Shown here: one piece after another, positions 1 to 64,000 of the stretch | How positions within the stretch are numbered: position 1 is the stretch's first letter | Layout of the letters: every line of letters begins with the position of its first letter | From: Umbilicaria muhlenbergii | Lineage: Eukaryota > Ascomycota > Lecanoromycetes > Umbilicariales > Umbilicariaceae | Length of the DNA: 64,000 nucleotides | Assembly (NCBI GenBank): GCA_000611775.1 | Contig: KK106982.1 | Location: 5,877,736 to 5,941,735, forward strand | Reading direction: 5' to 3' | Translations under genes and position numbers: made by a program | The notes under the pieces: model-generated | The model's database searches: none | What the model was told of the DNA's origin: nothing | What the model saw: the letters and a program-made list of their open reading frames with translations, nothing else

Positions 1-1713
1 CGGAACGAATAGGCGGATATCCTACTCCCAATCAACTTGCCAATTCTCCCATCGACGCTACCACTATAGATTCCGAAGGACGCTGCGTTGTCCTTGAGTT
101 TCCAGCGTTTGTCCTTCTGGGCGTGTACAGTCCAGCCAACCGCGACGAGTCAAGAGACGACTTCCGTTTGGGCTTCCTCGATCTGTTAGATGCGCGCATT
201 CGGAACTTGGTAGACATGGGCAAACGAATTGTGCTGACTGGAGATCTGAACATCTCAAGAGAGGAGCTAGACACCGCGAATGCGGAGGCATCTATGCGCA
301 AGAGTGGTTTTACGGAGCAGGAGTATGCTTCAACACCAGCCCGCCGCCTATTTAACCAGCTTCTGGAAGGTGGCAAGGTTTTTGGGGAAAGAGACGAAGG
401 TAGAGAGAAGCCAGTCTTATGGGATACCACTAGGGGTTTCCATCCTTATCGAAAGGGCATGTTCACATGCTGGGAGCAGAAGAAGAATGCAAGACCGGGG
501 AACTTTGGTTCTAGGATAGACTATGTGCTATGCAGTCTGGACATGAAGAACTGGTTCTGCGACTCAAACATTCAAGAAGGATTACTGGTCAGTGAGAATG
601 GCTGGCTGTATCAAGCCTCGACTGACTCAGCTGCAGGGATCCGATCATTGCCCCGTTTATGCGACCATGAAGGACAGGATCGTGGTGGATGGCAAAGATA
701 TTGATCTAGTCGATGTGATGAATCCTCCTGGCATGTTTGTCGGCGGGCAGCGACAGCGGGATTATTCTATGAAGGATATGCTTCCGATGTCTGGTAAGCT
801 CATTCCAGAGTTTGACCGTCGGAGGAGCATTCGCGATATGTTCTCGAAGCCTTCCCTGCCCAGAGGCCAGAGTACCGCATCATCGATGGTAATACAGGAA
901 AACACACCCATAGCTGCGGAAGCTGATGAGTTTGACGGTCGTCGCCCGGTTGAGAGAGAAATAGGAAGTTCGCAGATAGATGGAAGCGAGCCTGCATCTC
1001 CGATACCGCCAACACAGGCTCCGAATTCTTTTAAAAGTGCCAGTCCAGCATCAGTGCCTGCTGGAAACAAACGGCCCGTCAGCGAGATGTCTACCAATAG
1101 ACCACTGAAACGTGTGAAGTCTGGGTCGTCAGCGTCGGCTCCTAACGGGGCAGGGAAAGGGCAGCAAAGCTTGAAGGGCTTCTTTAAGCCAAAGGCAACA
1201 GTGCTAGTAGACGCTGTTGGCAATGGCATCGCTGATGTACCATACTTTGCCCAGAACGGCAACAGCAGTGCCGCGTCGTTGCAGCCAGTTGCGGAAACAG
1301 TCGAACGACATCAGACTGTAGATGCGACTCAGCAGTCCCTGACTCCGGCCCCTTCGCAAACCCCTTCGACGCCTCCCGTCGCCGGGCCAAGTCCTTTGAA
1401 GGGGTCCAAGCCCACCGGCACATCCCCATTAGCCATCGGCCACGGCAGCGTTCACGACCAGGCGGAGGTGCATGATCCCATCGAAAGCAAAGAGTCCTGG
1501 TCGAAGCTCTTCACCAAACCCGCAGCGCCGCGATGTGAGGGTCACGACGAGCCGTGCATCAGTCTGTTGACGAAGAAGAGCGGGATCAACTGCGGCCGGT
1601 CTTTTTGGATGTGCCCTCGGCCACTGGGACCGACGGGGGCCAAGGAGAAGAATACACAGTGGCGATGTCAGACTTTCATCTGGTGTAGCGATTGGAACGG
1701 GGGCGTTACATGA
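1..1713 (+). CDS. apn2: AP endonuclease 2 (Apn2), 5' end cut by window
   Basis: Exons 1-587 (open at the left edge, frame starting at base 3) and 637-1713; intron 588-636 removes an out-of-frame stretch and joins GLL to GSDHCPV. This class II AP endonuclease/3'-phosphodiesterase works in nuclear base-excision repair. Seen in the sequence: exonuclease III-fold motifs GDLNIS, GSRIDYVL and GSDHCPV (catalytic Asp-His), then a long low-complexity linker, a PCNA-binding PIP box QQSLKGFF, and a C-terminal GRF zinc finger (NCGRSFWMC with flanking Cys/His). The N-terminal metal-binding residues lie outside the window. APN2 is a classical flank of ascomycete MAT loci, which fits the MAT1-1-1 and SLA2 genes to its right. 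Family assignment is firm; only the missing start is unknown. Confidence 0.95.
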
Positions 1714-3143
1714 GACATGGCGCAGGAAGGAATGGGAATGGGATATCAAACAAAGCGGGTATCGGCCGCCGCGGACGGCGTATATGAGCCAGGAGGCATT
1801 CGGGGCATGTCGGAAATTCATCGCATCTTGCTTGTAGGATATTAGATATTTGGCTCGTGTACAAGAGTCTCGGATATCCCCCACTCGTTCCTAAACACAT
1901 GGCAACTAGATGATGCGCCAAAGCTACTTCGAACTACGATACGGCTCCTTGTTCTTTGTTGCTGCTGCTACTTGAAGAGGTTCTCGTGGACGTCGTCCCG
2001 AGACATGCACCATCCGCATCACGGAGACCATTGAGCTGCCGAGTTCTTTCCAAGACAAGCAGACTACACGTAGATATCTGAAAGTAATGTCCAAGAGCAA
2101 GGGCTCCGTCGAAGGCGAAAGGGACATGGCAACACGCTATGATGGCATTGTGGGAACCCCATTGGGGACAAGGCAAGGGGAGTGAATGTGATCCAACCAC
2201 GATCTGCAAGGAACCGATGACGATATCCGATCCGGCACAAGACATTTTAGCGGGGGCTCGTCCAAAGCTCTTTTCGTTCTCGTCCCCCACCGCAACGTAA
2301 AGGCCGTAACCTTAGCGGCGTCCGCGCCTTCGGCCTTCCGGTAAAAGGCGAGCTCGAACTCATTCACACAACACGGCTGGGGAACAACACTGACAAATCC
2401 ATCCATTTAGCCTTTTCTCCACACAACGGCTGGGAACAACACTGACAATTCATCCATTTAGCCTTTTCATCGTCAAGTGAAAAGCGGTCCGAATGGGGTC
2501 AAGCTCGACCGTTGCCATGGCCGCGGGCTGGCTCGGCTGGGGTGGTGACGGGCTAAGCGAGCCAGAAAAGCGAGGTGGCTTGGGACGATCCCAGCCGATC
2601 GGGGCGTCTGTGCGCAAACCTCAACAACACCTCACCTCACCTCACCTCATTCCAGCACGCACGGCCTTGGTTCCCTCGGGTCTCGGAGCTTGGAGTGTGG
2701 ACATGGAATGGAATGGCCTTGGTGTCTCATTGTCACGCAATGCGGCTACGGCATAGAGGAGAGACAGCAATTGGAGTAGAGTGGATTTCATAGCTGTGCG
2801 ATCTATCTGAGTGTGATCTACTACTACAAATGTAATCCACCAAACTCGCTTTTTTATGTGTGCTGCACATGTGTAAAACAGTACAAGGATGTACAATGAA
2901 ACGTGTTAGGGGAGAAAAAGGTACAAGGAGCTTCTTTCGAAAACGAGCCTCCCTGTCGGTCTTGACTTTCCCTCCCCCGAGTTTCCCATGTAAAAAAAGG
3001 TATCTGTGCTGAGTGCTGTGCATGAAAAAAGGGGTTCCAAACCAGGTACACGCTCTTGGAGAAGCCTTGGCCGCCCACCACCTACACCGAGCTAAGCAAG
3101 CTGTGCCCAGTAAGATGCTTGGACGTGTCAGTGCTGGAGATGC
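1714..3143. other. Intergenic stretch between apn2 and the first MAT-region gene
   Basis: No convincing gene on either strand; the ORFs here are short and lack splice-linked partners. It holds an imperfect tandem duplication (about 2367-2470) and a short CTCAC microsatellite near 2630-2648. It contains the 3' flanks of two convergent genes, and probably the left boundary of the MAT idiomorph. Confidence 0.6.
2367..2470. repeat. Imperfect tandem duplication, about 52 bp x 2
   Basis: The block from the ACACAACACGG stretch to TTTAGCCTTTTC occurs twice in a row (starting near 2367 and 2419) with a few single-base differences and small indels. It is non-coding on both strands as far as can be seen. 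It looks like a recent local slippage or duplication event just outside the MAT idiomorph. Confidence 0.75.
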
Positions 3144-3965
3144 CTACGCAAAGCTGTAGTTGCCATCCATGAAGCTATTCAGGTCAAAGTCGTCGTCCAC
3201 CTCGGTGTCTTCCACGTTGGTGTTGGTGACAACGCTGTCTTGCCCGAAGCTCTCCTGCGCAGACATTTCTTGTTCCAAGACCTTCTGTCGATTAACGTGT
3301 CCATCAGAGTAGGCACCAACTCGAAAGTGTCCGCATTTGTATAAGTCAAACAATATGGTCTGGTGGTTCGGAGGGAGTGCATTCCAGGCATTATCAGTGT
3401 TAACGGCGTTATCGGCAGGTGCGGCAATCGTGGCCGCGGTCTCTTCTTAGTCTCTTCGGTCACTTGCTCCCAGTCGATTAGAATGCTGTAAAAGTTCCTG
3501 CCGCTCACCGAGACTATCTCCTCCTCTGTGTTCATAGAAGGGGTTAATAAATCATTAAAGAACCGCGTGTTTAGGTCATCATCGCCGGCTGAGGCTTGTC
3601 TTCTGTGTATAACGTTACTCACAATTGTGCTGTCGATAGGACAGTGTCCCGAAAGGCGAATGATTGCGTTGCCAATCTCAGTCTTCCAAGGTTAGCGATG
3701 GCCAAGCAAAATTCAGCAATAGGAAGGGAGGTTTACCAAATAGAGACTTGACTAGATGACCGCCGACTGAGCCGTATATCGGACGGAGGAAGATGAAGTA
3801 ACATGTATTTCAGAGATCCCGACGAGTACAGCCACATTATGGCGAGAGATCATTAGCTTGTTGTGGGAGTTTCTGGGGGGCCAGCGCGAATTAGAGTGCG
3901 TACGACATATTGATCTTCTCTCTAGTCTTGACAAAAGGGTATGTCCAGTATGGGACAATATCCAT
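3144..3965 (-). CDS. Unrecognised multi-exon gene in the MAT1-1 region (5' model tentative)
   Basis: The last two exons are well supported: 3509-3682 (reads TEIGNAIIRLSGHCPIDSTI and on) and 3144-3440 (ends DDDFDLNSFMDGNYSFA, stop at 3144). They are joined by intron 3441-3508 with a GTGAGC donor. An intron at 3683-3736 (GTAAAC donor, CGCTAACC branch site) precedes them. Upstream is uncertain: a 204-aa model can be built from 3907-3965 (ATG at 3965), 3803-3872, 3737-3751, 3509-3682 and 3144-3440, but it needs a 34-nt intron and a weak GTTACT donor to skip an in-frame TAG at 3752-3754. No domain is recognised and there is no HMG or alpha box. The C-terminus is acidic. It lies head-to-head with the 290-aa gene at 4332. 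It could be an idiomorph-specific accessory MAT gene or a decaying one. Confidence 0.5.
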
Positions 3966-4331
3966 CGCACAAATCTTGCCTTCAAGATGATACAGAAGAG
4001 TACGGTCTACGACCCTGATCAGCTTGAGATAGATGGGTGAATGAAACAAGAACAAAGACCATAATTCACTCAAAGCTAAGAAACTTACGCCTTTTAAATG
4101 GCTCGCGCCAAATCTGAATCTTGTTCTGGCACTAGCTAGGGGCGTTGCACAGCATTGTTCCAATAACACTTCAGAGCTCACAGACCAACCTTCATCACGA
4201 GGTACCAGTCAACACTGGTCTACAAACTTATCCTGCCAAATCCACCTCTTCTCCTACACCGTTCAGCCAGATCCACGATCTATCAAAAACAGTTCCGTTC
4301 ACGAACTTCACAGCTAGGAACAGGACGAAAG

Positions 4332-5489
4332 ATGTCGGCCGAAGACCAAGATGAATGGGATTCCAATCTCGAAAGCTCCGCCAACAGCAGTGAAATTGAA
4401 GATTGGGAAGTTCTTGGGGTCCACGCTCTCTATCTTGATAGCGATAAAGGCTTGACCGCTGGTATTTGTCCAAGAGCTTCATCTTGGTGGTAGTGCTAAT
4501 TGTGACAGCTCACCCCGGAGACTCATTCCACTCTTGTTCACAGGACTTTCTTCAAAGCCTGATAGACGATCTGCTGGAAACCAGAGCAATTTGCCTAGCC
4601 ACCAGAGATTTCGAGGATGCTGGGCTCGATCACGATGAGGTTGAAGAGTATCTAACAGTGTTCAGTGAGGAGTTGGACCGTCTAGACAAACACCCTGAAC
4701 TCTTTCCAAGCGAAGACATGCGCCACCAGTTTTTTCGTGCTGTCCATCAGATCCTCCAAGGCTGGGATGCGGCATTCGACAAAATCAAGGCAACGCAGAT
4801 GGCACTTAAGGACATAGCCCAGGAAGCTGTCAATGAGGTAAATGACCTTGCCAGACCCACGTATACAGTGAATCGAAAACCCTGGCAGCAATATTTGCAC
4901 AACAAGGCTCCAGGGAGTGGTATTCATACCAGCGAAATGGATCAAGAGGGATCCACCCAAATTTTCACACCAGGAGCAATGAGACTTTGTGGCAACTGGG
5001 ACAGAGTGTGCTACAGCATCATGAAGGAGATCGACAAAGTGAGTACAACATCCAGGATTTATCTCCTGATGAACACCAGAAACTAATAAACATGCATACG
5101 GACCAGACCCACAAAGGTGACCCTGTCTATCGTCCAGTAAGTGTTCTGGAGACCTTATGCCAGAGTCCAGCTAATAGCAGTAAAGGGGCTAACTATCAGG
5201 CCCGGCCACCCTGGCATCGCACCTAACGGGCTTTTTCGCAAGATTCGGCTTGTGAGTATGTGATCGCTCTCCTAAGACTTCGTACTCACTTCACTCAGAT
5301 ATCACCTAGACTCACCATCCCTATTGTAAGAATCTTTCATTGCAGCGAAAGCGAACACTCTTGCTAATTACAAAGGTTTCGGATGAATCCCGTACGAATG
5401 ACGTATTTGGGGAAAAGGAGCTGGCGGAATTGAACCTCGACTTTGGTAAGGCGGTGAAGGGTCTTACAGAAGAGCTTGACGCTGATTAA
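4332..5489 (+). CDS. Unrecognised six-exon gene inside the MAT1-1 region (290 aa)
   Basis: Exons 4332-4461, 4509-5038, 5117-5136, 5200-5251, 5299-5325 and 5376-5489 add up to 291 codons, ATG to TAA, with every phase agreeing. Introns have good signals: GTATTT..GACAG, GTGAGT with ACTAATAAAC branch, GTAAGT with GCTAACTATCAG, GTGAGTATG, and GTAAGA with GCTAATTAC. The protein is acidic at the N-terminus (MSAEDQDEWDSN), mostly helical-looking (FLQSLIDDLLETR, VEEYLTVFSEELDRL), and shows no domain I recognise. It sits directly upstream of MAT1-1-1 in the same orientation. Secondary idiomorph genes (named MAT1-1-10 and similar) are known at this place in Capnodiales; whether this is one of them is inference by position only. 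Confidence 0.72.
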
Positions 5490-6012
5490 ACATACTAGGG
5501 TTCTTTCAAGCAACGCAAAATCGGCGGCTGGTGAGAAATGCTGGTACTGGTGTACTTGTGCATGACGTTGCAATCCCTAAGGTCTAGGCTCCGGGCGTAG
5601 TAGTTAGCCTAGGAATGTACTCAAGGTGTCCCTTACGTTGAAAGTAACAATAGCTCAACCATAAATCTTGCTCAAGAAATACAGAATGATCCCTTCTTTG
5701 AAATTCATTGTTGTAGACGACCAATAAGATTGAAAGCCTTGAGCGTACTAGTTCTTTGTTACATCCAAAAGGTTAATCCGCCAGTGTTGACCAGCCACCC
5801 GAGATTGTCTCATAACACATAAATACATCATTTTGCACTCAACCATGTAATAACAACCACCTCGATCATTGTTCTCTTTCTTTCTTTCTCACAACTGCAA
5901 CCTCCACCAAAGCGTCGCTCAAGCTTCTTTATCTTCAGGATCAGACCCGTCATAACTCTTGAGGCTTGCTTTATCGAGATACCACTTTCCACAAGACAAC
6001 TCTCACCTCACG
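5490..6012. promoter_or_regulatory. Upstream region of MAT1-1-1
   Basis: Gene-free 523 bp between the 290-aa gene and MAT1-1-1. It ends with a pyrimidine-rich stretch (about 5870-5893, repeated TTTC units) of the sort found in fungal core promoters, followed by an A/C-rich leader just before the ATG at 6013. No specific operator is recognised. Confidence 0.45.
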
Positions 6013-7408
6013 ATGTCGCTTTCCGCTGAGAATTCGATGCCGGTGCCACCAGCTTTTCACCAGCTTCTCCATAGTTATTCGGCTGACCAAATCATCGCAA
6101 TGGTCCACTCAGCTGCTCGCGTTAACGGTCAGTCTGGAACAACCGAAACCAAAGTCACCAAGCATTCTTTGATTGCACACCCAAAGAAGAAGACCGCAGC
6201 TGTAGCTGCAGCTTCGAAAGCAACGAGGCCGCTCAACTCTTGGATCGCCTTCCGTAGTAAGTTAAGCGCAATAACATTGTGTGCCTTGTTAATCATTTTC
6301 AGGCTATTACTCCCCGATGTTTACTAGCGTCCCGCAGAAGGAGATTTCCGGATTTCTCACGTACCTCTGGCAGACCGATCCTTTCAAAGCCAAGTGGAGC
6401 ATCCTCGCTAAAGCGTACTCCCTTATCCGTGATAGTAAAGGCAAAGAAAAAGCTCCTCTCGACTCCTACCTGGCTACCAATGGCCCGTTCATTGGCATTA
6501 TCCCCCCCGAGAACTACCTGGAGATGCTTGGCTGGAAGATTGTTGCCGGTAACGACGGCGAGAGACTCTTGCGTCGTGACTTTGAAGTCGACGTCTCTTC
6601 TCTTGACCAAGATCTGCTCACCAGTAACGTTTCCGTCAATGACATTATCGAGTACAGCTATGCTTCTGGTTACATCGCGGCAGACGAAGCCAACTTGATC
6701 GTACCAGACAACGAGCCGGTGATGACCATGGCGACGTCGGTGCAGCTCAATCTCCCAACCAAATCGGCATACTCCGCTCCAGTGAATATGGCCATCTCCG
6801 ATGCTTCGGGTCCCACAACTGCAGTTACTATGGCCGACGCTAATGACGCATTTGAGCAAAACCTTTCGCGCGCTTTGAGAGCAGAGGCAGAGAAAGACGG
6901 AATTGGGAGCGAGCACCAAGACGAGGAGCCGATGGAAGGGTCTTCAAACGACGACGATGACAATGGGATCGCGCATGCGGACTATGAAGCCACAGAGGAG
7001 ACACCGTCCTTGAACGAGATGGATACAAACACGCTAGATTCCATGGATACCTACAGTTCATTTGTTACTGAAGCGGTACTGGACGACTCTGAAGTTGGTG
7101 CAAACACACAGACTGCTCTGACCCCGCAAGTCAGCATCCCTACCGGGCAAGTCCTCGGGCAAGCTGGGCAGGCTACCGTATCGAACCACACTCCGCCAAC
7201 CTTCGATATCGACATGACACTGCTCCCAGCGGTCAACCTCCTGAACAACAACGCCTTTGCGTTCGCCGAGGATGATCATTACCCGTTCAACAGCCTTTTC
7301 TCTCCAGAAAACAATGTCCTCGAGTTTGATCCTTTCATGGGAGATTCTTTCAATGCCTATGACTTGAGTGATTACTTCGGCATCCTGTCCTACCCATATT
7401 TGGGCTGA
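6013..7408 (+). CDS. MAT1-1-1: Mating-type protein MAT1-1-1 (alpha-box transcription factor)
   Basis: Exons 6013-6256 and 6303-7408 give 449 aa. Intron 6257-6302 (GTAAGT..TTTCAG) splits the alpha box after ..WIAFR, the position conserved in MAT1-1-1 genes. The alpha domain (about residues 70-165) is clear: RPLNSWIAFR, SYYSPMF, QKEISGFLTYLW, DPFKAKWSILAKAYS, and GIIPPENYLEMLGW. The remainder is acidic and low in complexity, ending in an aromatic tail. The protein is a nuclear DNA-binding regulator that sets MAT1-1 identity and switches on pheromone and mating genes. The ATG at 6013 is chosen because it is the first in frame with the alpha box; upstream in-frame codons are non-ATG. It is flanked by APN2 and SLA2. 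No HMG-box partner is seen, so the strain is presumably heterothallic MAT1-1. Confidence 0.96.
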
Positions 7409-7962
7409 TGGTGAGTGGATATGCGGTGGTGGTTGTACAAAGTGGCGGCTGACTTCCGACTAGACACTGGCAGTCCTCTTCGACGCACATAGTGACATGG
7501 GCATGACTGCTAGGGCTCGGCTGCACTATCTTGGCAGATGCGGTAGGCAAGCTGTTCAGGATGCTGTGTGTAGCGAGTGCGTCAACATCGGTGTTCATTC
7601 CATGTCTTTATCGTGCGATCAGGCAGAGGCGGCCAGCGAGGGGATAGCAACGGGGGATTGGGCGGACCGAAGCAGCGGCGATGAAAATGTTTTCCCTGGA
7701 CATGCTTCAACAGCACAGCTTTGCACCCAGCACATGTCTTTTACAGCACAAACTTGCGAGCACACACTTCCCCCAGTACATGTTCTTGCCACCGAGTTAG
7801 GATAGCAGAATGAAAAGCACGAGACAGTAGATAGAATGCAGCAAGAACATGTCGAAACGAAGAGGGCGCAAGGAGATGTGATGGGGTGAAGTCCAAGTAA
7901 AGATTTGAGTTTGCCTGCTGATTTGCAGCAGCCCCTGCAGCTTGGCAGTCCCGCCGCGGTCA

Positions 7963-7998
7963 CACGCCTGACGCATGACGCCTGACGCCTGACGCCTG
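7963..7998. repeat. Short tandem repeat, GACGCCT-type heptamers
   Basis: About four to five consecutive copies of a 7-bp GACGCCT/GACGCAT unit in non-coding DNA between MAT1-1-1 and sla2. This is simple slippage-type repeat; no function is implied. Confidence 0.75.
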
Positions 7999-9994
7999 CC
8001 CCGGCCGGAAAGAGCGCCAAGAAGGTCGGCGGCACGCCCAGTCTCCAGAGTGCGCTGCCCACCAGTCCCTCCGAGTACTTACGAGTACAGCGGAGGGAAT
8101 CCTACTGCGTACCACTTGCTATGATCTAGAGTATAATCTAGAGTATACCAAATCCAGTCGTGCCCATATCTAAGTCTTCTTCCCGTGTCCATGTTCCGAT
8201 TGACATGTTCATGAGCCAAAGGATACGGCCAATGTCGGGCTTCAACTGCTTCCTGCCTTTGCACTTGTCGTCGCTGCGAGTGGGAAACACGTATCTTTGG
8301 TGACATATCCGAGCCCGCGTGTATCTATCTACAATGTTTCCCAGTACGAGCGGTCTTCCATCGGTCCCAGGGCCAGTTGTATCTTTCTTAATGACCTTCT
8401 GAAGCCTGCAACGCAAAGAAGTCTCCCTTTGATCGTCCTTGGCATCGTCCACTACGTGCCCCAACCTACATTGATTGGGAAGTTCTGTACATTATAAAGT
8501 ATTCGTCTCGATGATTTCAATAGGCCAATTACGTGACAAGCGTTTCTCTTTTACCTGTACAGATTCATTCTACTGGCTGTGTACTGCTCGCGATTCTACC
8601 GGGTCATTTTCCGGCAGTAACTTGGCAGCAATTCTGTTTGAGCTTGAGTAACTCGCGTCGACGCCACCAAGGTACATTGTTCCGCACGCCAGGCCCAAGT
8701 GAGAGTGCTGTGTGCGATTTAGAGCTAGCTAATGTACATCCCTTTGTATCCATCATAACCATCTGCAGCGACTTTTTCGCTCTGCCGACGCTCTTGGCCC
8801 CAAGCATCCCTCTGCATCCATGACAAAACCTGCCTTTGATGAACCCTCCTCGAACAGCAGATATAGAAGGATTACGTTGCAGGGTCACAAGTCTATCACT
8901 CCAAACTCTCGATGGACCATCCTGAAGGTGGTTGGAAAAGACGACCTCGCACCTTGTCTAATTAAACTATCGTTCCGCGGTACTTCATGTGTTCTGGTAA
9001 GCAGAGACCGGGCTCTCCAAATCCCCCTTTACTATTGCCCCGTTCTTTTTTTGGTCTATCAAGCCTTTGCTCATTGTTGCCAAATCTACTCCGAGCGCAA
9101 GACCCTTGACGGGGCACCAAGGCCGTTACAAAGCTACAATCTCTACAGCAAAGGTCGAGATTCAACCCCAATCGCCCACCGTACATGGCCGCCATAATGC
9201 TTGAAACAGGAAGACAGTGCCTCCAACAACACCAACGAGCGGTTCCCTAGCGAACGCGCCTCCTCCTGCTTCACGCCGGCCGCCTCCGACATCCCAAAGT
9301 AACCCCCAGCCTTACCGACACCAGCCCTACCGAGCCAAACACCACAAAAATCCCAACCTCTCCGTCCAAACCCCGCCACTTCCAGCCCCTCCGCCCCTCC
9401 CCGAAACCCCAACCACATCTCTCCAGCCCCTCATCCTCCTCCAGCCCCCTCTCCCCAACCACACGGATCCACCCCCGCCCACCCCAACCATCCACCGCCT
9501 GCACGAACCCACCTTACGAACCCACACCGGGCGACGCGGCAGAGAAAGCAGGGCGAACACTCCCAGCAGAGCGTCCATCAAGGATGACATCCCCTAGCCA
9601 ACCTCCTGTGAGAAGGATAGGAGTACTACAGCGAGCATCGGCTGGTGGGCAGGAGGATACCAGTGGGGAGGTCGAAGCTGGTTATCTACAGGTCCAGAGA
9701 TGGAATTCCGGGTTCCAGCGCTCTCGTCGTTCTAGCCATAGCTTCTAAAGTCCTACACCAACTGCACACGAACACATACACAACACTCTGCCCACTGCGC
9801 CACATTCGTATCGTCAAGCACCGCGAGTCCCAGTCTCCGACATCCCAAGTAGTTTCGGATTCTATTCCCGTAGCCAGAGGCAGTACCATGTACGCTAAAG
9901 TAGCAAACGACTTCCAACCACCATCGTACAAAGCCAACCCGCTCCCTCTCCCTACTCTAAGAAAACCCCCCGTCCCCGCCTACAAGCAGCCCAG

Positions 9995-10050
9995 CTACTC
10001 CATCCCCATCCCCATCCCCATCCCCATCGTCATCATCATCATCATCATCA
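9995..10050. repeat. CATCCC and ATC microsatellites abutting the sla2 stop codon
   Basis: Several CCATCC hexamers run into about ten ATC triplets. The triplet run reaches the TGA stop of sla2 (10051-10053 on the minus strand), so length changes would alter only the 3' UTR unless they spread two triplets further. Confidence 0.8.
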
Positions 10051-13000
10051 TCATTCCTGATACGAAACCTTCCGCATCTCACCCAACCTCTGCCTCGCCT
10101 GCGCCAGATTATTCTCCAACTGCAGAATCTCAACCTACACCGCCACGTACCCAGATATTAGCCCACGCAAGCCCCTCAGCGCACAGGAACAAAAGACTAC
10201 AAAAAGGGAAAGCACGACGAACCTGTTGCTCCATCTCGCGAACCTTGAACTCATGCCCGCTCAAAGCCGCATAATCGACATCCTCCCCCTCCTCCCGATT
10301 CCGATTCTTGATAATCTCCTGCACCTGCCGGACCAAGCCCCGACAAGCCTTGCCGACGGCCTTACTCGCATCCTCGAGTCGGTCTTGCGTCTTACTCCCA
10401 AAGTGCGCCTTGACCCTCGACGCGGCGACCAGCTGCGCCGTGCTGGCCGCCACGTCGTTGCTCGCGACGATCAGCTGCTCCGGCGAGTTGCGCCCGCTGA
10501 TGACGCCGTCGGCGGTCTCGATGAGGGTGTTGGTGGAGGTGGCGACGGCTTTGGCGGCGCTGATCAGACCCTCGGTCCAGCGGTTGTTTTTCTTGTAGAA
10601 GGCCGTGCGCGACGAGGAGCCGCGGCCTTCCTTGACGATTTCTTGCTGGGAGGCGGTGGCGGCTTTGATGAGTTGGGCGATGGCGTTGGTGACGGCGATG
10701 GCGGCTTCGAGAATGCTGTCGTGGATCTTGAGTTCGTAGGTCGAGTATCCGTCCCGCGGTTTCTTCTTGAGCTTGTTGAGCCGCTCTGCGGCTGCATCGA
10801 TGGCGTTGGCGGCGTTGGTTAGTTCGCGATCTACCAAGTCGCCCAGGTCGCCGACCGCGTTTGTGATCTTGCCTGATTTCGGGGCGAAGGCGTCTGCGAG
10901 TTTGGAGAGCTTCTGGAGGTTCATTAGGACTTCGTGGTTGTTGTTTATGACCACGTCTGTCTTTTGGGTATCTTCGAGACCTTTAAGTCGGAATGATTGG
11001 AGAGCACGGAAGAAAGTAATAGTTGCTTGGGCCGATTGACGACTCGCGTTGATCAGTTGGTCAGCCTTCTTCTCCTCTGTAGCGAACCGCGTAAGACCCT
11101 TAGTGTTACTTAGGACATCGGCAATCGATCCGGCAAAGACGCTGACGGTGCGAATAATCTCGGCATGCGTGCTATTCGGCCCATCTGCGATGAAGTTGTT
11201 GAAGGCCGTAGAGAACTCCGTTGCGCTTGACGATGCTTTTTCGATCTGTGACAAGACATAGGGCGCAGAAGCGTTTTGATTACCTGCCTGCATCGTGGAG
11301 TCTAGCTCATATAGCGCATCGTCCACACGCTGGACACCACTTTGCAGCACCGAGTCGATAATGTCGTTGATCTTCTGGATATTGCTAAGAAGGACTTGGT
11401 CGATCTGCTCGTCCAAAGCCTTGTCGGTATCTCCACCGTTCTAAGCAGCATTAGCGACGGCTAATCAAACGCTTGCCGTGTGATCGTGACGTACCATCTT
11501 CAGCTCGTTCAACTCTAGCAACGTCTGATCCATACCAGACTTGTAGATCTCTAGCTCCTCCTCTTTCTCCCTCAAAGCACGATCCAAGTCCCCGTCCCGT
11601 TCTCCATACTTGGAGTGAATATCCTCCAGCGCCCGCGTCTTGTTCTGTTTAGTAGTCAGCACCATCCTAAACACTCATGTTCCACAGCAACGAACCCTAA
11701 GAGCTTCCTCCAGATCCGCCATCTCCCTGTTGTACTTTGCCAACATTGACGAGAGCTCCGAGCCCTTGGCGCGCTCGGCGTTGTCGGCTTTCTCCAGTGC
11801 AAAGCGAAGCTCGCGCTTGAGCTTTTCGACCTCTTCTCTGTTGCCACCTGTAACCCGATCCTTCTCATGGAGGGCTCGGTCCCTCTCCCGGATCATATCT
11901 GCCAGCTCTAGATTCTTCGTCTTCATCTCCCTTTCCAGCTTTTCCCGCTTATCTATAGCTTCCTGCGCTGATGCAGCCTTGAGCTGTACCGACTTGAATT
12001 TTTGTAACAGCTCTAGATGCTCGTGGCGTAGCTGAGAGTATAACTTGGCGAGTGCTTCGTACTTTGTCCGCCACGTGTTGACCTGTTCTTGCAGCGCTCG
12101 TATTTGATCGTCCTTTGATGCTGTTTGCTGGCTAAAGTTATTGTTGAGCTGATTCAGCTGGGTTTCGAGGTCCTTCATTCTCCTGTCGTACTGCTCCAGC
12201 ATAAGCTGGTCTTGCTCGTACTGTGCCCGAGCATTGAGATTCTCCCGCTCAAGCTCAGCCATGCGACCTTGTGTCTGCGCCTGGTACTGGTCCCGCATTA
12301 GCTGCTCCTGCGCCAACCTCTGTTGTTCAGCTTGTAATCGTCGTTGCTCTTCAAATTCTCGCTCTGCCTGCTGCTGAGCCAGCTGCTGTTGGTATTGCTG
12401 TTGGTTCCATTGCTCTTGCAGCCTCCGCTGCTCAGCATCGTACTCATCCTGCTGCCGCTTTTGCTCATTCTTCCAGAACTCATTGATCGGCTCAGGATCC
12501 GGAGCCGCTGCTCGTGATGGCATAGGCGTCGGCTCCTTTTCCTTCGGCTTCTCGAGTTCTTTGGTCGGCCGCCGTGGCAATGCGGGTCGTTCGTCATCTT
12601 CTGCAAGGAGATTGGGCGGTTCCTGAGGTAGTTTAGGTACAGTAATTAGACTAGTAAGGTATCGTAGGTTCGAGCATTCATAGTAGAATTTGAGGAGACG
12701 ATAATGTTGTGTATCGTATCTTCCCCGCAAAGGCTCCAGAGCGTCGTCATCGCCAGTCGCTAGAGTCAAGTCAGATGTATCCCAGTAGACTCCCCTAGAA
12801 GAGAGAGAACCCACTGGTATGCATTGCCCGAAGCATGCTCGTAATGAACTTGTAGATCCCATAGCTTTCTTGCACTAGTGGTACCAACGCAGATATCCTA
12901 CATTCGTTGTTTGCCCCACTTCGGAAGTTCGAGAAGATGAGCCTTTGGAAGCTGTCGATTTGGTCTTGAAGGGTCATGAGGTCGGAAATAGTCTCGTAGC

Positions 13001-13912
13001 TGTTATTCGTTACTAGAAACTCTGGGGTGCATGCAACGAGAGGCGGAGCCTACCCTTCATTGGGATCATTAATGGATTTCAGACTGATGTACTCCTCATA
13101 TTCGAAAAGACCTGAGAGTCCATGTCAGTTGCTACGTCATTTCTGTATGACCGTGGAACATACCATTGAACTCAGGATGCTGCTTATGGAAGGCCAGCTT
13201 CGCCAATAGGAAGTAGACATACTCCCGCAGCAAAGGTCCATACCCTTGATCCAGTGTCAGTCTCACCTCCCCCGAAGAACGAGCCCCTTCTCTAGGTGAA
13301 ACAGGCCGCACCCCTGTGTACAACCATCAGAGACGACTTACCCCTGAGTCCGTCACCAGAAATTCCCCTTGTCAGGCTCTCTAACCAATTTATATTATTC
13401 TGCGCTTCTTTGACCGCAACAGGATGTCCCTCCTGCAGCACTTTATGTATGGTGATAAGGGCTTTGAAGGTCTGAACTTCGTCTGCGAGGATAGGTTGCC
13501 TAGAAGAAGAGTAGTCAAAGCGTCAGCTTAAAGTGGCACCGAGAGACATCGGGGTACCCAACAGAGTCGAGTGTTCGTAGACCCACACTTTCATGCCAGC
13601 CCAGAAGGATTGCGAGGACTTGTGGTCCCAGGTGTAGACGATGCATGCTCGCACATGTTTGCCTTTGAGCTTGTAAGAAATTGGAGCGTAGTAAGGAGAG
13701 ATCGAACGGTGCCTTACGTTTCGGGGCCGTCTCCTCTGAGGCAGATTAGCGAAGCTGATGTGGAGGGTGAAGTGGCTGAGGCTCACCAATGCTAGTAGCT
13801 TTCCGTATATTTACGGCTAGGTCTGATTCTGATCTGTGCAATGGGTGAGAAATGGAAATTCTGAGAGCCCCTTGGGAGATGCCATGTGCCAGCAATTGAC
13901 TCACCTGCTCAT
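10051..13912 (-). CDS. sla2: Endocytic actin adaptor Sla2 (ANTH + THATCH domains)
   Basis: Twelve exons: 13905-13912, 13787-13833, 13718-13735, 13587-13662, 13342-13499, 13164-13244, 13054-13111, 12815-12999, 11696-12759, 11495-11644, 10223-11440, 10051-10134. They sum to 3147 nt, 1048 aa, the usual Sla2 length. The start reads MSRSESDLAVNIRKATS. An ANTH domain (about residues 5-275; KHVRACIVYTWDHK, YGPLLREYVYFLLAK) binds PI(4,5)P2. A long Gln/Glu-rich coiled coil (about 330-680) follows, then a C-terminal I/LWEQ (THATCH) actin-binding domain ending in a short coiled coil. Sla2 (HIP1R family) links clathrin-coated pits to actin at the plasma membrane. It is the standard right flank of ascomycete MAT loci. 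Two introns start GTTCGT; one exon is only 8 nt and carries the ATG. Confidence 0.96.
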
Positions 13913-14552
13913 ATCAACATTGCGGGTGGTGTTGGCCGCCCCATATGGGTAGGACATAGCCTGGTTCCCTCTATTCCCAACACGCCACTGTTGATCAGAG
14001 TATGATTAAGAGTTGGAGAGAGCAATGAAGAGAAAATGTTAAGAGGAAAGGAAGTACTGAGAGAGGCGTGTCTAATACTGAAGGTCGAGGCGCATGAGAA
14101 GGCCGAATTGGAGCTCTCCGCAGATCCCTGTCGTCGCCGCCTACAAGCTTGGCAGCGGGTAACGTCAGAAGTCGATGAGGCCGCGTATGCTCTACAACAC
14201 TCCCCTAATGTATGCCTACTTCATGTGGAAGTCGAAAATGGGTAGATAGAGTAGCTGATCTACATGTCAGAGCTACTATACACCGTGGTCTTCGCTTTCA
14301 CTTGGATAGTCACCATTCATCGGGCCATGAACGAAGATTGATGAGTTGTGAAGCTCTCTACCTGGACGCGACCCAGTCTGTTCTCAGATAGCCGTCCCTA
14401 GTTGTTGCCCTTAGAGTGCGCCAAGCTTGGAGACAGAATTCGCATGCACTGTCCCTCCCTTCCCATTGCTGGATGCTGCTTGATGCAATGTAACGCCTTA
14501 GAGACCTTGACCCAACCTGCAAAGAGACAACGCCGCCGGCAGCACAAGTATA
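13913..14552. other. Intergenic region between sla2 start and nvj2-like stop
   Basis: Holds the upstream region of sla2 and the 3' flank of the next minus-strand gene. No coding sequence is supported. Confidence 0.55.
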
Positions 14553-17336
14553 TTACACCTCCCCATGCCCGCCCAACCAAACACTTTTCGACCTTGCTTC
14601 TTCCTCCTGCGCCGCCTGCCAACTTGAGAATGCATCCTCGTCATTGTCAAAAGTACTCGAAGTACGCCCGGTACGCTTCGAGGAGGATCCCACATGAGTC
14701 GAAGATGGCGAATCCGCTTTGGCAGGCTCGGGTAAGTCATCATTATCGTTTTCATGGCCAGCCGCCACTGGTTTTGTGACGTCCTTCCGAATATCTTCTA
14801 GCGGACTCGCTGGCTCCGAGTCTGGTGGCGCTTCTACTACCAGCAATTCTTCGTCGTTGGCATCGTTAACGGGAGCGGCATCCACTCTCCTCCTTGCCGG
14901 AAGAGCTGGTGGTGGAAGTGGCCGCGATTTCGTTTCGTCCTGCCGACGGTTAGGTAGCAATGGTGGAGGCAAGGGTTTCCGCTTCGGTACGTTGATAGGG
15001 GCCGTCTTCGTGCTAGGTCGTTCAGGTGGCGGTAGAGGTTGACCAGGAGGCGGAAGAGGACGGCCGCGCCCTATAGGATGCTCCGGGGTGCCTTCTCGCT
15101 CGGAGTATTCAGTGGCAATTTTCTGTTCGTTGCGACTGAGAACACCCCATCCCCATTTCTTCGCTGCTGCAGTTGCGGCACCGATGGAAGGAATGGACTG
15201 CCTCTTCTCCGACGGAGTTAGCGATCGCGCTATTGACTGTAGCGCTGTTTGGTGTAGAGGTTCGTTTGGAAAAGCAGACTTGGCGGAGTTCGAGCTGATG
15301 CTGGTGGGTGTTGTGGGGAAGGAGGCCTGGCTTGAGTTGTTAAAGCTTGATGGCGTGACTGTCTGCTCCATGATGCTATCGGCTTCGGAAGACGTTGACG
15401 AGAAGCTGCCGCTTTTACCGAGCTGAGACATGTTAGACGACTCAGGAAGAGAGCCGATAGGAGTAGCTGTGGGCGATGTTGGTTGAGAACGGTTACTGAT
15501 AGCTATCATTGCACTCGCGGCATCTCGCTTCTGTTTGGCTTTCGTCTCTTGTTTTGCCGCATCAACGTTTGCGTTATCCGTGTTGACAATGGGGTTGGCT
15601 GCGGCCGCAAATGAGTGCGCTCGCATCATCCTTGGTGGCTCAGAATATTTCTGTACACCAGAAGAAGACCCAGTATCTGTAGTATCCACCAGGTTGTGGG
15701 TCGATTTCGACGCTTTGCGTGCAGTCAAAGATTGTTCAGAGGCATCCGGAAGCACTGACATGCTCATCGTTCTCTCATCCCGAGGACTTGGGGGAGCAGG
15801 AGAACTTGAGCCTGACTGCATACTGGCCTCGGCTTCGTCTTCGCCCTCTTGATCGGGCACCTGAGTGGCGGAGGGAGAAGACTCTGCCACATTCCGCTCC
15901 CAGATACCGCCTCTGAATTGCTGATCCACGGTGCTCAGGAACGGACTGTCATCCCAATTCGGATAGACTACGGTCTCAGCAAAGACTTCTATGATCCTCT
16001 TCTCGATTTGTGAGAGGATGAAACCGTACGTGATTTGCATAGAGCTAACGATAGGCTCGATAGTCATCTCCAGGGTTGGCATCGTCTCAAAGGTAACCCA
16101 GAGGCGATTACTAGGAGGCGGCTTGAGCCGTAGGAGGGCGTGGCCTTCGAGCTTCTTCACCACCACAGCCAGAACCAGATTGACTTCTCGAGCCTTGATC
16201 CGAGATCCCAAGTCAATGCGGGCAGTAGTAGCAATTTCGATTCGAAAATTGCCGGTATACGTGAAGTCTGCCTCCGCGACACAGTCACCGTCCACAGTAA
16301 GATCCTTCAGCTTAGGGTTCGTGATGTACGGTGCCCCCTCGCCCATGTCGATTTTCTGTAGTATGATCCCTGACAGGAATGTGGGTTTCTTAACACGAGC
16401 GATCTTCTTCGTGATCTTCTTGCGGACAAAGTCTTCGATATCCTTTGTCTTGTACATAGCCAAAAAAAGCCGACCAACAAGCCCATTTATCCATCTTGTC
16501 TGTAAATGTTCCTCGGAAGAATGTAGTCGCTGTACGAGACCAATGATATGCTTTACTTCGAATTGCTGGGGCTTAGGAGGACTGTCTGCAGCGTCGGGTG
16601 TCTTCTCCTGATTTTGCAACAGCGCAAAGTAGAAATCTTCCTTGTCTGAGCAATTATCTGAAAACAAGTAGAAAGGCTTCGACGTTGACGTAATGTTTCC
16701 CAGGTTCGGTTTCCTCATCAGGCATATAGCATGCCTCTTGATCCACAGTTCCCCTTCAGGTATCTCGTTTCCTCCACCATAGACACTCACATCGTGATGA
16801 GCCAAGGATATCACATGCCGTACTTCCACCTGTTCCTTGTCGTCGTAAAGCATCAGGTGCCCATGCCTCAATACCACGTAGAACCAATTCCTCGCTCTCC
16901 TCGCTGTCTTCTCATTGCCCTTCCCAGGATCTAGACTCGAGCCTTTGTTTCTCTCGAAGAGACTGCTGTACATGCTCTGGTACACGCTTGGGCTTTTCGT
17001 TCCGACTACTGTTCCGGCTGGCGTAGTCCTCTCCGGCGGCTTGCCATTGACACCCCCTGGTACGTACTCGCGGCATACTATGAACCATTGTGCGGCGACG
17101 TCCGGCTCCCTTCCTCGCAGAAACTTCTCAGGAATAGTGTCTGAGCCCGACCTTAAACTGTGCTCATCATCACCAGGACGACGAATGGAGCCTCCTGCGT
17201 GAGGAGGAGTGTTGGAGCTTGAGGAGCGTGTGGGCAAGGTGAGGTAGGCATGGAGAAGAAATAGACAGATCAGGAGGGGAAGAAATGTCAGCCCGCCGAC
17301 AAGATAGATGGACAGGAAAACGGAGAGGGTCCCCAT
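14553..17336 (-). CDS. nvj2: Nvj2/TEX2-type lipid-transfer protein (TM + PH-like + SMP)
   Basis: Single exon, 927 aa; the ATG at 17336 (MGTLSVFLSIYLVGG) starts an N-terminal membrane anchor (about residues 5-35). A PH-like region follows (about 70-240; NWFYVVLRHGHLMLYDDKEQVEVRHV begins its core), then an SMP domain (about 265-480; RWINGLVGRLF, YITNPKLKDLTVDGDC, MTIEPIVSSMQITYGF). The remaining half is Ser/Pro-rich disorder with poly-Pro blocks and several PxxP motifs. Family members sit at ER contact sites (nucleus-vacuole, ER-Golgi) and move lipids such as ceramide. A PH-domain gene of this kind next to MAT is familiar in Capnodiales, supporting the taxon guess. Confidence 0.9.
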   Translation of the reverse strand: MGTLSVFLSIYLVGGLTFLPLLICLFLLHAYLTLPTRSSSSNTPPHAGGSIRRPGDDEHSLRSGSDTIPEKFLRGREPDVAAQWFIVCREYVPGGVNGKPPERTTPAGTVVGTKSPSVYQSMYSSLFERNKGSSLDPGKGNEKTARRARNWFYVVLRHGHLMLYDDKEQVEVRHVISLAHHDVSVYGGGNEIPEGELWIKRHAICLMRKPNLGNITSTSKPFYLFSDNCSDKEDFYFALLQNQEKTPDAADSPPKPQQFEVKHIIGLVQRLHSSEEHLQTRWINGLVGRLFLAMYKTKDIEDFVRKKITKKIARVKKPTFLSGIILQKIDMGEGAPYITNPKLKDLTVDGDCVAEADFTYTGNFRIEIATTARIDLGSRIKAREVNLVLAVVVKKLEGHALLRLKPPPSNRLWVTFETMPTLEMTIEPIVSSMQITYGFILSQIEKRIIEVFAETVVYPNWDDSPFLSTVDQQFRGGIWERNVAESSPSATQVPDQEGEDEAEASMQSGSSSPAPPSPRDERTMSMSVLPDASEQSLTARKASKSTHNLVDTTDTGSSSGVQKYSEPPRMMRAHSFAAAANPIVNTDNANVDAAKQETKAKQKRDAASAMIAISNRSQPTSPTATPIGSLPESSNMSQLGKSGSFSSTSSEADSIMEQTVTPSSFNNSSQASFPTTPTSISSNSAKSAFPNEPLHQTALQSIARSLTPSEKRQSIPSIGAATAAAKKWGWGVLSRNEQKIATEYSEREGTPEHPIGRGRPLPPPGQPLPPPERPSTKTAPINVPKRKPLPPPLLPNRRQDETKSRPLPPPALPARRRVDAAPVNDANDEELLVVEAPPDSEPASPLEDIRKDVTKPVAAGHENDNDDLPEPAKADSPSSTHVGSSSKRTGRTSSTFDNDEDAFSSWQAAQEEEARSKSVWLGGHGEV

Positions 17337-17712
17337 CACGTCACGAGCGTTAGATATTGAACTGCCATGGGAGTTGGTTGCAGCGCGTTAAATTGAGAGC
17401 TACAAATGGCGGTGACACAGGAATCCGCGATATAGGTTTACCCGAGGCACATTGCTGAGCCTCCGACGATAGGTAGTACACAAAAGATCACACTACGTCA
17501 GGAATTCTAATCCAAGAAGATATGTTTGGTTTGCCTCAAGAAACGTTTTGGTGAAAGCTGTCCAAATACAATGGTTTGTAGCCTTCTTCATGCGATGATC
17601 GACTTAACTTTATCAATGACGCCACGGATACGCCGTCGCTATGCATCTATTGGTATCCATCACTTCTGCGCCAGAGCAGTGGGCTCAACCCCTGAACTCC
17701 GCAACTGATGTC
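17337..17712. other. Intergenic region between nvj2-like start and rev3 stop
   Basis: Short tandem-gene spacer containing the nvj2-like promoter and the rev3 3' flank; nothing else is seen. Confidence 0.55.
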
Positions 17713-20700
17713 TTACCATTCCAAAGCACCGAATCCTGCTTCCTCCAACACCTTTATGACGGGCTCTGTGACAGCCCTTGTGCTCCCTAAACTAGCCATA
17801 TGTCTAGTCCTGGTGTAGAAGACCGGACAGTCTTTACTATCGCACTTGACCTCATCTCCCCATGGGATTCCAGCACAAGACCTGCACACCTCTAGGAGGT
17901 TGACAGCCCTTTTGTTCGCCTTGTTCAACTTTGTACGTAACGTCAAGAGCGAGGTCTCCGCATGTTGCAGACACCTGTTGCAAATTGGTAACTCCGCTTC
18001 AAGCTTCTCCCGGCACACAAGGCATGCTGAAGACTTCATGTATGACTCTAAAGTCTTCTTTGACATGAGAAGATTCCTACCATGGGACAGAGCTTCGGCT
18101 TCGACGCGGCGTATTCGCTGGAACTTAGGCATCTCGTCGTACCATTGACGGACATTGGCTCCAACGAGATTGAAGATACGCTCGAGAGGGGGGATCAGGT
18201 TCTTTGATATGTAGTATTCCGCGTCCAGCTCGTTGTGCTCGTTGCGTAACAAGACATCCGGCGCTACGCAGCGGTCGATCAGTCTTGCACCGGGCGCTCC
18301 TGTTATCACCACGTATGGTACTCGCTCTCCATACTGAGGCTCTGCTCGAGGGTCCTCTAACATCCTTTTGCTGCTGATGAGTGCTCCCGGTGGAGGCGGC
18401 CCCTTGTCACTGTATGTACCGAGCTTGACCTCTTTGGCGAAGCAAAAGTCTTGGATCGAGACTTTACCTTTCATGATCTTAGTGCATTGCTTCTGGAAAT
18501 AGCTCTTTACTTGACTCAAGTCTGCAGTCCGGAAAAGGATCTTCAATGCTTTCTCTTCGATCTTTTGCTCAGCTGGTGTGCCGTCGCGGCGAACAGTCTC
18601 GATGCCTTTAGCATCGAATTCGGGTTCTTTCTGCGCCCTGCTTTCGTACTTGAAGCCGACGTAGCGCTTTTTGGCGAGGAGGACACATGGAAAGTACACT
18701 TTCTCGAACTTGAGCTTGACCGGCCTTGGATTCATTTTCGTGATTGTCTTGGCTATTTCTTCACCAATATCAAAAGCCTCGTCCTTGGTGCGCCCCTTGA
18801 GGTAGACAAACAAGCTGTCGGTGTCACCATACACGACTTCGGCACCCCATCGTTCCACGGAATGAATTAATGCAATGGCTTTCTCTAGCGTCTCACGACC
18901 TGTCTGCACAATGCTATCTGCTATCTCGGAGCACGGCATGCGCCCAGAAAACGAGGCCGAGGTATACCCGTACGTCACATTGGCGATCAACTTGAGCGCA
19001 AGTTGTCTGTTGTTTAGGAGGCGCTGCAGCGTCTTGTCCTCTTTGTCGACTTTCATCCCGCTCTTAACCATGACTCGAGTCTCCAAAATCTCGCCTAGCA
19101 TCTTGGCTAACAAACTCTTACGAATCTCAGGCTTGACGTACATGATTCCGTTTGGAGCGATGTTGATGTAATCTTTCAGAAGTTCTAGCAGTCTCTGTTC
19201 CCGCTTGAAGTCCGTGAAGCCCATTTTATTCTGACCACGCCAGTTGACTACCCTTCCAAGGAACGTAGAATAGCAGTAGTTGTATGCGATCATTACGCTC
19301 GGATATAGCGACTGAAAGTCTAGCACGAGCAGAGGGCTGTTGTAGAAGGCACTTTGCGGTTCCATGACTAAAGGTAGACACTCCAAGGCGTTCTGTTGAC
19401 CCACTTGTCTTCGACTGGGCGATACAAGAAGAAAGTTCTCTGGCTTCGCGATTCGGAACATGAGGGACTCAACCTTGAATTGAGATCCTCTGGAAAAGAC
19501 AGAGAAAAAATCCACGCCGAGAAGTCGAGCCTGCTCGCTTGTTCTAGGGACAAGCTCGTTCTGCTCAAGAATCTCGAGGTCCAGTTGTACTCTCGAAACA
19601 TAATAATCCAACATCTTAGCAAGCTCGCGGGGTTTGTTGCTGCTGTACCAGGCCGTCAGATCTTGGTGTGCATAATGAGGTATGCGGCGGTGAAGCAGAT
19701 GGAAAACAACATTTTCCATGGTATACTGCAACAAGTTTAGCTCGCCTCGCATTGCACGCCAAATGTTGATCATGTGCCGCCCAGTGACTCGAATGGTCGA
19801 GGTGTGATTGAAGCCCCATCGATCATTCTCCTTTCCAAATCGACCGTGTGACTGTGATTTCATGCGAGAGAATTCATCGCATAGATTGTAGTCGTATTTA
19901 CATCTCGCTCGCTCAATCATGTAGCCCCAAGAACCCCCATGAACCTCGTAGCCTGTCAGAATATCAGGATCGTAATGCCGAACAATGTCCACCATGCGGT
20001 TGATTAGATCCAGTTCGGTCGACTCATGCTCTACTTCCACGGTGGTCTGCTGAGAGATCTTCCGGGCCAAGTTATCCTTGCCAGAGAGCGCTAGTATTCC
20101 AACGTGCGTCCCTTCATTGACACCGTTCACCTCAAGGTCTTCGTCGTCGGACTGCAAACACCAAAACAGGCAAGCAATCTCATCCTGTTCCGGATTTGGA
20201 AGAAGGTTGCCACGCGTGTTGACATGGATCTCCAGGCCCATAATGCTCATGTACTGCGTTTCGTGTCGTACACTGGTAGACCTCTGCTTTTGAGAGTATT
20301 TGAAGCCATGGCGATTCTTCTGAGTAGGTCCATCGATTTGAGAGATTACGCTCCTGGATGCGCTATCACCAGCCGGCAGCGAGATTGCTACTTCGCCGAG
20401 TACTGGACGCTTCTGTCTGAGCCAGGTCTCGACCTCCATACACGAGGGTGGAAGTTCGGCGATCTCCCAAGTCCTTAGCCCACACGCTCTTCTGCGCTTC
20501 TCGTAAGTTCTTCCTTCCACGATCTTGTCCACAACAACCCCCGGTTTCTCGCCAATGCTAGCCGATGAAGTTCCCGTGGGATCAAAGTTCGGTAAGTAAG
20601 GCACGGTGTTACTACCGAGTTTGAATTCTCTACCTGCATACTCTCTTGCACGTTCCGGTACATCTCGTTCATCGCCGTAATAAGCTTCTTGGTAAATGAC

Positions 20701-22906
20701 CGGTGGGATCTTGACATCGTGTATCATGGACGAGATCTCCAACGCAGGCGGAGGACCCTGGGCCAAGACGATGATACTTGTGTGGCTAGGTAAATCGAAT
20801 GCTCCATGGATGCGTGAAGACAGCTTCAAGTGTTGTGAGTAGACCTCGTTGACTGCCATGGCTTGCTCCGTAGAATCGCTTTTCAATGATTCGCTCTTTG
20901 GGTTGCTCCAGATCTGTGAACCACTCTCAGATGATTTGCTAAATGAGACGCTTTTATTTTTGGAGTTCTGAGAGCCCTTGCCCGGTGAATTACTTCGTTG
21001 ACTGAGTCGCAGGATAGTATTAGGGTCCTGCGGATCCTTGACGACAGGGAATACAAAAGTTCTGTTGCGGTCAATGTTGCTGAATCTTGATGTCTGTTGG
21101 GATGACGACTTCGGCGCGAAAGCGTCGCTGAGACTCTTGGTCCTCGGCCCAATCCCATCCACAGACTCCCCGTAAATTCTTTCTAGGTTGTTCGGGAAAT
21201 TGTCCAACACCGGCGACGGTTCGTCATGAATGAGCTTCCGTCTTTTTTTCGGCGGCTCGGACGGAAGCGACAATGGTTTTGCTCGCTCGTGGCGTGCAAT
21301 AACAGCGGTAGTATCGCTAGCATATTCCAAGGGTATCTCAAAAGCGTCTTCCTCAATATGACTATAATCACTGGCCTTTCTGATTCCTACTGCTTTAAGT
21401 TCCTCGGAACTTATAGAAGCTCCGGGCTTAGCTGAGGGCGCTGGTTCTGTTGGGCCTTGAAGATGCTCTCTATCGTTGTCGCCGTTGGTCCTCGCTCCAT
21501 CGTCGCACTTGGTCTCTATGTTTTCTCCGTTCACGTACTTTCCCTCAGCATGTTCTCCCTGTTCCCGTTGTGATGCATCTAGGTCCGGAGCAAGCTCTTC
21601 ATCGACATCGTAGAGGAAACCATCGCCCTCGAAGGTCGTAATACGGCTCTCATCCACGTCCACGATGTCATCCAGGGAACCATCTACCGCGTTTTCGTCC
21701 GATTGTTGCGATATCTTTTGCGATACGTGGAGATTGAGGAGATTTCTAGGGAACAGATCTTCCACGCTTTCCAAGACAGTCTTAACCTGCTCTTCGAATG
21801 GTGGCTTCTGAACGAAACCATCGAAGGTGATATTCTTGCCGTCACTGTTTGTCTTCTCCTCCGCTATGATTCCTAACACCTTTTCCATGTACTCCTCTTC
21901 GTGTATCCAGCCACCGCGTTGAGAATTCCTACTCTCTGCAGACATTGAAATCATGACCTCAGGTGGAAAGGGGCTACTGTCGGGATCTGTTTCCCCCATT
22001 CTAGCTTTCCTTCGCCGGGTTTCATCTCGCCAGAGGCCTGCCATGCTATGCACAAGCTTCTCATCTGGGGCCAAAGGGTTGCTTCGCTCGATGAAGTCAT
22101 GATGCAACGGCCTAGACTTGATCTCAAGCCTGTTCAAGATGTCTTGGACACATATATCCACTTCAATTGAGCAGTGGCTCTGCCGCGGCAGCTGTTCCTC
22201 ATCGGAGATCATCGAAGCAGGTATGGTCAGGTCATGCCATTGATGCACCGTACTGGTCATTTCGAGGTATTCTGGCACCGGGCTTCGGAACTTGACGTTA
22301 CTGCAGTCGAGATATGCGCAGCCGTAAAGATTGTAGTCACACATCCATTGCAAGATGTACTGCATATGACTTTCGTATGGTTGCATGACCTTCTTCATAA
22401 CCGTGCCTTGCTGCAGAAGGTCTGCCAGGCGAGTCATGTGTAGTGGGTTGAGCATGTAGATCTTCAGGAAGAACTTATAGCCGACGTGATATCCATAGAA
22501 CGGTGTGCCCTTGACAAGGGTGATGTGAGCAACAAAGGCGGTCTTGCCGTCGTATAGGTTTCGCCTGTAGCTAACAGCGAGAGCATGGTCGATGGAGAGG
22601 TGAAGGCGATGGATGTAGGCGTCCACTGCAGTAGATTAGAGATATCCGGGTTCATGCCAACCAGGATTGCTGACCTTCATCAGGCGTCAGGCCACCATGG
22701 TATTCGATGAACAGGTAAGGGAATGCGCCATGGATATGAGCGCACACCTTTTGACCCGTCTCGGTGGCGCCGAAGACGCGGATAACAGGAAGCTTCGGGA
22801 GGGCTTTTTGAGACGAGCCATTATCTCTGTAGAGTTGGGGATCGAATTCTGTCGGAGATGCTTGATAGTGGTCAACACAGTTGAGACGTACGCGGAATAG
22901 TTCCAT
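17713..22906 (-). CDS. rev3: DNA polymerase zeta catalytic subunit Rev3
   Basis: Exons 22675-22906 (ATG at 22906, MELFRVRLNC) and 17713-22625, with a 49-nt intron joining TPDE to VDAYIHRLHLSIDHAL; 1714 aa. This B-family polymerase extends past DNA lesions (error-prone translesion synthesis) with Rev7. The N-terminal domain is followed by a long variable linker (about 300-800), an exonuclease-like domain lacking intact acidic motifs, and the polymerase: motif A DFQSLYPSVM (about residue 1180), motif B KLIANVTYGYTSAS (about 1300), motif C YGDTDS (about 1345). The C-terminus has paired Cys clusters (CLVCRE..CNRC and CRSC..CDSKDC) that bind zinc and an Fe-S cluster with the accessory subunits. 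Length and motifs are complete, with no sign of decay. Confidence 0.97.
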
Positions 22907-24083
22907 GGTGGAGCAGTGGAGGCGAGGGGCTCATGGACGAGCAAGACGAAGCTGGTCGCATGGTGAAGCTATGTCGGACGGATCTAGGTATTAGAAGAGT
23001 ATGAAGCGCAAAGCAAAACTGGTGTTGAGCAGCTAGGTTGAAGTACACCAAAGTATGGAATGTGATGGCTGGTTAGGCCATCAAGCTATCTCGGGTGTTT
23101 TCCAGAGTGACGCGATCGGCATGTTCAGCGCGATCAAGCACGTGGCAGTGTACTTTACGACCGGGGATTATTTATTGGCTACCGCAATACGCACCTAAGT
23201 GTACATGCTGACTGCCGATGACCACTGGGATCAACAATAAGGATGCTCTGGGTATGAATTCTAAGTAGTGGTAGTACCCGGTCCTCAATTAGTCATGGCA
23301 AACATAGATCCACGAGCTATACAATGTATAACCTTGCTCCCTCCAAATCGCCTTTCTTCGTCCAATACAACATTCACCGAGAGTGTAGAATTCCAAGCTG
23401 AATTGTTCTATTACTACGCGAGTGAACTGAATACTACTACACGAGTGAGGTAACGTGACTGCTTAATAAGCCTTGGTTAAGCCTGATTGCTACAAGAGCT
23501 TCCCTCGCAGTCACACACCACATACCTTCTGCCTCCGCCAAATGCTTCGCCGCACGGGCGACACCGGATTGATTGTGCAAGAGTCGAGATCCATGCTTCT
23601 TCTTTCGAAATGGTGACATCGAAGGAGTCTGTAGAACAAAAAGTTTGCCAGTTCTAACATTTCCGGACATGCAAAGTACTCTTGACGGAGAAGCCAATGA
23701 GACTCTGAAGCATTTCAGCCCGAAGCCCTGTTCGCATCAATGCGGTAAATGCGGAGGAACCATGTAGGAAAATCATGCCATGAAGGTGGATCCTTTTCGA
23801 GAATGGGTTCTACCACCGGAGGCCGTGAAGAGTCGTTCTGCTAAACTGTTAAAAACGTGCCTATATTCCTTCAAAGGCATTGAAGGAGCACCGGAGAGGA
23901 CCCTTGGGATCGCGTTGAGTTCAATAACATATATTGTATCGTTGTACGAGTACAAGCTCCTTTGTATACACCCAGCGGCCCCTGCTTTTTCCACTGTACC
24001 CATCAACGATTTCGGCGAAGAACCCATATGAACGCCGCATTCAACCAGCTATACACCCCTCATTCTATCCCTACCTCCCCCCT
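22907..24083. other. 1.2-kb intergenic region, rev3 start to snx3 stop
   Basis: Contains the rev3 promoter. Overlapping ORFs at 23437-23697 and 23773-24031 are short, occur on both strands, have no splice partners and no recognisable family; I do not call them genes. Confidence 0.5.
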
Positions 24084-24658
24084 CTACCACGAATTCCGGT
24101 CCCAATTCGGATCTATCTCCTCGTTAGCCCTGGCCCATCCACCACGTTCCCCTCTCCCCCGGCATTGGCACCACTCACCCTGCACAAAACTCGCCAACAC
24201 CTTACTCCCCGTCTGCAGCAACGGATGGCCGACCACAATCTGCAAGAACCTCTGCAACCCCTCCCTCCGATGCTCAATCACATCATCACTGAAGCGATTC
24301 GTAAACACCTTCCCCGGCAACGGCGGAATCGTCACCCTCGCGCTCTCCCGCTCCAGAATGTCGCGGAAGTATTCAAAGTCCGAGTAGCGGCGGCGCACGC
24401 TGCTATACAGCAATTTGAAGGCGGGGATGTTGGTTCGGCACACGATTTCGTAGTCGGTGTACATGTTGCGCGAGGTGCCGTGGGTTTGTGGGTTTTTGAC
24501 CTGGGGGAGTAGGAGGGCTTAGCAATTGGCGATGCAAGGACGATGATGAAGGGAGTTGTAAAAAGGAATGGGAAGCGTACTTCTATCTCTAGGAAGTTTT
24601 CGGGAGGGCCGTATATCTCTTCGAAGCTTTGTTGACGGGCATCGGGCATGGCCTGCAT
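24084..24658 (-). CDS. snx3: Sorting nexin 3 (PX domain, retromer cargo adaptor)
   Basis: Exons 24581-24658, 24179-24500 and 24084-24112 (introns of 80 and 66 nt) give 142 aa, the exact size typical of fungal Snx3/Grd19. Almost the whole protein is a PX domain: [31 protein letters not shown] (Arg of the PI3P site), [30 protein letters not shown]. It ends DPNWDRNSW after the last splice, whose intron has a GCTAACG branch site. Snx3 binds PI3P on early endosomes and recycles cargo to the Golgi with retromer. The first exon starts [16 protein letters not shown]; the ATG at 24658 gives the family's normal N-terminus. Confidence 0.96.
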
Positions 24659-25707
24659 GGTGGCGGTACTGGTGGGGGTTGATGCCGCTGTCGGGCCTGG
24701 TGGGGGGTTTGTAGATATGTGTAAAAAAGCTCGGCGCAGTATCAGGAAGTCGCGTAAATTCGATGAGCCGGTCCGAAGCTTAGTAGAAGCTTTGATGGAT
24801 GTGTAATGCGATGTGCCGAAGAATTTCCAGCTGCTCGCGTGGTTGGGGACTTTTGAGGAGGTGGGGTGGCGTGGGTGGGATGACGAGGCTCATAGAATTA
24901 CACCGAATCAGCGGTCCCGGTTATAAGACAGCCAGCAGAGTAGAAGCTAGCTACTAAATTATGAGTGCTGAAACTGTAAGAAACACAGCGGAGGGTCCTT
25001 TCAACTACTCAAAGAACCGAGACAGATTGTGCAGGATATCTACTATCTCCTGTGCGGCCATCTGCGGCTACATAACCAGGGCGGCCCTCAGTAAGGGTAA
25101 GGGCTGGCTACCGACTGGTCAGAATTCCTTGATTTGGATATGCACATAGCGGCCGCTTTAGCACATGTAAATCTGGCAGCATAAGAGATAAAGATGACAG
25201 AAGGCCCTCAGATAGATGTTCATATTTTCCCTCAAATGATTGAACTTACAAAAACAATTCGCAAAATACTACGAAAAAGCACCATAAGTTAAACAAGAGG
25301 CCCCTCCGCAGCTCAGTATAAATTTGCTGCATGCACTGACTACCTTGTGGACAGCTGTAAAGTGTAGGGAACTAGCAGTTAACTTGCTGAACAAATGTAG
25401 ACGAGGATCCTCCAGTTAAAAGAATGTCTATTTGATTGATGCTATTGTACACGGTGTGTGCCGTTAACGGCTCCTAATCTACTGTTTGCTCTCCATGAGT
25501 CTAGGGTACAGCCTCTAGTCCAAACATCAACCCCCAAAACTCCGTATCCAATCCCAAGTTCTATCGTTGCGCCCCGAGGGCTACCCACAAGTCCGATCTT
25601 CTATCCGCGATGCTTACCTCTTAGCACAATCCTCCTCTCCTCGCACTCCGTATCCAATCCAAGTTCCTACCTTTCCGCCCTCAACGGCCCCCCCCGTTCT
25701 CCATCTT
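24659..25707. other. Intergenic region with a tandemly duplicated gene end
   Basis: Between snx3 and the CNNM-like gene (both minus). The left part is gene-free and AT-rich. The right part, about 25531-25707, carries diverged extra copies of the 3' end of the CNNM-like gene (see repeat). Confidence 0.6.
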
Positions 25708-25755
25708 CTACTCGTTGCGCCTACCCCTGAGCACAATCCTCGTCTCCTCACACTC
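25531..25755. repeat. Tandem repeat (~108 bp x 2+) overlapping the end of the CNNM-like CDS
   Basis: Two consecutive units begin with ACTCCGTATCCAATCC (near 25539 and 25643) and end with AGCACAATCCTC-(C/G)TCTCCTC. The second unit includes the last codons and stop of the CNNM-like gene (ending RIVLRGRRNE); read on the minus strand the first unit has the matching RIVLRGKH. A third unit start (CACTCCGAG) lies inside the CDS. Units differ by scattered substitutions and indels, so the duplication is not brand new. Confidence 0.7.
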
Positions 25756-28072
25756 CGAGTAGTCGGTGAAGCGCTCCGCTCTCACCGTTCCACTCTCACT
25801 ATCGAAAAACTTATGCACGGTAACCCTCTTCGTGGACCGGCTCTGCTTCCGATAAATCTCTGTCGGACCGGCCTGCGTGGAAGGATTCAACGCACCACTG
25901 AGAGTGCGCCACGCCGTCACTGCCAACTCGCCCGTACTCGCCGACCGGGGCGTTGCCGGCGGGGTGTGGGGGCCTGAGCTTCTACCACACCCGTCGTGAG
26001 TCCTGGGTGGTGAGAGGAGTGTGGCTGGGGAGGATTTGGGCCCTTCGTTAGGGGTGCGGCGGCGGAGACCACGAGTCTTGCTGCTTCCCCTTTTTTTGGG
26101 TACGCTGAGCGCTGCCGGCCCTTCCAGCTCTTGCTCTAGACTTGGCCGAGCGTTCTCCATACGTGATGCGGCGTCGAACGAATCTCCGCCATGTGTGCCG
26201 CTGACATCTCCGCTGCGCTTCCGACGGAGAGATGGTAGATACTTACCTGTGACTAGGGCGGCAATGCCAAAGCGCCTAAGAGCGCGAAGGTTGTGCCCTT
26301 TTCCGGGTGGGTTGACTCCGCTGTGGGAGATTGCACCGATAGTAGAGAGGCTCTCTTGGCTCTCGTTGTCTGTGGCTTGTGTATCGTTGCCTCTGCTTTG
26401 TCTGCGACTGCTTCCGCCTTGCCTTTCAGTGTCGCGGGAGTTACGACACCATCTATGATCTAGCTCGTTCTTGGGACTAGAAAACAAACTTTTGAGGAGG
26501 ACCTCGTAAGTTAGAATACCCAACGGCATCTGTATCGAAGCTGTATCGGAGACAGTAGGGATACTCATATGATCCTCGGAATCCGACAGTGATGTCGAGG
26601 ATACATTCATACCGCTGGTCCATTTGATAGAGCCTGGAGTGCTGACGGGTTCATTCTTTACGGGAATGACGACAGCAAACCTGCTCCAGTTCTCATTAGT
26701 AGTTGCCCGGTTTGTGTTACTGGGGTAACCATTACGTACTTTTCATTGGTCTGCGCGAAGGTCGCCAGTGAAGAAAACTTCGAGTAACCTGCCCGAATAA
26801 CCAGAACGGGATGGATAGGAAGATCTCCAATACATTGATCTAATGTCGGTATGCATAAAGCATTGTACAGGTCCTGTTGGGTCTACGTCAGCTTTCCCTA
26901 GACTTCTGGAACCCTAGTTAAGGCGGTCCAGGGTTGACGTACCATGACAGCCAAGGTACCGATAACTTTTGGAGGTACCTCGAGCTCACCATGGCCAGCG
27001 GCCGTCTCCGTAATCAGGATGCGGTCTAAATGCCAATCCATTGCGTGCTTGACCATTTCATCTGAGATCTTATCACTCAGTTGTAGAGTTCTGATTGAGT
27101 CCCATGCCTGGTCCACATGTGCCCCGATCGTTTCATTCTGGTTCCTAATAATCCCTCTGGCAACTGCTCCAACCTCGCCTTTCACCTCCCCGCCGAAGCC
27201 TTCGTCAACCTCGTGTAGTTTGATGAAAGCCTCGAGTTCGTCCATTTGCAAGATCGATTCCAGCTTCCGGTGGCCATGTTTGAACCTCCACTCCTTGCCA
27301 CTTTTGAGGAGCCATGCTGTCGGCACACTTGCCGGAGCACTCAACCATTTGAGCATTTCCAGGAACCATGTCATCTGTCCCGCGGTGCGGAGGATGTACA
27401 TCGGCATGATCGCGTATGGTACAAATTGGCCCATGAAAGCGACAATGAGCGTCGAGAGCACAAAGGGTAGCCAGTAGCCTGGCCTGAAGATGTGGCTCAA
27501 TACTAGGGGAAGGGCCTCGGAGATGGCAACAGAGGTGATGATGAGTGAGGCAAGGAGCCAATTTGGATGACTGCGAACTTTCAACAGCTTGCCAGCATAC
27601 TCCCTGTCCAAAATCAGCAGGTTTCTTAACCAGATCCAAGGATGAACGGTCACTGCCAAAGGAAAGGATCTCGCCAGTGTACGTACTTTTGTTTTTGATC
27701 ACCTGTATGCACCCAAATCTGCAGACGCAGATCGTCCACGCCCATAACACCCGTTGTCAATCCGGAGAGCACGGTGGTCAATATGATCAGTATTACTGCT
27801 ATCGCGTACATGGACGCCTGCAGAGCGCCATGAAAGCGAGGATCGGGTCTGCATATAATAGCCGTAGGCCCTGATGGGTCCAAGGTAGATGTCGTTGTTG
27901 CTGCTGGGGCACCAGCGACAGGAAACTGTTCATTGAGGTATATGATTGTTGGAGGGAAGATTTGGGATGAGGGCGTGATGCTGCGTTCTGGCAAGGGAAG
28001 GGCTAGTGTTTGGGCAATGAAGAGGAGGCAGAGAAGACCGGCCGTAGCACAGAGAGCATTCCGTCGCTGCAT
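25708..28072 (-). CDS. CNNM/Mam3-like membrane protein (DUF21, divergent CBS)
   Basis: Exons 27687-28072, 26943-27603, 26740-26873 and 25708-26680 give 717 aa. MQRRNALCATAGLLCLLF at the ATG (28072) looks like a signal peptide. A transmembrane DUF21 domain follows: IAVILIILTTVLSGLTTGVM, GVDDLRLQIW, SHPNWLLASLIITSVAISEA, LSTLIVAFMGQFVPYAIM. The cytoplasmic part has a weak CBS-pair-like stretch (HLDRILITE.. to GILTYEVLLKSLFS) and then a long basic Ser/Arg/Pro-rich tail. CNNM/Mam3 proteins are vacuolar or plasma-membrane proteins tied to Mg2+/Mn2+ homeostasis. The fold call rests on the DUF21 motifs; the CBS part is divergent, so the exact subfamily is uncertain. A 38-bp tandem repeat lies just upstream of the ATG. 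Confidence 0.75.
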
Positions 28073-28746
28073 AATGTGAAACAGAGAACACAATGAGGCC
28101 AGCCTACCGCTGCACTGGTAGTGAGGATGCTTCGAAGATAGGTGCTGTTGCACCGGTAGTGAGGATGCCTCGTAGATATGTACTGTTGCACTGGTAGTGA
28201 GAATGTTTTGTAAACACGTGCCGCTGCACTGTACAAGAGGCTGCTGATGCTTCAGACAGCTTTATGAAAAGGCGTGTGGTGAATGTGGATGGAAGAAGTG
28301 TAGAAGAAAACACAACAGAGATAGAATTTGAGCTGTTCTGCCTTCCGCTTTGCATGCAGAAGGAAAGAGCTATCGCCGGCCTATGCAACCGGAACATACT
28401 CCATGATACCTTCCTAAAATAATATATCCAGACCAACCATGCCTTCCGCGCATCCGAACATCAATCGGAAAGTATCTCTTGTTGTGCCGCAAGAACGAAA
28501 CTTTACAAAACAGAACTGCGCAAGCAGGCATCCTTGCCGAACTAGGTAGCCGTAGACGCCCTATTGCCGCTGCACAACTTGGAGCTGACGAAAGATTCTC
28601 CATAGCTACCCCATAATGGAGTGACCATCGGTTTGCGTATTCGCCGGCGTCCACGGTGCGAAGAACATGTCGAAGTCATAGTTGGAGGTCCTTTCAAGTG
28701 AGGAACGATCGGGTATGCGAAATGAATTCCCAAACACTTGATAGGA
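28073..28746. other. Intergenic region, CNNM-like start to CPSF6-like stop
   Basis: Apart from the 38-bp repeats no feature is recognised; it is the promoter side of the CNNM-like gene and the 3' flank of the RNA-binding protein gene. Confidence 0.5.
28105..28240. repeat. 38-bp tandem repeat, about 3.5 copies, upstream of the CNNM-like gene
   Basis: TGCACTGGTA/TGCACCGGTA starts recur at 28111, 28149, 28187 and (partial) 28225, exactly 38 bp apart, with moderate divergence between units. They begin about 40 bp upstream of the ATG of the minus-strand CNNM-like gene, so they lie in its promoter or 5' UTR. Not CRISPR: units are contiguous, without unique spacers. Confidence 0.88.
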
Positions 28747-30406
28747 CTACTCTGGTCTGGGACGTTTTGCACCGTGAGGGTTCCACGCAGAATCTCCAGC
28801 CACACCACCAGCAACTTGCTGATTCTGCTGTTGAGGGAAGAAAGCAGGATTGTAGTGTGCCTGGGGTCCGCCTTGGAATCCGCCTTGACCTGGTTGTGAT
28901 AAATTACGGTTTAGTGAATTGTTCTGAGAAGACAACATGGGATTTGTTGATGTAGATGTAGGCATAGGAGAAAGAGATTGCGATGGGTAGCCCATCGTAT
29001 TTGCGACAGCAGCGTGAGGGAACGGGCTAGTTCCAGGGTACTGGGCCGCATTTCCACGAAGCCAGCTTGCTAGGGAAGGACTTGAGGTAACGGGTGTTTG
29101 GGCCATGTATTGTCCAGGCAGGGATGCCTGAGCGACAGCAGGACGATTATAAAAGCCATGCATACCTTGCATTCCCATCGCTCCACCCATTTGAGGCATA
29201 CCCATGCCCATCCCACCCATTCCACCCATTGGGCCAGCCATACCTCCCATACCTGCCATTCCCATTCCACCCATCGGCATACCCATCATACCATTGGGGC
29301 TCATACCTCCTCTTCCTCCACGCATACCCATCGAACCTCCACCACGCATGCCTCCCATCATACCTCCCCGATTTGGTTGAAAGCCGCCGTATTGCTGCAT
29401 GCCTCCCATCGGTGCGCCCTGGAAGCCACCCATGGGAGCACTCTGGAATCCGGTAGCCATGGGGCTTTGAAACCCACCTCGGTTATACCCAGGCATGCTG
29501 TTCATTGCCCCTCGGTTGTTGAACCCACCTCGACCGCCGCGGAAACCGCCATTCGAGTTATTCATATTGTAATTCATTTGCTGCGGTGGAGGGGCAGTCA
29601 TACTCGCTGGAGCTCCATAGCCACCAGAGGTAGATCGGTTGTTGTTTTGGTTGTTGTTGTTGCGCATAGGCCCGTCTTTGGGAAGTGTGCGGAAAGGGTT
29701 TGTGAAAGGGTTGGTGAAGCTGACTGTGAACTTTTTGGTGTACTGTTGGCCTTCGCCGAAGGATTGGATTTTGTGTTTTGCTGCGGTAGCTGCTTGAGGT
29801 GACTTGAATACGATGTAGGCTTGTCTGGACATCATGGACATAAAACTATCAGTCCAGAAATCCACAAATCCAACCGGATGTGGAATCTCACCCTTTGCTC
29901 TTGCCATTCACCTTGTGCTCGCTGAACGTAATGTCCTCAAGCTCGTCTTCGCATTGGCTTTGATTCGCCCAACCACGGATATCATCGTCAGTGATCCACC
30001 ATTGTAAATCGGATATGAAAAGGGCGGTGGTTGCGCCGGGATCGACAGGCCTATCATCTGATCCATCCTTGCGCTTCAAACCTTGTGTTTGGGGGGCCTG
30101 CTTGGGTAAGAGTAATGGATCTTGGGTAGATTCGTCGGTGCTGGCTATCTTCTGTGCTACGTCACTTGTATGCTCGTTGCCTTCTTCCTGTTTCATGTCG
30201 AGATGGGACTCTTCCCCATTCGTGGGAGCTTGCGTAAGAGTGTCTGGGCTCTCCGTGGCCTTGGCATTGCTGTCCTCAGCCCTGGGCGCTGTATGGTCGG
30301 CCGTGTCCTCCGCTTTTACTTCTGCGTCGGCTGGCTCATCCTGCTGATAATCCTCACCGCCGTCCCCATAAATGTCAATGTCGAAGTTATCTTCTTCAGT
30401 AGCCAT
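28747..30406 (-). CDS. CPSF6-like RNA-binding protein (one RRM, Gly/Met-rich tail)
   Basis: Exons 29892-30406 and 28747-29824 give 530 aa. Intron 29825-29891 (GTGAGA..GTCCAG) splits the RRM inside RNP1, joining NGKSKG to QAYIVF. An acidic N-terminus (about 1-125) precedes the RRM (about 130-215): ALFISDLQWWITDDDIRGW is RNP2 plus the W-rich turn typical of CPSF6/7. The rest is Gly/Met/Asn/Gln-rich with RGG-like (GGFRGGRGG) and dense GGM repeats, ending NPHGAKRPRPE. By family it is a nuclear mRNA 3'-end processing factor (cleavage factor Im large-subunit type), though the fungal role is less clear. The Gly/Met tail suggests phase-separating disorder; that is inference. Confidence 0.85.
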
Positions 30407-31427
30407 GGTGAGTATCAGAGAACTAATAGTTCAGCCTAGTGAACTCTGACTTGAATTGTTTTATGCACACAGGTGTCTCGAAGAGCTTGGAGTAGAGTAC
30501 AAGTCTGCGGCGTAGAAACAAATGAATTAGCGTTGAAGAAGAGTTTGAGGTTGGCCAACAGTAGCTATAGCTGAACCTCTGACGCTGTGAGCAAGAGATG
30601 CGCCTAAAGATGGCTCGCTGGCCGTTCTTCGCCAGTAGTACGACGCGCGACAGGGAGCAGAACAGACATACGTACGATCGAATGAAGCTTGGTAAGAGAA
30701 CAGATCTTGGACTGAACGCTTGGCACTCGGAAAATAGATGTCTCGCCTGATCGCCTTCTGTGACAGATGCAAAGCTGTGTACACGTAAGGTAGATAGACA
30801 ATGGTACAGCTTTGGTAGTCGGGCCTCTCCCCCGTAGACAGACTTGGGTACACCTCGTCAAGTTCCAGGCAGAACAAGAGAAGAAGAAAGCAGGCCAATA
30901 ATTAGTAGAGCGAAAACAAGAACCCCCAGGGTAGAAGCTTCCACCTCTTCCACCTCACAGCCTCGCGGGTGATTATTGGCTGAGTGTATTGAAGTGACGC
31001 TATCAGTCGCGATACCTGTTGTTAGCGAGAGTTAGAAAGGAGGAGAGAGTGAGGAGAGAGAAAAGGAGCGTAAGAGGACAGTGATGTGATGTGATATGGG
31101 GGAGTGGTGGAACTTCTAGGTAAGGAGGAGGGAGAAGTGAGGTTAAGCTTGCAGGGTTCAAGCTCGGCCAGTCGTGCACTTGAGCCTCAGTGCTCCAAAG
31201 TTCGCGCAGTAAGAGCAGATCAGATCCCAGCTACGTCGCAAGAAGCTGCAATCCCCGTCCGCACCAGATTTGATGACAGGAGGTTACGTTCTCTACAAAC
31301 AAGCCAGATATCCAACTCCGACACTCCTTCAAAGTCCTGGCTTGCCTCCAGCTGCTGGACCTACGGATACTCGACCCAACTTCAGACTTCTTCACTTAGC
31401 ACCACCGCTGCCACTCCCACTGCCAAA
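30407..31427. promoter_or_regulatory. Divergent intergenic region between the CPSF6-like gene and sss1
   Basis: About 1 kb shared upstream region for two divergent genes. A GA-rich stretch (about 31030-31140) precedes a C/T-rich leader ahead of the sss1 ATG. ORFs at 30527-30898 (minus) and 31104-31553 (plus) are not supported as genes; the latter runs through the sss1 leader in another frame. Confidence 0.5.
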
Positions 31428-31872
31428 ATGGCCGACCAGTTCAAAGAGCTCGCCGACATCCCCCGGGACTTTCTACGAGATGGCACCCAGTTCCTAAACA
31501 GATGCACAAAGCGTACGTTCCTTCACCTCGCTGGGTCCCGGCGGAATGTCTAGAATGTGCCTTGCAGGACTGACCTTGTAAGCACAGCCGACAAGCGCGA
31601 GTTCATTAAGATATCTCAGGCTGTCGGAATTGGATTTGTGGTTATGGGTGCGATTGGATACGTTGTCAAGCTAAGTACGGGCCCTTTTTGTTCATTTCTG
31701 TGAAGGACGTCAAGAGGGCGATGAGAAGAGGGCGAGGTGTGCCGCGCTGGAGACAGAAGAGAAGGACTTGGATCACGGGCGTTTCAATACTCGGCCATGC
31801 ACAATTGGCTAACGGTAGACCATCTCGTTAGTACATATTCCCGTGAATAACATATTGGTGGGAGGAGCATGA
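31428..31872 (+). CDS. sss1: Sec61 gamma subunit (Sss1)
   Basis: Exons 31428-31512, 31588-31674 and 31832-31872 give 70 aa, the normal size. Introns are 75 and 157 nt. The protein reads MADQFKELADIPRDFLRDG, then PDKREFIKISQAVGIGF, a single tail-type membrane helix (FVVMGAIGYVVKL) and IHIPVNNILVGGA. It is an essential subunit of the Sec61 protein-conducting channel in the ER membrane. The gene is too exon-split to appear as one ORF; all phases agree across both splices. Confidence 0.96.
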
Positions 31873-32158
31873 TGGGAGCCGGAGCAGAGTTCGGTGAGGC
31901 ACGGGCACGGCATCTCACAGCATTTGCATAATTCTTGGAGAAAGGCGCCCGTTTAGGTCATGTATTATATCCAAAACTCCAAAAGCGAACTCCCCAAAGA
32001 ACTCCTACGCCCTGGACGTCCATTCTCACTGATTGAACTACGCCATGAAGTTGAATTTGCTGGATTTCTTCCTTCGGACCGTATGAGTAGCCACCTTGTT
32101 ACGCCAGATGCACAAAAGAATGAGTGAGCACGTAAATGTTTGAGCATCAGTCCAGCCG

Positions 32159-34532
32159 CTACCAGTCATCCTCGTCATCGTCAGCGGCAGCTGGGACTCT
32201 CTGGCTCCGTAGTCGTGACCTGTAGTTTGCATCTCCTCTACTAGTCCTTGACCGGGGTTCATCGTATAGATCTTCGTCGTGGTCGAGTTTTTGATCAACT
32301 CTGGTACCCATCTTCGGCTCCCCTTCGTCGTCTTCTGCCCCGTCGTTCCAGCTATGTAGAGTGCAGGTGCCGGTGGACAAGTTCCACCCGTTCCACGACG
32401 TTGCTAGACGGTGTCAGCAGTGGCGGAAGTTGGTGTTGTGTAGTATTGGTGCTTACCAGCTATCACAGGTGCATTAGGATGCCAACTAGCATCTCTGACA
32501 CATGTCTCCCAAGCGCCCTGATTCCTTCGGCCGCTTGACGCGTACGCACTGGAGTAGAGGTCGGGATCTCGGGGTCGAGAGTGGATGGTAGCCTGCCGCA
32601 CATCGACTTTGCCGGCTAGCGTTGCATCCATGTTATAGATGTAGACAGAGCCATCCGCACTTCCTGTATAAACATATCTTGAATTGGTGCTACCTGGAGG
32701 CGAAAAATGGCACCGAATAAGGGTCTTCAATACCCGATGACCACGGAAGGTAACGAGGGAGCAGTCATGTGGATGTGGCTGGTAGTCATTCTCCGAGAAG
32801 ACCATGAAGCGGTAATCGAAACCGGTGGTGAAATTCCTTGGATCAAGTCTCGAGGCCTTTTCTGTAGGCATCATCTTCCGCAAGTCCCACAGCTTCATGG
32901 TCTGGTCTTTTCCATTGCTAAGCACGTATCGGCCGTCACCTTTGCTGTCGACATATGTCAATCCCTCTGTATGACCCATGAACACACCAGCCTCGCGACT
33001 ATCACCCATACTTCGCCGGTCCCAAACTTTGATCAACGTATCGTCTGAGCCGGAATATAGAATATGGGGCGATGAGGTGTCGCCAAAACAAACGGCATTG
33101 ACATCCTCGGTATGACCTGGAATTCTGAGAATGCTCTTTCGAGACTCGATATCGTAGACATAGACAGAATGATCCTGGGTACCGGCAACGATTTCTCGGC
33201 CATCACCAGAGAAACGTATTGACCAAATCTGCACAGCCATCAGCCCAAGCGTCATTCACAGATCTACGCTATGGATATACATACACCAAAATGGCTGTAC
33301 CCACTCCACCCATGCCTGCCCCCACCTTCGTTCATGGTCGCGAAATCGAGCATCCATGGTTCTGCGCTCTCGTTTGGATCCGTCGGCGCCAAACAAACGA
33401 CACTCCTGATAGAGCTGTAAGCCAGATACCGATTATCAGGACTCAATGTGGCATCAGTTATCGTCCATTGACCGTATGGATAATTGACAGTCTTGTAATA
33501 TTTCCATTTGTATGGATTTGAGGTGTCGTACATTCGTACTCTAAAGTCTTGAGCGCAAGAGAAAAAGAAGTTGCCGTCATCAGAGAATTGACCTGAGTAA
33601 CATCGGCTGTTGTAATGAATAATGGTATCCGCGGTGGAGGAGGGAATAAGTCCCTGGAGTCAGCTAGTTTCAGCTATAGAACAAGACCCAAATCCACAGG
33701 TGTATATCGTACCTGTGACATCAGTCTGTTTGTTCTCTTCAACCGCGAACCGTCGACACCCAATTCTCTTTGCATCAGCCTCGTAGCCAAGCGGGGTTTT
33801 CTCTTCCTGAGAAGGTCGCGATAGTATTCATTGCTACCAAAGGTGCCAGAATCCATCAGCTTCTTGCCTTGTTCACTCGGCACCTTGGGAAATTTTGGTC
33901 CAGAGGTTCGCCGCCGCCTTCGCCGCCGACCAATTCCATAAGTGCCGTCGTCATCGTCAGTGAGGATCGCCTGGACTCCAGAGGCACCATGGTTGGCAAA
34001 GAGCCGCTGGAGACCAGCATGTCCAAGGAGCTGCAGTAGCTGCGCTGAAACTATCACTTTGTAAGTAATCCGTACGATCGGGGCTGGGCCTCGTGCTTAC
34101 TCTGTATGGGTGCGCGAACGGTCGCAGCTGGTCGGGCCTGCCCTGACCCTGTCTCTGTCTCCTCCCCCGCATCGTCATCCTGAGCCCGACTCTCACCGTC
34201 ATCCATAGATAATTCGATTTCGACACCGCTCAGTCCATCATCGGCATCTAATGTCGAATAAGAGGTTAATGTATGTCTAGGACGGGGATGTTTGATTTCT
34301 TTCTTGGACTTATAGATCTCATACCTTGATACTCTCCGTCCTCTTCATCATCCTCCGTTGTCTCAAAGAAATCGACGTCTTCGCTGTCATCTGTTGTTGG
34401 CTCATAATCCATGCCGTCATCATCTTCTTCGTCCACCCAATCCTCTTCCGCAGCGTCATAGCTATTCAACGAATGGCTCGACGGATCAGGGGATTCGTTG
34501 CGGCCGGGTGCCGTTCCTTGTAGAGAGCTCAT
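32159..34532 (-). CDS. WD40 protein of the DCAF11/WDR23 type
   Basis: Six exons: 34325-34532, 34101-34247, 33713-34056, 33285-33653, 32457-33228, 32159-32403; 694 aa. A very acidic N-terminus (EEDWVDEEDDDGMDYEPTTDD) leads to a helical region (QLLQLLGHAGLQRLF) and about seven WD repeats, with WDxR motifs (KVWDRRSM, KLWDLRKM) that bind DDB1 in CUL4 ligases. The segment LVTFRGHRVLKTLIRCHFSP is a hallmark of WDR23. The tail is charged (DDDEDDW end). By family it is a substrate receptor of a CUL4-DDB1 ubiquitin ligase; in animals it controls the Nrf stress response, but the fungal target is unknown. All six exon joins keep frame, with the shortest intron 44 nt. Confidence 0.85.
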
Positions 34533-35029
34533 AGTAAACGTGATGCTGCTTAGGAGAAGAAAGCTCGACGGTGATATGAAGCAGGAAATCTGAATATGTT
34601 GATCCCCCCCTCATCGACCGGCATTAGGTCGGTAATATGCCGAGCTTATCGATAGTTCATTTCCTATTACCGGACTTAAGGTAAGGCTTTTTCCGTCGCA
34701 ACAAAGCAACTTGGTATCACAGCAAAAGGTAGAACAAAGGTAAGGTCACGAACTTGCTACTTTCTGAATCTTACATATATACATTGGGCTCTATCTGCTT
34801 TAGATATAATACAGTCTATGTACCATGCGGAGTATTTGTCGGTCGGTACGCCGCTACATGCTCCACCCTCATCAACAAGAGCTATGGCTGGGAAACAGTA
34901 TTGTTACAAGATAAAGAGCGGGCCCAACCGCGGACGAAATGCCACCGGGCGGTCGGTTGGGGCGATGGACTCAAGCAGGTGCCCAAGCCAGCTGTTCTTA
35001 GAGTGGAGAGTCAGGCACGTACTATGTTG
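34533..35029. other. Intergenic region, WDR23-like start to rim2 stop
   Basis: Promoter of the WD40 gene and 3' flank of rim2; no other feature is seen. Confidence 0.5.
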
Positions 35030-36308
35030 CTAAGCCTGCGTGCCGAACATTCGAAGTATCGTCTCATACCTGCCGCGTCGTCAGCGTAAAAGTATTATCA
35101 CTAGGAGAAGAAGTAAAGCTCACATTCCGAACATGATGGCAGCACTTGGCACGACTCTGAGTAGATGCGGCGTCAACCCGCCATACAGAGAGGCCATGCC
35201 TTCCTCCTTGAAGATTGTAGTGAAGCACTGAACAAGTCCGGTGTACTTCAGGCGACCATCCTGAAGAGGCGCTTGCCGTAACCGAGTCCGTACGACTTCG
35301 TGCGGATAAGTAATGATTGCTGCGAACAGCTTTGCGCTTCCAGCTGCCGTGAGCTTGCCTCCCCAATCGACCGTCTGATCCCATACGGTTCTCCTCCTTC
35401 CAGATGCTACAAGCTTTGCTTCCCTCTTGCGGAGGTAAAGCTTCATTTGCTCGTACAAGACCCACTGCAAAGTGCTCTCGGTCACGCCGAGGTAGCTCGC
35501 GCTAAGCCCTCTGTACAGACCACGTATGCCTTCTTGGCGAATCGTCTGCATGGTACAGTCAAGTGAATTCTTGTATTGCCGGCTCGATTGCAGCCCAGAA
35601 CTCTCAGCTCTGGACTTGTCGAGCTGCAGCCTTGTTTTCACAAGCCAGATAGGATTTGTGGCCGTACCCGTGACTATACCTGCCGTTGCAGCGGCACAGA
35701 GATGAACCCATGTCGCCTCCTGTCCATTGTTGAATGTTTGGCTTATGATCCGTTTGCCATTCCCATAGGTATAGAAATTGATAGCGCGAGCTGGGACCAC
35801 ACCGACCAAATTGGGACCGAGACCCTTGAAAAGAGCCCTCCAGCCCTCAATTCTATGAATCGAGAACAGGATCTGGAAGGTTTCACTGAAATGAAGAAGG
35901 GCACTACGCGCGAATGGTAGTTGGGATGGAGGAGGTATGCCACGAGCGGCGCGAAAGGCAGCAATTTGAGATTGATAAAAGTCGGATTGTAGGCGGGTTT
36001 TGAGGACATCGAGTGGCGAAGTGAGAGTTGCTGCGGTCATTCCACCAATACTACCCAAAATCAGCATGGAAATTCTGGGCTCAGCTCGTCTGGAGTGTTT
36101 CAAGAATGCAATACCCTCCAGCGACAAAGTGCGCCCAAGGCTTTGCCTCAGGGGCTTCCGGCTTCGTTACCGATTCCCCATTAATACCATAGCTAGGTAC
36201 TACCCCGCCAGTCTCCCTCGATTGCGTCAAAGCTGCCCCGTGGATGGATCTCGAAGTGTCGCGGATCTGCGCCTGCGCTCGATTTTCTGATGCCGAAGGG
36301 AAGGTCAT
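35030..36308 (-). CDS. rim2: Mitochondrial pyrimidine-nucleotide carrier Rim2-like
   Basis: Exons 36115-36308, 35124-36050 and 35030-35069 give 386 aa. ATG at 36308 (MTFPSASENR); the upstream in-frame codon is TTG. Three mitochondrial carrier repeats carry the signatures SPLDVLKTRLQ, NPIWLVKTRLQ and YPHEVVRTRLRQ; the Trp in the second is typical of the Rim2/folate/FAD subgroup. The first splice restores HFVAGGIGGMTAATLT, the last gives MFGMYETILR before the stop, matching the family. It exchanges pyrimidine (deoxy)nucleotides across the mitochondrial inner membrane for mtDNA and RNA synthesis. Substrate is inferred from family, not read from sequence. Confidence 0.87.
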
Positions 36309-37059
36309 GAACAAGAGTATGTAGCAACTTTGAAGGGATTAGCTACAGAACAGCTAGGATTACCGGAAGAACATGACGAGGTCTGAAATAAAGCGTCTGT
36401 ATACCAGTGTTGTAGTACTCGTGATGGCGTGACGGCAAAACTACTGATGAAATCTACGAGAACCAGCTGTCGACTATTATTTTTCAATCTGGTTTAGACC
36501 CGGAACTCCCAGACATAACCTCAGCCTTACAGGGCGCATGTCCAGCCCTACCAGAGTCCCCTCCTCCTCTAACCGTACGCTGATCTCAATGAGAGATAGC
36601 TTACTCACCGACTCATTGAACCCAGCTTCACCAGTATTGCCCGTTGACAGTGATACAAGTGCGACTACAGGCACGAGTCAGTGGCATTACCTTGAATGAT
36701 CTCATGGTCTACCTGTACGCTACGATTGGTTATCCAAACTGTTTTACTCCCACTTGGGTTAAATTGATAAATACCATCTCACCTCAGATAGAAGAGGTCA
36801 GAGCAAAACCCAGACGCCTTACTGTAACATGACAAGCCAGTTGAAACCCTAATTATCTTCTATTGAAACAACTTCCTCCGTTGTAGGCATCTTTCATTGC
36901 GAAACACATTGGGTTAAACTTGACATCTTTACAATGTCCAGCGCATACTCTTCTATTTATCTCAAAGCCTCATACCTTACCCAAGTTTTCATCTCTTGAC
37001 AATCGACTGATCCAATCTTCCTTTCGCTCTAAAAATACAGCTCCTTCCCAGCACTCAAT
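36309..37059. promoter_or_regulatory. Divergent upstream region of rim2 and the 2EXR-like gene
   Basis: Gene-free 751 bp between two divergently transcribed genes. AT-rich near 36830-37050, with no recognised motif. Confidence 0.5.
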
Positions 37060-37809
37060 ATGTGGCCCATGGAGAAAGAAACGCAATGTGCAAAGAAGGC
37101 CATGACAGCGGTCGAGCACAGCTTGCCGGGTCTCCTCAGAATCCCTGGCGAGATTCGCAATCAGATCTGGTCATACTGTCTCAATTTCACCGACCGCGCT
37201 CATGTCAGTATTAGATTGACGGAACGCAATACGTTTGAAGCACCGAAACACGAGACCGAAGGGGTCGAGGCGGCTTTGCTCACAGTCAACAAGCAAATCT
37301 ACATGGAAGCGAGAGCCGTACTCTACAGTGAAAACAAGTTCCACATCACGATAGACGAGTGGAGTTGCATGAGAGACATTTCGCAAGTCCAGTCCGCCAG
37401 CGTGTTAAGCGCGATCCCAGCGATGTGGAACACAAGACTGCGGGAGCACATATACATGATCAAGCGACTGTCAATCCTCGTGATATTGAATGGCGAACGA
37501 CTCAAACCGCCGAAAAGGTTTTCAGCTGAAGACAAGGAGAACTGGTACCTGGAAAGGAAAATGGATAATGCATACATCGTCAAAAATGCACTTGAAGAGC
37601 TGCGCAATGTCTTCCTACTGTCAAGATGTCTGATAGAGCTGGAGGTAGAATTCTTGGAAAAAGGACAAGAGAAATTGAAGACGGGAAAGGAGCACCAAGT
37701 GTTGCAACCGTTGGAAGGTCTGAGGCGACTCAAGGACATCAGGGTCTTTGGGGATGTCCCGCTATCTTTCGCTTCATACCTAGAGGGAGCCATGAGACGC
37801 AGAAACTGA
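37060..37809 (+). CDS. 2EXR/F-box-like fungal protein
   Basis: Single exon, 249 aa, ATG at 37060 (MWPMEKETQCAKKA). Residues about 25-100 carry the fungal 2EXR/F-box-like signature: LPGLLRIPGEIRNQIWSYCL, then LLTVNKQIYMEARAVLYSEN. These proteins form large lineage-specific families in filamentous ascomycetes; a role as ubiquitin-ligase adaptor is only supposed. The C-terminal half is helical and charged. Just downstream, in another frame and beyond stop codons (about 37830-38081), lies a further protein-like stretch (MERLEILILEQPDRGF, LHVLYPQGWILTRL), so the gene may have lost a C-terminal part through a frameshift. Confidence 0.62.
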   Translation: MWPMEKETQCAKKAMTAVEHSLPGLLRIPGEIRNQIWSYCLNFTDRAHVSIRLTERNTFEAPKHETEGVEAALLTVNKQIYMEARAVLYSENKFHITIDEWSCMRDISQVQSASVLSAIPAMWNTRLREHIYMIKRLSILVILNGERLKPPKRFSAEDKENWYLERKMDNAYIVKNALEELRNVFLLSRCLIELEVEFLEKGQEKLKTGKEHQVLQPLEGLRRLKDIRVFGDVPLSFASYLEGAMRRRN

Positions 37810-38288
37810 TAATACTGCCGGGTGCGGGGACGGCAGGATATCGCGTTATCCAAAACTGAGAAGAGTCTGTGGGAATGGAGAGACTTGAGATTCTTATTTT
37901 GGAACAGCCTGATCGAGGGTTCCCAAATGCCATTCTTTACGAACGAGAACAAGGGAAATTCTCGGGCCAGTGGCACTCGGCGACGCTGCGACTGCACGTG
38001 TTGTACCCACAGGGTTGGATATTGACGCGGCTGATGTATCGCGCGCATACGGAGGCGCAGAACGGAAACCGGTGTTCTTGACACATTGTCATTGGAGCAT
38101 AGTGAAAAACCGGGTTGGGATCGAGATATTCGCTGCATGTTCATCAACATCCCTATGTTCTGCACAGTTGTATCATAGTCTCAAAAGTATCCCAAAGACT
38201 GCTGGAGAAGCTCAGTGATGATCTTAGCCTTAAGCTGCGCATAATAAGAGCTAGCTACCGCACGAACAAAGCAAAACCCCAACAGCAC
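37810..38288. other. Region after the 2EXR-like gene, possible decayed C-terminus
   Basis: Holds an open stretch at about 37869-38081 (plus strand) that reads like protein but has no start context or splice path from the upstream gene. After 38090 only the 3' flank of the ribosomal gene is seen. Confidence 0.35.
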
Positions 38289-38996
38289 CTAAATAGTCGT
38301 CTCGTAAGGAATGGGCACGATGGTCTCTGGTGCATTGTTCTTTGCATCGATCGTTCGCGCTTCCCTCGGCATCGCTGGTTGTCTCTTCAAGAACTCGTGT
38401 GTACCCTCCGACTTGGCCTTTTGCTTCTTGCCAGCGTTGTCCTTGACACGACGGATGAAGTCCTCCCTTGACCTCGACAACGATACGTGCTCGACACGGA
38501 CGTTCACACGCTTCTCAAGGTATCGGTTGCCAACTCGCTTGTAGATGATTACGCCGACTGCGCTCTTGGTGACGTTGTAGATGACTCCGGTTTTGCCGTG
38601 GTAGACCTTGTGTGGCATACTGTTACTTGTTAGAACCATGACTTCCTACGTCTCTAATTCCAGCCTTTGCACTGTTCGCAGGCTTGTCCCCTTGTCGTCC
38701 CATGTGGTGGTGGGTGGAAATGATTACTCACCCCTTCTGAACAGCACCGTTTGCCTTGATATCAACGATGTCGCCAACCCTACAACAACTGTCAGATTCA
38801 CCTCTATATACATTGCGTCCGTCTGCAGCTTACTTGTATTGTCTCAGGTATGTCGACATCTTGATCATACCCTTCTCCTTGAAGTTGCGTGAAAACGCAT
38901 ACTGCCCAACTGGTCAGTCCTGCTCCGCATCGATATTCTGTCCAACAATCAAGTCCTTACCCGAGTACCGGCGCGGAGACCTGCGGAGTGACCCAT
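38289..38996 (-). CDS. rpl21: 60S ribosomal protein eL21
   Basis: Exons 38961-38996, 38834-38901, 38732-38779 and 38289-38619 give 160 aa, the standard length. It starts [12 protein letters not shown], continues [46 protein letters not shown], and ends [14 protein letters not shown]. All splice phases agree (introns 59, 54 and 112 nt). It is a structural protein of the large ribosomal subunit. It is divergently paired with the uS4 gene over 258 bp, so the two share an upstream region. Confidence 0.97.
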
Positions 38997-39254
38997 GGCG
39001 ACTGTAGGTGTAGTGGATCGTTGGGGCCGATTGTCGTGATTGAAGTCGTCGTCGTCAGTCGATTCTGCTTCGAAGTTGCACTTTCCGTGTGGGTGTAAAA
39101 CCCTCGGGGGCTAGCAAATAAGCGAGGCAGTTAGCGCATAGTAGTCCCACAAGGAAAGACCGCGAATTTCAACAAGACTACGAGACGACAACCCTTCGAC
39201 CACGACGCCAACCCCCAACATCGTGATCAGTGATTGCGATACCGAGCTGCAATC
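38997..39254. promoter_or_regulatory. Shared promoter of the divergent eL21/uS4 ribosomal gene pair
   Basis: 258 bp separate the two ATGs. A shared upstream region lets one element set serve a large- and a small-subunit ribosomal protein gene, which must be made in equal amounts. No single transcription-factor site is claimed. Confidence 0.6.
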
Positions 39255-40181
39255 ATGGCGCCGTAAGTAATACCCTGTTTACAGTCTACGACATGGTCTC
39301 AAGCTCTCGACTCTGAGCATCTGTCTCAGCGAGCTCGCGTTGATCCTCTAACTGACACTATCCTTCAGGCGCTCCTACTCAAAGACCTACAAGGTCCCCC
39401 GTCGTCGTAAGTATCCAAACTCTTGCATAATGCTACGGCTCTTTGCTAATGATTATTATAGCATTCGAGTCAGCCCGTTTGTGAGTTCAATTCCGGCCAC
39501 TGAGCAGGAGCTAGCCTCTGCTTAAGTCGTTGAATCTCTCATTAACCGTCCACCAGGGACTCGGAATTGAAGATTGTCGGAGAATATGGTCTCCGCAACA
39601 AGCGCGAAGTGTGGCGTGTTATGCTCACTCTTTCCAAAATCCGTCGTGCCGCCCGGTATGGAACCTTTTACGCAGTCCAGTTCCAAGAAAATTACAGAAG
39701 CTAATTACGGATTACAGTCAACTGCTCACCCTTGACGAGAAAGATCCCAAACGTCTCTTCGAAGGGAATGCGCTCATCCGTCGTCTCGTCCGTGTTGGTG
39801 TCCTTGACGAATCCCGCATGAAACTCGATTACGTGTTGGCGCTCAAGGTCGAGGACTTTTTGGAGCGTAGGCTACAGACCTGTGTCTACAAGCTGGGTTT
39901 GGCGAAGAGTATCCACCACGCCCGTGTCTTGATCAGGCAGAGGCACATCCGGTATGATCTAATTCGAACCATGTATGTCGCAGTATACTAACTCAATATA
40001 CAGTGTCGGCAAGCAGATCGTCAATGTTCCGTCATTCGTCGTCCGTCTCGACTCGCAGAAGCACATCGACTTTGCCCTTACCTCACCATTTGGTGGCGGA
40101 CGTCCAGGTCGTGTCCGGAGAAAGAAGGCCAGGGCTGCGGAGAAGAAGGATGATGAAGGTGCTGAGGACGAGGAGGAGTAG
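39255..40181 (+). CDS. rps9: 40S ribosomal protein uS4 (S9)
   Basis: Six exons: 39255-39262, 39369-39406, 39462-39480, 39557-39655, 39718-39951, 40004-40181; 191 aa, standard for fungi. The first exon holds just eight bases (ATG GCG CC). The protein reads [39 protein letters not shown], and has the S4 RNA-binding fold ([20 protein letters not shown]), ending in a basic then acidic tail ([16 protein letters not shown]). It is a primary small-subunit assembly protein close to the decoding centre. The small exons and five introns agree in phase throughout. Confidence 0.97.
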
Positions 40182-40430
40182 AAGTGTGCTATTGTACCTC
40201 TTGATCTCTTAGGTCTATGTAGCACTGCATAGCTGGATGCACTTTGCAATCATGAACTACTAGATGCATTGAGCAAATGATTCAAGACAGAAAGTGCACA
40301 TGATTGAAGGCAATAATGCAATGTTGCTATGAAGAGTCCCAAGGATGTGAACTCATGGATCGTCAAGTAGACGCCTATGCCCTATGCTGCCGGCTCCCGA
40401 ACGCCGTCGCAATGCAGAAAAGCACTGATA

Positions 40431-41903
40431 CTATTGAACCAGCTCGTCCTTTCCCAGAAACTTGGCCATGGGGTCATCCGCCACCGCCCTTGACCGCTTA
40501 TAAGCCTCCAGCTCCTCCTCACTAACCCCACCTTTCATTTCAGCCAATGTCCTCTTCTTCGGCCCCCCATCAGGTTTATCATTATCATTCCTCGCCGTCC
40601 GTGAACTATCTACCGGCTCAACCTCCTTGACCGGCTCCACCCCATCCCCCGTACCCTCAATCTTCTTCCTCTCCTGCCCCTCCGCCTCCAACTCCCCACC
40701 CGTCCTTATCCGATCCGCCTCCTCAAACGCCCTCCTCCCTTCCTCGCCCGTACAATAACTATTCTTAACCGTAGAATGACAGCAGGCATACCCCCACTTG
40801 AAATCTCTCCACCAACTCCCCCAGACCGCCGTATGATTGTTCACCAACACGTCCTCCGCATACTTACTCCTCGCCACCGATTTCGGCGCGCCCTTGACCG
40901 CCCCACTCGCGTCATATTCCACATACCGCTCATTCTCCACCACGCCGCCCGCATCCCCCCGCGGCGCCGGCTGCAAATACTCCTCCCCGCCATACTTCTC
41001 CAGCAGCCTCTTCCGCTGCTCCGCCAACCTCTGCTCCCGTTCCCGCGCCTCCTTCTTCCGGAAATACTCGCCCGACGTCGGATTGGCCTGCAAGTGCGTC
41101 TTGTTCTTGTCCCCCCGCTCCTGCGACTCCCAGGCGTAGCGGGCGGCTTTCTCAAACTCGGCCGCGTCGCCGGAGGCGCGCATGAAGTTGTCTTCGGCGA
41201 CGAGGGCGGCGGCCTGGTCGGCGGTGGCGCCGCTGTCGACCATGGAGCGGGTTTTCGGGTCGTATTTGGCGGAGTCGAGGTCGAGGTTGAGGAGGTATTT
41301 GGCGGTGTCTTCGCGGATGCGGAGGTTGCGGGTTGCGGTGCTTTGGTGGCGGCCCATGTCGGATTCTTCGGCGTATTTGGCTTCTTCTTGCTCGTCGCGG
41401 GGGGAAGGGGGGGCTTCGTTGTCTTCCGGGGGGTGGTTGGGGGTCTTGGTGTCTTGAAGTTTGGCTTTCTTTTTTAAATTCTCGAGCTCTTCGTATTCTT
41501 GGATTACGGCCCGGTACTCTGTAGCATCGTAGCCGTTCCACCGGTCTCTTTTCGCATCCCAGCCTAGCTCCACCTTCTGCACCACCTCGTCCGCCTGGAT
41601 ATCCTTGCCCGTCCATTTTGCCCCTTTGGCTCTAGGTCTACTTAGACAGTCTTTCGTTTTGTGCGTCATGGCACCGCAGTTCTCGCAGGCGCCTTTGCGG
41701 AACTTGGTAGCTGCGGGCCCGAGCCGCTTGCCGCGGTCGTACCATACTGACTGGTCACTCTGTGCTTTTTGAAGCCGCTGATGCTCGAGGTAATCGCTTG
41801 TGGTGTCGTCGTCGCGACGGAGATAGAAGGGCTCGTTGGCGATGAAGGATGGGATGTACTCGTTGCGCTCTTTCGAGGCGACGTCGGCTGGCTTGCGGGA
41901 CAT
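40431..41903 (-). CDS. slu7: Pre-mRNA splicing factor Slu7
   Basis: Single exon, 490 aa, ATG at 41903 ([20 protein letters not shown]). The CCHC zinc knuckle is exact ([14 protein letters not shown], about residue 73), followed by the conserved [17 protein letters not shown] block and the later [17 protein letters not shown] motif. Slu7 is a second-step splicing factor that helps select the 3' splice site. The middle is Lys/Glu/Pro-rich and lineage-specific. The gene itself has no intron. Length and motifs are intact. Confidence 0.95.
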
Positions 41904-43129
41904 GGTAGAAACTGAAATGAATTTGGCAAAGCTATGTGAGGGCTCAGGGACTGGACTGGACAGATAAGCGCAACCCGGTTATATCTTCGAAAGTGTTCGC
42001 CTTAAGGTTCGATGCATTGATAGGGCTGAACTGGAGCCACTAGGAGATCTTACGGCTAACCGGAAGTGGGCACTTACATGAGGTGCAACCACTTGGATGC
42101 TGAAGACTTCTAGCTGTATCAACTCAATTGTGGGAGCACATTAGTATTGCGTATCGGTTCTTGCATGATATTTCACTTTACTGGTCCACCGTTCCAACAT
42201 GAAATCCCTATAGTATGCGGCTTCTAATTATGGTGCAATTGTAATATTACGTGCAAGCCCTAGGTAGTTCAGACGCTATATGGGCAGCTTGTCCGCTGAT
42301 TCTGAATAGGCTCTGTATTATTGGGGGAGCCTCCTCGAATATCTCTTGAGATTCTAAGTCAAAAAAAATTTCACGTGTCATGGCGAATAGCTTATCAATT
42401 TCTTATTGTAGTCAGGAGGCCTTCGCTATCCAGTGGATTATTTTCCTATTTTCATGCAATAGCGTTTACAGGCCCCTATTGGAACAAGACTTTTCGTCAG
42501 ATTACTCTGCGAGTCTTGTTGTTTGGGATTTTTGTATAGGTGTTGCAATCAATTGACATACCTGCCCAGACAATAGGCATGTTTGTGGGATTTGATGCTA
42601 TTCAGGGGCTCTCCGTTACCATACACAACTCTGCACTACACTGTAATTGATGAGGCTCAGGACTATCCGAGCTATGGCAATTGTACTAGCATTAGATATT
42701 GAGAGGCTTCCCTCTCTTGCACGTGGCTATTGTTGCGGATGTTCTATTGTTCTATTGTCATAATGCTTCTACTTCACGATTCAGGGGGCTGGGGCGATTG
42801 ATTGTAGTATATGCCAATTGACATTGTACTGGCACCTATTGACATGATAATTCCTTTATTGTCATCATTGACCGGTCGTAACAGAGTAACCAGCCACCCA
42901 GCAATGTCCTGTCTATAAAAGAAATCTTCGAGCCCAGTTCTTTCCACTCCATAACACCTCCCCTTCACCACCACCTTCACCTTCACCATCACCATCCCCA
43001 TCACCCTTCCATTCACCATCCTTTTCTTCACACTCTCCTTCAAAACCAACTCCCCCATCATCATCTTTCCTCTTTCTCCTCCTTCCCCTTCCCTCATTCC
43101 CCCTTCAGGCGCTGGTCGCCTTTCTCATC
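41904..43129. other. 1.2-kb gene-free region with an AT-rich block
   Basis: Between slu7 and the coiled-coil gene (divergent). Bases about 42100-42780 are visibly AT-richer than the surroundings, with only short chance ORFs. The last 180 bp (about 42955-43100) before the next ATG are almost pure pyrimidine with CCATCA/CTTCAC repeats, a promoter-type CT tract. No transposon ends or open transposase were recognised. Confidence 0.5.
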
Positions 43130-43778
43130 ATGTCAGGAGAGCAGTCTGCGTACAGGGGCATAATGCCCCAGTGGCTAATAGACCAGAGGCGGTGGCACGA
43201 GGAGATGCAGGCCTTGCCCTCTGTGAGCGGCGAGAACGACAGCACGACGGCGGGTATTCCGTCCGACGAGGAAGAGGAGGAGGAGGAGCCCGTTGAGCGG
43301 GAGGAGGAGTGCAAGAAGAAGCTGGGAGAAGCAAAAGCGCTCAGTAAGCTAACTCCGAGCACCTTTCCTTCACTAAAACACGCTGACAAGGTGTGCTCTC
43401 ACAGTCCGTGAGCAGAACGAGGAGATCGCGGCTCTGCAAGGGCAGGCAGACCGCCTGCAAGCACAGGTCGACCGACTCCAAGCACGAGCAGACCACTTCC
43501 GTGCCGAAGCGATCCGTCTCGGTCGCCTGGCCTTCCACAGGCAGGTGACCATTGGAGCCCGGGACCAGCAGAACATCGACCTCGGCGAGGCGTTGGAGCA
43601 ACGTCGCCGCAACTGCCGCTGCCAAGGCCTAGGGCCAAGGATACGCAACCGGCAGTGCGGACCGGCAGCCCAGCCCGCTGTGCGGGCTCCAAGGCGCGCC
43701 CGGACACCGCCGGCGCCAATGCGGCGACGCATTGGAAGAGTCGCGAAGAGCGGGGTGAGGCGCCCTTACCCGAAGTAG
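43130..43778 (+). CDS. Small coiled-coil protein, function unknown
   Basis: Exons 43130-43343 and 43405-43778 give 195 aa; intron 43344-43404 (GTAAGC..TCACAG) joins EAKAL to IREQNEEIAALQ in frame. An N-terminal Trp/Met-rich piece (MPQWLIDQRRWHEEMQALP) and an acidic run (DEEEEEEEP) lead into a strict heptad coiled coil (LQGQADRLQAQVDRLQARAD) and an Arg/Pro-rich C-terminus. No family recognised. It ends 68 bp before the stop of the convergent two-Myb gene. A CT-rich promoter tract lies upstream. Expression and the C-terminal half are less sure than the coiled coil. Confidence 0.55.
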
Positions 43779-43846
43779 GGCCGGGGACGGTGCATGGGAC
43801 CAGGGGTTATGGTAAGTTCATTCCAACAGACATCTCGCTCTTTCGC

Positions 43847-45468
43847 CTATTCTAAATCGAACATAGGCCTGGTCGCCATGTCCTCCCAGAGGAGGGGTGG
43901 TAGAGTGTTGTCTCCCCAGTCGTCGTGGAAGCTCGGCCGTTCGTCTTCGACCTCATCATTCAGCAAGCCCAGGATTCCGCCAGAGGCGATCGCCAAGTTC
44001 CTCGTGCCTCCTGCCAGTGAAGACCGCCGGCTTCGGTTCACGTCTCTTCCCTCGTCATCAGCCTCGTCCTCCACCATGTTTTCTTCCTCGCCTCTTCCGC
44101 CATCTCGACTGATGACCGCTGGACGGTTGCGACAACTTTCTCTTTTCGTCTCCACCAATTCTTTCGGCATCGCACCGGCGTTTGTGTACAACTCAGGATA
44201 CTTCAGCCTAAAGCGATCTCTTACTTGCGGTCCAGTACGATGCGCTAGGTTCAGCGTTGGATCTTTCGAAATGGCTGTCCACTGGTACCCATGCTTTTGA
44301 TACCCTCTGGCAAGATCGGCATCTTCACGTTCAGTCCAGGCTCGCTTTGGTCTTCGTTTCGGGGCTACCGTTTCGTTCTCGGCGGGCGCTTTCTCAATGG
44401 GTTTTGTGGGCTGGAGTTTGGATGAGGTTTCTGCATCGTTGGACAAGGAGTTGATCGCGCCATCGGAATCAATGGTTTTCATTTTGCCGTCTATAGAGCT
44501 GGCGTTGGGTGTGCTAGGTCTCTGAGGCTCGATATGTGTTGGAGAAGTTCGAGCGTCCGGAGAAGTAGCATTAAGTCGGGCACGAAAATCTTCAGGAAAT
44601 ATGGTGCGGAAGCTGGTAGTACGAAGATGTTTCAGTCTCTTTTGCAACTTATAGATGGGATCAGATCAATTTACCGGTCTTTGAGATCTACTGCCGTTCG
44701 CCCTGGCTGGAACGTGAAGTCCGGATGCTGTAATATTTTCTTCCATTTGCCTGAACCGTAGATCTCCACGCCCTCCATTAATTGCTTTGTCTCATGCTCA
44801 GTCCATCTTTGCCTAGGCCGAAGGGCCACCCGCTTCTTTGCATTTTCTCTTCCCTCGACCTCGTCACTGCGGCCTTTAGTTGATGAAGGCTCATTACTAA
44901 AGCTTTGCATAGTTGTTTCACTTCCTCGTATGTTATCGTATGCGTCTTGCGATGCACTTGGCGTGATGGGCGGAAAAAGGGCAGCGCTAGGTGGCGGTTC
45001 ATGCAGCTCATTCAACACGGAAACGGGCTCGAATGGGGGCAGCTTGTCTTGCTTGGCCTTCGTTGGGGGCTTCGGAAGCTGAACAAAGTCCGTCAGGTTT
45101 TCACCGTGCTGGAGGAGTCGTCGTCTCTTCAGTGAGCTCGGCCCATGTTGCTCGTCTCCCTGTCGATCATAGGACATCTGCACGTGATCTTGTGACGAGC
45201 TTCTTGTCATCGGTATTTCTTCTGGATCGGGTTCACCGATGGGCCTTGCCTCCGCTAAAGCCTTGCGTCGTGAGGTCAACTTCGCTGTTCCAGCGTATAG
45301 GTTGCCATTGACACCAGCACTAGGCTCCAAGGGTGAAGGTCTACTTGAGCTCCGAGGACGCACTGGACCTTGCAAAGGCGGTATTCTGAGCGGAGAATGA
45401 TCCGGGGCATCTTCAAGCTGCATGATAGGGTCATCGAGGAAAGCTGCCCAGCGCAGCTCCATGGCCAT
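43847..45468 (-). CDS. Two-Myb telobox protein (Tay1/Teb1-like)
   Basis: Exons 44675-45468 and 43847-44612 give 519 aa; intron 44613-44674 joins VDLKDR to FRTIFPED. ATG at 45468 (MAMELRWAAFLDD). The first Myb (about 215-270) reads RWTEHETKQLMEGVEIYG, WKKILQHPDF, then the telobox VDLKDRF. A second Myb (about 370-425) reads RAWTEREDADLARGYQKHG and GPQVRDRFR. Two Myb repeats with a VDLKD-type telobox are the layout of Tay1/Teb1, which bind duplex TTAGGG repeats and some promoters. Whether this one sits at telomeres or acts as a transcription factor cannot be told from sequence. Confidence 0.72.
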
Positions 45469-46017
45469 TGTTATTGACGTGAATCAAGGACGGTGGCTGA
45501 GTTCTGAAGTAGTATTGATCTCGTTTATGTCTCTAGGCCCGAGGAAAGGGTATGGAGAGGCATAGGGCAACGTGGGGTATGGAAGCAAACGCGTAATAAG
45601 TGTTGAGCCTGATAAGCCGCCATCGAACGCATGAGCCACCTGCAGTGTGCAGTCTGAGCAAGCTCTTATAAGTGACAAGAAACCTAAAAGCCGACTACAT
45701 ATTTCAAAGAATGATATCTTCCCCACAGCGATTAAACTCACGAGAGAAGAAGTTCTAGACCATTGCCGCGCACTGCCCCTCGCACTGCCTTTGCCAAGCT
45801 TGCACGGACCCATCTTTAATCGACAGCCCTACCCGCCTGAGCAGGCGTGGCAGGGCTGAGGAGGCTAAGGTACCGTAAGGTCACAGCGCGTCACTTTCAC
45901 TCTCACATTAGCGCTCTCGACTGAAGATCAGACAGCTTAGTCTACTACATTGAGCTCCCCTCCAGAACCTCAGAAGACCATATCACCATCCTCACGGCAC
46001 CCCCAACATCTCCAACA
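45469..46017. promoter_or_regulatory. Divergent upstream region of the two-Myb gene and the membrane protein gene
   Basis: 549 bp between two divergent ATGs, no ORF supported and no specific site recognised. Confidence 0.45.
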
Positions 46018-46568
46018 ATGGCCTCAATCCTCCCCCCCATCCCCCGCTTCGTCTTCACAATCTTCGAACCCCTTTCCCTGTATCCCCCACCCCCCCCGCC
46101 CCTCTCATCAGACCCCCAGCTAACCCTTTCACCCCCAGCATCGCCGGTTTCCTCGCCCCCATTCTCAGCCTCCCCCACTTCATCAATTCCCAAATCCCCA
46201 CCCCGCCCTCCACCTCCACATCCACCATCCTCCCCGCAATCTCCCCCACCACCCGCGCCATCGCCCTCCAGCTAGGAAACATATACGGCCTACTCGCGCT
46301 CATCGGTCTAGGGGTACTCTACACAACCACAGAGCCGAAAGTGGTGCGGAACTATGTGATTGCGCTAGCGATAGGGGATGTAGGGCATTTGGTCGTGACG
46401 GGCTTAGGGTTGGGATGGGACGGGTTCTTCGATGTGAGAGGGTGGAATGCGATGGCATGGGGGAATGTGGGCGTGACGGCGGGTTTGTTGGCGTCGAGGG
46501 TGGGGTATTTGATGGGGGCTTTTGGGGAGGATAGGCTGGCTGGGGTGAAGGGGAAGAAGAGAGTATGA
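46018..46568 (+). CDS. Small integral membrane protein (DUF7704-like)
   Basis: Exons 46018-46079 and 46139-46568 give 163 aa. Intron 46080-46138 has a CAGCTAACCC branch region and a CCCCCAG acceptor; it joins FEPLSL to IAGFLAPILSLPHF. The start reads MASILPPIPRFVFTIFEPLS. Three to four hydrophobic helices follow: IAGFLAPILSL, LGNIYGLLALIGLGVLYTT, VIALAIGDVGHLVVTGLGL and VGVTAGLLASRVGYLMGAF. The layout and the IPRFVFT..EPLSL start resemble fungal DUF7704 proteins, whose function is unknown. The plus strand is strongly C-rich in the first half. Confidence 0.62.
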
Positions 46569-46923
46569 ACTAGAAGGGATGGAGGTGTAGCCATTCAGCT
46601 TGGGTCTGGTAGTGGGGGCTAGGTTCGCCAAAGGCCGCTTGGCAACCCCGAATTGTCCAACTACGCTGAAGAGGCCAAGCTTTGACACCACAGGCTTTTA
46701 TGACTGTCGTTTCACGGTCCCGACTTATGATGGCCATATTGCATGCTGTGTAGAGGTTATCGTTGTAGGCTGTGTGTCGGTGGTCTGCGAGGATCTAAGA
46801 CCAAGTAACGGCAAGAAGGTCACTCATGTCGGGAACACTAGTCTTTGAAACTTTGTAATTGCTAGCTAGCTTTTTGCTCTAGCCCGGCCAGAGACGACAA
46901 CCATACACCTTCATGTGCCCCAT
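46569..46923. other. Spacer between convergent genes (membrane protein and rps4)
   Basis: 355 bp of 3' flanks; nothing else is seen. Confidence 0.5.
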
Positions 46924-48074
46924 CTAACTCGCAATGGCATATGCCCGACGGCGATCTCTCTCCTCCGCAATTGAGAGCTGTGGAAGCACTAGTCAGCATC
47001 ATGATGAGAAGTCATTGATTCTCGAAGCTTACCTTCACACCCTTGCCCTTTGGCAAACTGATCCACGGCTTCTCCCGTCCGATGACGAAAACGTTGCTTT
47101 CCCGCGTAGCGAACGAATTGTCAATAGCATCTTTGATGTGGACAATGTTGAAGCCACCGTCATGGCGTTCCCGGTGGGTGATCACACCGACACGACCCAT
47201 GTTGCGACCCCCAGTTGCCATCGCGATGACACCAGTATCGAAGCGGATGAAGTCGGTGATTTTACCAGTGGCCAAGTCAATCTTGATTGTGTCGTTGACC
47301 TTGATCGCTGGATCAGGGTAACGGATCCTACAACACCCCATATCAGTCCCTTATATCCCGAGAATGCTACCAAAACTTGGTCCAACGACTGAAGGATGCA
47401 GCAGAACTCACGTTCGCGCATCGTGCGTAACCAAGTATGGGATTCCGCCCTTGCCCAATTGCACCCGCTTGACCTTGCCCAGCTTATATTCGGCCTCCTC
47501 GGTTTGAATACGGTGGACGGTGAAGCGGCCTTTCGTGTCGTAGACTAGGCGGAAGTTCTCGCCAGTCTTCTCGATCGAGATGACATCCATGAAACCGGCG
47601 GGGTAGGTTGCGTCGGTGCGAACTTTGCCGTCGACCTTGATCAGGCGTTGCATGACAATGGCCTTGGTTTCGCGGGAGTTAAGAGCATACTTTAGGCTGT
47701 AGATCGAATCCGCGAGTCAGACTTTGATACAACTGCCAAGACTAACGAAAGAGTACTAAATGTAGACATACCGGTTACGGATGAAGACGATGAGAGGCAT
47801 GCAGTCGCGGAGCTTGTGGGGACCTGGGGATGGACGAGGGGCATAGGCACCCGAGAGTTTGTCGAGCAGCCAGTGCGACGGCGCACTGAGACGCTTTTGG
47901 TGCTTCTTTCTGCAAGGCGGAAGCTGAGTTAGCAAGCAATTCTGGCCAGTTGATAAAATCTGATGGCACCATGTCCTCCAGCATGCGTGATGACCTTGCG
48001 AACGTAATCTGCGAGGAATCCGTGTATCCCTCCCAGTCAGATAGAAAGAATGTGACTTACGGTCCACGACCCAT
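46924..48074 (-). CDS. rps4: 40S ribosomal protein eS4
   Basis: Five exons: 48061-48074, 47772-47909, 47412-47696, 47033-47327, 46924-46977; 261 aa, the canonical length. It starts [20 protein letters not shown], contains the S4 and KOW-type segments ([37 protein letters not shown]) and ends [14 protein letters not shown]. Introns of 151, 75, 84 and 55 nt all keep frame. It is a structural protein of the small ribosomal subunit. The 14-nt first exon and long first intron are typical of fungal ribosomal protein genes. Confidence 0.97.
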
Positions 48075-48359
48075 AATGGCGGTGTCACTGGATCAATTAA
48101 TATGTCCTGGAGTCGAAGGGGTGTGTCGTCGCGGAGTTCTTCAAATCAGAAAGTTCGCTTTGACCAGAATCACGCTAACGAAATGGTGCGAAATTAAGCG
48201 AGCTTTGCCCTAAGGTAGGGTTCTAGCCTCGCAGGAACTGACTCCCTTGAAGCACCTACGTAGCCTTCCTAAGTGATTATAGTACTAGCATTAAGTTCAA
48301 AGACAAGTGGCTAATACTTTGATTTTATATCAATTCAGAAAAGTAGCAGGGTATCGTGT

Positions 48360-49609
48360 CTATGCTAGTCCTTTAAGTACGGCAGCCTCCGCATTCAGTA
48401 TAGATGATCCAGCAGCTCCAATGACGGCTATCTTTTTGTTAGCACAGTTTTGACATGAACTGAGAAGGCGTACTTTCTGTTGTGGCTCAATGCGACGAAT
48501 TTGATGTCAAAGATCCCACTCTCATCCTCCCGTACCCTGCCAACACTAACAGTATAACCCCTCTGGAGGTCTCTGTCCAATCTTGGCTGAGGTCTATCAT
48601 CTTCGTCGAAGACAAATATAGCATTCTCGGGAGCCGACGGGCATCCAAGCTTCTGGGCTTCAGATACATATTCTCTCATGGCCTCCTTCACCTGCTGCGC
48701 GCTGGGTGGTGGCCTTTTCGCAAATCTCAACGAAACACACGCAGTATGACCATCCAGCACCGCAACTCTGTTACACGCAGCGGATATTTTGAGACTTGAC
48801 TGGTTCTCGAATGAAGTAGCGTCTTTGCTGACAGCTCCAAGAATCTTCTGGGCCTCCGTCTCTAGCTTGTCCTCCTCACCCGATATGAATGGTACCACAT
48901 TATCGAGGATGTCCATGCTGCTGACGCCAGGATATCCTGCACCCGATACCGCTTGCATCGTCACAACAGAGACCTGGTCCACCAGCCCAAATTTGGCCTG
49001 GATGGCAGCGAAGGGTATTACGATTCCGATAACGGCGCAGTTCGAGTTGCAGACTAGAAACCCTTTCTTCTGTCCGAATTTCTTTCGTTGGTGGGGTATG
49101 ACATCGAAATGGGATAGGTTGACAGTTGGGACAACCAGAGGCACGAATGGGTTTCTGCGGTGGTTCTTCGCATTGGAAAAGACAGCTAGGTTGGCTTTGA
49201 GGAATTCGAGTTCTATTGGGATAGTACATCAGTTGTGCACATGATTGTAGGCAGCGTTGACCCATACCAATGTCTCCGGCGACGTCACTGTCCAGCCCGG
49301 AGAATATCAGGTCGCAATCCTGGAAATCTTCTGATTTACATTCCTTCACTACCAGTTCGCCCAGCTCCTTCGACATTGGTACATTTTGTTTCCATCGCAC
49401 AGCGTCTTTGTACTTTTTGCCAGCCGATCGTGACGAAGCTCCCAGTGCGTGCAGTGTAAAATGTGGATGTAGAGCCAACAGCAGGATAAAGCGCTGCCCC
49501 ACGGAGCCAGTAGCGCCCAGGACACCTACAATGACATTAATGAGCAAGACGCAAGCATGAGCAAACTGAAGCACTAACCGCACTTCTTCCTGGGAAAGGG
49601 TGCAGCCAT
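48360..49609 (-). CDS. hom2: Aspartate-semialdehyde dehydrogenase (last intron lacks a GT donor)
   Basis: Exons 49579-49609, 49268-49525, 48478-49212 and 48360-48427 give 363 aa, the normal length. It makes L-aspartate-4-semialdehyde from aspartyl phosphate with NADPH, for threonine, methionine and isoleucine. Seen: NADP-binding [13 protein letters not shown], catalytic Cys in [20 protein letters not shown], and C-terminal FVALSHN plus TVIGAAGSS. The first two introns are normal. The last (48428-48477) has a GTGCTAAC branch site and an ATAG acceptor but begins GAAAGTACG where GTAAGTACG is expected. Only this boundary gives the family's SHN-TVIGAAG join. The nearest GT, four bases downstream, shifts the frame; reading on without splicing ends after an extra 19 residues. 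Either a GA-AG intron, a mutation or a base error. Confidence 0.93.
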
Positions 49610-49931
49610 GACGGGTAAGAAGTTTCAGAATGCGCAGGCTAGGATGCATGAGAGGGTGGGAATATCATTTCCTTGTAGGGCTGAGATTTCCAAATTGGGA
49701 AGCCAGCGCCGAGGTTCGGATCAAAAGCCGTTAAACCGACTCTACAATGCTATGGAGCGCCTGCATTCTACAGCATCGTCATTAAGTAGGTAGTGTTCGA
49801 ACATGCCACATGGGCTCGGATGTCGCTGGCCAAATTATTTTTATTGACCACAGAGCGGGAAACATATCCTGTGTTTGAGTGGCCTGGATGCCAGCACCAC
49901 TACAAGACCTCGTGGACCCCGTCCAGGGCAT
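49610..49931. other. Spacer between hom2 start and dld1 stop
   Basis: 322 bp, tandem minus-strand genes; contains the hom2 promoter and no other feature. Confidence 0.5.
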
Positions 49932-51786
49932 TCAACCCTTTCTTGGCCGCTCAAGTCTCGACGCTGCTGTCGCCTGCAGATAGTCTCTCGGCGTGTGGCT
50001 ATCCACGGCCTCGAAGATTTTCCCAGGATTCATCAGCCACTTTGGGTCCAACGCTCTCTTAATGCTGCGCATCACATCAATGGTGTCAGGCCCTAGTTCC
50101 TTCAATAATTCCTCTTTCTTGCCCAAACCGATGCCGTGTTCACCCTGCGGATATTGTCAGATCGGAGATCCCGGTGGCAGAAGATACCAGAGACTTACCG
50201 TGCAAGTACCGTCCATCTCCAACGCCCTATCAACCATATCATGCACGCATTTCTCCACCTTCGCTCGCTCCTCAGGATTAGTGTTGTCATACATTATGCT
50301 CTCGTGGAAATTCCCATCTCCGACATGACCGATGATACTTGCAAAGAGCCCCAGGTCGTCCATTTCCTTTTTCGAGATTTCAATAATATCAGGTAATCGG
50401 GATAAAGGCACTGCTACATCCGTTGACCAGACTTCTGCTCCCTGTTTCCTTAATGATAGCATACTCCATAAGGATTCTTTGCGCGCTGACCATAGTCTTT
50501 TCGCCTCATTGGCATCGGTCGTGAAGTCAAACTCCACGCACTTGTTAGCTTTCGCTATCGACCTGACCACCTTGACATTATCCTGGACTCCTGCCGTGGT
50601 GCCGGAGAATTTGAAGAATAGTGTTGGTACTTCCTTCCATGTCTTTCCCGTGGCCCCGGCTCTGTTAATAACATTCATCTGAACTTCATCCAGTATTTCC
50701 ATGGCTCCCACCGGTACACCAGCTCTCATGATCTTCGAAGCAGCATTAGCAGCATCTCTGATCGAGGGAAAAGTCACTACAGCAACGCTCGTTTCCTGGG
50801 GTATCACGGCGAGTTTCAGCGTGATTTCCGTAACGATGCCAAGTGTGCCCTCTGACCCAATGAACATTCCGGTCAGATTGTAGCCAGCGCTCGATTTCCT
50901 CGGACGTCTCCTTGTTTTTATCACCGTGCCATCCGCCAGCACCACAGTCAAGTTGACCACCCACTCCTTCATGGTCCCATATCGGACTGCATTCGTCCCA
51001 CTGCAGCTCGTCCCCACCATTCCCCCAATCTGAGCGCTTGGCCCTGGATCTACTGGGAAGAACAGTCCGGTGTCTCTGATCTTGTCATTCAGTTCCATCC
51101 ATTGCACGCTTGGCTGCACAACCACGTCCATGTCATCTTCATGCACCCCAACTATCTGGTCCATGAACACGAAATCTATGCTCATGCCGCCAAATGGCGC
51201 AGAGAAGTTGGCCTCGAGGGAAGATCCCCCAGAGTAAGGGACCATGGGCATGCGATACTTGCTGCAGACCTTGGCGATCTTCGAGACGTCGTCGGTGGAT
51301 TTCGGGTAGGCGACTGCAACAGGAAGCTGATCAATGTTGATCGAAGACCACTCGGAGAAACCATGGTTACGGAGGTCTTCATCATCGGTGCTGATGGCAT
51401 CTTCGTCGCCGAGAAGACTGCGCAATTCGGCGATTGCCTAGAAGGAAGAGTAATCAGTACTCAGTAAGCACGCAATAGGTAGGATTTACTCTGTCAAACT
51501 CCTTGGCACTGCCGTACTGGGGTGGCAAGTCTTTCTTGTTCGAAAACCATAAATCGTCGATGTGGGATCTAGCATCGGTGACACTAAGCGCATAGGTCAA
51601 CGAACTCACGAAAGCAGAAAGCAGAAGTACCCTGCCCGTCGTCCATGCGGAGCCATTTGCGCGCTGGCCCTCTCTTTTCGTTGCTCTATTACTGTGCCAT
51701 CTACCCCACATCGGTGAAGAGGGTAGGAAAGGCTTGTAGGGCCGTAGGGTTCGCGCCAGCAGGGTTTGAGCGGGACGTAGAGTCAT
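49932..51786 (-). CDS. dld1: Mitochondrial D-lactate dehydrogenase (cytochrome c), FAD-dependent
   Basis: Exons 51490-51786, 50199-51437 and 49932-50144 give 582 aa. ATG at 51786 (MTLRPAQTLLARTLRPYKPF) begins a basic, hydroxylated mitochondrial presequence, followed by a membrane helix (VLLLSAFVSSLTYALSV). The FAD-binding type 4 domain (PYSGGSSLEANFSAPFGG, DPGPSAQIGGMVGTSCSG, GMFIGSEGTLGIVTEITL) and the FAD-oxidase C domain (GHVGDGNFHESIM, GEHGIGLGKK) are complete. It oxidises D-lactate to pyruvate in the intermembrane space and passes electrons to cytochrome c. Splice joins FDR-AIAELR and GTC T-GEHGIG keep frame. Length matches the family. Confidence 0.93.
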
Positions 51787-52708
51787 ATTTACTTGGGCAT
51801 GTAATCTCGCAAAAAGAACCAAGGGCGGAGGGAGCCATTGAAATAGTAGCAAAATGGCCGGAACTAAGGCTCGGTTTGAAGGGCAAGGTAGGGTGTCGCA
51901 GGAAAATCCATCGAATAGGGCGCCATCAGCAGTGACTCGCATGATGATGACCCGGTGCCTGGTTCTCTTGCCCCGCAAAAGCATGGGTGCCTCTGCGAGC
52001 AACCTTGGTACTGGAACAGTTGTCTACGCAGTGAAACCACACATCGAACCGTATACGGACCCGTTGGAGGTGGGCTGGTTGGTCTTCCAGGGGAGTCAAG
52101 GACCCAAGCTGTGCACATGCATTTTACCCATTATTGGGATATCACCATACCTGACGTATTGGCGGTTCAGTCGTGTTTTGTGATGACATCGCCGAACATG
52201 CATTTATCGAGCGGGTACGGCGGGTACGGCGGGCTATGTAAAAGATGGACGGCGTCAAATTCGATTTGAGAAAGACGACATGGGTATGGACAAAAGGACT
52301 GGCAGTCCTCGAACAGGGACCCCTCAACCACTCAACAACCGGGAGAGATTCCGACGAGAGTTTAATTGGAGATGCAAGTAGCCATTGATCGTATACAATA
52401 TCTACTCCGAGGATTTACATATATCGCTCTCGTCGTTATACGAGGTAGTATCGAGAAGTCCCTCAGCAGCAGACTACCACTCATTTTTTCAGCCGTAAAA
52501 CCTGCACCAGGGACAAGGCCATCAATATTCCGGATCCCCAATCTGATTCGCAATCTCGTTGCTGGTGCGACGTGTAAACCTTGGCGGGTTGGTGGAGACT
52601 CATTATTATTGTTGCACCCGCAGAATCTGAAATTTGAAAGCTTAAGTCGAACAACGCAAGAAGTGTGATCAGTTGATGCGCCGGTGACCAGAACATTCTG
52701 CGATCAGA
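51787..52708. promoter_or_regulatory. Divergent upstream region of dld1 and the large coiled-coil gene
   Basis: 922 bp without a supported gene. A short duplicated element (GCGGGTACGGCGGGTACGG, about 52205-52225) is the only structure noted. Confidence 0.45.
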
Positions 52709-55700
52709 ATGGAGGCTCTCACGAAAGAGGTGCGCCGTATCGTCACATCGCCTTATGCTGTTTCTTTGAAGGTGCGTGCAGACTGCTCTTGCACAGTACC
52801 TACAAACAGCAAACAGCCGGATGCCCCAATACTGCCCCGCATTACCTTAAGCTGCAACGGGCAATTCTTAACGTCCTTCTTGGCTCCGCCGACATTCTTG
52901 CTACACTCCTGCTACAACATTGAGATGAGCCTTGCTGTAGAATCAAGCTGACCGGGATATATACACACTAGAACTTACACGACATCATTCGTGATGTCGA
53001 CCAGCATACAATTCAGCGATGGGCATACGGCAATGAATGCTACATTGATGCCCTTGCCGCCGCGGTGCTTGAGGGGCTCCAGCTATGGCCGTATACCCTA
53101 GATATAGTGCGGAAATTGTGTAAGTTGACGTAGTCGCTCGATCAAGGGAAGATACCTACTGACAGAAATCATTCCAGCCTGCATTGTTTCATTTCGCGAT
53201 GCACTTCTTTTGCAGAAACCCTTGTTGCTTGATATACTGCTAAAGAAGGGCATTGCCTCTCTTGACAGTGACAAACAGGTGCGTCGTGAATCGACGATAA
53301 CTCAATGAAAGTGGCTGATGGTTTGAAGTATGCTTCAGCCTGCATCGCAATGCTTACTGTACCTCTTCCGGGCGAGGTTCCTGCACCAGCATCATTACCG
53401 TCATTCTTCCTGACGAAGCTGGAATCGGCGGTCGAAGCGCCCTCTGCACTGACGATTAGACCTGTGTACTCGTTACTTGCGGGCGTAGGACCAGCTTTGT
53501 TGGACATTCTGCCTGTAGAAGCAACTTCCCGCTTGCATGAGCAGCTCAATCGGATGCTGCAAAGCCTGGACGATCGGCCTGCAATTCTACTCTGCCTTGG
53601 TATCTTCGCAAGCGTCCTCTCAGGTCCATCGTCTGTCTGCAAAACTTTGGAAACTCCGTCGCCAGACCTGGATTCCGCACTGTCAGGTGAGGCCGTCTTA
53701 ACAGATGAAGGACGCAGGTACGACAACATTCGCAAATATTTTAATGCCAGGAGAGCCTCGAAGACACTAGATCTTGTGGTACTACGAGTCATCGAGGCTT
53801 GTTCAAGTAGCCTCTCACTGAAATGCTACGAGCCTGTTGAAAGCCTCAGCCTTGCGCAAGAGATTGTGAGGGTGGTCGATAACGTCGAGAGGGTTAGCTG
53901 GCTGAAGAAGAGTGGATCGAAGACCAGAAAATTGTTTGAGAAGGTCTTACGCCAAGATATAAACGTTGTAGTACGGTTGGCGGTAGGATCATGATCTGGA
54001 CATACTTCCGGTATCGACTAATGCGATATGCAGGCGCTTGAGTTCATTGTCACACTAGTTGAAATCGACCAGATACCAAATGAGATTGTGACATCGTTCC
54101 AGGAACTCTCTTTGATGCAGTTGGCGAAGCCACCGTCAATATGGGTGGTTGAAAAATATGCTGTACGTGCATGAGGCCCTTCGGAGAAGCCTGTACAAGC
54201 TAATCAACTCAGTCACGATTCAGCGAGGAATTCATAGGTACACAGTTACTAGAAGCGCTACGACTTACCACACTGGACAGTTGCTACGATAGTGAGGTGT
54301 TAGTTGCACTTGGAATGGCAAAATCGGTGGTTTCTGGCCTTACTAGTTCTGTGCCTGAATCTCAGAAGCTTAGGCAGTTGATTCTATACGCTCTGTCATC
54401 CAACAGATTCTCTGTGGCCCTTGCGAGGTTTCAGAGCTATCATTTACCAGCCCGAAGAGGTCCCTCCAACCACGATCTTCCTGGCATCTGCTCCACCCGC
54501 TTTCAGAACTTGCAGAGGAGCGTCGCCCAGATGCTTTGCGTATTGTTTCTCAAAACCGCATTAATGGCAAATGCGGAAGAGGTCAGTATTGATGCTTCTC
54601 TGGCCGGTGCGTTGATAAATAAGCAAATCTCAATCGGTGGTGCAGAAGAACCTTGTCAGCTTGGGCTTCCTCATCGTGTCAACATGGCGGGGCAAATTTC
54701 TCTTTTCGAAGCAGGGAGTTCACCACCACTCACAAAAGCTAGCCATGACTGGAAGACTCGACTTGCAGACGAATTATGCAGAGATGCCACGCACCGACAT
54801 GATACGGTTGTGAGGATAGTCGGTGAAGTTTGCCGGGATCTTGAGGCACGATGCGAGGTCGCGGAGCAGCCACTACTCGAGGAACAAGCCCGGTCCGCAG
54901 ACCTTCGGCACCAGCTCGAAGCTTCGGAGAGAAAACTTGCGGAAGTGGAGAGTCAGCAGCAAGAGCAGGCCCTCGCTCTAGCTGGGATGGAGACTGAGAG
55001 GGACAGCCTCGCGGCGCAGGTTGAAGTAGTGGAGCAACGTCTTCGACATCTTTCGAAGGAACTTGATGACGTGCACGAAGAATTTGACCAGGCAAAGCAG
55101 GAAGCTAAGCATGCTGCTGAGGCTGCTCAAGAGACTGCAAAACAACAAGAGCTGGAACACCTGGCAATGTCGACCGCGAAGGATGAGTTTATCGAGGAGC
55201 AGGACGTGAAATTGCGATCTGTCGAGTCTCACGCCCAAGCTCTTGAGGAGCAAATAGAAGATCTAAGGTCGCAGAACTCGGACTCACAGAAAATGATCGG
55301 CCGTCTTCAAAACTTGGTAGATGAACGCACTATTGAGGTCGCAGAATTGAATGCATCTGCAATTTCGAACGGAGAGGAGATCGGTCGACTACGCATAGCT
55401 GAATCAAAACTGGGGGCTGACAATCAAAGTATGCGGTCTGAAGTAAGCTATCGTCAAGCTGGTCATATCTTTGAGAGAGGGATACTCACCACTATTAGCT
55501 TCACGAAGCAAGGACCCAGTCCGAGGTCGTGACGCTGCAGCACCAAGATAGATGCATCATACTGGAAAAGGAAAAATCTCGGTTACAACAGGATCATGAC
55601 AAATACGTATCAGAGAAAACCGATGAAGTATAATGCTCAACGTTGCGGTCCTTCCATAGGCTAGGCTGACCACAACCAGATTGCAAAGCAACGACTGCGA

Positions 55701-56491
55701 CATGACCGTGAAGTCCACGCTCTCCAGAAAGAGCTCGCGCAAGCCAGCAAAGCGGCGGCTTCCTCCGCCCGGAAGCAGAACGCTACAGTATTCGAGTTGC
55801 AGAAAAAGGTAGGCTTCATACGTGTTCGCTCATGTTCGGAAGCTAACACAGGCTGTTATTCATGTAGTTGGATCTACTGACACAGGAACGCGAGGAGAGA
55901 GCCCGCGAATTCGCCCAAGCTCAAGAACTGAGTAGCAAGCTCATGGCTGTCATGGGTGCAAAGATCGGCCAATCTGATGCTTGCCACCAGGACAACATCA
56001 GCCTGAAAGGGGTCAGAATACCGCCAGACAACCCGATCTCGGAGGAGACCGACTATGGCAATTCCGGTACCGAATTCACCAAGTCCTTCGGATCCACCGC
56101 ATCAACCAGAAGCGGGCCGACACCTAAGCGGAGCAAGCCACGCCGGAGCTTCAAGACTCCCTTCTTGCAGCAAACCAAGACAAGTTTAGCATTCAAGTCG
56201 GCCAAGAGCACCCACGGGGCAATCCCTAGGGCGAAACGTCAGCCATTGAATGATCTCGGAGTCAATGAGCAAAATCAGCGCAACTCAATGCCATTTGAAC
56301 CTGGTCAGAAGATGGTGGACTGCATTATGAGCAATGACAATAGTCTCGCTCTCGATGAAGTGGATGTTGATGTTGGCGACCTCTCTTTCGAAGGCAGCGA
56401 CATCTTCACGAGTACTGCAAGAGAACGGACCCCAGTCTTGCGAAGCAGAATACCAGAGAATATCTACGATGAAACCACAGCGGACTTTTGA
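52709..56491 (+). CDS. Large coiled-coil protein of unknown function (1091 aa model)
   Basis: Ten exons: 52709-52771, 52852-52920, 52972-53119, 53178-53278, 53329-53982, 54034-54162, 54213-55442, 55499-55627, 55680-55808, 55868-56491. Phases agree throughout. The first third is helical and hydrophobic (LQRAILNVLLGSADILATLL, YIDALAAAVLEGLQLWPYTL), like an alpha-solenoid. The middle (about 610-900) is a long Glu/Gln/Leu coiled coil. The C-terminus is basic then acidic (PKRSKPRRSFKTPFLQQ; DVDVGDLSFEGSD). No family recognised; layout is compatible with a spindle-pole, septation or trafficking scaffold, but that is guesswork. Intron 52921-52971 has a clear CTGAC branch and CTAG acceptor but begins TGAGAT, not GT, so this join is doubtful. 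Three exons are each 129 nt. Confidence 0.72.
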
Positions 56492-57673
56492 GAGCTGATA
56501 GCATTGGAGAAAGCGTTATGAGGTTACAAAATACGGGGATTGGTGGACAACAGGCTAACAATTGGACAATTTCAAGTCTCGGAAGTTTGAATTCGAGAAG
56601 CGCCACTACAGTTCTTATGCTTCTACCAAGGTATTACTTAGTCCATAACTGAGCTCAGTGAAAGGAAAGCTACTTGTACAGGTCTTTTCAGTGTTCGTTC
56701 GCGTGGCTGCCCGATTCATGATCGCTCCTCGGTGTGCCCTTAGCTGAGCAAGGAGAGGAACTGATATGATTCCTCGCGTTCGACTTCGGCGTTGTCGACC
56801 ACTATACAGTTCAGACCTTGCCTTTTAAGATCCAGCGCCGCAGGCTGTGAACACCATGCTTTCGTGTGAGGCTCATCGCTTCCGTCTAATGTGTTGGTCC
56901 CTGCAGGCTCGGCAGGAGACCAGCGGTAAGCAACAGGCGCCTTTGCCGTCGGGAACCTGCATTTACATTCCCCGCGTGATTATCATTTTTGACGCAATCA
57001 TCATCGTTGCGACCCCCGCATGGGCATTCGTATTGATCACTACACGCAGGTACCTTGCGGAGCCTCCGATGGCGATGCCACAACACCCCTAGTAACAGAT
57101 GCTATTTCTTAGGATTCACCTTGTCGTGAATAATCTGATGCGTGGGTGGCGGAGCTCGCTGAGATGGAGGTGTTGAAGCCTCCATGCCTCCCGGAGACGC
57201 TGTGAATCGTGTTGAAATTCTGTACTTCGCTGTTAGTCTGCAAAACTCTTGATCTCCCAGGAACCACGACGCCAAGCAAGCTTTGTACAGAGCTGCGAGT
57301 GCGAACGCATAGCCAGTACGTACACGGCACAGTTTCTCCAATACCAGCTCCTCTCCAGTCCCACAACGAATAGTTCGTTCCTTTCGGGGTGACTACCCCC
57401 TAGTGACATGTAACACTTCCCTCTCGACTATGCTTTGGCTTAGCCTCGCAGCGTAAGGCAAGACGAACCAGAGCACAACACATAAGTCACCAACCTTCAC
57501 TGATGTCCCGAGATCCATTCACGATGTGTTGTTCCAGTCATACTGACATATAAATATAGCTTCATCGCGCTCCCTCCCAACCAGATTGGCCGGAAGAGTA
57601 TAAAGCCCTAACGCCCACGGCCTCTCGGTTGTGCAGATTACTGCCAACCCAGCAAAGAGGCACTGATAGGGCC
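56492..57673. other. 1.2-kb gene-poor region before the RdRP gene
   Basis: Holds the 3' flank of the coiled-coil gene and the RdRP promoter. Overlapping minus-strand ORFs at 57102-57366 could be a small gene (see rejected items) but lack support. No RNA gene recognised. Confidence 0.45.
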
Positions 57674-60600
57674 ATGGCTTCGAACGTAGCTCCGCCGACG
57701 AGCTCCTCTATGGACCATGGGAATCTGGAAGGAAGAATTGTTGCTGTGCGGTTGCCTATACTAGACTCAAGGCAACCACTGCCCGAGCGAGGGCGAGGAC
57801 GTATGACTGAACCGGAACATCCCGAAGTAGTCTCTTCCGAACCGCCATCATTCACCCTCGCCTCTACAAGCGGGAGCTTCGCACGCGTGAATGTGAACTG
57901 CAAGTCAAACATCGGGGAGAAAGAGCAGCTGGCAGTCACCAAGCGATCAAATACGCGTGGTACAAGAGGACGGGGTGATCCGCGAAATGAGGGGATGAGG
58001 AGAGCGAGAGCACGATTTGAGCAACAGCGGATGACACAACAAGAACAAGTGTGTGATCAGTCGAACTCAATGATGGCAAGGGAGCATACCGTCATTCTGC
58101 GTGGACGCGGTCAGTCGAGATTCGTTCCGAGCGGCGCTGGAGAAACCCCAGATAATTCACCCGCGCTTCCTCGTAACCCGACCATTAATCAGCATCATCC
58201 GCTTACGTCTCCGGCCCAGAGACGTACGCAAGCGAACGGTCAAGCCATCATGATCCATGGACCGCCTTCTTCGACTGGACGACGGAACAACATCTTTCAG
58301 CGGCCGTCACCTCTATCACCCAGCGCCACAATGCAAGGAATGCAGAGCGGTCCAGTCATGCGACGTCCTGACGATTGGACGCACTGGGTCGAGCTCAGTG
58401 TGAAGTTGTTCGGGCTTCCAGCGAATGTTACCACACGTGATATATGGAGGTGCTTGAGTAAGGAAGGTTCCATACTGACCATCGAGCTGTATGAAGACAG
58501 CAGAGGAAACCGAGAGGGAAAGGGCCGCGTTCGCTTTTCGTGAGTGCAACACCATTGACGGTTTTGACCGCCCATTCTGGCTAATTGGGCTTTAGTCCAC
58601 CGCCTGCGAAGCCTTTTTGGCAGGCTGGGCCGTATCCACTACAACTTACGGGCACAACCGTGACTACTGCTATCCGGCTTGAGCTAGAGTACCCGAGAAG
58701 AACGTTCTTACATCCCAGTCCGGTCAAGGAACAGTTCAAGTATCCTGAGATCATGGTAAGCGCCCTGAACATGGTCACCACTCCATAGACTAATTCGGCT
58801 TACTGCTAGGCCATGCACGCTGAATCCATCGACTTCGGCTTCATATACGATGCCAACACGATGATGGGAATGTACCGAGTGGCTCCTACCCCGCAATTCG
58901 GGCTCACTTTCCGTCTCAATATGCTACGTCGTGAAATCGAGGTGCAATTCCAGCTGCTTATACGAGACGGACGTACACGACCTCTAGCTACAAGCGCTCA
59001 ATCAAGATCTTCTGCAAACATCGGAAAGCACAATCGAACAGAGATATATCGCTTTCGAGTTCCATTTGCCCAGCTCCAAATAGTCCACGAGATGCAGACA
59101 GAAGAGGGCCATAATGTGCTTGTTATCCCGATGGATAATCCTCCTAACTTCTACCGGAAAGTGAACGAGTTAGACACTCATGAAGATGACGCCACATTCT
59201 GGAATATCAATGATTCTTGGTATCGTCAGACCGATATTGTGTATGCACCACATCATCTCAAGTCGGCAACCTTGACTTTGAAAAAGACTAGGCCCATTAT
59301 CGATATTGGCCGCTGGATCACGTATCGCTTCGTTTTTGATATGACCAAGAATGAGGGCTCAACATACGCCTTGATATGCAAGGCCCTACGCGACTACAAC
59401 GTGGAAGTACTACCTTTTCCGGATTTCAAGGTGGTAACAGATAGAGAGCCAGCTGTTTGGGAGTACATCGACAAGCCAATCAGTCGACAAAGAAGAACCG
59501 GAAATCTTCTGGATGAGCTGATCATAGACTCGGTGCCACTACTGTCCTTCCCAGTTCGTTACCAGCTTGAAGTTTGCATCTCGCAGGGATGTCTCAACGA
59601 GCACAACCTCACACGCGATTTTGTTACCAAGCTTATGGCTATGGACGACACAAACGCGCAAGACGTACTTGAGTATGTTGCAAATCAAAAGTCACGCATC
59701 TACGACCCGATGGAGATATTTGACATCAAGGTCGTCAGAGGTACGGCGTCAAGACTCAAGATTCCGTACTATTGTGCCTATACTCGGTCAGCCACAATTA
59801 CGCCGAGCACAGTCTACTACAATACGCCTACTGTTGAGACATCAAATCGAGTAGTGCGACAGTACTCTGAGTATGCTGACCGATTTCTCCGTGTCCGTTT
59901 CACCGATGAGAAGTTCCAGGCAAGTAGCGTCCACCACTGGCCTAAGTCATGACTAACGGAAACAAGGGGAGAATCAACTCCACGGAAGCAGACACAAATA
60001 ACGAAGTCTTTACTCGCATCAAGCGCGTAATGGCTAATGGCATTACCATTGGTGACAGACACTTCGAGTTCTTAGCTTTCGGCAATTCGCAGTTCAGAGA
60101 GCATGGCGCTTATTTCTTTGCTCCTCTTCCACACCTTACAGCGGAAGGCATTCGAAGATGGATGGGCAGTTTCAGAGACATCAAGGTCATAGCGAAGCAT
60201 GCTGCCCGCTTAGGCCAATGCTTTTCAACTACAAGAGCTATCAATGGTACCAAGGTCATACTCGTGGAGATTACAGACATTAATCGCAACGGGTATTGCT
60301 TCACCGACGGGGTGGGCAAGATTTCTAGATTTCTTGCACAGCTGGCTGCTTCCGAACTTGGTGTTGCTAATCCATCAGGCGAGCCTCCTTCAGCGTTTCA
60401 ATTCCGAGTGGGAGGCTGCAAAGGGGTCCTTACGGTATGGCCAGATGCCAAGATGCGGGAAATCCACATTCGTCCAAGCCAGTACAAGTTCCCAGCTAGT
60501 CACGAGGGTCTGGAAATTATCCGCTGGTCCCAGTTTACAACAGCGAGCCTCAACAGGCAGTTGATCCTTGTTCTCTCAGCTTTAGGGGTTCCAGATGATG

Positions 60601-63213
60601 TCTTTGTCAACAAGCTCAAGGAGCAGCTGTCAAACCTCGAACAAGCTATGACAGATGATAAGATGGCCTTGGGTTTATTGCAGAGACAAGTTGATCCGAA
60701 TCAGATGACTCTGACCCTTTCTAGCATGGTATTGGAGGGGTTTCAGAAGGCCAAGGAGCCGTTCATGATATCGCTCTTGCAGCTTTGGCGAGCTTGGTCC
60801 ATCAAATACCTCAAAGAAAAAGCGAAGATCCTGATTGAAGAGGGTGCATTTCTTCTTGGCTGTGTCGATGAGAGTGGGACGCTCAAAGGCCATTTCAATC
60901 ACATAAAAACACCCGGCCCTGAGGCTCCACTTAAGGAGAGAATCGAAGCTCTGCCGGAGATCTTCGTCCAGTTATCGAAGGGCCCTGATGGTCAACCCAA
61001 GGTTATTGAGGGACCAATATTGTTAGGACGAAATCCTTCCTTGCACCCAGGGGATCTTCGAGTTGTCCGTGGGGTCGATGTACAAGCACTTCATCATTTA
61101 GTGGATGTCGTGGTAATGCCGCAGACCGGTGACAGGGACATCTCTAGTATGTGCTCTGGCGGTGATCTCGATGGCGATGATTACCTCGTCATGTGGGACA
61201 AAGATCTCTTGCCAGATGAATGGAATCATGAACCAATGGACTACACCCCTCCCAAGCCTCTAGAGCTGGACCGAGATGTGACAACGAACGACATCACGTC
61301 CTTTTTCGTGACGTACATGAAAAATGATACGTTACCACGTATTGCCAATAACCACCAAGCGCTTGCTGACTTCATGGACGAGGGAGTGAAAGATCAGAAA
61401 TGTAAGCATAACTTCAGGGATAGGCTAGATCGTCACTAACAATTTGACAGGTCTCAAACTGGCTGCCCTTCATTCTATGGCAGTCGACTACGTTAAGACT
61501 GGCCACCCAGCACGCATGCCGTCGGAGCTTCGGTGCCGGAAGTGGCCGCACTTTATGGAGAAGGACCACAAACCGAAGGAGCAGATTTACGTCTCGAAAA
61601 AGGTATTGGGACAGCTCTACGATCAAGTCGAACGCGTAGACTTTGTCCCTGTCTTCGATTATCCATTCGACAGGCGTATCCTGGACGCCTACAAGCTTGA
61701 ACCAAACACGGTTGAAGATGCCGCGGAGTTAAAGAAGCAATATGATGCGGCAATGCGTCGCATCATGGCGCAGCACGATATTGCGACAGAGTTCGAAGTC
61801 TGGGCTACTTTTGTGCTGCACCATGCGAACCAGGGCAAGGACTACAAATTTCACGAGGAAATGGGCGAGATCTCAGGTGCACTCAAAGATCGTTTCCGGA
61901 CTGCTTGCTACGAGAAGGCAGGTAGCAAAGACTTTGAGGTCATGGGTCCATTTGTGGCCGCCATGTACAAAGTTACACAGGAAGATATGGCCCGGGCACT
62001 GGAAGAATGCAATCAAACGAAGATGGTCGGTGGTCAAGAGAAGAAGGTAAGGAGGATGATTGCAAAAAATATGCCATTGATGAGCTTTCCGTGGCTCTTC
62101 CACGGTATTCTCGGGAAGATTGCCAATGGAGAACTTCGACAGAGAACAGGTGAAATGGTTGATACAACGGCAGTGGTTCAGGGCGAGCCTAAGAAGACCA
62201 CGCCGAAGCGGAATCGTATTGGGCTTGGGATAATGGACGCCGATGATACGTTGCTAACAGCCGAGGGTGTGATACATCGTGGTGAGGCCCTTGAGCTGTT
62301 CCATCACGGTGATGAGGCTTCGGGCGCCCAAGGAGGCCAATGTATCACCTCGGATATGCTGGACGACCTAGAGAAAGCAACATCTCCCAAAGCAGCGATG
62401 AGCGTTCACAATGAGTCCGGCGTCCTCGAGGCCCCAGCTGGCTATGATACGCAGGCAGTTCCCAACCACCCCGACAGGCTCGTTAATATCGGCGCGGGCG
62501 ATGCGGGACATGCGGACAATGATCTCCTTATTGACTTTGGCATGGCTGCGGAGGAAACCATATCCCCTCTCCCAACCCTGAAGCTTACCCCGAGTCCATC
62601 CTCACAGCTTCTCGATCTGGATATGGGCGAAGACCAACTTATCGATGTTCCCCGTTCCTCAAAAGCCACCCCTACCGTCTCAACAGCCTCACATACGTCT
62701 CCGTCTGTAGACGAAATGCTCGGCGGAGATATCGACATGGAGCTCTCGAGTGCCAGCGCTGACCTCTATCCCATGAGCATCAGCTCCGATAACGCGGCCT
62801 TGGATACCCCGCAAGAAGACGAGGCAGACCTAACCCCATCCAGTCATTCTCCTATGGCCAGTCTGGTCGAAGTTCTGTCCACCCCACGGCCGATTCAACT
62901 TAGTCCATCAGCGAAAGCATTTGTCCCAAGTGCACCCGGGAGCCGGGCGGACGAGCTCATCCATATCTATCCTGACGATCCTCGATCGATGGAGCATATT
63001 ACTACTCAGACCGCTAACCTCAATTTTCTCGAGGGGACTGAAAATCTTGACGAGTGGATCAGTAAGCACGGCGACGTTAGTGATGACGAGGTTGTGAAGG
63101 ATGCATCGGTTGACGGTAGCGAATCCGACGAGAGGGAAATCGAGGTTCATCTCGATATCAAACCTTCGGCTTTGGAGCTGTTGGCCAGGATGGTGGGGAA
63201 TGATATTGAATGA
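57674..63213 (+). CDS. RNA-dependent RNA polymerase (RNA silencing, eukaryotic RdRP)
   Basis: Five exons: 57674-58539, 58596-58755, 58810-59919, 59967-61401, 61451-63213; 1777 aa. An Arg/Gly-rich disordered N-terminus (about 1-230) leads to an RRM-like segment (WVELSVKLFGLPANVTTRD), then the RdRP core: FGNSQFREHGAYFFA, YCFTDGVGKIS, RNPSLHPGDLRVVRGVD, and the catalytic double-psi-barrel loop SGGDLDGDDYLVMW (about residue 1110; three Asp for Mg2+). It makes dsRNA from single-stranded RNA for Dicer/Argonaute silencing; the RRM-like start suggests the Rdp1/SAD-1 class rather than QDE-1. A 500-residue acidic Ser/Pro tail follows. Intron 59920-59966 is GC-AG (CAG/GCAAGT) with a TGACTAACG branch site. 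ATG at 57674; an upstream in-frame TTG is not used. Confidence 0.95.
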
Positions 63214-63599
63214 TATCGTTGGCTGGCTGGTTGCGGTACTTCTGAATCTGCCGCCTTTAGCGGGTGTTGGGCGATGCGACTAGCTTCAGATACCCTTGTC
63301 AATAGCTTCGCTGCGTAGTTGGATAGCGTTGTGGTTCAGGTCTGAGCATGTGGATTTGAAATATGGCGTTTTGTTGTTGTAGGTGTTTGCGACGTGTTAA
63401 ATCCAAAGTGCATAGGAAAGTTTGTTACACCACTGAAGTTGGTGTTCATTGACAGGGTATCTCATGTGACCAAGGCACGTAGCGCCATCTTCCCCCACCC
63501 TCCCTGAAAAGCCGACACGCGAGAGAAGCCCTCCCCTCATCCCAGGCGAGCATCTCACCTCCATCTAACCCCCATCCTCCCATCTAACTGTCCCCCCAA
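63214..63599. other. Spacer between convergent genes at the right end
   Basis: 386 bp of 3' flanks; from about 63480 the plus strand becomes almost pure pyrimidine. Confidence 0.5.
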
Positions 63600-64000
63600 T
63601 CACATGCCCCCCAATCTTCCCCACTCAGCCCCCACCTCCACCCCCCCATCCCTCCGAACCACCTTCCCCCGATCCCACTCCCTCCCCTCCCCCCGCCCCC
63701 TCCACACCAAATCTCCCTCCCCTTCCGCCTCTCTCCCTACACCGCCCCTCTCCCACTTCCTCACCTCCCCCTCACTAAACCCCGCCTCCCTCAACCTATC
63801 CGCCCCCAGCCTTTTCCAGCGCTCTCGATCCCGCAGAGCTTCGAGCGCTTGGTCCCAGTCGTCGTGGTCGGAGGAGGAGTTCGGGTGTACGTCGAGAGTA
63901 GGGTCGTAGGTTGGAGCGAAGTGGGTGTCGATTTTTGGGGTGGTGGTGAGGGCGCCGCGGCCGCGGGGGAGAGGGGGGTTTGCGGGGAGGAGATGTGTAT
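63600..64000 (-). CDS. Conserved fungal protein, 3' part only (cut by window end)
   Basis: The minus strand is open from the window end (codon starting at 63998) to a stop at 63600. The readable part has a conserved-looking core: KIDTHFAPTYDPTLDVHPN, DWDQALEALRDRERWKRLG, ADRLREAGFSEGEVRKWERG, GEGREWDRGKVV. This resembles a short conserved helical protein found across filamentous ascomycetes whose function I do not know. The plus-strand Ser/Pro-rich ORF over the same bases (63604-63909) is its shadow. Start and N-terminus lie outside the window, and introns upstream cannot be judged. Confidence 0.7.
   Translation of the reverse strand, partial: THLLPANPPLPRGRGALTTTPKIDTHFAPTYDPTLDVHPNSSSDHDDWDQALEALRDRERWKRLGADRLREAGFSEGEVRKWERGGVGREAEGEGDLVWRGRGEGREWDRGKVVRRDGGVEVGAEWGRLGGM

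Follow-up and report, generated by a model that had tools for sequence, protein, structure and literature searches.

The window, a stretch of 64,000 nucleotides from contig KK106982.1 of Umbilicaria muhlenbergii, carries what we take, with a probability of roughly 0.93, to be the MAT1-1 version of the standard mating-type locus of filamentous ascomycetes, our explanation of the roles of its genes included. The locus looks normal, and only two units between APN2 and MAT1-1-1, here called genes A and B, stand out as questions. The features are listed below, with the supporting evidence in brackets.

1..1713, plus strand: APN2 (DNA lyase / AP endonuclease 2), 3' part (PF03372, E 9e-11; spliced model)
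3144..~3610, minus strand: gene A, a coding unit (codon score of its 3' ORF)
4332..5489, plus strand: gene B, spliced (gene models, codon score)
6013-6256 and 6303-7408, plus strand: the two exons of MAT1-1-1, intact, 449 aa (PF04769)
6257..6302, plus strand: alpha-domain intron of MAT1-1-1, 46 nt (GTAAGT...TTCAG)
6515..6535, plus strand: Y-L-E-M-L-G-W, the Pezizomycotina motif 3' of the alpha1 domain (direct reading)
10051..~13957, minus strand: SLA2 (I_LWEQ, E 2.6e-51; ANTH, E 2.1e-12; gene model)
14553..17336, minus strand: gene with PH and SMP/MMM1-like domains, NVJ2-like (PH_11, E 1.1e-16)
17713..22635, minus strand: REV3, DNA polymerase zeta catalytic subunit (DNA_pol_B, E 1.1e-106)

Gene order and the MAT1-1-1 gene

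MAT1-1-1 sits between APN2 and SLA2, the placement of MAT1-1 in Pezizomycotina, with the PH/SMP gene and then REV3 beyond SLA2, and with APC5 and a probable COX13 directly upstream of the window. Domain matches and gene models bear out the order APN2-MAT-SLA2 given in the initial annotation, together with its SLA2 flank, which lies on the minus strand and has ANTH and I/LWEQ domains, and its SMP/PH gene next to SLA2, where PH_11 is above its cut-off and MMM1/SMP (E 0.0025, 17.6 bits) is below its own of 21.9. The same annotation called the region complete, which holds for the intact MAT1-1-1 but not for APN2: the window edge falls inside this gene, whose 5' part lies upstream, about 0.6-0.7 kb out, and whose spliced model crosses the edge and is open as far as the stop at 1713. 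The script model of SLA2 (972 aa from 13594) missed the first short exons, and reading these by eye places the start at about 13957. The PH/SMP gene has a possible start at 17336, and the best solved-structure match of REV3 is 6v8p, the DNA polymerase zeta catalytic subunit. APC5, COX13, APN2, SLA2 and REV3 together form a clean anchor for the design of mating-type PCR in this species.

The alpha domain of MAT1-1-1 matches PF04769 at E 1.1e-42 (146 bits, where the cut-off is 28.1) over residues 52-215, and the intron falls after residue 81, within this match, so that the alpha-box gene with an intron inside its alpha domain stands as first annotated. There are two in-frame donors for this intron, 6254 GTAGTA and 6257 GTAAGT, of which the gene-model script chose the consensus one at 6257, with TTCAG as the acceptor. 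The Y-L-E-M-L-G-W motif fits the pattern Y-[LMIF]-x(3)-G-[WL] described downstream of alpha1 in Pezizomycotina (PMC2999568). A comparison of exon 2 with genome_contigs, a non-fungal collection and hence of little weight, found no relatives.

The helix 1 consensus of alpha1, F-[MIV]-[AG]-F, reads W-I-A-F in MAT1-1-1, agreeing at three of four positions with an aromatic-for-aromatic swap at the other, and we counted this mismatch against the main reading. A gene that fuses alpha and HMG domains has been claimed for Exophiala viscosa in the excerpt of the literature available; such a fusion was rejected for the window because MAT1-1-1 gave no match to PF00505 with E values allowed up to 10.

Mating type of the strain

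Across the 34.8-Mb assembly we found PF04769 in MAT1-1-1 only, a sub-threshold match of 13.8 bits at the HMG-box locus L003 aside. The genome-wide search for HMG boxes at E up to 10 returned 12 matches, none of them at the mating-type locus; on its own contig the closest is some 2.4 Mb off. Split boxes were detectable by this search, as it found two adjoining half boxes, L006 and L008, which by our own reading are probably NHP6-like. That the only PF04769 match found lies here and none of the 12 HMG boxes is near supports a MAT1-1 strain without MAT1-2-1, in line with the initial annotation, which had also seen no HMG box at the locus.

The domain check covered nine of the 12 HMG matches, with L006, L008 and L012 outside it. 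L005 combines SAM with HMG and L011 combines amine oxidase with HMG; SAM and amine oxidase are domain companions of non-MAT HMG genes in Podospora. Two further boxes are above the Pfam cut-off, L003 (48.4 bits; contig 2, 3.48 Mb), where the weak PF04769 match also lies, and L004 (39.6 bits; contig 4, 0.82 Mb). These scores and the sub-threshold PF04769 match are what would favor an unlinked homothallism with L003 or L004 acting as MAT1-2-1. However, the ORFs of at least 180 aa that were scanned (three of four near L003 and the one near L004) include a SNF2-type helicase and a Sld5/PSF1-like protein and no mating-locus gene. L003 was set aside because of its location, an ORF next to it and a putative motif at its C terminus. 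We assigned L003 to the ROX1 clade, which is reported to hold one MAT1-2-1 protein. Podospora has two MATA_HMG proteins besides its mating-type genes, orthologues of ROX1 and ste11, and such orthologues would account for both L003 and L004, so we consider it very improbable that either acts as MAT1-2-1. The whole-assembly search proposed earlier for MAT1-2-1 yielded no candidate once L003 and L004 were provisionally set aside, and the rest of the genome probably holds none.

The product of MAT1-1-1 is a transcription factor of the alpha1 (truncated HMG) type. From what is established for this family, it would activate the pheromone and receptor genes that belong to one mating type, which would let the strain mate with MAT1-2 partners only. 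APN2, COX13, APC5, SLA2, the PH/SMP gene and REV3 would be housekeeping neighbours, and gene B, perhaps also gene A, may be lineage-specific accessory genes of the locus. The analysis directly shows which genes the locus contains and their order, the intron, a single alpha-domain gene and no candidate for MAT1-2-1 at the locus; we infer the function of MAT1-1-1, the borders of the idiomorph, heterothallism and the role of genes A and B. The strain is probably self-sterile. Unisexuality can still occur with a MAT1-1-only genome, which we counted against our main reading. A strain that is self-fertile without MAT1-2-1, or able to switch, would have a precedent in Huntiella, which is reported to reproduce unisexually in the part of the source available; on the other hand, genomes with a single idiomorph are taken as heterothallic in the literature as excerpted, and only one PF04769 place was found in the genome, so that we judge self-fertility or switching improbable. 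The locus yields the mating type of one strain, MAT1-1. No 5.8S rRNA was found among the 39 of 1116 candidates that were scored, and a placement in Capnodiales, where the initial annotation calls a PH-domain gene near MAT common, gained no support.

Two units between APN2 and MAT1-1-1

The initial annotation placed two further genes between APN2 and MAT1-1-1; gene B is credible as such, and of gene A the 3' end is coding, its overall model being tentative. We scored the 71 ORFs of at least 60 aa that touch 1.7-9.4 kb, and the codon score exceeded 20 in only four of them, belonging to APN2, gene A (25.0), gene B (22.2) and MAT1-1-1 exon 2 (78.5), with the next best at 5.6.

The score of gene A comes from its 3' ORF at 3446-3144 (100 codons), and 25 was not reached in any of the 80 control windows, which were out of frame and overlapped in part. 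The segment 3440-3182 shares the frame of this ORF, and near 3460-3431 the coding signal shifts frame with no gap between. The two best models tie (21.1 versus 21.0), and they call for GAG, a weak acceptor, or for GTGACC as the donor. No second copy was found in the genome and no Pfam family matched. Gene A is coding at its 3' end, its 5' structure and splicing are tentative, and it may be broken. The gapless frame change and the tied models with the splice sites that they need point to a decayed gene or an assembly error instead of a working gene, against which stands the strong codon signal retained across the 100-codon 3' ORF; we give decay or misassembly somewhat less than an even chance.

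Gene B is a credible spliced gene, its score coming from the ORF at 4448-5083. Our hand model has about 290 aa in exons 4332-4461, 4509-5038, 5117-5136, 5200-5251, 5299-5325 and 5376-5489, of which the short ones are uncertain, and the script model has 251 aa. A second copy was looked for and none was found. All Pfam matches were far under their cut-offs, and the hints among them, squalene synthase (E 0.043) included, were taken as chance. Exon 2 (176 aa) found no relatives in viral_contigs, again a non-fungal collection and hence of little weight, and its predicted fold is helical with a mean pLDDT of 54.9, too poor for comparison.

Genes A and B are candidate accessory MAT genes, a class mostly without known function in the available parts of the literature. 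That the two form a divergent (head-to-head) pair of MAT1-1-specific genes, so far undescribed, which this lineage added to the mating-type switch, seems unlikely to us. They may instead be flanking genes shared by both mating types, in which case the idiomorph would have the basic one-gene form. As far as the excerpts of these papers go, an Exophiala dermatitidis gene lies beside MAT in all isolates, a MAT1-2 strain included (PMC10484061), and the Hortaea authors expect the idiomorph to hold one gene and Unknown-1 to lie in the flanking region (PMC3744574), whereas the extra gene of Teratosphaeria differs between MAT1-1 and MAT1-2 (PMC7513301) and extra genes of lichen fungi differ between mating types. 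Weighing these, we hold the shared flank to be a serious possibility that falls a little short of probable. MATORF1 and MATORF2 were looked for, and nothing was found.

Comparison with known mating-type loci

Extra genes beside MAT1-1-1 are a well-described phenomenon, of which A and B would be further instances, and the richer idiomorph suggested by the initial annotation would be less unusual than implied: the portions of the published accounts on which this section draws describe MAT1-1-10 in Teratosphaeria, MAT1-1-4 in Exophiala and Unknown-1 in Hortaea. As in our window, the MAT1-1 locus of Hortaea werneckii (PMC3744574) has APN2, an unnamed gene and MAT1-1-1 with an alpha-domain intron, and a PF10296 (SMP-type) gene is nearby. 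However, the MAT1-1-1 of that fungus is 358 aa long with two introns, compared with 449 aa and one intron here, there is one extra gene upstream of MAT1-1-1 in contrast to two units here, and the term SLA2 is absent from the text of that paper as available, whereas the gene is present at our locus.

In Teratosphaeria (PMC7513301), a second gene likewise lies beside MAT1-1-1, namely MAT1-1-10. The MAT1-2 locus of Cladosporium fulvum (PMC9453070) resembles ours in a MAT gene flanked by hypothetical genes with APN2 close; SLA2 is 1.43 Mb off there, whereas in our window it follows MAT1-1-1 at a distance of about 2.6 kb. In Exophiala (PMC10411609, PMC10484061), MAT1-1-1 and an extra MAT gene lie between APN2 and SLA2 as in the window, and in E. 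sideris a further gene is said to sit between APN2 and MAT1-1-4. The extra gene of E. dermatitidis is reported to lie between SLA2 and MAT1-1-4, whereas both units here are on the APN2 side.

MAT1-1-1 and the flanking genes

The window occupies bases 5,877,736-5,941,735 of a 7.0-Mb contig in an assembly of 34.8 Mb and seven contigs, in which a genome-wide search with PF04769 found a single place, the MAT1-1-1 gene. The alpha-box gene with an intron described by the initial annotation was confirmed by this match (146 bits) and by a two-exon model, and APN2 and SLA2 indeed lie on its two sides. We consider the region to be an ordinary, well-formed MAT1-1 locus, with the following features:

Enters from the left, ends at 1713, plus strand: APN2, an open spliced model once joined with the upstream stretch
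6013-7408, plus strand: MAT1-1-1, two exons, 449 aa (PF04769, E 1.1e-42)
6257-6302, plus strand: MAT1-1-1 intron, 46 nt
About 13.96 to 10.05 kb, minus strand: SLA2, with ANTH and I/LWEQ domains
14553-17336, minus strand: PH/SMP gene
17713-22635, minus strand: REV3, next after the PH/SMP gene

In this family, the alpha1 protein switches on the genes of one mating type, and the MAT1-1-1 product would do the same. It carries Y-[LMIF]-x(3)-G-[WL], a motif specific to Pezizomycotina, as YLEMLGW, and has WIAF where helix 1 shows the consensus F-[MIV]-[AG]-F; both patterns have been described for alpha1 proteins, whose domain is described as related to the HMG box but truncated (PMC2999568).

Between MAT1-1-1 and SLA2, strand asymmetry is strong over 9001-10000 (GC skew -0.352), 9001-10050 contains proline-rich ORFs of low codon score, and a trinucleotide repeat lies near 10.0 kb at the SLA2 3' end. 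Elsewhere in the window are an aspartate-semialdehyde dehydrogenase (48428-49664, minus strand), whose C-terminal ORF has its five best solved matches at 295-399 bits (5jw6, 6c85, 4zhs, 5cef and 3hsk), and an RNA-dependent RNA polymerase, probably of the RNA-silencing type, across three adjoining ORFs (PF05183; 58810-63213, plus strand).

For the SMP/PH gene annotated beyond SLA2, the PH domain was recovered, while the SMP/MMM1 match is sub-threshold. Hortaea also has an SMP-type neighbor (PMC3744574), in agreement with a possible placement in Capnodiales. To the left of the window lie CIA30, SAICAR synthetase, APC5 and a probable COX13 (a COX6A match from one exon, 21.4 bits, below the cut-off of 25). 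Since COX13 is reported absent from the MAT locus of most Chaetothyriales (PMC8900376, PMC7263672), its probable presence here argues weakly against that order, an argument tempered by Exophiala viscosa, where COX13 is about 7 kb from MAT (PMC10411609). A search for 5.8S rRNA in the whole assembly, with 39 of 1116 first-look candidates scored, gave no match; the rDNA may have been overlooked or be missing from the assembly.

HMG-box genes and the mating system

Searching the genome with the HMG_box family at E-values up to 10 returned 12 matches, all outside the locus, in accord with the earlier reading that it has no HMG box. Nine of these were checked for further domains (all except L006, L008 and L012). 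By our reading, the matches most akin to MAT1-2-1 are L003 (contig 2) and L004 (contig 4), which we tentatively take to be ROX1 and ste11, respectively. However, a weak PF04769 match of L003 (13.8 bits) and the reported inclusion of one MAT1-2-1 protein in the ROX1 clade (PMC3730723) both count against this assignment. Besides its mating-type genes, Podospora reportedly has two MATA_HMG proteins, orthologs of ROX1 and ste11, together with proteins that join HMG to SAM and to an amine oxidase (PMC3730723). As L005 combines SAM with HMG and L011 amine oxidase with HMG, the HMG set of this genome resembles the non-MAT set of Podospora. Moreover, two adjoining half HMG boxes (L006 and L008) were both picked up, so an intron-split MAT1-2-1 box should have shown up. 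The whole-assembly check left no MAT1-2-1 candidate at the locus; L003 and L004, which lie elsewhere, are set aside tentatively. A weak HMG-box match below the cut-off (L009; contig 1, 5.756 Mb; 21.5 bits), in a frame that also has a dynamin-type GTPase start, is probably due to chance.

The presence of MAT1-1-1 and the lack of a MAT1-2-1 candidate make heterothallism the simplest reading of this strain, an inference limited by the existence of unisexual fungi (PMC8867778).

Coding units between APN2 and MAT1-1-1

We trained a codon score on 13 non-overlapping ORFs of at least 300 aa from the window, each located past 9.5 kb, and applied it to the 71 ORFs of at least 60 aa touching 1.7-9.4 kb. 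Only four scored above 20, namely, APN2 (25.6), MAT exon 2 (77.4), the 3' ORF (3446-3144) of gene A, a minus-strand unit from 3144 to about 3610 (25.0), and the main ORF of gene B, a plus-strand spliced unit at 4332-5489 (22.2); the next highest value was 5.6. Short exons escape this score (MAT exon 1, 3.3). Among 80 stop-free, partly overlapping off-frame control windows of 100 codons each, the maximum was 12.2 and none attained the 25 of gene A; one equaled gene B, whose score averages about 10.5 for every 100 codons. Of the two additional units noted initially, gene B is a credible gene, and gene A is coding at its 3' end.

By hand, gene B can be read as six exons, bounded by GT and AG, that form one unbroken frame of about 290 aa; the gene-model script favored a 251-aa model of five exons. 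In gene A the coding signal changes reading frame near 3460-3431 (minus strand) without a clear intron, and two candidate models tied; one of them encodes 107 aa and uses a weak acceptor. The gene may be broken, the assembly may contain an indel within it, or the frame change may be an unusual splice. Neither a second copy of nor a Pfam family for either gene was found. We regard both as accessory candidates deserving comparison.

Accessory genes inside or beside MAT are already known and common, as exemplified by MAT1-1-10 in Teratosphaeria (PMC7513301), MAT1-1-4 in Exophiala (PMC10411609, PMC10484061), an extra gene found in lichen fungi in the interval from MAT1-1 to SLA2 (PMC6414310), Unknown-1 in Hortaea (PMC3744574), and ORF1-1-2 and ORF1-2-2 in Cladosporium fulvum (PMC9453070). 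In E. dermatitidis, an unnamed gene reportedly lies beside MAT in all isolates, including a MAT1-2 strain (PMC10484061); hence, a gene lying between APN2 and SLA2 need not belong to the idiomorph.
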